A DNA stretch of 36,613 bases from positions 1 to 36,613 of the forward strand of contig CANIWQ010000015.1 of the NCBI GenBank assembly GCA_947471365.1. Direction: 5' to 3'. Below the pieces are notes generated by a model. That model saw only the letters and a list, made by a program, of their open reading frames with translations. It searched no databases and had not been told where the DNA came from. Each line of letters opens with the position of its first letter. The stretch's first letter is position 1. Below are positions 1-36,613 of the stretch, piece after piece. The position numbers and the translations under genes were made by a program. Source of the DNA: Gemmatimonadota bacterium (GTDB lineage Bacteria > Gemmatimonadota > Gemmatimonadetes > Gemmatimonadales > Gemmatimonadaceae).

Positions 1-1023
1 CGCGGCCCCGTGCGGTTGCACGTGGAAGCCGCGTCGCGTTTTGTGTGGCCAGCCACCGAGTTGACCGTCGTCGCAGAAATTCGAGGCAGTCAAGAGCCGG
101 ACACGCGATTTGTATACAGTGCGCACGTGCAGGAACCGGGGGCAAATGACAACGCCAGCGGCGTGGGCGCGCTCGCCGAAGCGGCCCGCGTGGCGGCCGA
201 CCTCGTGAAGAGCGGCAAGGAAGACCCCAAGCGCACCCTCACCTTTCTGTGGGGCCAAGAAATTCGCAGCACCGACCGCTTCATCAAGCAGGACACCACC
301 CGCGCCCGTGGCATTCGCTGGGGGATGAGCCTCGACATGGTCGGCGAGGATACCAAGAAAACCGGCGGCACCTTCCTCATTGAGAAGATGCCGGACCCCT
401 CCGCCATCTGGACGCGCGGCGACGACAAGCACAGCGAGTGGGGCGGCTCCCCCATCAACGAGTCGCAGCTCAAGCCGCACTATTTCAACGATTACGTACT
501 CCGTCGCGCGCTGGACGAAGCGGCCGGCAACGGCTGGGTCGTCAAGACCAATCCCTTCGAAGGAGGGAGCGACCACACCCCCTTCCTCACCGCCAACAAG
601 CCGGGGCTGCTCCTCTGGCACTTTACCGACGAGTTCTACCACACCGACGGCGACCGGCTCGACAAAGTCTCCGCGGAAGAACTTCGTCACTCTGGCATCA
701 CGGCGCTCATGAGCGGTTTGCTACTCACCTCCGCGGATGGCCCCACCGCACGCGCGCTCATTCGTGAAGTGGAGCGAGCGGCCCTCGCCCGTGTAGAAGT
801 GGAGCGTGTGATTTCCGCCGACTCCATTTCGCGCGGTGCGGACGTCGACAAAGAGCGCCACGTGCTCGAGGTGTGGGGCACCTACTATCGCGGCGCGCTC
901 GCCACCACCGAGGACATCGAAGTCGGAGGCGCAAGCGCCGAAACGCGTGCGGCGATTGCCGCGTCGCAGGCACGAGTGGCGGCCGCCGTCGCTAAGGCCC
1001 GAACGATGCTCAAGCCGGAGTAA
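1..1023 (+). CDS. M28-family metallopeptidase-like protein, 5' truncated
   Basis: The reading frame is open from base 1, so the true start lies upstream of the window; the GTG at 10 is probably internal. The visible part matches the zinc aminopeptidase fold of family M28: an AH(VQEP)GANDNASG segment supplies the first His ligand and the bridging Asp, a WGQE segment holds the Glu pair position, SLDMVG supplies an Asp, GGSDHTPF follows, and FYHTDGDRLDKVS supplies the last His. The family normally hydrolyses N-terminal residues of peptides and many members are secreted; the signal peptide region is not in view. Odd points are HVQ in place of HxD, and Gln where M28 enzymes usually carry the general-base Glu of an EE pair (WGQE), so activity is uncertain. 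The roughly 100-residue C-terminal extension is Ala-rich and probably helical. It converges with the kinase gene on the other strand. Confidence 0.8.
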   Translation, partial: RGPVRLHVEAASRFVWPATELTVVAEIRGSQEPDTRFVYSAHVQEPGANDNASGVGALAEAARVAADLVKSGKEDPKRTLTFLWGQEIRSTDRFIKQDTTRARGIRWGMSLDMVGEDTKKTGGTFLIEKMPDPSAIWTRGDDKHSEWGGSPINESQLKPHYFNDYVLRRALDEAAGNGWVVKTNPFEGGSDHTPFLTANKPGLLLWHFTDEFYHTDGDRLDKVSAEELRHSGITALMSGLLLTSADGPTARALIREVERAALARVEVERVISADSISRGADVDKERHVLEVWGTYYRGALATTEDIEVGGASAETRAAIAASQARVAAAVAKARTMLKPE

Positions 1024-1050
1024 GGCACCGGCGCGGCCTGCACCACACCA

Positions 1051-1083
1051 TCATGCGCGCCGGCCAGTCCGCGGCGCGCATGA
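1051..1083. terminator. Inverted repeat between convergent genes, possible bidirectional terminator
   Basis: Perfect 11-bp arms (TCATGCGCGCC at 1051-1061 and GGCGCGCATGA at 1073-1083) enclose an 11-nt loop. The repeat lies in the 84-bp gap between the stop codons of the peptidase (plus) and the kinase-like gene (minus). No T-tract follows on either strand, so a classical intrinsic terminator is not proven. Confidence 0.45.
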
Positions 1084-1107
1084 CTGTTTCACCGTGCCTA
1101 CTCGCGA

Positions 1108-2037
1108 CTAACCGCGAAACTCCTTGGGCACCAACAGCGCCTCGATCCCCTCGTACACGGCGATCAAGTGCCGCACATTCGACACGAAGTCGATTTTCGA
1201 CACATCAATCTCGAGCACCGGGCCGCGATACCACCCATTGGCCCGCACGTTCGTAATAAACTCGTCGTATCGCGGGTTCAGTGCGGTCACGAGTCGCAGG
1301 AGCCCCTCGGGAATCTCCGCGGTCTCCGATTGTTCTTCGGCGCGCTGGCGGTCCCCGATATTGCGGAGCAGATACTCCACGGGGCTCTTGAGCAACACGA
1401 TCAACCCGGGACGCACCAGCGACCGGAACTCGGCGTCGAGCCGACCATCAATCACCTGCAACGCATCGGCCGTGAGATAGGGCACGTCCATGTCTCGATG
1501 CAACACCTCGCAAAACGCAAAGCGGTCGGCGAGAGGCGAGCCATCGATGCAGGTGGAGGACTGCAAGTGCGGCACCGCCTGCAACTGCATTTTACGCAGA
1601 TCAAGATAGGCGTGCTGAATGTCGAGCGCCGCCTGTTCCAGGTGCGTGCGCGACGCACGCAACGCCGGACTATCGGCCGCATCGCGCTGCTGATGGGCAA
1701 TGAAGTCGTTGATGGCGCCGTAGTAGCGCCCCAGCGTTCGCTTCGCCGAGTGCTTCGCCGTGGCGAGCAGCGGAAAGAGCGACGCGTTATTGACGACGTG
1801 ATCTTCGAACCCATCGTCCGGGAGTTCAAAGAGCGCGTTCATGCCCGTGTTGTACGCGAGGAGTTTCACCAGCGAACTCTTCCCCGCTCCGATATTCCCC
1901 ACGCACGCAATGAGCGTCTGATGGCGCGAGAGGTACGTCAGCAGCCGACGTTCAACATTGGTGAGCCGGTTCGCAATCTCATGCCGGCGGATCGTCAGAT
2001 CTTCCTGCACCTCGAGCGTGATATTGCCGTCACTCAT
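1108..2037 (-). CDS. Deoxynucleoside kinase-like P-loop protein (divergent paralogue)
   Basis: A 309-residue protein of the deoxynucleoside kinase (dCK/dGK-like) fold, which phosphorylates deoxynucleosides for salvage. A Walker A loop GNIGAGKSS is at about 47-55, an acidic FELPDD segment at about 70-75 is where substrate-binding Glu is expected, and a LID-like Arg-rich stretch (RNIGDRQR) lies near 225. The position of the family's (E/D)RS motif reads CIDGSPLADRFAF (about 163-175), so the conserved Arg has become Gly. There is also an N-terminal extension of about 40 residues, helical and charged. The ATG overlaps the stop of the upstream kinase gene in an ATGA, so the two are translationally coupled. 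The pair may form a heterodimer, as known for lactobacillar dAK/dGK. Substrate cannot be read from the sequence. Catalytic competence is doubtful because of the Arg loss. Confidence 0.75.
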   Translation of the reverse strand: MSDGNITLEVQEDLTIRRHEIANRLTNVERRLLTYLSRHQTLIACVGNIGAGKSSLVKLLAYNTGMNALFELPDDGFEDHVVNNASLFPLLATAKHSAKRTLGRYYGAINDFIAHQQRDAADSPALRASRTHLEQAALDIQHAYLDLRKMQLQAVPHLQSSTCIDGSPLADRFAFCEVLHRDMDVPYLTADALQVIDGRLDAEFRSLVRPGLIVLLKSPVEYLLRNIGDRQRAEEQSETAEIPEGLLRLVTALNPRYDEFITNVRANGWYRGPVLEIDVSKIDFVSNVRHLIAVYEGIEALLVPKEFRG

Positions 2038-2803
2038 GTGGTGAGCCGGCGCGCCGCGAGCATCCGGCGCACCTTTTCCCGAATGGTACCGGCCGCCACG
2101 TGCACGTAGTCGGGATGATCGTGCATGTCGATTTCTGCGGGCAGAATCACAATGTCACTGTCCGGCGGCACGATGGTGAGTTCCTGATATTTGCGCAACG
2201 TGCCGCGCCAGTTCGCCACAAGCGCTTCGTAGCACTCATGGATTTCGCGCAAATAATCTTTGGTGATCGTCTGCGCGTACGCATCGCCGGCCGCCGCACG
2301 TGCCGCCCGGCGCTTCTCGAGCAGGTCAGGCTCCGTGCGCAAATACACCGTGAGGTCTGGCAGGCGAATGCGCTCGTGGTGCAGCGTCTGATAAAACAGG
2401 GTGTTGTACAACTTGGCGTGCGCCGCCGGCATCTCACCGGCTTCGATCATGCGCTTCACGAATACTTCGGGGCCGTCCAAAAAGGGACGATCCTCGAGGA
2501 TCAACACGCCGGTCTTTTGCTCGCGCGTCATCAGATGGCGAATCTCGCGTTGTTGCAGCACGCGCATATGCAGAAACGCCGTTTCGGTGGGGAAAATATT
2601 CGCCACGCGATCCTGATAAAACAGCGCCAAACATTCGTCGGTGAGCGATCCCTTCTCCACGCGCTCGGTAAACGAATACGTGTCGGCGCCGTCGAGCAGC
2701 CCTTGTAACTCGGAGCGGTAGGGCTCGCTCGCAAGCGCATTCATGAGCGTCGTCTTCCCGGAGAAGAGATTGCCCATGAGGCCAATGTGAAAATTATTCG
2801 CAC

Positions 2804-2807
<4 letters not shown>
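2034..2807 (-). CDS. Deoxynucleoside kinase family protein
   Basis: A 257-residue deoxynucleoside-kinase-like protein. Walker [10 protein letters not shown] is at about 12-20, the substrate-site Glu/Asp-Arg motif LEDRPFLDG at about 104-112 (E105, D106, R107) is intact, and the LID segment with EKRRAAR follows a YLRTEPDLL strand. It is expected to transfer phosphate from ATP to a deoxynucleoside in the cytoplasm; the preferred base is unknown. I chose the GTG at 2807 because it overlaps the glnS stop as GTGA and has AAGGAG about 11 nt upstream. An in-frame GTG at 2831 would add eight residues but lies inside glnS and lacks a ribosome binding site. It is the middle gene of glnS-kinase-kinase, with 4-bp overlaps on both sides. 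Confidence 0.8.
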
Positions 2808-4486
<1,679 letters not shown>

Positions 4487-4549
4487 GAGCGTACCTACGG
4501 TTGGGGTGGGGCGAGAGCTGAAAAATACACGGTTGCCAGCCGGTCTGAG

Positions 4550-4566
4550 AGGAGGCGGTGCCTCCT
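4550..4566. terminator. Short hairpin in the gap upstream of glnS
   Basis: AGGAGGC and GCCTCCT form a perfect 7-bp stem with a 3-nt loop in the 123-bp gap between the flavoprotein gene and glnS, both on the minus strand. On the minus strand a T-rich stretch (TATTTTT) lies about 20 nt downstream, too far for a classical terminator. A second small palindrome, GGGGCT-ac-AGCCCC (4606-4619), spans the stop codon of the flavoprotein gene. Either could end its transcript or separate it from glnS. Confidence 0.3.
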
Positions 4567-4609
4567 GCCAGCGCCCATCTGAGCTCCGTGCTCCCCAGTA
4601 CCGGTGGGG

Positions 4610-5194
4610 CTACAGCCCCGGGCGCAGTTCCAGCACCCCACTCGTCCCCGGAACCGCCGGGTCGCTGTCCCCTGGCCCCAGCGGCGGCCCCGTCCGTTGC
4701 TTAGCGCTCACGGCCTCAATGTGGATCGTCACAAACGACGTCGCGTCGATGTGCTTCTCGGGAATGACCCCGTAATCCACCCCTTCCTGGCGTCCTGGGA
4801 AGTAGCGGCCGATCATCTGGGCCAGGAGTTCGTGCTGGCGCTCCGGCGATGGCTGCTCGGTCGCCGCGCGGCCAAACGCCACGGCACTGCGATAGTTCAC
4901 CGAGTGATTGAGCCCGGTCTTGGAATACACGAGCCCGTCCGTCAGCGTGACCGTGACGCAGACGGAGGCCCCGTCCTGCAGTGCGCCCATCAGCCGGCTG
5001 TTGTGCGCCCCGTGCAGATGCAGGAGCTCCGGCTCGGCTGCATCGAACGCATACGTCATGGGGATCACCACGGGGCCGTTGGCGTCGGCAATCCCGACAT
5101 GGGCCACAATCCCTGCCGCGAGAATGGCCACTGCGGCCTCCGGGACGGACCGTTCCTTGTGCTGCTTGATGAGCGCGCGATCCTCACGAGTCAT
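4610..5194 (-). CDS. Pyridoxamine 5'-phosphate oxidase-like flavin-binding protein
   Basis: A 194-residue protein resembling the Pyridox_ox_2 branch of the split-barrel FMN-binding fold. Visible hallmarks are VAHVGIADANGPVVIPMTYAFD near the N-terminus, LHLHGAHNSRLMGAL, VCVTVTLTDGLVYSKTGLNHSVNYRSAVAFG, and a late EKHIDATSFVTIHIEAVSAKQRTGPP. Members bind FMN or related cofactors; substrate is usually unknown. I prefer the ATG at 5194 over an upstream TTG at 5218, because CATCTT lies 6 nt before it, the same leaderless layout as other genes here. The last 25 residues are Pro/Gly-rich and probably disordered. It is transcribed away from the cyclophilin gene. Confidence 0.82.
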   Translation of the reverse strand: MTREDRALIKQHKERSVPEAAVAILAAGIVAHVGIADANGPVVIPMTYAFDAAEPELLHLHGAHNSRLMGALQDGASVCVTVTLTDGLVYSKTGLNHSVNYRSAVAFGRAATEQPSPERQHELLAQMIGRYFPGRQEGVDYGVIPEKHIDATSFVTIHIEAVSAKQRTGPPLGPGDSDPAVPGTSGVLELRPGL

Positions 5195-5200
5195 GGTCGA

Positions 5201-5206
5201 AAGATG
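5201..5206 (-). promoter_or_regulatory. Putative -10 box of a leaderless transcript (flavoprotein gene)
   Basis: CATCTT on the minus strand, 6 nt before the ATG at 5194, with no Shine-Dalgarno sequence. It is a one-base variant of the TATCTT found at the same spacing before other genes in the window. Confidence 0.4.
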
Positions 5207-5282
5207 CCCGTTGGACAAAAGCGCCGCCAGAGTCGGTGCTGCCGCTTGCCGAGGAGCAGATCAGCCCCCATCGTTACCGCCC

Positions 5283-5933
5283 ATGCGAGCCCGACATCTA
5301 CTGGCCCTCGTCGCCCTCGCGGGCGGCGCCTGCGCCAAGCCCTCCCAACTGCGCCACCCCGAGCCCGCGCGGCTTTCCCTTGCCGCTCCCGACAGTTTCA
5401 CGGTGGACGTCCTGACCTCCAAGGGCACCTTTACCCTCACCGCGCATCGCGACTGGGCGCCACTCGGCGTGGACCGGCTCTATCACTTGGTCCGCGCCCG
5501 GTTTTACGATGGCAACCGGTTCTTCCGCACCGTGGACAACTTCGTCACACAGTTCGGCCTGAATGGCGATACGGCGGTGACCGCCGCGTGGCGCGCACAG
5601 CGCATTATGGACGACCCCGTCAAGCGCAGTAACGTGCGCGGCACCGTCAGTTTTGCAGCGGGCGGAAAAGACTCACGCACTACGCAGCTCTTTCTCAACT
5701 ACAAAGACAACAGCCGGCTCGACACGCTCGGGTTTGCCGTGATCGCGCAAGTGGTTGACGGCATGCCGGTTGTGGATTCGCTCTACAAGGGCTACGGCGA
5801 GGGCCCGCCGCGCGGCACAGGCCCCTCGCAGGATCGCATTGTGAAGGAAGGGAACGCATATCTGATCAAGGACTTCCCCTTGCTCGACTACATCATCACG
5901 GCCCGCATTCGACGGGAATGGAGACATCAATGA
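5283..5933 (+). CDS. Cyclophilin-type peptidyl-prolyl isomerase, probable lipoprotein
   Basis: A 216-residue protein with an N-terminal hydrophobic segment (about 5-16) ending in a Cys at 17, consistent with a lipoprotein signal, although Gly at -3 makes the lipobox weak. Mature protein would sit in the periplasm or on the outer membrane. The cyclophilin fold shows as VDVLTSKGTFTLTAHRDWAPLGVDRLYHLV, then FYDGNRFFRTVDNFVTQFG, which has the catalytic-type Arg and the Gln of the FMxQ strand. GTVSFAAGGKDSRTTQLFLNY and FAVIAQVVDGMPVVDSL follow. It should catalyse proline cis-trans isomerisation of exported proteins. The stop overlaps the next start as ATGA. The longer open frame upstream to 4908 is antisense to the flavoprotein gene and is not used. 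CATCGT 8 nt before the ATG may be a weak -10. Confidence 0.88.
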   Translation: MRARHLLALVALAGGACAKPSQLRHPEPARLSLAAPDSFTVDVLTSKGTFTLTAHRDWAPLGVDRLYHLVRARFYDGNRFFRTVDNFVTQFGLNGDTAVTAAWRAQRIMDDPVKRSNVRGTVSFAAGGKDSRTTQLFLNYKDNSRLDTLGFAVIAQVVDGMPVVDSLYKGYGEGPPRGTGPSQDRIVKEGNAYLIKDFPLLDYIITARIRREWRHQ

Positions 5934-6202
5934 GTGCCCCGCACCACGCGTTGGCCGCCCGTCGCTGGCGCATCGCGATCGCGCTCACGATGGCCGTGGT
6001 CGTGCTGTATTTCGGATTCATCCTATTGATCGCGTACCGCAAGGCGCTCATGGGCTCCATTGTCACGCCCGGGCTCTCGGTGGGGATTCTCTTTGGCGCG
6101 GCGGTCATCGTCGTGAGTTGGATGAGCACGTGGGTGTATGTCCGCTGGGCGAACCGCAGCTACGACCCCGCTTTGGCCGCGCTCAAAGCGGAGGGCAAGT
6201 GA
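5930..6202 (+). CDS. DUF485 small membrane protein, ActP partner
   Basis: A 90-residue membrane protein with two hydrophobic helices (about 14-36 and 47-70) joined by YRKALMGSIVTPGLSVG. This is the DUF485/YjcH layout, which accompanies ActP-type sodium/acetate symporters in many bacteria. The ATG at 5930 overlaps the cyclophilin stop (ATGA) and has GGAG 6 nt upstream; an in-frame ATG at 5918 is less well placed. Its stop overlaps the symporter ATG by one base (TGATG). The role is probably as an accessory of the symporter in the inner membrane; its mechanism is unknown. Confidence 0.88.
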   Translation: MSAPHHALAARRWRIAIALTMAVVVLYFGFILLIAYRKALMGSIVTPGLSVGILFGAAVIVVSWMSTWVYVRWANRSYDPALAALKAEGK

Positions 6203-7827
6203 TGCTCGCACTCATGCAAGCCGCAGCCGCGGCGAGCGCCTCGACTGCCCAAACGGCAGCTCCCGTTGCGAGCGCCGCCGGTGCGGCGTCGGCGAGCGCC
6301 ATCGGCCAGCCCAACGCGGTCGCGATGGGATTCTTCTTTCTCTTCATCGCCATCACCCTCGCCATCACCTATTGGGCGGCACGACGCACCAGCACCACCG
6401 AACACTTCTACGCCGCCGGACGCAGCATCAGCGCCGCACAAAATGGATTCGCGCTCGCCGGCGACTACATGAGCGCGGCGAGCTTCTTAGGCATTGCCGG
6501 CCTCGTCTCCACCAGCGGCTTTGACGGACTCGTCTACTCCACCGGATGGCTGGTCGGCTGGCCCGTGGTGCTCTTTTTGGTGGCCGAACCGCTCCGCAAC
6601 CTCGGACGCTATACCTTTGCCGACGTGGTCGCCACACGCCTCAAGCACACCCCCGTGCGACTCGCCGCGGCGCTCGGCACGCTCTCGACCGTCATCTTCT
6701 ATTTGATTGCGCAAATGGTCGGCGCGGGGTCGCTCATCAAACTGATGTTCGGCATTTCGTACGAAACGGCCGTCATCATTGTGGGCATCGCGATGATTTC
6801 CTACGTGCTGTTCGGCGGCATGATCGCCACCACGTGGGTCCAGATCGTGAAGGCCGCGCTGCTCCTTGGCGGCGCCGCGGCACTCGCCTTTATGGTGCTG
6901 CTCCGCTTTCACATGAATCCGCTCGAGCTCTTTGCCGCCGCCAGCGATAAGTACGGCGCCGCCGTCCTCGCGCCGGGCAAGCTCGTGACGAACCCCATCG
7001 ACACCATCTCGCTGGGAATGGCGCTCATGTTTGGCACTGCGGGATTGCCGCACATTCTGATGCGCTTCTATACGGTGCCCGACGCACGCGCCGCACGCAC
7101 CTCCGTGTTCTACGCCACAGGGCTCATCGGCTTCTTCTATCTACTCACGTTCATCCTCGGCTTTGGCGCGATGGTGCTCGTTGGCCCGGACGCCATCAAG
7201 GCCATCGACAAGGGCGGCAATATGGCCGCGCCGTTGCTCGCCGAGTTTTTGGGAGGCACGCCGTTCCTTGGGTTCATTGCGGCGGTGGCGTTCGCTACGA
7301 TTCTCGCGGTAGTGGCCGGCCTCACCCTCTCCGGCGCCGCGGCACTGAGCCACGATTTGTGGACGAGCGTCGTGCGCGGCGGACATGCCAAGCCCGGCGA
7401 AGAGCTCCGGGTCGCGCGCGGTGCGACCTTTGTGCTTGGCATTATTGCCGTGGTACTCGGCATCACGTTCAAGGGGCAGAATGTCGCCTTCATGGTGAGC
7501 CTCGCCTTCGCGATTGCCGCCAGCGCCAACTTCCCCGCGCTCGTCCTGTCCATTTTCTGGCGCCGTTGCACCACGCAGGGCGCGGTGAGTTCGATGCTCT
7601 TTGGCACCGTCGCAACGCTCGTCCTGATTTATCTATCGCCCGTCATTCAGATAGACATTCTCAAGCATGAGAGTGCCTGGTTCGCGCTCAAGAATCCTGC
7701 GGTCGTCACCATCCCAGGCTCGTTCTTGATTGGTATTATTGTCTCGCTGTTCACCACCGATCGATCAGCCGTGGCGGCGTATGACGGCGCCGTGCGCGAT
7801 ATGATTGACGGCGCCAACGCCCACTGA
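6202..7827 (+). CDS. actP: ActP-type cation/acetate symporter (sodium:solute symporter family)
   Basis: A 541-residue SSS-family permease, close to the usual ActP length. After a 40-residue Ala/Ser-rich N-terminus that replaces the E. coli-type signal peptide, it has about 13 membrane helices. ActP-like landmarks are TTEHFYAAGRSISAAQNGFALAGDYMSAASFLGIAG, FLVAEPLRNLGRYTFADV, ARRTSTT, and the GLPHILMRFYTVPDARAAR segment. It should take up acetate and other short carboxylates with a cation. GGAGGG lies shortly before the ATG, and the start overlaps the DUF485 stop. Downstream, 43 bp separate it from the thiamine diphosphate enzyme, probably in the same transcript. Substrate could extend to glycolate or pyruvate. 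Confidence 0.9.
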   Translation: MLALMQAAAAASASTAQTAAPVASAAGAASASAIGQPNAVAMGFFFLFIAITLAITYWAARRTSTTEHFYAAGRSISAAQNGFALAGDYMSAASFLGIAGLVSTSGFDGLVYSTGWLVGWPVVLFLVAEPLRNLGRYTFADVVATRLKHTPVRLAAALGTLSTVIFYLIAQMVGAGSLIKLMFGISYETAVIIVGIAMISYVLFGGMIATTWVQIVKAALLLGGAAALAFMVLLRFHMNPLELFAAASDKYGAAVLAPGKLVTNPIDTISLGMALMFGTAGLPHILMRFYTVPDARAARTSVFYATGLIGFFYLLTFILGFGAMVLVGPDAIKAIDKGGNMAAPLLAEFLGGTPFLGFIAAVAFATILAVVAGLTLSGAAALSHDLWTSVVRGGHAKPGEELRVARGATFVLGIIAVVLGITFKGQNVAFMVSLAFAIAASANFPALVLSIFWRRCTTQGAVSSMLFGTVATLVLIYLSPVIQIDILKHESAWFALKNPAVVTIPGSFLIGIIVSLFTTDRSAVAAYDGAVRDMIDGANAH

Positions 7828-7870
7828 TGCGACGTTTGTCATCCCTCCCGCGCGTTCGGTGCGCAACGCA

Positions 7871-9625
7871 ATGACTCAGGAATCCACTGTATTGACAGGC
7901 GGCGAACGGCTCGCCGACGCCTTGGTTCGACACGGCGTCGACACGCTGTTTACGCTCCCCGGTGGGCACATTTCGCCGATCTTTGTGAGTGCCAAGGCGC
8001 GCGGCGTTCGCATTATTGACGTGCGTGACGAAGCCAACGCCGTGTTCGCTGCCGATGCCACCGCGCGACTCACCGGCAACATCGGTGTCGCCGTGGTCAC
8101 GGCTGGCCCTGGGCTCACCAACACACTCACCCCACTGCGCAACGCGCTCATGGCGCGTTCTCCCGTGGTGCTCCTCTGCGGCGCCACCGCGACGGTGCTG
8201 CGCGGGCGCGGCTCTCTGCAGGACATTGACCAACTCAGCGCGGTACGCTCGCACGTCAAGTGGGCAGGTCAAGTGAATCGCGCGGAAGATCTCATTCCCA
8301 TGTTCGCGCAGGCAGTGGAGATTGCGCGTACCGGGCCGACTGGACCGGTCGCCCTGGAGTGTCCCGTGGACCTGCTCTACAACAGCACCCTCGTGCGCGA
8401 GATGTACGGCGTGGCCAAACCGCTCCCCGCTGGCGCGCCACTCTCGCAGCGGCTGGAACGCTGGTACCTCGAACGCCATCTGCGCAAAACACTCGGCACC
8501 TCGCCGGTGCGTGACGACACCACTATGCCGTCCGCACCCAAGCGCACCAAGCCGTCGCCGCGCGCCGTTGCACGAGCCCGTGCACTCCTCGACGGTGCCA
8601 AGAAACCCGTGTTGCTCATTGGCAGCCAGGCGATGGAAGCCCCACAAGAAGCCGCCGCGCTCGCACAGGCGGTCACCGCACTCGGCGTTCCGGTGTATCT
8701 CGCCGGCATGGCGCGGGGGTTGCTCGGCGCGACACACCCGCTCCAACTGCGCCAGCAACGCAAAGAAGCCTTACGCGAGGCAGACGTCGTGCTGCTCGCG
8801 GGCACGCCCATGGACTTCCGACTCGACTACGGCCGCCACTTTCGCCACGGCACGACGATCATCACGGCCAACAGCGATGCCTCCGAGTTGCAGCGCAACC
8901 GTCGCGCGACACTCGGCGTGCACGGCGATGCCGACCTCTTTGTGCGCGCGCTCGCCACATCAGCGCCGCGCGCGGAATGGAGCGCTTGGCTCGAGATCTT
9001 GCAGGGACGCGACGCCGCACGCGAAGCGGAAATCGACACGCGCGCAGCGGCCGTGGTCACGCCAATCAACCCGCTCGCACTTTGCAAAGCCATTGACGGA
9101 CTCCTGAGCGACGACAGCATGATCGTCGCCGACGGCGGCGATTTTGTCGCTACGGCAGCCTACACGCTACGCCCGCGCGCGCCCCTCTCGTGGCTCGACC
9201 CCGGCGTCTTCGGCACACTCGGCGTCGGCGCCGGCTTTGCGATTGGCGCGAAGCTTCACCGCCCCTCCGCCGATGTGTGGCTCATCTACGGCGACGGTGC
9301 GGCTGGCTTTAGCGTCATTGAGTTCGACACGATGGTGCGCCACGGTATTCCTGTGATTGCCGTCGTAGGCAACGACGGCGCCTGGGCGCAGATCATGCGC
9401 GACCAAGTGCCGATGCTCGGCGACGATGTGGCCACCGTGCTCGGGCGCACCGCATTCCACGGCGTGGCCGATGCGCTCGGCGCCAAAGGGTTCCTCCTCG
9501 ACGATCCCGCCAAGATGGAGTCCACGCTGCGCGCCGCACGCGATACCGCTCGCGCGGGCACTCCGGTAATCGTCAATGCGCACATCGGGCTCACCGACTT
9601 CCGCAAAGGCTCTATTTCACTTTGA
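7871..9625 (+). CDS. Thiamine diphosphate enzyme, ILVBL/HACL2-like (acetolactate synthase superfamily)
   Basis: A 584-residue ThDP-dependent enzyme with Pyr, central and PP domains. The Pyr domain has LPGGHISP (about 29-36) and VRDEANAVFAADATARLTG, with E54 at the catalytic Glu position. The PP domain has WLDPGVFGTLGVGAGFAIGAKL and the Mg/ThDP motif GDGAAGF (474 on), followed by VVGNDGAWAQ. The protein also contains GRGSLQDIDQLS and ends TDFRKGSISL. From memory these blocks track human ILVBL (HACL2, a 2-hydroxyacyl-CoA lyase) more closely than catabolic or biosynthetic acetolactate synthase. No ilvN-like small subunit is adjacent. Reaction is therefore probably C-C cleavage of a 2-hydroxyacyl-CoA or an aldehyde/2-oxoacid ligation; this is inference. 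The ATG at 7871 is preferred; an in-frame TTG at 7805 overlaps actP. Confidence 0.82.
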   Translation: MTQESTVLTGGERLADALVRHGVDTLFTLPGGHISPIFVSAKARGVRIIDVRDEANAVFAADATARLTGNIGVAVVTAGPGLTNTLTPLRNALMARSPVVLLCGATATVLRGRGSLQDIDQLSAVRSHVKWAGQVNRAEDLIPMFAQAVEIARTGPTGPVALECPVDLLYNSTLVREMYGVAKPLPAGAPLSQRLERWYLERHLRKTLGTSPVRDDTTMPSAPKRTKPSPRAVARARALLDGAKKPVLLIGSQAMEAPQEAAALAQAVTALGVPVYLAGMARGLLGATHPLQLRQQRKEALREADVVLLAGTPMDFRLDYGRHFRHGTTIITANSDASELQRNRRATLGVHGDADLFVRALATSAPRAEWSAWLEILQGRDAAREAEIDTRAAAVVTPINPLALCKAIDGLLSDDSMIVADGGDFVATAAYTLRPRAPLSWLDPGVFGTLGVGAGFAIGAKLHRPSADVWLIYGDGAAGFSVIEFDTMVRHGIPVIAVVGNDGAWAQIMRDQVPMLGDDVATVLGRTAFHGVADALGAKGFLLDDPAKMESTLRAARDTARAGTPVIVNAHIGLTDFRKGSISL

Positions 9626-10224
9626 GCGCTGTGGCCGATGTATCGATTGTGAATGTCGGCTACATGTCCACCAACTTCTGGGTGGTGAGCGCTGGCCGTT
9701 CGCGATTACTTGTGGATCTCGGATGGCCCGGTACGTGGGGCACGATGCAGGCGGGTTTGGAACGCATGGATGTGCCGCTCACGGAGCTCCGCTACGGTCT
9801 GGCGACGCACTACCACATGGATCACGCCGGACTCGCGCAAGAGTTCAAGGCGCACGGCGTGCCGCTGCTCGTCCTTGAGGAACAGGTGAGCGCGATCCCC
9901 GCGATGAAGCAGTGGATGAAGCCCACCGATCACTACAGCGAGATCACCGCGCACGACAACACGGTGATTCGCCTCGCCGATAGCCGTGCGTTGCTCGCGA
10001 CCATGGGTCTACACGGCGAGATTGTGCACACCCCCGGTCACTCCGACGACAGCGTCTCCCTCTTGCTCGACAACGGCGCGGTATGTACCGGCGATCTCAC
10101 CCGTCCCGGATTGGGAGAGACCGAGCAGAAAGCCGCGCAGGTTGATGCGAGCTGGGCGCTACTTCGGTCCAAGGGTGCAACGCGGGTGTACCCCGGCCAC
10201 GGGCCGGTATACGCCCTCGGCTAG
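9622..10224 (+). CDS. Metallo-beta-lactamase-fold hydrolase
   Basis: A 200-residue MBL-fold protein. THYHMDHAG (about 62-70) gives the HxHxDH zinc motif, HTPGHSDDSVSLLL supplies the third His, CTGDLTRPG the bridging Asp, and VYPGHGPV the last His. All six typical metal ligands are present, so it should be active on a thioester, ester or similar substrate. The TTG at 9622 overlaps the upstream stop as TTGA; a GTG at 9631 is a plausible alternative. Coupling to the ILVBL-like gene suggests it may hydrolyse its product or an acyl-CoA/glutathione thioester, which is inference. Its TAG lies in a CTAG shared with the stop of the convergent rhomboid gene. Confidence 0.85.
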   Translation: MSAVADVSIVNVGYMSTNFWVVSAGRSRLLVDLGWPGTWGTMQAGLERMDVPLTELRYGLATHYHMDHAGLAQEFKAHGVPLLVLEEQVSAIPAMKQWMKPTDHYSEITAHDNTVIRLADSRALLATMGLHGEIVHTPGHSDDSVSLLLDNGAVCTGDLTRPGLGETEQKAAQVDASWALLRSKGATRVYPGHGPVYALG

Positions 10225-10994
10225 GAGAGCTTGGGCCGATCGTCCATCGGCACAAAGTGCATCAGGAACGTTCGCTCCTGCGGCGTCAGGCTCTCGAGCC
10301 CCGTGGCGTTGATTTTGTCGAGGATGCGGTTGAGTTCATCGCGATTCACCTCGTGCGCCGCCTGCGGGTCCACCTTGCGCCAGTTCCCAATGCGCGCCTC
10401 TGCTTCACGCGGCGCCGACGCCACCGCGCGCCGGAACTGTGAGGAACCGCTCCGCCAGTCGCGCCACTTTAAAAAGATGAACGCGCCCGCGTAGCCGCCG
10501 AGGTGGGCAAAGTCCGCGACGCCACCGGCCGAGCCCCCCAGACCGCTATAGAGCGCGAGCCCCGTGGTGACGAGCACCAGAATGCGCGCCGGCACCGGCA
10601 GCACACCCCAGATGTAGATCTTCTCGTGCGGCCAGAACCACGCAAAGGCGAGCATCACGCCAAACACCGCCGCCGACGCTCCGCGAATGGCCGCATGCGG
10701 TGCGAGCACAAACGAGAGCAAGGCGCCTGAAATCAGACTCGCCACGTAGAGCCAGGCAAAACTCCGCGACCCCAACCGCGCCTCGACGCGCGGTCCAAAA
10801 AAATACAAGCCGAGCATATTAAACAGAATGTGCCCGAAGCTCCCATGCAAGAAAGCGTAGGTGACGATCGTCCACGGCCGCACGAGTACGAGGGCCGGTA
10901 CGAACACCAGCGCGTCCATTGCCCCAGGCACCGTGAGCTGCAAGAAATACCCAATCGCATTCGCGATGAGGAACCGCATCACCCACGGCGTCAC
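10221..10994 (-). CDS. Rhomboid-family intramembrane serine protease
   Basis: A 257-residue polytopic membrane protein with six hydrophobic helices. FLHGSFGHILFNMLGLYFFGP (about 48-68) is the rhomboid L1/TM2 block with the oxyanion Asn. RGASAAVFG (about 104-112) carries the nucleophile Ser107, with the following Gly of GxSG replaced by Ala, and DFAHLGGYAGAF (161-172) carries His164. It cleaves membrane helices of partner proteins. A soluble C-terminal tail of about 80 residues with helical SLTPQERTFLMHF follows. The GTG at 10994 overlaps the stop of the PLP enzyme as GTGA and is preceded by GGTGGGAG. The longer upstream frame is antisense noise within that gene. It is the third gene of the DUF5916-aldolase-rhomboid operon. 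Confidence 0.9.
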   Translation of the reverse strand: MTPWVMRFLIANAIGYFLQLTVPGAMDALVFVPALVLVRPWTIVTYAFLHGSFGHILFNMLGLYFFGPRVEARLGSRSFAWLYVASLISGALLSFVLAPHAAIRGASAAVFGVMLAFAWFWPHEKIYIWGVLPVPARILVLVTTGLALYSGLGGSAGGVADFAHLGGYAGAFIFLKWRDWRSGSSQFRRAVASAPREAEARIGNWRKVDPQAAHEVNRDELNRILDKINATGLESLTPQERTFLMHFVPMDDRPKLS

Positions 10995-12118
10995 GCGGAC
11001 GCTCCCACCATCGGATGCGAGCGCCCACGCGCATCCACCGGCCAGCTCCGCTCCACCCGATCGCCCCGCACCCCATACATCACATCGTTGAGGTGCACCA
11101 CAATGCACACGTGATTGGGCACGACACGCACGAGATCGCCCACCTGCGGACGCCAGTCCGTGTGCGACAAATCAAGAATCCCGTGCTCTTCGTTCATACG
11201 GCTCACGATGACGTCCGGCCGATCGAGTAAGGACCCGTAGCCTTCGCCCTCCACGCCACGCATCGGTTCGCGGCCGAGCGCTTTCGTTCCGGCGTCAATC
11301 ACCGCCTGGTTCGGCACGCTCGTGCTCACGACCGTCGACAGCACCGTGAAGGCGCAGTCATCCCAGCTGCAACTCCCAATGGCGGCAGTGCCTCGGTCGT
11401 TGTAGACGTAGGTCCCGGGGCGGAACTCGGTGACACCAGTGATTTCGTGCGTGCGCCACACGGTCGGCGTCGACCCGCCACTCACCACCCCCGGAGCCAC
11501 GCCGGCGCTATCGAGCGCCAGCGTCGCGCTGGCGAGTGCGGTGCGGAGCGCTTCGAGCTTCGCATCCTGTCCACCGACCAGATCGCGAATGTGCCCAGGG
11601 TAGAACGCGATCCCCGCATACTCCAGCGGCGCACTCGCCTGCACGAGTCGCGCGAGTGTAATGGCGTCGTCCCACGCGGTCACCCCCACGCGGTGCATTC
11701 CAACATCGAGTTCCACGTAGACGCGCACGGTGCGGTCCGCCGCGCGAGCCGCCGCATGCAGTTCGTTCACGGCACGCGCCGAATCAAGCGACACCGTGAG
11801 ACGCGTCTCCTGCGGGAGCGCCATGAGCTTGCCGAGCTTTGGTCCAATGGCGGGATACGCGAGCAGAATGTCGCGCGTGACCCCGCTCATCACCGCAGCC
11901 TCAGCCGGCGTCGCCACCGTCAGCCCAACCGCGCCGCTGGCAATCTGTGCCGCTCCAACGGTGGTGGATTTGTGCGTCTTGATATGCGGGCGCAACGCCA
12001 AACGATGCTGCGCCGCGTACGCGGCCATGCTCGAGACGTTGCGTTCAAAACGGTCGAGATCCACCAGCGCGGCCGGGGTTTCCAGCGCCGCAAACGAACT
12101 GCCAGGCACGACGGTCAT
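10991..12118 (-). CDS. D-threonine aldolase / D-serine dehydratase-type PLP enzyme
   Basis: A 375-residue alanine-racemase-fold enzyme of the D-threonine aldolase/DSD1 family. ETPAALVDLDRFERNV is the usual N-terminus, RPHIKTHKS (43-51) carries the PLP-binding Lys (K47 by family position), and YVELDVGMHRVGV, FYPGH and VSGGSTPTV are typical. Near the C-terminus NEEHG and VVPNHVC give the His and Cys (336, 338) that bind the divalent metal in this family. It should act on D-3-hydroxy amino acids, splitting D-threonine to glycine and acetaldehyde or deaminating D-serine; which one is not decidable. It starts 1 bp after the DUF5916 stop and overlaps the rhomboid start. Confidence 0.9.
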   Translation of the reverse strand: MTVVPGSSFAALETPAALVDLDRFERNVSSMAAYAAQHRLALRPHIKTHKSTTVGAAQIASGAVGLTVATPAEAAVMSGVTRDILLAYPAIGPKLGKLMALPQETRLTVSLDSARAVNELHAAARAADRTVRVYVELDVGMHRVGVTAWDDAITLARLVQASAPLEYAGIAFYPGHIRDLVGGQDAKLEALRTALASATLALDSAGVAPGVVSGGSTPTVWRTHEITGVTEFRPGTYVYNDRGTAAIGSCSWDDCAFTVLSTVVSTSVPNQAVIDAGTKALGREPMRGVEGEGYGSLLDRPDVIVSRMNEEHGILDLSHTDWRPQVGDLVRVVPNHVCIVVHLNDVMYGVRGDRVERSWPVDARGRSHPMVGASA

Positions 12119-12119
12119 G

Positions 12120-14483
12120 TTACAGTCGAAAGAGATAAGAGGCCTTGAGGAAGAACGCGTCGCTGGTCCGCTTCAGGTCGTGGAACCAGTAGGCGGTGGG
12201 TTCGGTCATCTGCGACCCATAGCCGGCGTAAAACACCGTGCCCGGATTCGGCTTATACGCAAAGAGGAAATCGCCGCGGAAGCTGTTCACCGTATTGCGC
12301 GTGGTGCGCACCCAGCGCCGGCTTCCCGTGTCAAACATCAGGAGCGGATTGTTCGTGCGCGTGTCATCGCGCAGTGCGTCCGTAAAGGTGCTCACGTACT
12401 CGCCAATCAGCCGCACAAACACTTCGCGGTTAATCTGATACTCCACCTTTAACCGCGGATCCAAAATACGTTCGACACGGCTGTTGTCGCTCGGCCGGAA
12501 GAAATCCTGCATCTGAAACGTGAAGCCAACGCGCAGCTGTTCACTGGCGCGCAGATCCACGCTCGCCTTGGCATAGTGAATTTCGACCGGCGCCCACTCC
12601 TGAAAGTTTTCATCCTGCCCCCACAGCCAGAGCGCGCTGAAGGTCAGGTTCTTGAGCTGGGGCGAGTTCATGGAGAGCACGAAGTCGCGGTTTGGCAGAC
12701 GCGCCGTCCCCGTGAACGCGAGCGTGTCACTGGCCCGCCCCGCGCGCGGCACCTCAATGCGATACCGGCCGCTGTAAAACGCCGGATCGTACCCGAACAC
12801 TTCAAGGAGCAACGACGCGCCCAACTGCCAGCCGCCACGCAGTTGTTCGTGAACATTGAAGTGCAGCTTCTTGTCGCGCGCGTCGCCGCTATGGAAGAAA
12901 TTCCGATAGGCCCACACGCCGTCGATGTTCATATCCATCGAGAACTGCTCAACCAACGCGTCCTTCTGGCCAAACCAGGTGTAGCTCGGCGCCAGCTGCG
13001 CATGGACCTGCCCCACGCGCGAAATGAATCCGCTCTGCGTCGTGAACTGATCGCTGATCCCGCTGAAGAGCGAGTTAAAGCTTAAAGAACGTCCGCTCCG
13101 CCGCAGTCGCGTCTCCCAGAGCGGCGCATTGGTCTGAACGCCACCTTTCATCGTGGCGCTGCCCGCTCCTTGAAACTGGAGCGTCCAAATTTTATTCCAC
13201 ACGACGCGACCATCCACGTCGAGCACGCGATTCCAGTTCGCACCGTCCACGCGATCGGTATACATCACGCCGAGGCGCGACTGTGCGCCGAGGTCGCGCT
13301 GGATGCGCAGAATATTGAAAACCGGATTGTCATGCCCGCTCAACGACGAGGAGGTCGCATCCACGGCCGAGAGCAACGCCACGTCGGTACTGCCCACTTT
13401 ACCCGTCATCTTTGCTGCCGCAACGGGCTGTACCACGCGGCGGGTATAAATCAGATTGTTGGGCACCGTGAACTGCTCAATGCCCTCCAGAAAGAAGGGA
13501 CGCTTCTCGGCAAAGAACAGCGCCGCTCGGGGATCAAAAGAGATCTGCCCAGCGTCCGCTTCCACTTGCGAAAAATCAGGATTGACCGTCGCGTTGAGCG
13601 TAAGGTTGTTGGTCACCCCCCACCGGACGCTCCCGCCGAGCTTGGGCCGCTCCCCGACATAGCTCCACGCGTCCGCGCCGCTGCCGGGCGTGCCACCGGT
13701 GCGTTGCGTGGCCTCGGGCGTGATATCCACCACCAACCCGCGCCGTAAATCGGTGAGCCCCGTGAGCGCTCCGCCCTGCCCAAGAAAGCTTGCGGCCGCG
13801 CGCTGCGCCGGCGCCCAGCTGTACTCATACCCGCGGTACTGCACCGTCCGCGTGATGTTCAATCCCCACGTCTGCACATCGGCGCTTTGATATTTAAGAC
13901 TCTTGAAGGGAATGCGGATTTCGACTTCGTAGCCCCACTCCGTCACGCGGCCCTTCGACTCAAACACAAAATCCGGACTGAGATCCGGCGCCTCGCGTGT
14001 CTGGACCGTGTTGCTCGTGAAGCTGCTGCCGCCGATGTTGCCGCGTTCCACCAGCATGCCATCCGCCTGCACGCCAAGGGGGTTCACCGAGAACACTGCC
14101 GCCTGTCGGCCGTCGTTGAACGTCCCAAGGAAAATCGAGATGTTGTCATCCTGCGAGATGTGATCACGGTCCGCGAGCGTCGCATGCACCTGCGCCGCGG
14201 GCTGAAAGGCGCGAATGCCAAAGTGAATGGCGGTCGCGGAATACCACACCAGCACATGCGTCGAGTCGGCCGCCGGCGCTCCGTCGGCCGGCGCATACTG
14301 CGAGAAACCGGTGAGTCGGGCCGCCTCGAGCCATACCGGCTCGTCGAGGCGCCCATCCACCGTCACTTGCTGCTCGACCCGCGGCAACTTGACCTGGAGC
14401 TGCCGCAAAATGCCACTATAGATGCCTCCGGCAGGAGGGTCGTGCGGAACGAGCGCCAGCGCGGCGAACAGAAGTGGCAGCAT
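12120..14483 (-). CDS. DUF5916 outer-membrane protein with N-terminal CBM9-like domain
   Basis: A 787-residue secreted protein with a short signal-like N-terminus (about 1-13 hydrophobic). Residues about 38-200 resemble the carbohydrate-binding module family 9 fold: VDGRLDEPVWLEAARLTGFSQY, DNISIFLGTFNDGRQAAVFSVNPLG and WGYEVEIRIPFKSLKY. The rest matches DUF5916, with the hallmark NPDFSQVEADAGQISFDPRAALFFAEKR-like block near 300-330, then alternating beta strands ending in YLFRL, as in outer-membrane barrels. Function in the family is not established; a role in surface binding or transport of a nutrient is inference. It heads a minus-strand operon with the PLP enzyme (1 bp gap) and rhomboid. 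I see no ribosome binding site or close -10 before the ATG, so the start is moderately certain. Confidence 0.85.
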   Translation of the reverse strand: MLPLLFAALALVPHDPPAGGIYSGILRQLQVKLPRVEQQVTVDGRLDEPVWLEAARLTGFSQYAPADGAPAADSTHVLVWYSATAIHFGIRAFQPAAQVHATLADRDHISQDDNISIFLGTFNDGRQAAVFSVNPLGVQADGMLVERGNIGGSSFTSNTVQTREAPDLSPDFVFESKGRVTEWGYEVEIRIPFKSLKYQSADVQTWGLNITRTVQYRGYEYSWAPAQRAAASFLGQGGALTGLTDLRRGLVVDITPEATQRTGGTPGSGADAWSYVGERPKLGGSVRWGVTNNLTLNATVNPDFSQVEADAGQISFDPRAALFFAEKRPFFLEGIEQFTVPNNLIYTRRVVQPVAAAKMTGKVGSTDVALLSAVDATSSSLSGHDNPVFNILRIQRDLGAQSRLGVMYTDRVDGANWNRVLDVDGRVVWNKIWTLQFQGAGSATMKGGVQTNAPLWETRLRRSGRSLSFNSLFSGISDQFTTQSGFISRVGQVHAQLAPSYTWFGQKDALVEQFSMDMNIDGVWAYRNFFHSGDARDKKLHFNVHEQLRGGWQLGASLLLEVFGYDPAFYSGRYRIEVPRAGRASDTLAFTGTARLPNRDFVLSMNSPQLKNLTFSALWLWGQDENFQEWAPVEIHYAKASVDLRASEQLRVGFTFQMQDFFRPSDNSRVERILDPRLKVEYQINREVFVRLIGEYVSTFTDALRDDTRTNNPLLMFDTGSRRWVRTTRNTVNSFRGDFLFAYKPNPGTVFYAGYGSQMTEPTAYWFHDLKRTSDAFFLKASYLFRL

Positions 14484-14548
14484 GTGATGGAGAGGGGCCG
14501 AGAGTGGAAGAACCGTCTATGAAGATGCGCGCGGGCACGCTTTCGCGC

Positions 14549-14554
14549 TATCTT
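14549..14554 (+). promoter_or_regulatory. Putative -10 box of a leaderless transcript (KirBac gene)
   Basis: TATCTT with a 7-nt spacer to the ATG at 14562 and no Shine-Dalgarno sequence. It sits in the 78-bp divergent gap shared with the DUF5916 gene. Confidence 0.5.
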
Positions 14555-14561
14555 GGGCGCG

Positions 14562-15548
14562 ATGACAGAAACCATCAACTTCCCCACGGTGCCCGGCGCC
14601 GCCCCCCGGGTTGAGGATAAGAACGATCTGGGCTTCGGCTCGATCGTCGCCACCGATAGCCAAACGCGCCTCCTCAACAAGGACGGCACGTTCAACGTCC
14701 GACGGCGCGGTATCGGGTGGATGGAATCGCAAAGCTTCTATCACGTTGCCCTCACCCTCACCTGGCCCCGCTTCCTTTGGGCCTGTGTCGGCTGGTATCT
14801 CGGACTCAACGTGCTCTTCGGCGCGGCCTTCTGGCTGTGCGGCCCCGACGCGCTGGTCGGCAGCGGCGCGGCGGAAATGGGCGGCACACTTTGGCGCGCC
14901 TTCTTCTTCTCTGTCGAAACGTTCGCCACCATCGGCTACGGCGAGATCAGTCCAGTCGGCGTACTGCCGCACTGGGTCATGGTCATCGAAAGTCTGGTGG
15001 CGCTCCTCAGCCAAGCGCTCATCACCGGCCTCCTGTTCGCTCGCTTCTCCCGCCCCACCGCCGCGATTGCGGTCAGTCACAAGCTCATCGTTGCGCCATT
15101 TCGCGGGGGCCGCGCGCTGATGTTCCGCATTGCCAACAAGCGCAACAATCAACTCATCGACCTCGAAGCGCGCGTCACCGCGAGTTGGGTCGAACGTGGC
15201 ACGGCCGGCATTGGCCGCAAGTTCCAGCAGCTCCCCCTCGAGCGGCAGCGCGTGCTGTTCTTTCCGCTCGCGTGGACCGTTGTGCATCCGATTACCGAGG
15301 AGAGTCCGCTCTACGGCCTCTCGGACGCGGACCTGCGCGCCCGGAACTTCGAGTTCCTGATCATCATTTCGGGCATCGACGAAACATTTTCGTCGCAGGT
15401 ACACGCGCGCTCATCGTACAAGCCCGACGAAATCACCTGGGGCGCGAAGTTCCAGAACATCTTCAATCCGCCCGACGCCCAAGGGCATCTGTCCATCGAC
15501 CTCAATCGACTCGACGACGTGGACGCCGTCGAGCTTCCGGCACGCTGA
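14562..15548 (+). CDS. KirBac-type inward-rectifier potassium channel
   Basis: A 328-residue channel subunit. WMESQSFYH is the slide-helix region, TM1 spans about 68-93, the pore helix WRAFFFSVETFATIGYGE holds the selectivity filter at 123-128, and TM2 spans about 137-161. It is followed by the cytoplasmic immunoglobulin-like Kir domain with FRIANKRNNQLIDLEARV, WTVVHPITEESPLYGL and DETFSSQVHARSSYKPDEI. It should form a tetramer in the inner membrane and conduct K+. The ATG is chosen because TATCTT lies 7 nt upstream; the frame continues to a TTG inside that box. The gene is alone on its strand and convergent with the SET gene. Confidence 0.95.
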   Translation: MTETINFPTVPGAAPRVEDKNDLGFGSIVATDSQTRLLNKDGTFNVRRRGIGWMESQSFYHVALTLTWPRFLWACVGWYLGLNVLFGAAFWLCGPDALVGSGAAEMGGTLWRAFFFSVETFATIGYGEISPVGVLPHWVMVIESLVALLSQALITGLLFARFSRPTAAIAVSHKLIVAPFRGGRALMFRIANKRNNQLIDLEARVTASWVERGTAGIGRKFQQLPLERQRVLFFPLAWTVVHPITEESPLYGLSDADLRARNFEFLIIISGIDETFSSQVHARSSYKPDEITWGAKFQNIFNPPDAQGHLSIDLNRLDDVDAVELPAR

Positions 15549-15560
15549 CCGTCGAGGCGC

Positions 15561-15592
15561 CGATGCGCCGATGCGCCGATGCGCCGATGCGC
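15561..15592. repeat. 8-bp tandem repeat, four copies
   Basis: Four perfect copies of CGATGCGC lie in the 46-bp gap between the convergent KirBac and SET stop codons; a degenerate fifth unit (CGTTACGC) contains the SET stop. Copy number may vary by slippage. Confidence 0.9.
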
Positions 15593-15594
15593 CG

Positions 15595-16164
15595 TTACGC
15601 CTCGTGCCCCGTGCGCGCTACGGCGTGCTTGGGATGGTGCCGCGCCTTCGCAGCAGCCGCGCGCTTCTTGAGCTCCGCCTTCGTGAGCGGGGCGAGAATG
15701 GTCCCACGGCACTTCTTGGCGCCGCAGCGGCAGCCGTAGAGGGTGTATTCCTCTTCGTCGTCCTCGGTGCCGTCGCGCGTATAGGCGTAATCGTACGTGA
15801 TTTCGTCGCCCTTGCGAATATCCTTGATTGCTTCAATAAACACTCGCGAACGCTCAATGATCGCTTCGCAGTTGGCGTCGCAGGAGTGATTCAGGAACCG
15901 CGCGTCGTTACCGTCTACGGCCGCGTCGATCACCGTCTGCCGCGTGACCGCAAACAGAAAGGTGTGATGCACACGCTTGGAACGATCATCGTAGCGGGAG
16001 TCGGCCACCGCGTGCGACACGCGCTCGCCGAGGTACTCGATGACCCGCTCGCCCTTCTTGATGTCGCGCGTCGCGAACCCGCCGCGCCCAGCGATCTTCG
16101 AGTGCTTCACCGCAAACAGCTGTTCGCCGGTGGATTGCTTCGATTTCACTTTACGAGCCGCCAT
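15595..16164 (-). CDS. SET-domain lysine methyltransferase
   Basis: A 189-residue SET protein. KHSKIAGRGGFATRDIKKGERVIEYLGE opens the domain; ARFLNHSCDANCEA (NHSC at 92-95) forms the pseudoknot and SAM site; GDEITYDY (119-126) has the catalytic Tyr; and CRCGAKKC (145-152) is a post-SET zinc cluster that would join Cys95. All core residues are present, so lysine methylation of a protein using SAM is expected. The C-terminal tail (about 157-189) is Lys/Arg/His/Ala-rich, like a nucleic-acid or histone-like protein tail. The ATG at 16164 lies inside the end of the TonB receptor gene (19-bp overlap). In-frame sequence further upstream is receptor antisense to nothing useful and is not used. The target is unknown. 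Confidence 0.92.
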   Translation of the reverse strand: MAARKVKSKQSTGEQLFAVKHSKIAGRGGFATRDIKKGERVIEYLGERVSHAVADSRYDDRSKRVHHTFLFAVTRQTVIDAAVDGNDARFLNHSCDANCEAIIERSRVFIEAIKDIRKGDEITYDYAYTRDGTEDDEEEYTLYGCRCGAKKCRGTILAPLTKAELKKRAAAAKARHHPKHAVARTGHEA

Positions 16165-18371
16165 GCCACATCCAGGCCAAGGTACCAGTTGCGCAGTGGC
16201 GCGGGCTCCAGCACCCGCCCCTGCGACCCGTTGATCGTCACGGACGCGACGTACGGAGTATCCAGTAAGTTGTTCACCGCGACGAACGGATGGAACTGGG
16301 TCCCCCCAACTGCGCCCCGCCACGCGAAGCGCACATTCACCAATCCGCGCCCCCAATCCGCCACCGGCAGCGTGTTGCGATCATCGCCAAAAAGCGCGCC
16401 CGCCGTGCTGTGGTCCGCGTCGAGCGTCCATCCGGCCCAGTGCGCCTGCAGCCCCGTCCGCACAAAGCGACGGGGCACCCCCGCCTCCCGCTTGCCGTCG
16501 AGCGTATCGGTGCGCGCCCCATTCGGCACCCGATAATGCACAAACCGATAATCGCTCTCGGTCCACGCCACCGACGCCGTGAGCCAACGCGCCACGCGCG
16601 CCTCCGCGCCAATCTCTAATCCATCGCGCCGCGTGGCCCCGGCATTTCGAAAATAGGCGCGCCCGTTGGTCTCGAGATATTGGATGATCGCGTCGTTCAC
16701 ATTCGAGCGGAACAGCGACACCGAGTAGGTCACCACGCCGCCGACCACACCGCGCGCTCCGGCTTCGATCGTGCGCGTGGTCTGCGGCCCAAGGTCGGGA
16801 TTGAATCCGCCCGCGCCGTCGGCGCGCGAGTTGAGCTCTGTCGTGGTGGGCGTCTCGAATGCCGTGGCGTAGTTGGCATACGGTGCAAACGACGAACGCC
16901 ACGCCCACACCACGCCGGCGTGCCCACTCGCGGCGCGCATCGTGCGTGAGCCGCTATTGTCGCCGTTGCTGGCGCCGGCGGCATCACGAAAGAAGTGATC
17001 GTGCACATCAAAGGCGAGTTGGTCGTATCGCCCGCCAGCGCTCCAGGTGAGGTCACGCACCGGCGTCCACGTGGCCAATACAAATGGACCCACCGACGCC
17101 ACCACCTCCCGCTGGTCCAGCAGCAACGTGTCGGTCGGCGCGGTCCGACGTCCAGCGGTGCCACGCCAGTTGCGACGGCGATCATCGGCGCGTTGCAGAT
17201 CAAGGCCCGCCGTGACGCGCGGCCATGACACCGTCGCCACCGAACTCGCCCCAGCAGAAAGATCCGCGCGCCCACTCGCAGAACCATCAGGCGACCACGT
17301 CCCATCGAGACGCACCCCTTCAATCCACCGCCCCAACGACCCCACCGTGCCCACATTGGCTGCGATCGTCCCCGCCGGTGACGTCGCCAACGGATTATCC
17401 ACCAACCGTCGCATGACATAGGTCGTCGCCGACCAGGTGAAGTTGTCGCCCGCGCGCTGCATACGCACCGAAAACTGCGTCTGCGACAAACTCCGCTGCG
17501 CCCCCCGCGCCCTGTTGATCGCCGCCGCAGAGTCACGATTCGCCGCGTATTCCGCCGCCGTGAGCGCACCGGGATTCAACGCCTCCGGCGTCGCCGCCGC
17601 ATTCACACGGAACTGCACGGTCGTGCGTGCATCGCGCGCCCAATCCACCGCCGCCATGAGCTGGCGCGTGTCGGCGCGACTGTATTGCCGCGTGCCATCG
17701 GTGGTCGTGCGCGAAAGCGAGAACGCGCCTATCACATTGTCCGTGCGCCCCGAGGTACGAAGCTGCACCTTGCGCATCCCGAACGCCCCGCCGCTCACCC
17801 GCGCGCTCTGCCCGAGCGCATCGGGCGCCGAGAGATCGCTCGTAAACGCAATCACCCCACCGGCGCCGTTGCCGTAGAGTGTGGACGCCGAGCCGCGCAG
17901 CACTTCCACGCGCGACACACCCGCGAGATCCACGTTGGTGAGCTGACTCTGTCCGTCCGGCGCCGACTGCGGAACGCCATCAAGCAACACCTTCACGCCG
18001 CGCAGTCCAAAGTTCGCACGCGCGCCCGCGCCGCGGATGCTGAGCCGCTGATCGAGCGCATAGTTGTACCGATTGGCGATATACACGCCGGGAATCGCCG
18101 GCAGTGCCTCATCAACCCCAAGCGTGGCACTGGCCCCCACCACGCCCGATTTCTCAACCACCCCCACGGCCCAGGGCGCACGCTTCGCCGCCTCGGGGGT
18201 GCGCGTCACGGTAATGATCGAACGTCCAAGTCGCTGCGCCGTGTCCGCCACCGCGCGCGCGCGGGCATCAGCACGCGCGGCGGAATCCGTCGTCGCGACA
18301 GCCGTCGCCTGTGCCGTCGCGCGTTCGGCCGCGGCAAGGCACAGCATGGTGAGCAGGATGCGGCGATTCAT
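16146..18371 (-). CDS. TonB-dependent outer-membrane receptor
   Basis: A 741-residue receptor with a signal peptide ending near residue 21 (ATAQ). After an Ala-rich linker, SIITVTRTPEAAKRAP precedes the plug, which contains LPAIPGVYIANRYNYALDQRLSIRGAG, GVKVLLDGVPQSAPDGQSQLTNVDLAGVSRVEVLRGSASTLYGNGAGGVI. These are standard plug motifs. The remaining 550 residues form the 22-strand barrel. It imports a bulky ligand such as a siderophore, cobalamin or glycan using TonB energy; the ligand is not identifiable. TAACGT 6 nt before the ATG suggests a leaderless transcript. It is followed by, and overlaps, the SET gene, and is divergent from the PLP enzyme across a 10-bp repeat array. Confidence 0.95.
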   Translation of the reverse strand: MNRRILLTMLCLAAAERATAQATAVATTDSAARADARARAVADTAQRLGRSIITVTRTPEAAKRAPWAVGVVEKSGVVGASATLGVDEALPAIPGVYIANRYNYALDQRLSIRGAGARANFGLRGVKVLLDGVPQSAPDGQSQLTNVDLAGVSRVEVLRGSASTLYGNGAGGVIAFTSDLSAPDALGQSARVSGGAFGMRKVQLRTSGRTDNVIGAFSLSRTTTDGTRQYSRADTRQLMAAVDWARDARTTVQFRVNAAATPEALNPGALTAAEYAANRDSAAAINRARGAQRSLSQTQFSVRMQRAGDNFTWSATTYVMRRLVDNPLATSPAGTIAANVGTVGSLGRWIEGVRLDGTWSPDGSASGRADLSAGASSVATVSWPRVTAGLDLQRADDRRRNWRGTAGRRTAPTDTLLLDQREVVASVGPFVLATWTPVRDLTWSAGGRYDQLAFDVHDHFFRDAAGASNGDNSGSRTMRAASGHAGVVWAWRSSFAPYANYATAFETPTTTELNSRADGAGGFNPDLGPQTTRTIEAGARGVVGGVVTYSVSLFRSNVNDAIIQYLETNGRAYFRNAGATRRDGLEIGAEARVARWLTASVAWTESDYRFVHYRVPNGARTDTLDGKREAGVPRRFVRTGLQAHWAGWTLDADHSTAGALFGDDRNTLPVADWGRGLVNVRFAWRGAVGGTQFHPFVAVNNLLDTPYVASVTINGSQGRVLEPAPLRNWYLGLDVAWRLVK

Positions 18372-18377
18372 GGCCTA

Positions 18378-18383
18378 ACGTTA
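18378..18383 (-). promoter_or_regulatory. Putative -10 box of a leaderless transcript (TonB receptor)
   Basis: TAACGT on the minus strand, 6 nt before the ATG at 18371. A TTGTGC on the same strand about 19 nt upstream could serve as a -35 and falls in sequence related to the repeat unit. Confidence 0.45.
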
Positions 18384-18420
18384 AACGCCCGACACGACCG
18401 CCGCACAACACGGCAGCACA

Positions 18421-18470
18421 GGGCACAACAGGGCACAACAGGGCACAACAGGGCACAACAGGGCACAACA
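18421..18470. repeat. 10-bp tandem repeat in a divergent promoter region, five copies
   Basis: Five perfect copies of GGGCACAACA in the 126-bp gap between the TonB receptor and the PLP enzyme. Imperfect relatives extend left to about 18401. The unit is close to one helical turn. The array ends 14 nt before the TATATT box, so it covers the expected -35 region of the plus-strand gene. Confidence 0.95.
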
Positions 18471-18484
18471 ACTCCGGCCTGTCG

Positions 18485-18490
18485 TATATT
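18485..18490 (+). promoter_or_regulatory. Putative -10 box of a leaderless transcript (PLP enzyme)
   Basis: TATATT with a 7-nt spacer to the ATG at 18498 and no Shine-Dalgarno sequence. Confidence 0.5.
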
Positions 18491-18497
18491 CGTCCCT

Positions 18498-19472
18498 ATG
18501 TCCTCTCCCGACGCTTCCCGGCTCAGCAACCACCGCCTCTCGCTCGACGACGTCGCGCGCGCCGCGCGCACCATCAACCCGCTCTTCCTGCACTCGCCGC
18601 AGTTTGAATGCGAGCCGCTGGGAGCCGCCCTCGGCACGCGCCTCTCCGTGAAAGTCGAGACGATGAATCCCATCCGCTGCTTCAAAGGGCGCGGCGCCGA
18701 CTATCTCGTGGCCCAAGCGCGCCCCAGCGAACCGCTCGTGTGCGCCAGCGCTGGCAACTTCGGCCAGGCCATGGCCTTTGCTGCCCGTGCGCGCGGTCAC
18801 ACACTCACCGTGTACGCCTCCGTCAACGCGAACACACTCAAGATCGACCGCATGCGCGCCCTCGGCGCCACCGTCATTCTCGAAGGCGAAGATTTTGACG
18901 CCGCCAAGCAGGCCGCGCGCACGGCCACCGCGCTCAGCGGCGTGCGTTTTGTACAAGATGGACTCGACCTCGAAACACTCGCTGGCGCCGGCACCATCGC
19001 CCTCGAATGGCTGCAGGCCGCCACGGTGCCCGATCTGTTCTGCATTCCCCTGGGCAACGGTGCGCTCTTCAGTGGATTCGCGCGCGTCGTGAAGGCGCTG
19101 CGCCCCGCAGCACGCGTCATCGCCGTGCAGGCGGCTGGCGCGCCGGCCATGGTCGAGTCGTGGAACGCCGGGCGACTCATCGCGCATGATCGCATCGATA
19201 CCATCGCCGACGGCATTGGCGTGCGCGTGCCCATCGCCCAGGCCCTCGACGACCTGCGCGATCTCATGGACGACGCCCTGCTCGTAAGTGAAGCGAACAT
19301 CCGACGCGCCATGCAACTCATCCACGAGCACACCGGTCTCGTGGCTGAGCCGTCAGCCGCCGTCGGCGTCGCAGCACTCCTCGAGCACTCGACGCGACTG
19401 CGGGACCAGCACGTGGGCACCGTGTTCTGCGGGAGTAACGTCACGGCGCAGCAGTTGCACGACTGGTTCTAG
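18498..19472 (+). CDS. Threonine dehydratase-like PLP enzyme (fold type II)
   Basis: A 324-residue member of the serine/threonine dehydratase family. NPIRCFKGRGADYL (57-70) places the PLP Lys at K63; CASAGNFGQAMAFAARARGH binds the substrate carboxylate; LEGEDFDAA and FVQDGLDLETLAGAGTIALEWL are family blocks. The glycine-rich phosphate loop reads GNGAL where GGGGL is usual, which is seen in divergent members. It lacks the C-terminal ACT regulatory domain of biosynthetic IlvA, so it resembles short catabolic dehydratases. The likely reaction is deamination of threonine or serine to a 2-oxo acid; a racemase or another eliminase is possible. A much longer upstream frame runs antisense to the TonB receptor and was discarded. 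Confidence 0.85.
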   Translation: MSSPDASRLSNHRLSLDDVARAARTINPLFLHSPQFECEPLGAALGTRLSVKVETMNPIRCFKGRGADYLVAQARPSEPLVCASAGNFGQAMAFAARARGHTLTVYASVNANTLKIDRMRALGATVILEGEDFDAAKQAARTATALSGVRFVQDGLDLETLAGAGTIALEWLQAATVPDLFCIPLGNGALFSGFARVVKALRPAARVIAVQAAGAPAMVESWNAGRLIAHDRIDTIADGIGVRVPIAQALDDLRDLMDDALLVSEANIRRAMQLIHEHTGLVAEPSAAVGVAALLEHSTRLRDQHVGTVFCGSNVTAQQLHDWF

Positions 19473-19476
19473 CCGC

Positions 19477-19504
19477 CGCGGCGCGCGCCGAGGCGCGCGC
19501 CGCG
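19477..19504 (+). terminator. Strong GC hairpin after the PLP enzyme
   Basis: Perfect 13-bp arms (CGCGGCGCGCGCC and its complement) with a 2-base centre start five bases after the TAG. Each arm also holds a self-complementary GGCGCGCGCC. A C-run, not a T-run, follows, so termination would be atypical. Confidence 0.5.
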
Positions 19505-19600
19505 CCCCCCGCGTTGGCGGAATGCCTAGTCTCCGAAAGTCGGTTATTCATGCAGTAAGTGGTGTTTTATAGCCCCACTTGCGCTCAAACAGCTGAGAAC

Positions 19601-19621
19601 TTATGCATTAGTCATGCATAA
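19601..19621. promoter_or_regulatory. Palindrome covering the start codon of the acetyltransferase gene
   Basis: Arms TTATGCAT (19601-19608) and ATGCATAA (19614-19621) are perfect complements with a 5-nt centre. The right arm contains the ATG at 19614, and the left arm contains TATGCA at the -10 position of a leaderless layout (6-nt spacer). This is a candidate operator or start-masking hairpin. Confidence 0.5.
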
Positions 19622-20156
19622 TTTGGCATCGAATGCCTCCGCTGAGTCCGCCCCGTTTCGGTCGCGCCCTGCGCTCGTGACCGAGCTCGCGCCCGTCGTA
19701 CGGCGCGCGCAGCTCGTGGACGTGCTGCAACTCGCGGCATTGGTGAATGGATTTGCCGCCGACCAGTTGCTCCTGCCCCGTTCCACCGAGCAGGTGGCCC
19801 TCGCGCTCGACAACTACGTGGTGGCGGTCGATGCCGGTGGACGCGTGCTCGCCTGCGCCTCGCTCGACGAATACTCGCCGTCGATCGCGGAGGTGGCGTC
19901 GGTCGCTGTGGATCGCGGCTTTCAGGGCCTTGGACTTGGCACGCAGGTGGTCGCCGCCGCGGAGCAGATCGCGCGCCAACGCGGCTTTGAGCAAGTGTTC
20001 GCGATGAGCCTCGCTGAACGCTTTTTCAGCTCAATGGGCTACGCCGTCGTGGCACTCGCCGACTACCCCGAAAAGCTCGCGCGGTACGAGAGCCTTGTGG
20101 CCGGCGGCGTCGCCATTGTTCCCAAGCGCTGCTTCGCCAAGACGATCGCGGAGTAG
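19614..20156 (+). CDS. GNAT-family N-acetyltransferase, ArgA-like
   Basis: A 180-residue GNAT protein. VVRRAQLVDVLQLAALV opens the fold, VALALDNYVVAVDAGGRVLACASL forms strands 2-4, EVASVAVDRGFQGLGLGTQVV (94-114) is the acetyl-CoA pyrophosphate loop, and FEQVFAMSLAERFFSSMGY is the C-terminal half. The layout resembles the acetyltransferase domain of N-acetylglutamate synthase, so amino-acid acetylation, possibly glutamate for arginine synthesis, is a fair guess; the substrate is not shown. The ATG at 19614 falls in a palindrome. A GTG at 19677 would also keep the whole GNAT domain, since the first 21 residues look disordered. No ribosome binding site is visible. Confidence 0.8.
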   Translation: MHNLASNASAESAPFRSRPALVTELAPVVRRAQLVDVLQLAALVNGFAADQLLLPRSTEQVALALDNYVVAVDAGGRVLACASLDEYSPSIAEVASVAVDRGFQGLGLGTQVVAAAEQIARQRGFEQVFAMSLAERFFSSMGYAVVALADYPEKLARYESLVAGGVAIVPKRCFAKTIAE

Positions 20157-20237
20157 GTTCGCTGGCGCCGGTGCCGCACGCACGGCACGCAGCGCGCGCG
20201 CGTCCCGCCCGCTGAGTCACGCTGGCCTGCGGTTCAC

Positions 20238-20243
20238 TAGCAT
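20238..20243 (+). promoter_or_regulatory. Putative -10 box of a leaderless transcript (aldehyde dehydrogenase)
   Basis: TAGCAT with a 6-nt spacer to the ATG at 20250 and no Shine-Dalgarno sequence. The 93-bp gap before the gene otherwise holds only GC-rich sequence. Confidence 0.45.
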
Positions 20244-20249
20244 TCGTGT

Positions 20250-21623
20250 ATGACTATTTCCACCGTGAACCCCAACACGGGCGTGATGGTGCGCGAGTTC
20301 ACGGCGCACACGCCAGCCGATGTACACCGCGCGCTCGATACCGCGCACGCCGCTGCGGCGAGCTGGCGCCGCGAACCCGTGGCGCGCCGCATCGCTGTGC
20401 TCACGCGCCTCGCCGAGCTCCTCGACCGTGACCGCGAATCACTGGCCACGCTCGCCACAGGCGAGATGGGCAAAACGGTGCAGTCCGCGCGCGACGAAGT
20501 CGCCAAGTGCGCCGCCGCATGCCGTCACTACGCCACGCATGCGCCGGCGATGATCGCGCCGGAGTCGCAGGTGATCGACGGCGCGAGTGCCACGCTGCAC
20601 TACGACCCCCTCGGCGTGCTACTCGCGGTGATGCCCTGGAATTTTCCATTCTGGCAAGTGGTGCGCGCAGCCGCACCAGCCATCGCGGCGGGAAATGTCG
20701 TGCTGCTCAAACACGCGTCGAACGTGCCGCAGTGCGCGCTCGCTCTCGACGCGATCTTCGCCGAGGCCGGCGCGCCGACGGGTGTCTTTCAAACGCTGCT
20801 CGTGGAATCCTCGCGCGTGGCGGCCCTCATCGCTGACGCGCGCGTGGCGTGCGTCACCATCACCGGCAGTGAAGCGGCGGGACGCGACGTGGCCGCGCAC
20901 GCCGGCCGTGCGCTGAAGAAAACCGTCCTCGAACTCGGCGGCAGCGATCCGTGTGTGGTGCTGGCCGACGCCGACCTGCCCGCCGCCGTCGCCGCCGCGA
21001 TTCGCTCGCGCATGATCAACAACGGCCAGAGCTGCATCGCCGCCAAACGATTCATTGTCGTCGACGACGTGGCCGATGAATTTGAACGCCGCATGATTGA
21101 CGGGGTACGCGCCCTCCGCGTGGGCGACCCCATGCTGGCCTCGACCGACGTCGGCCCACTCGCCACGGCACAGATTCGTAACGAAGTGGCGGACCAAGTC
21201 GCACGCGCGGTAGCAGGCGGCGCACACCTCGCGTGCGGCGGCCACACGCCAGAGGGCGCCGGATGGTTTTACGCGCCCACCGTGCTCGTTCGCGTCCCCG
21301 ACGATTCCCCCGCGCTCACGGAAGAAATCTTTGGGCCCGTCGCGCCCATCGTGCGGGCGCGCAATGTGGACGACGCGCTTGCGCGAGCCAACGCGACGCC
21401 CTTCGGGCTCGGCGCCAGCGTGTGGACCACGAGTGCGGCCCTCGCCGAACGGGCGGCCACGGAGATAGACGCCGGCATGGTGTTTATCAACTCGATCGTG
21501 GCGAGTGACCCGCGCTTTCCCTTCGGCGGTGTGAAGGCGAGCGGCTACGGGCGCGAGGTGGGCGTGCTCGGCCTGCGCGAGTTTGTAAACATCAAGACGG
21601 TGCGCGGCTCAGCCAAAGAGTGA
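20250..21623 (+). CDS. gabD: NAD(P)+-dependent succinate-semialdehyde dehydrogenase-type aldehyde dehydrogenase
   Basis: A 457-residue aldehyde dehydrogenase superfamily protein. It starts STVNPNTG, as GabD/Sad-type enzymes do. VMPWNFPFWQVVRAAAPAIAAGN holds the catalytic Asn131, TVLELGGSDP holds Glu228, and NNGQSCIAAKR holds the nucleophile Cys262. EEIFGPVAPI and FPFGGVKASGYGRE complete the family pattern. It oxidises an aldehyde, most likely succinate semialdehyde, to the acid in the cytoplasm; length (about 455-460) fits the short Sad/YneI-like group. No GABA transaminase is adjacent, so the substrate is inferred from family only. It converges with the Ser/Thr kinase gene. Confidence 0.88.
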   Translation: MTISTVNPNTGVMVREFTAHTPADVHRALDTAHAAAASWRREPVARRIAVLTRLAELLDRDRESLATLATGEMGKTVQSARDEVAKCAAACRHYATHAPAMIAPESQVIDGASATLHYDPLGVLLAVMPWNFPFWQVVRAAAPAIAAGNVVLLKHASNVPQCALALDAIFAEAGAPTGVFQTLLVESSRVAALIADARVACVTITGSEAAGRDVAAHAGRALKKTVLELGGSDPCVVLADADLPAAVAAAIRSRMINNGQSCIAAKRFIVVDDVADEFERRMIDGVRALRVGDPMLASTDVGPLATAQIRNEVADQVARAVAGGAHLACGGHTPEGAGWFYAPTVLVRVPDDSPALTEEIFGPVAPIVRARNVDDALARANATPFGLGASVWTTSAALAERAATEIDAGMVFINSIVASDPRFPFGGVKASGYGREVGVLGLREFVNIKTVRGSAKE

Positions 21624-21649
21624 ACGGCGAACGGCGAACGGCGAACGGT
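21622..21649. repeat. 7-bp tandem repeat, four copies
   Basis: Three copies of GAACGGC and a fourth ending in T begin inside the stop codon of the aldehyde dehydrogenase and run into the 81-bp gap before the convergent kinase stop. Confidence 0.9.
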
Positions 21650-21704
21650 GCGCCGTGTGCGGCGCCGCTGTGTGTCGCCGCTCGCATGTTCGAACCGATC
21701 GACC

Positions 21705-23477
21705 CTACTCGTCGTCCGGCTGACCGCCGCGCCCCATTAAAGTCTGGAAGGCGCGCGTCACGCGCGTGCCGAACGGCACTTGCGAAGCGTCATGCAGGAC
21801 GTCGAGCGTCACGCGTTGCCATTGCGCCTGCATCTCCGCGGCGTCCGCAAAACGCGCATCGGGATCGGCAGAGAGCCCGCGCGCGAGCCACGCGCCGATC
21901 GCGGGGTGAAACGGCGTGACGTCGAGTGTACCCGAAAGCTGCTGCGCCAAAATCGCGCGCCCGTCGGGTCCAGCGAACGGCGCGCGCCCCGCCAGTGCGA
22001 AATAGACAATTGCGGCCACCGCAAACAGATCCGCCCCGACACCCTGTTGCTCGCCGAGGAGCTGTTCTGGTGGCGCAAAGGCCGGCGTGCCGCTCGAGCC
22101 GGCCCACTCTTCACCCATCGCGTTGGCAATGCCGAAGTCGGCAATGCGCCACTCGTGATAGCGATCGATCAGAATATTTTCGGGCTTCAAATCGCGGTGC
22201 AGAATGCCAGCTTCGTGCGCCACCTTGAGGCCGTCGAGCACACGGCTCACATGCGAGGCCACTTCCGCGAGCGGCCGCGCGCCGAGTCGGCGCACGAGAT
22301 CGGCCACGGACCCTTCGTCCTGCAGCTCCATCGAATACCAGTGCACGTCGCCCTTTTGGTCCCAGTCGTACACGGGGACGATCGCCGGGTGCTGCAGGCG
22401 CGCCGCCATTTGCGCTTCGCGCCGGAAGCGCGCCACGGCTTCGTCGCTCCGAGCGACCGTGGGATGCAACATCTTGAGCGCGACTTCGCGCTGGAGCGTG
22501 AGGTCGCGCACGCGCCACACGGAACCGAAGGTACCAGCCCCGAGCGACGACAGGACTTCGTAGTCGTCACCCGTGGCCCAGCGCAAACGGTCTTCTTCGC
22601 TCACCGCGCGGAACTCGCCTGAGGCAATTTCGACACCGCCCAAGCCGGGCGTTCCGCTCCCCGACATTTTTTCGACCGCGCGGAGCAACGACGCCACCGA
22701 ATAGAACCGATCGGCCGGATTCACCGCCAGCGCGCGGTCGAGCAGCTCCGCGACATTGGTGGGACAGTCCGGGCGCACCCATCGCACCGGAGGAATTTCG
22801 GTGCGCGGAGGCAGTTCGCCGGTGAGAATAAAGAAACAGCTCGCCGCGAGTTGCCACTGATCGGACTCCGCCGTGGGTTTCCACTCGCCCGCCCCCCACT
22901 CGCCAGGTTGCGGTGTCGACACGGCGGCGGGTTGCGCGCCCGGCGGAATGTCGGCAACCGGCAACGCCCACTGCCAGCCGAGCATCCAGACGCGGCCGGT
23001 GGGTGTGACGTACAGCGAGTCCGGACCAATGGCGCCATGCGTCTGACCGGCATCATGCAAATACGCGACGGCCGACCCAGACGCGCGCAGCACGCGCAGC
23101 ATGTATTGCACCGTCTCGGTGCCGAGCCGAAGAATGCGCGTGCCGACCGTTTCGCCCGTCACCCAACGGCGCAGATATCCGGGGCCGCGCCGGCTCCCCT
23201 GATGCTGCTGCCAGTAGTGGTACGTGGTGGGCACCGCCGGATGGTTGTGATGCCCGAGCGCACGCGCTTCGGCAAACAGCCACGGCTCATGGGCCGGATC
23301 GGGTGCGGTAATGAGCGCGAGCGACCGACCGAGCGAGTCGACGATCTCCTGCGCGTGGCGGGAGTTTGCGTAGTAGCCGCCGGCGCCCCATCGCCAACCG
23401 GGCGGTAGCTGCCACAGCTCAAGATGCGGGGGAACGCCCGTGGTGCGCGTACCGTGCGCGGGTTCAGCGCTGCTCAT
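21705..23477 (-). CDS. Tandem pseudokinase plus active Ser/Thr protein kinase
   Basis: A 590-residue soluble protein with two Hanks-type kinase domains. The C-terminal domain (about 304-565) is complete: GAGTFGSV (313-320), VALK with K335, E354, HRDLKPEN (427-434), DFG (447-449) and a PPEQ segment. The N-terminal domain (about 28-270) keeps the fold, with an AEARALGHHNHP helix, a hinge-like RRWVTGET, SAVAYLHDAGQTHGA, DQWQLAASCFFILTG and NPADRF. It has lost the catalytic residues: ALIT for VAIK, HGAIGPDS (147-154) for HRDLKPEN, and MLGW (165-168) for DFG. I infer a pseudokinase that regulates the second domain. No membrane segment or PASTA repeat is present. It lies 15 bp after the histidine kinase in the same operon. 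The ATG at 23477 is preferred; a GTG directly before it is possible. Confidence 0.9.
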   Translation of the reverse strand: MSSAEPAHGTRTTGVPPHLELWQLPPGWRWGAGGYYANSRHAQEIVDSLGRSLALITAPDPAHEPWLFAEARALGHHNHPAVPTTYHYWQQHQGSRRGPGYLRRWVTGETVGTRILRLGTETVQYMLRVLRASGSAVAYLHDAGQTHGAIGPDSLYVTPTGRVWMLGWQWALPVADIPPGAQPAAVSTPQPGEWGAGEWKPTAESDQWQLAASCFFILTGELPPRTEIPPVRWVRPDCPTNVAELLDRALAVNPADRFYSVASLLRAVEKMSGSGTPGLGGVEIASGEFRAVSEEDRLRWATGDDYEVLSSLGAGTFGSVWRVRDLTLQREVALKMLHPTVARSDEAVARFRREAQMAARLQHPAIVPVYDWDQKGDVHWYSMELQDEGSVADLVRRLGARPLAEVASHVSRVLDGLKVAHEAGILHRDLKPENILIDRYHEWRIADFGIANAMGEEWAGSSGTPAFAPPEQLLGEQQGVGADLFAVAAIVYFALAGRAPFAGPDGRAILAQQLSGTLDVTPFHPAIGAWLARGLSADPDARFADAAEMQAQWQRVTLDVLHDASQVPFGTRVTRAFQTLMGRGGQPDDE

Positions 23478-23492
23478 CACGCGTTCAATCTG

Positions 23493-26400
23493 TCAGACCG
23501 GCGCGGCGGATACTAGGGTGATGCGAACCGTCGTGCCGGTGCCGGGTTCGCTGGTCATCGTGATGGTGCCGCCCCATCCCTCAATGAGTCGACGGCTGAT
23601 GGCGAGCCCCAGCCCACTGCCGCTGGTGCGGGTAGAGAAGTGCGGCTCGAACACGCGCGGCAGCACGTCGGCGGGAATACCGCCGCCATCATCCACCACA
23701 CGGATCGCCACGGGTCGGCCGGCAGCCCCCCCCTCCACCAGCACGCGCACGTGTTGCGCCGCTGCCTGTCGTGCGTTCTCGAGCAGGTTCAGCAACACTT
23801 CGCGCAACTCGGTGGGGCGCGCCAGGGCGAAGACGGGACTGTCGGCCCCCTCGAGCGTCCAGATCAACGCGCCGGCGTCGAGTTTCTCAAGCTCCACGAC
23901 GTCGTGCGCGGAGAGCGCCACGTCCACGGGCACCGCTTCCGCCGCTTCACTCGGGACGGTCCCATACTGACTGAAGGAACGGGCGATCTCGTCGAGCCGG
24001 TCGATTTCATTCAGCAGACGCGCCACATTCTGCTCGAGCACCTCGTCGAAGTTCACGCGTGGCTCGTGTCGCGCGCGCAGCAGGTGCTGCACGCCGAGGC
24101 GCATTGGCGTGAGGGGATTCTTTATTTCGTGCGCGACTTGGCGCGCCATCTCGCCCCACGCGAGGACGCGCTGCGCCTTGGCTTCCTGGGCACGCCCCGC
24201 TTCGAGATCGCGCGCCATGCGCCGGAACGCGCTGAACACCGGCGCAAACTCGGCGGGTGGATCGCCCGCGAGCATCGGCTCGCGCTCCCCGGCGGCCAGC
24301 GCGAGGGCGCCCCGCTGCAACGCACCGATGGGGCGCGAGAACTGACGCGCCGCGCGCCCGGACAGCCAGAGCGCGGCGAGCGCGCCAAGCAACATCGCAA
24401 AGAGGAGATAAATCCCGAGATCGCGGCGACGGCGGTCGAGTGCGAGATCGTCGGTTCGGGCTGGCGCCCCCAGCACCACGCGCATCAATGTGTCGGGCGC
24501 GGCACGGAAGCCAAAGCGCACCGGCGTGAGACCAACATCCACTTCCGTACTCACGGCCGACTCATCGCCCTCCGCGAGCGCACGCGCCGCGTCCGCCGGC
24601 AACAATCGTCCCGCCGGCGAGAGCGCGTCGAGCACCGGATCGCTCGACGCCACCATCACGCCATTGGCAAACAAGAAGAGCGGCGTCTCAAAACGAAGCG
24701 CGAGTCCCGTCAGTCGTGTGGTATCGCCCGACGCGGCCGCCACCCCGCGCAACGTTTCACGCACGAGCAAATCGCGTGATTGCTGGTCATCGGTGCGCAG
24801 GCGACGATAACTCCACGCCACAAACGCGGTCGCGGGGAGGACGAAGAACGCGAACAGCACCACCGTCAGTTGCGCGCGATAACTGCGGAGCCAGTGCCGC
24901 CGATGGATGCGCACCCAACGACCGAGCGCTCCATCGGCGAGAATCAGGAGCACCCAGAGTGCGCCGAGCATCAAGAGGTTGAAGCAGACCAGCAACGATC
25001 CGCGCGAGACCAACACTTCGTACCCGCGCATTTCCACCCGTGCATGCACACGGGCAATGCGCCCACCCGTCACGGGCACGAACCAGTCGCCGTGCATTTC
25101 ACTGCCCCGACGCGTCCAGCGCTCCCCGAGGCTGATGAAGCTCGCGGGGTTCGTTTCACTCAGCGACAGTGAATACGGTGGCTCGGTCGTGGTCGGTTCG
25201 CCAACGCCCACGAGGGCGCCAAACGGATCGTGCGGCAACAGGCGCGAGCGCGGTCCCACGACGACCGTGGTCACCGAGCCGTCGCTGTGCGGAGCCGACA
25301 GCACCAGATTCACCGACGCCCCTGCTGGCGAGGCGCGCATAATCGGCTGCGCCGCGCCGCGGGCCTCGCGCGCAAAAATGTCGAGCCCGGCCGGCTCCGA
25401 CGTGCCCATCGAGACCCGGAGATCCGCCATGCGAGCGCCGCGCGCGTCCCACGTCGTCAACTCCACGGGATAGTCGCCCGCCGCAAGATACGAGGCGGCA
25501 AACTGGGCCAGCAGTTCGACTCGACTTTGTGCCGCGCGCGCCGGATCGAGTTGCGCCGTGAATCCCTTGAGCAAGTTGGCGGCGGCGCTGTCGACCACTT
25601 GCAGCGCGCCCACGTCGCGTTCGGCCATCAGCACGCGTGCACGCACGGACTGCCCCCACGTCAGGGTCACCGCGCCACAGGCCGCAATGAACGCCGTCGC
25701 CAACATCGCACCGCGGGTGCGCCGCGAAAAGGCGAGCACGCCGATTCCCACCACCCAGAGGAGCGGATACCACGCGGGAAACCCTCCGGGCGCTTCGATG
25801 AGCAGTGGCGCCAACAGCGCGGACACGGACGCGATCAGCACGGCAACCCACGGCGGCGCACCGCGACGGTTGCCGAGTGCGGCGCGCCCGGCCGTGATGC
25901 CGGCGATCATCACCGACGCGGCGGCGAGAAAGAGCACCGCCTCCCACCCGAGCCACATCGCGAGGTTGGCGCCATTCTGTGGGACCTGAATGCCGCGCGC
26001 GAGATCGCGCAAAATGAACGGCCCGATTCCCGCCACGAGCACCACGGCCACCAACGCCTGCGTCCGTGAGCGTCGTCCCACGCGCGCGCGTAACGTGGCA
26101 AGCAGCGCGGCCAGAATGATCGTGCTGGTCAGTCCGAGCGCGGCAATGCTCGCGGTAAAGGCACCGCCGGCGGGGACGTAGTACGCAGCCGGATCAAAGA
26201 GCACGGAGACATTGGAGAACGACGTGAGCGGCACGATGGCGACACAGCCCAGCGCCACCCCGAGCGCGCCGAGCCGCAACCGGACGTCGCGCGTGGCGCG
26301 CCAGGTGGCCGACAGCAGGAACGCGAGCGCGATGGCGAGCGCGAGTCCACCACGGGCGCGGGCACGCTCCACCACGCGGGCGCTGAGCACCTCCACCGAC

Positions 26401-27182
26401 GGCGCGACGCCGTGCACCCCCAGCAGCGGGACGCCGCCCGCGTGCAGGATGGCAAACGTATCGGCGGGCGACGACGCCGGATCGCGATACGCGTATCCGT
26501 CGATCTCGTGCGTCTGGGCCATCGGACGGTCAAGCGCTGGCGCGAGTTCATCCGCGGGTTTTTCGGCGTGGACCAGTGTCAGGGCTATCGCGCGATCGTT
26601 CCCACGTCCTGCAATGGCGTAAATGGCGAGGTAGAACGGTGTCCCCACCACACCCACCGGCCCAGCCAACGAATCGAGCGGCACCATCACACGCCCAGAC
26701 CACGCCACCGGGGTCGCAATCCCGGGGCCGACGGCGCGCACGAGCACGACGGCACGCGTCGGTGCGTCGCCTCGCAACGCATCGAGGAATCCGAAGGCCG
26801 CAGCCGCACGAGGCGGCGCGTCGAGCGCCGCGTTGGCCAAGCGCTGGAGCTCGCTCGTCTCGCGCTCAAGGGCCGCAACGAGGTCGGCCGTGGCTCTGTG
26901 TTCGACCGACAGTCGCGTGGCCGCGGCATCCAGCGCGCCCGCCGATCGCGCCAATCGGTCCCGCTCGGCGACGCCGGCGATCACCAGAAAGACGCCGAGC
27001 ACGGCCACCAGCGCCACGCGATGCCCGCTCCTCGGGCCGCGGGAGACCGCCACCACCGCCGAAACAGCGGCCACAAATGCGACACCGAGCGCGAGGGTCG
27101 ATGGCGTGCGCAACCACGCGGCGCCTGCCAGCACGGCAACTGTGGCCGATACCCCCCACCAGAACGCGCGGCGCGTATTCAC
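23493..27182 (-). CDS. Large polytopic NtrY-like sensor histidine kinase
   Basis: A 1229-residue membrane kinase. Three N-terminal helices precede a periplasmic-type region, about eight more helices follow, then a second soluble region and two more helices. A third short sensor region, a final helix and a HAMP-like ARQFSRPIGALQRGALALAAGE come next. The catalytic end has EMARQVAHEIKNPLTPMR, the NtrY-type H-box with phospho-acceptor His1018, then NLLENARQAA, DDGGGIP and GSGLGLAISRRLIEGWGG of the ATPase domain. It autophosphorylates in response to an unknown signal. No response regulator is adjacent. I chose the GTG at 27182 because a perfect TATAAT lies 6 nt upstream. A GTG at 27233 adds 17 residues, but the TATAAT would then lie within the gene. 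It is co-transcribed with the tandem kinase gene. Confidence 0.9.
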   Translation of the reverse strand: MNTRRAFWWGVSATVAVLAGAAWLRTPSTLALGVAFVAAVSAVVAVSRGPRSGHRVALVAVLGVFLVIAGVAERDRLARSAGALDAAATRLSVEHRATADLVAALERETSELQRLANAALDAPPRAAAAFGFLDALRGDAPTRAVVLVRAVGPGIATPVAWSGRVMVPLDSLAGPVGVVGTPFYLAIYAIAGRGNDRAIALTLVHAEKPADELAPALDRPMAQTHEIDGYAYRDPASSPADTFAILHAGGVPLLGVHGVAPSVEVLSARVVERARARGGLALAIALAFLLSATWRATRDVRLRLGALGVALGCVAIVPLTSFSNVSVLFDPAAYYVPAGGAFTASIAALGLTSTIILAALLATLRARVGRRSRTQALVAVVLVAGIGPFILRDLARGIQVPQNGANLAMWLGWEAVLFLAAASVMIAGITAGRAALGNRRGAPPWVAVLIASVSALLAPLLIEAPGGFPAWYPLLWVVGIGVLAFSRRTRGAMLATAFIAACGAVTLTWGQSVRARVLMAERDVGALQVVDSAAANLLKGFTAQLDPARAAQSRVELLAQFAASYLAAGDYPVELTTWDARGARMADLRVSMGTSEPAGLDIFAREARGAAQPIMRASPAGASVNLVLSAPHSDGSVTTVVVGPRSRLLPHDPFGALVGVGEPTTTEPPYSLSLSETNPASFISLGERWTRRGSEMHGDWFVPVTGGRIARVHARVEMRGYEVLVSRGSLLVCFNLLMLGALWVLLILADGALGRWVRIHRRHWLRSYRAQLTVVLFAFFVLPATAFVAWSYRRLRTDDQQSRDLLVRETLRGVAAASGDTTRLTGLALRFETPLFLFANGVMVASSDPVLDALSPAGRLLPADAARALAEGDESAVSTEVDVGLTPVRFGFRAAPDTLMRVVLGAPARTDDLALDRRRRDLGIYLLFAMLLGALAALWLSGRAARQFSRPIGALQRGALALAAGEREPMLAGDPPAEFAPVFSAFRRMARDLEAGRAQEAKAQRVLAWGEMARQVAHEIKNPLTPMRLGVQHLLRARHEPRVNFDEVLEQNVARLLNEIDRLDEIARSFSQYGTVPSEAAEAVPVDVALSAHDVVELEKLDAGALIWTLEGADSPVFALARPTELREVLLNLLENARQAAAQHVRVLVEGGAAGRPVAIRVVDDGGGIPADVLPRVFEPHFSTRTSGSGLGLAISRRLIEGWGGTITMTSEPGTGTTVRITLVSAAPV

Positions 27183-27188
27183 GGACTC

Positions 27189-27194
27189 ATTATA
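27189..27194 (-). promoter_or_regulatory. Putative -10 box of a leaderless transcript (histidine kinase)
   Basis: A perfect TATAAT on the minus strand, 6 nt before the GTG at 27182. No good -35 is visible 16-18 nt upstream. It supports the shorter start for the kinase. Confidence 0.55.
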
Positions 27195-27223
27195 CCGCAG
27201 GCTCGCCCGCGCCGCGCCTTGGC

Positions 27224-27229
27224 TATCTT
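27224..27229 (+). promoter_or_regulatory. Putative -10 box of a leaderless transcript (secreted protein)
   Basis: TATCTT with a 6-nt spacer to the ATG at 27236. Together with the TATAAT at 27189-27194 it makes a compact divergent promoter pair in a 53-bp gap. Confidence 0.5.
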
Positions 27230-27235
27230 TCACGG

Positions 27236-27916
27236 ATGCTCCGGATCGCGCGCTTCATGCTGTGCACCTGCCTCGCCTCGGCCGCTCGGGCCCAAGTGGT
27301 GACGGTGGACGAAGGCAGTTTTGCCCTCGTCCGGAACGGCGAGCGCATTGGCCGGGAGGATTTCTCCATTCGGAGCGCGCCGAGCGCGGCGGGGCGGATG
27401 TTCGTGACACAGGGCACCGTCGTGACGGGGACCCATCGCTTGGCACCGGGGCTCAATGCCGACACGGCCGGCTTCCCCGTGCGGTATCAGGTCGAGGTGC
27501 GCGAGGACCGACAGGTCACCGAGTCCTACGCCGGCCAGAGCGCCGGAAATCGCTATTCGTCGCGTTCCCAGCGGGACGACGGCGAGTCGGCTCGGGAGTA
27601 TCGACTCCCATCTGGAACCGTGGCGGCGGAAGACGGCGTGATTCATCACCTGTGGTTCGTCGTCCGGCGGGGAGCGGGGAGCCGAGTTCCGGTCCTTGCC
27701 CCTCGGCGCGGCACACTCGACACACTCTCAGTGGAACTCGTGGGAACTGAGCGCCTGACCATCGACGTTCGCGAGTTCGAGGCCCGCCATTTCCGGGTGC
27801 GAGGGGGGTCGGATGTCTCGATTCGGGACATCTGGGTGGACCTCCAGGGCCGGTTACTCAAAGTCTCAATACCGTCCAGCAAGTTTGTGGCGGTACGCGA
27901 AGAAGGACCCCGGTAA
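27236..27916 (+). CDS. Secreted protein of unknown function
   Basis: A 226-residue protein with a signal peptide (hydrophobic stretch about 8-17, cleavage near ARAQ at 20). The mature part is strand-rich with no cysteines and no recognisable catalytic motif. It begins VDEGSFALVRNGERIGREDFSI, and later has YQVEVREDRQVTESYAG, IHHLWFVVRR and DIWVDLQGRLLKVSIP. This pattern, in which an early strand says how a value is stored and a late one converts it, is reminiscent of DUF3108/DUF6134-like periplasmic proteins; I cannot assign it firmly. It is divergent from the histidine kinase and lies 125 bp before the efflux operon. The longer open frame upstream to 26576 is antisense to the kinase. Confidence 0.8.
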   Translation: MLRIARFMLCTCLASAARAQVVTVDEGSFALVRNGERIGREDFSIRSAPSAAGRMFVTQGTVVTGTHRLAPGLNADTAGFPVRYQVEVREDRQVTESYAGQSAGNRYSSRSQRDDGESAREYRLPSGTVAAEDGVIHHLWFVVRRGAGSRVPVLAPRRGTLDTLSVELVGTERLTIDVREFEARHFRVRGGSDVSIRDIWVDLQGRLLKVSIPSSKFVAVREEGPR

Positions 27917-27980
27917 CCCAGGGCCGGACAGCCACCGCCCTCCCCAGCGAGACTGGCCGTGGCGGGGTATTGCACGTTCC

Positions 27981-27991
27981 TGAAACAGTTT
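27981..27991. promoter_or_regulatory. Short palindrome upstream of the efflux operon
   Basis: GAAAC-A-GTTTC is a perfect 11-bp palindrome about 50 nt before the TolC ATG, next to a TTGCAC that could be a -35. It may be a repressor site; there is no regulator gene nearby to support this. Confidence 0.25.
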
Positions 27992-28041
27992 CGCGGCATC
28001 AAACGTAAGACCCTACGAATCTCAGCCAGGATCCATTTCCC

Positions 28042-29502
28042 ATGCGCAAGCTGTGGAGTGCCGTACTTCTGCTCGCGACCGCCGGACCGCTCGCCGCTCA
28101 GGCGACGGCGTCGTTGTCGCTCGAAGAAGCCATCGATCTCGCCAAAAAGAACAGCCCCATGGTGCTGACGTCGCGGAACAATCGCGCGCGCGCCGAGGCC
28201 AGTCTCAAGTCGGCGTACGGGGCGTTGCTGCCGAGCGCCAACTCGTCGCTCAGCACGAGTCTGCGTCAGGGCAAGCAGCAGTACTTCAGTGGCGTGGCGT
28301 TTGGCGCCACGAGCGACGTGCTCAACTCATCGTGGGGGCTCGACGTGAGCGCTCGCCTGAGCGCCCGCACCCTCGCCACCATGCGCTCGGCCAAGGCCGC
28401 GCTCGACGCCTCGGAAAATGCGTTGAAGGCGGATGAGAACAGCATCCGCAGCACGATCATCCAGCAGTACAACCTCGCGCAGCAGATGCAGGCCCGGGCG
28501 GCGTTGCAAGACTCGCTCGTCGCCAGCACGCAACTCCAGCTCGACTTGGCCCGCGCCAAGGCGGGGGTCGGCTCCGCCACGTCACTCGACGTGAAGCGCG
28601 CCGAAGTCGCGTTTGGACAGCAGCAGGTGGCGGCGCTCCGCGCGCACAACAGTGCGAACGTCGAGCGGCTGCGCCTCTTTCAGGCCATCAGCATCCCGGC
28701 GCCAGACGCGGTCACCCTGACATCCAAGACGGCCGTCACGGAGCCGACCCTTGGCGTGCAGGAGTTGGTGACCGCGGCGCGTCAGTCGAACCCGACGGTA
28801 CTCGCCTCACGGTCGCAGGTCACGCAGGCCGAGAGCGAACTCACCGCGGCGCGCGGCGACTATCTGCCGTCGGTGGGCTTCAATGCCTCGGTGGGTGGAT
28901 CGGCGCAGCAGTATCGCGATGGCAACTACCTCGTGAATCAGGCGCAGAACTCCGTCGCGAGCTCGCGCGCGAACTGTTTCACCACCGATTCCCTGCGCCG
29001 CGGCGCCGGGCTCTCGGGCATTTCGTCGTGCGGCGCGATTGCACTGAGTGCCAACGACGCGCAGAAGCTCCGCGACTCCAACAACCAGTTCCCCTTCGGC
29101 TTCACGCCGAACCCGTACAGCGTGTCGCTGTCGGTGTCGCTCCCGCTCTTCGACGGGTTCTCCCGCGAGCAGCGCGTGCAGGCGCAGACGCTCACCCGCA
29201 ACGAGTCGCAGCAGCGCGTGCGGGCCTACGAACTGCAGTTGGTCACCGACATCACCTCGGCGCACGGCACGTTGCTGGCCGACTATCGGACGGTGAAGTT
29301 GCTGGAGAACAACACGCAGGCCGCGCGCGACGCATTGCGCCTGGCCGAAGAGCGCTACCGCGTGGGGCTGAACAGCCTCGTCGACCTGCAGCAGTCTCGG
29401 TCAGACTACGAAAAGGCGCAAACGGATTTGATCGACGCTAGCTTTGAATTCCACCGGGCGTACGCGGCGTTGGAAAATGCCGTCGGCCGCCCCCTTCGCT
29501 GA
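28042..29502 (+). CDS. TolC-family outer-membrane efflux protein
   Basis: A 486-residue protein with a signal peptide ending near LAAQ (20). Two repeated halves each carry the long helices and strand pairs of the outer-membrane efflux family: ASLSLEEAIDLAKKNSPMVLTSRNNRARAEASLKSAYGALLPS in the first and GVQELVTAARQSNPTVLASRSQVTQAESELTAARGDYLPSVGF in the second. YRVGLNSLVDLQQSRSDYEKAQTDLIDASFEFHRAYAALENAVGRPL is the typical C-terminus. It should form the trimeric outer-membrane channel for the exporter encoded downstream. AGGA lies about 11 nt before the ATG. Two Cys in the loop near residues 313 and 332 may form a disulfide. The adaptor gene starts 12 bp later. Confidence 0.92.
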   Translation: MRKLWSAVLLLATAGPLAAQATASLSLEEAIDLAKKNSPMVLTSRNNRARAEASLKSAYGALLPSANSSLSTSLRQGKQQYFSGVAFGATSDVLNSSWGLDVSARLSARTLATMRSAKAALDASENALKADENSIRSTIIQQYNLAQQMQARAALQDSLVASTQLQLDLARAKAGVGSATSLDVKRAEVAFGQQQVAALRAHNSANVERLRLFQAISIPAPDAVTLTSKTAVTEPTLGVQELVTAARQSNPTVLASRSQVTQAESELTAARGDYLPSVGFNASVGGSAQQYRDGNYLVNQAQNSVASSRANCFTTDSLRRGAGLSGISSCGAIALSANDAQKLRDSNNQFPFGFTPNPYSVSLSVSLPLFDGFSREQRVQAQTLTRNESQQRVRAYELQLVTDITSAHGTLLADYRTVKLLENNTQAARDALRLAEERYRVGLNSLVDLQQSRSDYEKAQTDLIDASFEFHRAYAALENAVGRPLR

Positions 29503-29514
29503 CCGGGGACCGAG

Positions 29515-30798
29515 ATGAGTAAGGGAATGAAGTACGGCATCTTCGCCGTCGCCGTGGCCGCGATTGGCGGCGTGGTGTTTGTCACCGCGCGCCAGAACAG
29601 CAACAAAGCCACGGAAGTCCGCGTCGAAGCGGTCGCAAAACGCGATCTCGTGGCGTCGGTGACGGCCAGTGGTCAGGTGCGCCCGCATACGAAGGTCGAC
29701 CTCTCGTCCGACATCACGGGCAAGATTGTGAAGTTGTCCGTGCGTGAGGGCGACTGGGTGAAGAAGGGGCAGTTCCTGCTCCAAATCGACCCGCAGGTCT
29801 TCGAGGCGGCCGTGCAGCGCGCCGAAGCCATGGCATCCAACGCCAAGGCCGGGCTCGCCCAAGCGCAGGCCAGCCTGATCCAGTCGCAGAACAACTACCG
29901 GCGGTCGCTCGAAATCCGGAAGAGCAATCCGAACCTGGTGGCCGAAGACCAAATCGAACAGCTGAAGACCGCCTCAGAAGTTGCCGCCGCACAGTTGGAC
30001 GCGGCCAAGCACAACGTCGAGCAGGCTGAAGCGTCGGTCAAGGATTCCAAGCTGCAGCTGGGCAAGTCCACGATCTACGCCCCCATGACGGGCCGCATCA
30101 CGCGCCTCGTGGTGGAGAACGGCGAAACGGCCATTCAGGGCACCTTCAACAAGGACGCCGCCACGCTGCTCACGATCTCGGACATGAGCGTGCTCGAGAC
30201 GAAGGTGAAGGTCGACGAAACCGACGTGAGCCGCATTCACCTCGGCGACTCCACGGTCGTCCAGCTCGACGCCTTCCCCGACACCACGTTCGTCGGCAAG
30301 GTAGTTGAGATTTCGAACAGCTCAGTCAAGGGCACCACCACGGCCACCGGCGATCAGGCGATCGACTACGAAGTGACCGTGCGCCTGCTCAACCCGCCCA
30401 AGGACACCAAGCCGGACTTCTCGGCCACGGCCAAGATTATCACCTCGTCCGTGACCCAGAAGCTGTCCATTCCGATTATCGCCCTGACGGTGCGCGAGAA
30501 CGAAGCGCTGGCCAGTGCCGATACCGCCCAGCGCCCCGGCGCCAAGCAGACGACCAGCAAGCAGGTAGGGAAGAAGGACGTCGAAGGCGTCTTTGTGGTG
30601 GGCACGGACAACAAAGTGACCTTCCGCCCCGTAAAGGTAGGGATCGCGGGCGAGAAACACTTTGAAGTGCTTTCGGGGCTGAAGGAAGGCGACCGTATTG
30701 TCGCCGGCACCTATCAGGCGATCCGCGAACTCAAGGACGGCACGCTCGTGCGCGAAGCCAAAGTTCCAGAAAAGAAGCCGGGGAGCACCAAGTCGTGA
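29515..30798 (+). CDS. MacA/HlyD-type periplasmic adaptor
   Basis: A 427-residue membrane-fusion protein. One N-terminal helix (about 7-24) anchors it in the inner membrane. [44 protein letters not shown] is the lipoyl half-motif. A helical hairpin (about 98-182) with [17 protein letters not shown] follows, and then [20 protein letters not shown], the second lipoyl half. Beta-barrel ([21 protein letters not shown]) and membrane-proximal domains complete it. A 20-residue insert rich in Gln/Lys/Thr (about 342-356) lies in the latter. It bridges the TolC channel and the permease. Its stop overlaps the ATPase start as GTGA. Confidence 0.92.
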
Positions 30799-31592
30799 GC
30801 CAGCAAATGGAAGAAGTCGCCCTCGGGATTACCGCCGAGCGTCAGGCCGTGATGTCGTCGGCCGGCATGGCACCAGGGAAAGACTGGGTCATCGTCGCGC
30901 GCGGACTCAAGCGTGAATATGACATGGGTGGTGAAATCGTCCGCGCGTTGCGCGGCGTCGACCTCGCCATCCATCGCAATGAATACGTCGCTATCATGGG
31001 ACCGTCGGGGTCGGGCAAGTCCACCCTGATGAACATGATCGGCTGTCTCGACACGCCGAACAGTGGCGAGTACTGGCTCAACGGCCAGCTCGTCTCCACC
31101 ATGAAGGACGACGAGCTGGCGCGCGTACGAAACAAGGAGATTGGGTTCGTCTTTCAGACGTTCAACCTGCTCCCTCGCGCTACGGCGCTGGCCAACGTTG
31201 AGTTGCCGCTCGTGTACGCGGGGGTCTCTGGGAATGAGCGTCGCGAGCGAGCCGCCGCGGCCCTTGAGCGCGTACAACTCGGTTCGCGCATGACGCACCG
31301 TCCGAACGAACTGTCCGGCGGTCAGCGTCAGCGTGTGGCCATTGCTCGCGCCCTCGTCAACGATCCCTCAATTCTTCTCGCCGACGAGCCGACGGGTAAC
31401 CTCGACTCCACGACGTCGGAAGAAATCATGCGCGTGTTCGAGCAGCTCGCCGAATCGGGCCAGACGGTCATCATGGTGACGCACGAGCCCGACATCGCCG
31501 CGCATGCGCGTCGCGTGGTGGTGCTTCGCGACGGCCTCGTGGCCAGCGACGACAAGCGGGACACGTTCACCAAGGCGGTCGGGCTGGTCTGA
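30795..31592 (+). CDS. MacB/LolD-type ABC transporter ATP-binding protein
   Basis: A 265-residue stand-alone ATPase. Walker [11 protein letters not shown]-loop FQTFNLLPR, signature LSGGQRQR, Walker [13 protein letters not shown] and H-loop THE are all intact. An extra 30 residues precede the usual [16 protein letters not shown] start. In E. coli MacB the ATPase and permease are fused; here the ATPase is separate and serves the permeases encoded downstream. The GTG start overlaps the adaptor stop and follows GGGGAG by 9 nt. It powers mechanotransmission or export by the MacAB-type complex. Substrate is unknown: peptide, lipid or antibiotic are possible. Confidence 0.95.
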
Positions 31593-31607
31593 CCGCCCGG
31601 CCAGCGT

Positions 31608-31675
31608 TCAGGCGCGCGCGTCACGCCTGAGGCCACACCACTGCGGGGGATCCGGTTCTTCGCCGCGTCCCCCGC
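31608..31675. terminator. Two hairpins between ATPase and first permease
   Basis: The 128-bp gap holds two perfect inverted repeats: TCAGGCG/CGCCTGA (31608-31614, 31624-31630) and GCGGGGGA/TCCCCCGC (31643-31650, 31668-31675). Neither has a T-tract. They may cause partial termination or mark processing, lowering or decoupling permease expression. No promoter box with the leaderless spacing is evident, although TAGGTA lies 4 nt before the next ATG. Confidence 0.35.
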
Positions 31676-31720
31676 GCTGTTTCTCCATTCACTTGCCCCA
31701 CCCCCGACGCTAGGTAGCAG

Positions 31721-32965
31721 ATGCTGTTCTTTGAAGCCGTCCGCATGGCGCTCAATACGATTCGCGTGCAGAAACTCAAGAGTTTCTTCACCGCGCTCGG
31801 CGTCTGCATTGGCGTGATGTTCCTCATTACCGTCGTATCGATTGTCGACGGCATGGGGCGTTACATGGAAACGGAGTTGGTCGGCAAGCTTATTGCCGTG
31901 AACTCCTTCGAGCTCCGCTACCGCCCGAACTTTGGCGCTGGCGAAATGAACCGTGCCGCGCAGCAAGAGTTCAACCGTCGGCCTCGGCTCTTGGAGAGCG
32001 ATGTGGAGCCGGTCGCTGAAGCGCTCGGCGAAGGCTCGCTCTGGGCGATGTATTCCACCGATCAGCTCAAGGTCGAGTCGCCGTTTTCGCGCCCTCGGTC
32101 GGCGACTATCACGGCCATCGACGGCCAGTACTTTGAAATCAAGAAGCTCGACGTCACCGTTGGCCGCCGCTTTACCGCGGCCGAACTCTCCACGGGTGCC
32201 AGCGTCGTGATTCTTGGGCCGGACCTCGTGAAGCGTCTCTTCCCTACCGTGGCTCCTGTGGACCGGCAGATCAAGCTCGGCGGTAAGATGTATACGGTCG
32301 TGGGCGTGGGCGAGTCACTCGGCAGTGCGTTCGGCATGAGCTTCGACAACTATGTCTATGCGCCGTTCCGCTCGCCGGTGCATCGGTTGCTCAACAAGCA
32401 ACCGCACGTCATCGACGGCATGATCATTCAGGTGCCGGTGGCCGACATGCTGGCCGACGGGCAAGAGCGCGTGCGCACCATCATGCGGGCGCGGCACCAG
32501 TTGCACCCGGCGCAGAAGGATGACTTCACCATCGAAACGTCCGACACTGCGCTCGAGTTCTGGAACAAGATCAAACAGTATCTGATTCTCGCTGGCGTTG
32601 CGTTGCCGGCCATCGGCCTCGTCGTGGGCGCCATCGTGATCATGAACATCATGTTGGTGGCCGTCGCCGAGCGCACGCATGAGATTGGCATTCGCAAGGC
32701 GATGGGCGCCAAGCGGCGCGACATCCTGATGCAGTTTCTGATTGAGTCTGCCACCTTGAGCACGTTCGGTGCCGCTATGGGCATCGCGCTCGGCGCCCTA
32801 TTCGCCTTGCTCATCCGGTCGACGACCCCGATGCCCACGTACGTGGCGCCGTGGTCGATTATGGTGGGCGTGTTGATCGGCGCCGGCGTGGGAATTATTT
32901 CGGGGGTGTACCCCGCGAGCCGCGCGTCGCTGCTCGATCCGGTGGCCGCCTTGCGGCAGGAGTAG
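31721..32965 (+). CDS. MacB/FtsX-type ABC permease, A-type copy 1
   Basis: A 414-residue inner-membrane permease. TM1 (about 20-43) lies in MALNTIRVQKLKSFFTALGVCIGVMFLITVV, a large periplasmic MacB-PCD domain spans about 45-285, and three C-terminal helices follow, with AERTHEIGIRKAMGAKRRDILMQFLIE between the first two and YPASRASLLDPVAALRQE at the end. These are FtsX/MacB hallmarks; the ERTxEIGIRKAxGA loop is the coupling helix to the ATPase. An RRPRLLESDVEP segment in the periplasmic domain recurs in the second A-type copy. The next gene starts 3 bp later. It likely pairs with B-type copy 1 as a heterodimer. Confidence 0.92.
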   Translation: MLFFEAVRMALNTIRVQKLKSFFTALGVCIGVMFLITVVSIVDGMGRYMETELVGKLIAVNSFELRYRPNFGAGEMNRAAQQEFNRRPRLLESDVEPVAEALGEGSLWAMYSTDQLKVESPFSRPRSATITAIDGQYFEIKKLDVTVGRRFTAAELSTGASVVILGPDLVKRLFPTVAPVDRQIKLGGKMYTVVGVGESLGSAFGMSFDNYVYAPFRSPVHRLLNKQPHVIDGMIIQVPVADMLADGQERVRTIMRARHQLHPAQKDDFTIETSDTALEFWNKIKQYLILAGVALPAIGLVVGAIVIMNIMLVAVAERTHEIGIRKAMGAKRRDILMQFLIESATLSTFGAAMGIALGALFALLIRSTTPMPTYVAPWSIMVGVLIGAGVGIISGVYPASRASLLDPVAALRQE

Positions 32966-32968
32966 CGC

Positions 32969-34240
32969 ATGCGTTCACTGGATAAAATCAAAATGTCGCT
33001 CGAGGGCGTGTTCATTGCCTTCGATGCCATGAAAGCCAACAAGGTGCGCGCCGGTCTCACCATTCTCGGCGTGGCGGTGGGCGTGTTTGTCGTCGTCGTG
33101 ATCTCGGCAGCGGTGCACGGCATCAACGAGAGCGTGGCGCAGCAGTTTCAGTCGGCTGGACCAACGACGTTCTTTGTGCAGCGCTACCCGATTGTGTTTG
33201 AGAACTGTCGCGATTCGGGCGACGCGTGCACCTGGCGCTCGAATCCTCCGCTCGCGTACAGCGAAGCCGACGTGCTCAAACGCCTGGAATCGGTGGAAGA
33301 AGTCGGCATTCGCTCCGGCTGGGGCGCGTCGGTCAAGTACCGCGACCGCGAACTGCCGATGGTGGGCATCACCGGCATTACCGCGAACTGGCCGCAACTC
33401 AATCCGCCGGACATGATTGACGGGCGCGTCTTTACGGAGCAGGAGTCGCGCGCCGCTGCACCGGTGGCGGTGATCAATACCACCGCCGCGGAGCGGCTCT
33501 TTGGCGATGAAGCCGCCCTCGGCAAGGAAATCACCCTTACGGCGTTGCAAGGCGCGAAGCGCGGAAGTCCCTTCCTCGTCATTGGCATTTACAAAGACAA
33601 TGCGAGTTTTCTGCAGGGGGGAGAGCGTCCGGCGATCGTGACGTCGGTGTATGCGCTCAACCGTCGCCTTGGTTCCAATCCGCGGCAGAGTGCGTTCATC
33701 ATCAAGCCGAACCCGGCGGTCCGTCAGGACCAGACCATCGACGATGTCACGGCGGCGTTGCGTGGCGCGCGTGGGCTCCGGCCGTCGCGCGAATCGAATT
33801 TTGCCATCACCACCCAAGACAAACTGTTCGACATCTACAACAAGGTGTTCGGCATGTTCTTCTTGGTGATGATCTCGCTGAGCTCCGTGGGATTGCTGGT
33901 TGGCGGCGTGGGCGTGGTGGCCATCATGATGATCTCGGTCACCGAGCGCACCCGTGAAATCGGCGTGCGGAAGGCGCTGGGCGCGACCCGCGGCATCATC
34001 CTCTGGCAGTTCCTCGTGGAGGCCGTGACGCTGACGGCCACCGGCGCGATGATCGGCTTGGCCATTGGCTGGGCGGTGGCGTTGCTCATTCGGAGCACGA
34101 CCCCGATTGCCGCCTCGGTGCCCCCACTGGCCGTGGTCGCGGCGCTGGTGGCCAGCGCCTTCACCGGGATCGTCTTTGGCATGCTGCCGGCCATCCGGGC
34201 CTCGCGTCTGGACCCCGTGACGGCGCTCCGGCACGAGTAA
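32969..34240 (+). CDS. MacB/FtsX-type ABC permease, B-type copy 1
   Basis: A 423-residue permease with the same plan as its neighbour: TM1 about 25-48 within IAFDAMKANKVRAGLTILGVAVGVFVVVVISAAVHG, a periplasmic domain, and three C-terminal helices with TERTREIGVRKALGATRGIILWQFLVE as the coupling loop. It is clearly a different subfamily from the A-type. The periplasmic domain holds a Cys-x6-Cys pair (ENCRDSGDACTW), absent from the A-type copies but kept in the second B-type copy. GGAG 6 nt before the ATG gives good translation. It should dimerise with A-type copy 1. Confidence 0.92.
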   Translation: MRSLDKIKMSLEGVFIAFDAMKANKVRAGLTILGVAVGVFVVVVISAAVHGINESVAQQFQSAGPTTFFVQRYPIVFENCRDSGDACTWRSNPPLAYSEADVLKRLESVEEVGIRSGWGASVKYRDRELPMVGITGITANWPQLNPPDMIDGRVFTEQESRAAAPVAVINTTAAERLFGDEAALGKEITLTALQGAKRGSPFLVIGIYKDNASFLQGGERPAIVTSVYALNRRLGSNPRQSAFIIKPNPAVRQDQTIDDVTAALRGARGLRPSRESNFAITTQDKLFDIYNKVFGMFFLVMISLSSVGLLVGGVGVVAIMMISVTERTREIGVRKALGATRGIILWQFLVEAVTLTATGAMIGLAIGWAVALLIRSTTPIAASVPPLAVVAALVASAFTGIVFGMLPAIRASRLDPVTALRHE

Positions 34241-34255
34241 CGGTCGCCCGCCGGC

Positions 34256-34334
34256 GCTCGGGGGCATTCGCCCCCTGAGCGCCCCCTGAGCGCCCCCTGA
34301 GCGCACCCTGAGCGCCCCCTGAGCGCACCCTGAG
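34256..34334. repeat. 11-bp tandem repeat with adjoining hairpin
   Basis: Six copies of CGCMCCCTGAG (four CGCCCCCTGAG and two CGCACCCTGAG) fill 34269-34334; a degenerate seventh follows. Immediately upstream, GCTCGGGGGC (34256-34265) pairs with the first repeat (34270-34280) with one bulged T. The array sits in the 167-bp gap between the two permease pairs. The rest of that gap holds nothing recognisable, except AGGGG 4-5 nt before the next ATG. Confidence 0.9.
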
Positions 34335-34407
34335 CGCGCGCGGAGCGGTGAGGACAGCGGGTTGCTGTCGAACGAAACATCTCAGCCCCTCCCCTCGTAG
34401 GGGCACC

Positions 34408-35646
34408 ATGCAACTGTTAGAGGCCGTCCGGCTGGCCCTACAAACCATTCGCGTGCAGAAGCTCAAGAGCTTCTTCACGCTGTTGGGCGTGACGATTGGC
34501 GTGATGTTCCTTATCGCCGTGGTCTCGATCGTCGAAGGGATGAACCAGTACGTCAAAAACGACTTCGCAGGCAAAATGTTTGGCGTGAACACGTTTACGT
34601 TCCGCCGACTGCCAGACTGGAATGGAAACAGCACCGACGCCCAGTGGCGCGAGTGGATGCGCCGCCCGCGCATTTACATGCCCGAAATTCAGATCGCGCG
34701 GAGTGCCTTGCCGCCTGGCTCGCGCACGGCGGTGGTGAGTCAGAGCTTCATGAAAGCCTCGTCGCAGTTTGCGCGGCCACGGCAGGTCGATGCCATTGCC
34801 ACGGAGAGCGACTACTTCGTGATGAAGAAGTTCAAGATCTCCTCGGGCCGCGCTTTTGTGCCGCAGGAAGTCGCCGCAGGCAGTCGCATCGTGGTCATCG
34901 GCGTCGAAACCGCGAGTCACTTTTTCCCAGGGCTCGACCCCATCGGGCGTGAGCTTCGCATTCGCGGCACGCCGTACACGGTCATTGGTGTGATCGAGAA
35001 GCAGGGGAACGTGTTTGGCATGTCGCTCGACCGTATGGCGATTGTGCCCTACACCACCCCGCTCCAGCGCGTGTTGCGCCCGCGCGGCGACATCATGCAG
35101 CTCGAGGTGCAGGCGGCCTCGGCGGAGATGGTCACGGAGGGCATTGATGTGATCCGTGAAGTTGTGCGGGCCAAACGGCGACTCGCGCCGGGTCGCGTAG
35201 ACAACTTCACGATCGAAACGCCGGCCGCAGCGCTCGAGTTTTTTGCCACCATCTCGAACCGCGTACAGACGTTCGGCACCGCGCTGCCCGCGATCGGCCT
35301 GTTGGTCGGGGCGATGGTGATCATGAACATCATGTTGGTGGCAGTAGCGGAACGCACGCGTGAGATCGGCATTCGGAAAGCGCTCGGCGCTCGCCGCAAA
35401 GACATCATGGCGCAGTTTCTCATTGAAGCCGCCACGCTCAGCCTCATTGGCGCGGCGCTCGGTGTTGTGCTCGGCATTGCGGCGGCAAAGACGGTGGCCG
35501 CGTTCTCGCCGCTCCCAGCGGCCGTCGCGCCATGGAGTGTTGGCGTCGCCTTGCTCTTGGGCGCGGGGGTTGGAATTGCCGCCGGCGCGTATCCCGCGTC
35601 GCGGGCGAGTCGACTCGACCCCATTGCCGCGTTGAGGCAGGAATAA
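34408..35646 (+). CDS. MacB/FtsX-type ABC permease, A-type copy 2
   Basis: A 412-residue permease, clearly a paralogue of A-type copy 1: its N-terminal 50 residues nearly match (TIRVQKLKSFFTLLGVTIGVMFLIAVVSIVEGMNQ), as do the coupling loop (AERTREIGIRKALGARRKDIMAQFLIEAATLS) and the C-terminus (YPASRASRLDPIAALRQE). The periplasmic domain is less alike but keeps an RRPR segment. The ATG at 34408 is chosen since homology begins there and AGGGG precedes it; the open frame extends to 34348 without support. Its TAA overlaps the next ATG by one base (TAATG). Confidence 0.92.
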   Translation: MQLLEAVRLALQTIRVQKLKSFFTLLGVTIGVMFLIAVVSIVEGMNQYVKNDFAGKMFGVNTFTFRRLPDWNGNSTDAQWREWMRRPRIYMPEIQIARSALPPGSRTAVVSQSFMKASSQFARPRQVDAIATESDYFVMKKFKISSGRAFVPQEVAAGSRIVVIGVETASHFFPGLDPIGRELRIRGTPYTVIGVIEKQGNVFGMSLDRMAIVPYTTPLQRVLRPRGDIMQLEVQAASAEMVTEGIDVIREVVRAKRRLAPGRVDNFTIETPAAALEFFATISNRVQTFGTALPAIGLLVGAMVIMNIMLVAVAERTREIGIRKALGARRKDIMAQFLIEAATLSLIGAALGVVLGIAAAKTVAAFSPLPAAVAPWSVGVALLLGAGVGIAAGAYPASRASRLDPIAALRQE

Positions 35647-36613
35647 TGCGCGTCGTCGATCGCGTCCTGATGGCGCTCGAAGGCGTAACGATTGCCTTCG
35701 ATGCAATTCGGGGCAACAAGGTACGCGCGGCGCTGACGATCTCGGGTGTGGCGGTGGGCGTGTTCGTGGTCGTGGCCATGGGCGCGGCGGTGCACGGCAT
35801 TCAGCAGAGCTTTCAGTCGGACATGGACGAGTTCGGCGCCACCTCGTTTCAGCTCCGTCGCACGAACCCCGTGAGCGTGTGCGACGGATCCGATGAAACG
35901 TGCCCCGAGCAACGAAACCCCGCCATCACGGTGAGCGAGTGGCGAGCCATTCAGCGCCTCCCTGAGGTGCAGTCGGCAATCGGCTGGTTGTTTGGCAGCG
36001 GCGATTTTGCGTACCGCGACCGGTATGTCAAGGGCGTCAACTACGATGCGCAGAGCACGGAGTGGGCGCAGGTGGATCTCGCCGATGTTTCGCCAGGGCG
36101 GAGCTTTACCGAGAGCGAGCACGATGGCGCTGCGCCGGTCGCGCTCGTGAACGACTCGCTGAAATCTCAACTGTTCGGTGACACCGACCCCATCGGCAAG
36201 TCAATCACAATCAGTGGCAAGCCGTTCACCGTGATCGGCGTGTTTCACACCAAGGCCGGCTTTATCAAGGCACTTGACGGACGCGGTCCCGATAAGCCGC
36301 GGGCACTCCTCCCGATGATGTCGGCGTACCGCCATCTCGATGTGTGGAAACGCGGGTTTATGGCGTTCGTCAAGCCGCGATCTGACGTCACGCAGGCAGA
36401 GGCGATTGACGCGGTGACCGCGCTGCTCCGGAGCCGGCGCGGCCTCAAGCCCGGTACGCCCAACAATTTCTATTTGGTGGGCCAAGACCGGATGCTCGAC
36501 ATTTTCAATCAGCTCTTCGGGGCGATCTTCCTGGTGGGCCTCGCCCTGAGCGGCGTTGGCCTGCTGGTGGGTGGCGTGGGCGTGGTGGCCATTATGATGA
36601 TCTCGGTCACCGA
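35646..36613 (+). CDS. MacB/FtsX-type ABC permease, B-type copy 2, 3' truncated by window end
   Basis: The frame is open from the ATG at 35646 to the last base, 322 codons, so the end lies outside. Translated by hand, it starts MRVVDRVLMALEGVTIAFD, runs through TM1 (NKVRAALTISGVAVGVFVVV) and a periplasmic domain, and reaches the conserved LVGGVGVVAIMMISVTE at the window edge, just before the coupling loop. It is a paralogue of B-type copy 1 and shares its Cys-x6-Cys pair (VCDGSDETCPE). It is translationally coupled to A-type copy 2 (TAATG overlap), which supports an A2/B2 pair. Confidence 0.92.
   Translation, partial: MRVVDRVLMALEGVTIAFDAIRGNKVRAALTISGVAVGVFVVVAMGAAVHGIQQSFQSDMDEFGATSFQLRRTNPVSVCDGSDETCPEQRNPAITVSEWRAIQRLPEVQSAIGWLFGSGDFAYRDRYVKGVNYDAQSTEWAQVDLADVSPGRSFTESEHDGAAPVALVNDSLKSQLFGDTDPIGKSITISGKPFTVIGVFHTKAGFIKALDGRGPDKPRALLPMMSAYRHLDVWKRGFMAFVKPRSDVTQAEAIDAVTALLRSRRGLKPGTPNNFYLVGQDRMLDIFNQLFGAIFLVGLALSGVGLLVGGVGVVAIMMISVT

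Follow-up and report, generated by a model that had tools for sequence, protein, structure and literature searches.

In Janus kinases (JAKs), FERM and SH2 domains precede a JH2 pseudokinase and a JH1 kinase; the protein carries a tyrosine-kinase signature, and the contact between pseudokinase and kinase is autoinhibitory. The bacterial kinase PknB, for its part, combines a single kinase domain with a membrane helix and PASTA repeats. Bacterial pseudokinases have been little studied, and the bacterial pseudokinase-kinase tandems of which we found descriptions all belong to anti-phage proteins. PglW, of type-2 BREX (Pgl), and a subset of DndF proteins carry an inactive kinase domain in tandem with an active one (PMC12839542, PMC10853773). 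PglW is a defence-system protein of 1400 to 1600 aa, with an N-terminal NERD nuclease domain and a C-terminal DNA-binding/iSTAND half. Its K677A substitution abolishes both autophosphorylation and defence, which identified the second kinase domain as the catalytic one (PMC4365076) and provides a precedent for a pseudokinase-kinase tandem in which only the second domain is catalytic. Other bacterial pseudokinases have been assigned to the MviN/ActPs3, ActPs1, ActPs2, GLW, CP1, DYD and DLHK families (PMC12599244). In the available part of that source, no fusion to an active kinase is described for the ActPs1, ActPs2, MviN/ActPs3, GLW, CP1 and DLHK families, and neither Gemmatimonadota nor tandem or fused kinase domains are mentioned.

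Here we analysed a gene for a pseudokinase-kinase tandem protein in a 36,613-nucleotide stretch of DNA from a Gemmatimonadota bacterium (the window). A preliminary description had regarded this layout as uncommon in bacteria. Since it has precedents in phage defence, in PglW and some DndF proteins, the novelty is limited to the standalone, lineage-core form: what is new is a minimal, standalone, chromosomal pseudokinase-kinase tandem that belongs to the core genes of a lineage and lies outside defence.

Organisation and fold of the tandem protein

The gene occupies positions 21705..23477 of the minus strand, as do all the features given below for it. Translation from the ATG at 23477 yields 590 aa, and a GTG one codon upstream (23480) would extend the product to 591 aa; a promoter scan gave nothing above chance. 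The protein consists of an N-terminal domain (residues 20-275, 22653..23420), a linker (residues 276-300, 22578..22652) whose first part is predicted to be disordered, and a C-terminal domain (residues 302-560, 21798..22574). Pfam recognised a single kinase domain, at residues 307-517 (PF00069, E 5e-43), and gave no match to the first 280 residues even at an E value of 0.01; among the orthologues, the N domain was matched by Pfam in only 24 of 82. Other comparisons did detect the relationship to kinases, as residues 58-269 matched PknA in a phmmer search of PDB sequences (E 1.7e-14) and the profile of the 82 orthologues did so with an E value of 6.6e-19.

The N domain, modelled alone by AlphaFold2 with the orthologue alignment, gave a pLDDT of 93.6 and a pTM of 0.89, with all the strands and helices of a two-lobed kinase present and in full order. 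The best PDB matches found with Foldseek were PknA and PknB (E 8e-15), and VIA-align superposed the model on PknB with a Z score of 26.5 and an rmsd of 2.5 over 244 residues. The C domain matched PknA and PknB with Z scores of 31.7 and 31.2, respectively, so that these two proteins are the closest solved structures of both domains. The proposal that residues 20-275 form a two-lobed kinase fold was thus borne out by structure prediction, and neither a different fold in this region nor orthologues with intact catalytic residues there were encountered. The full-length model contained both domains (pLDDT 88.2), with residues 275-291 disordered, a linker pLDDT below 50 and a whole-protein pTM of 0.58; how one domain lies with respect to the other is consequently not confidently predicted. 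The fold search with the full-length model retrieved single kinase chains that matched only the C domain and is silent on the tandem arrangement. MviN and JAK/TYK2 chains were absent among the PDB matches listed, which does not count against them.

No membrane segment was found in the protein: the only hydrophobic stretch over the threshold, residues 479-497, corresponds to helix alpha-F in a kinase fold. The NCBIfam model for PASTA kinases (PknB/Stk1) scored 210 bits, compared to its cut-off of 450. A transmembrane or PASTA sensor kinase was therefore discarded, and the tandem lacks the membrane helix and repeats of PknB.

Both domains were compared at their catalytic positions, which were tabulated in 127 distinct orthologues. 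In the N domain of the window protein, VAIK is replaced by ALIT, with I56 (23310..23312) where the ATP-binding Lys would be; HRDLKPEN is replaced by HGAIGPDS (23016..23039); and ADFG is replaced by LGWQ, with G167-W168-Q169 (22971..22979) at the place of DFG. The ATP-Lys position was occupied in the orthologues by Val (119), Ile (5), Leu, Thr or a gap (1 each), and never by Lys. At the HRD Asp position there was Ala in 102, Gly in 12, Ser in 5, Cys in 4 and Asp in 4; at that of the metal-binding Asn, Thr in 71, Ser in 18, Asn in 15 and other residues in the rest; and at the DFG Asp position, Gly in 108, Glu in 14, Ala in 3, and Asp and His in 1 each. The Lys and both Asp residues were combined in none of the 127 N domains. 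These losses were accompanied by a conserved set of other residues: the alpha-C Glu (E70), W168 and W170 were identical in 127/127 orthologues, D206 and R257 were also invariant and R104 was nearly so. In the alignment, R104 coincides with the gatekeeper residue, and W168 with the DFG Phe.

The C domain, by contrast with the first one, has a complete catalytic set, which comprises the Gly loop, VALK with K335 (22473..22475), E354, HRDLKPEN (residues 427-434, 22176..22199), DFG (residues 447-449, 22131..22139) and PPE as the APE motif, as in a Hanks-type Ser/Thr kinase. K335 was kept in all 126 orthologues with letters at this position and, together with it, the alpha-C Glu, HRD, KPxN and DFG were kept in all the 125 to 126 orthologues that contained the region. 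For its part, the N domain combines a kinase fold with the conserved loss of the Lys of VAIK and of the Asp of both HRD and DFG and, as judged from its sequence, lacks the residues on which ATP-Mg binding and catalysis depend. The motifs on which the preliminary description based its reading, including the loss of the metal-binding Asn, were present as quoted, and its central claim, a pseudokinase and an intact kinase in one soluble protein, was upheld by the fold, by the residues lost and retained in the orthologues and by the absence of a membrane segment.

With respect to the known bacterial pseudokinases, the N domain resembles ActPs1-3 and GLW in the loss of all three catalytic motifs, and MviN in having bulky aromatic side chains close to the ATP pocket (F724 and W789 in MviN), according to the available part of PMC12599244. 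Also on the basis of that part, GLW pseudokinases have GLW at the HRD position and a C-terminal transmembrane segment, whereas the tandem has HGA and no such segment; CP1 pseudokinases are linked to a COG3899 ATPase domain, which is absent here, where there are only kinase domains; and ActPs3/MviN proteins are actinobacterial, with a deletion in the activation loop and a C-terminal transmembrane segment that the tandem lacks.

Conservation and distribution of the tandem

The two halves of the protein were similarly conserved, with 69 columns at least 95% conserved in the N domain and 72 in the C domain, and the median dN/dS over 35 close pairs was 0.073 and 0.050, respectively. Both are under strong purifying selection. 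The replacements in the N domain are not due to chance, since they recur in 127 distinct orthologues with dN/dS values far below 1.

We surveyed 395 sampled genomes of the phylum, counted by hand, of which 140 corresponded to Gemmatimonadaceae, a family of soil and water bacteria, and 255 to other families. The N domain was present in 128 of the former and in none of the latter, where the best scores (∼1e-25) were at the level of ordinary kinases. The N domain was missing from 12 family genomes. Eleven of them also lacked an orthologue of the C domain (best score, ∼159 bits, compared to 500 for the positive control); in the twelfth (G228), the C domain was cut by a contig edge. Wherever the contig allowed it, both domains were present, never apart, and their joint presence and absence indicate that they are inherited and lost as one unit. 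The search for homologues gave the 127 distinct orthologues, with the dead-then-live pattern wherever both regions were contained. The gene was nearly always single-copy and syntenic, and a pattern scan for close relatives in 84,980 species genomes found the architecture in Gemmatimonadota only. The tandem kinase is a vertically inherited, lineage-core gene of Gemmatimonadaceae. A phage or mobile origin was rejected, as viral contigs contained no relative and no plasmid record matched most of the query.

In the phylogenetic tree, the N and C domains formed two separate monophyletic clades, both with a single origin and 100% bootstrap. A recent tandem duplication was ruled out, because the N clade lies outside the C clade and the two are ancient.

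Some additional copies were observed. Two genomes (G040 and G089) carried a second, diverged tandem (L144:6743-8815 and L145), with 39 to 43% identity in the N domain and the same pattern of a dead and a live domain; that in L144 lies between a TetR-like regulator and the start of a beta-ketoacyl synthase-like gene, both recognised from their N termini only. Another genome of the family contained a broken N-domain copy (G136:C86:2514-3286) with in-frame stops in the match (one TGA and one TAG).

Relationship to defence tandems and proposed role of the first domain

The order of an inactive and an active domain was also seen in seven PglW proteins, two from Gemmatimonadota, above the curated cut-off, and five plasmid borne; it was less distinct in one MAD6-type protein (MADS kinase). 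Like PglW, the tandem has, in one polypeptide, a first kinase domain without the Lys, HRD Asp and DFG and an intact second one; unlike it, it is a lineage-core product of 590 aa that comprises two kinase domains only. The first domains of these PglW proteins (L169, L170 and L173-L177) contain HRALSPxS and NWQ, compared to HGAxSPxT and GWQ here, a likeness that may reflect either convergence or shared origin. A shared origin, suggested by these look-alike motifs, obtained no support from profile scores, which revealed no specific similarity between both first domains, or from the tree, which left them ungrouped, and a joint clade was not rejected by the AU test (p 0.24). An independent origin of the two pseudokinases is the simpler reading.

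The tandem might be regarded as a stripped-down relative of PglW/DndF that works in phage defence. The shared domain order, the resemblance of HRALSPHS and NWQTA to HGAISPDS and GWQWA, the AU result and the alignment of the NCBIfam and PADLOC PglW models to residues 124-560 are in line with such a role. However, the PglW model, whose cut-off is 990 bits, scored only 93, and the N-domain sequences reached 4 to 23 bits with a model of the first PglW domain, compared to 27 to 56 bits with a generic kinase model. The protein has no NERD domain, no defence gene was recognised adjoining it, and viral contigs gave no match. Its presence in 128/140 family genomes also contrasts with that of PglW (2/249). 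A defence role is thus very improbable, and the tandem looks like an everyday signalling protein.

We consider that the protein is probably a soluble Ser/Thr kinase whose PknA/PknB-like C domain is regulated by the dead N domain, an integral part of the chain that takes no part in catalysis. The pseudokinase would keep a rigid, kinase-like form free of nucleotide, and its pocket would presumably be filled by conserved residues that are either bulky or charged: W168, W170 and, in the gatekeeper region, R103/R104. It would bind the active domain in cis, or else one tandem would pair with another, and so set the activity of the C domain, which, having all the catalytic residues, is expected to phosphorylate itself and its substrates. 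A partner or ligand at the pseudokinase might relieve or impose this control, and a tie to the histidine kinase described below can be imagined. Regulation in cis, as proposed in the preliminary description, is the best supported reading because neither domain occurs or is lost without the other and the constraint on both is equal, but the whole-protein AlphaFold model (pTM 0.58) contained no confident inter-domain contact.

The comparison with JAKs, also made in that description, holds for the dead-then-live order of the domains and not for the rest. FERM and SH2 domains are absent from the 590 aa, and the C domain has a Ser/Thr signature (HRDLKPEN and GTPAFAPPE) of the bacterial PknA/PknB type rather than that of a tyrosine kinase. 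A TYK2 tandem structure is cited in the available part of PMC12599244; as far as the models go, rigid autoinhibition of the JAK2/TYK2 kind would be neither backed nor countered by our data.

The main rival to regulation in cis is a docking or scaffolding role, in which the pseudokinase would recruit substrates or localise the kinase and leave catalytic activity in cis unchanged. The bacterial pseudokinases studied functionally are mostly scaffolds, such as MviN, whose pseudokinase recruits FhaA, and EssB/YukC, which scaffolds a secretion system (available part of PMC12599244). The strong conservation of N-terminal and C-lobe residues and the model without a confident domain-domain contact are also consistent with docking. 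The strict co-occurrence and co-loss of both domains fit scaffolding and cis-regulation alike, but for the known scaffold pseudokinases the part of the source cited describes no fusion to an active kinase. Docking is the less likely of the two, yet a serious possibility. The tightly constrained pocket region, with E70, W168, W170, D206, R257 and R104, would also suit a domain with another chemistry or a ligand-sensing function, be it metal-free nucleotide binding, a metabolite sensor, AMPylation as in SelO or glutamylation as in SidJ, pseudokinases that have gained new activities. Against this, the acidic metal ligand is gone in most orthologues (DFG Asp kept in 1/127, HRD Asp in 4/127 and Asn in 15/127, and Lys in none), while SelO and SidJ keep the Lys and the DFG Asp (table in PMC12599244), which makes this explanation quite unlikely. 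Finally, the loss of every catalytic motif could be taken to mean that the N domain is a decaying, functionless duplicate of the active one. Such decay is contradicted by the dN/dS of ∼0.07, by conservation throughout the family and by the family-specific invariant residues, and the position of the N clade outside the C clade argues against a recent duplicate, so that this idea is practically untenable.

The protein offers a compact natural system in which to ask whether bacterial pseudokinases control kinases in cis and whether the arrangement arose more than once. Controls are built into the family, which includes ∼120 orthologues that have diverged, a pair of diverged paralogues, and relatives that have lost the whole protein.

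Genomic neighbourhood

Upstream of the tandem gene, on the same strand, lies a gene for an NtrY-like multi-pass sensor histidine kinase of 1246 aa (23493..27233), whose stop is 12 to 15 bases before the start of the tandem gene. An orthologue of this histidine kinase was directly upstream in 68 of the 96 testable loci and nearby in 16 more, mostly convergent and beyond the aldehyde dehydrogenase gene. It was also present without the tandem in genus g13 and in genomes G048 and G329, and G190 has the tandem and gave no match to the histidine kinase. An obligate partnership was thus ruled out, as each occurs without the other. In g13, all the sampled members (G047, G094, G112 and G245) lacked the tandem and kept a relative of the histidine kinase.

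A more elaborate version of the regulatory reading would see here a core signalling enzyme, evolved apart from JAKs and PglW, whose pseudokinase gates the fused Ser/Thr kinase allosterically. In most of the family, this enzyme would be coupled to a two-component sensor through operon partnership, and the pseudokinase would read the histidine-kinase signal and relay it as Ser/Thr phosphorylation. We put this forward tentatively, as a rather doubtful proposal.

On the downstream side, the window contains a convergent aldehyde dehydrogenase gene (20250..21623, plus strand), a neighbour that is often conserved, and a TonB-dependent receptor gene on the same strand as the tandem (16146..18371, minus strand). 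The best NCBIfam match of this receptor was PqqU, with 317 bits, below the cut-off of 1200. In some relatives, the tandem kinase and receptor genes are immediate neighbours or share a reading frame. In five genomes, which represent two or more genera, the tandem frame runs stop-free into the receptor (L039:5986-9924, L040:5866-9756, L041:5986-9897, L044:5941-9699 and L034:1-2337, the last on the minus strand), with a signal-peptide-like stretch at the junction and open reading frames of 1253 to 1313 aa, unless cut by the end of the locus. The continuous frame would correspond either to a true fusion or to in-frame internal initiation.

On the other side of the histidine kinase gene, and divergent from it, an efflux cluster of the TolC-HlyD-ABC-MacB type was observed (28042-35646, plus strand), and many relatives have its TolC gene as a conserved neighbour on the upstream side.
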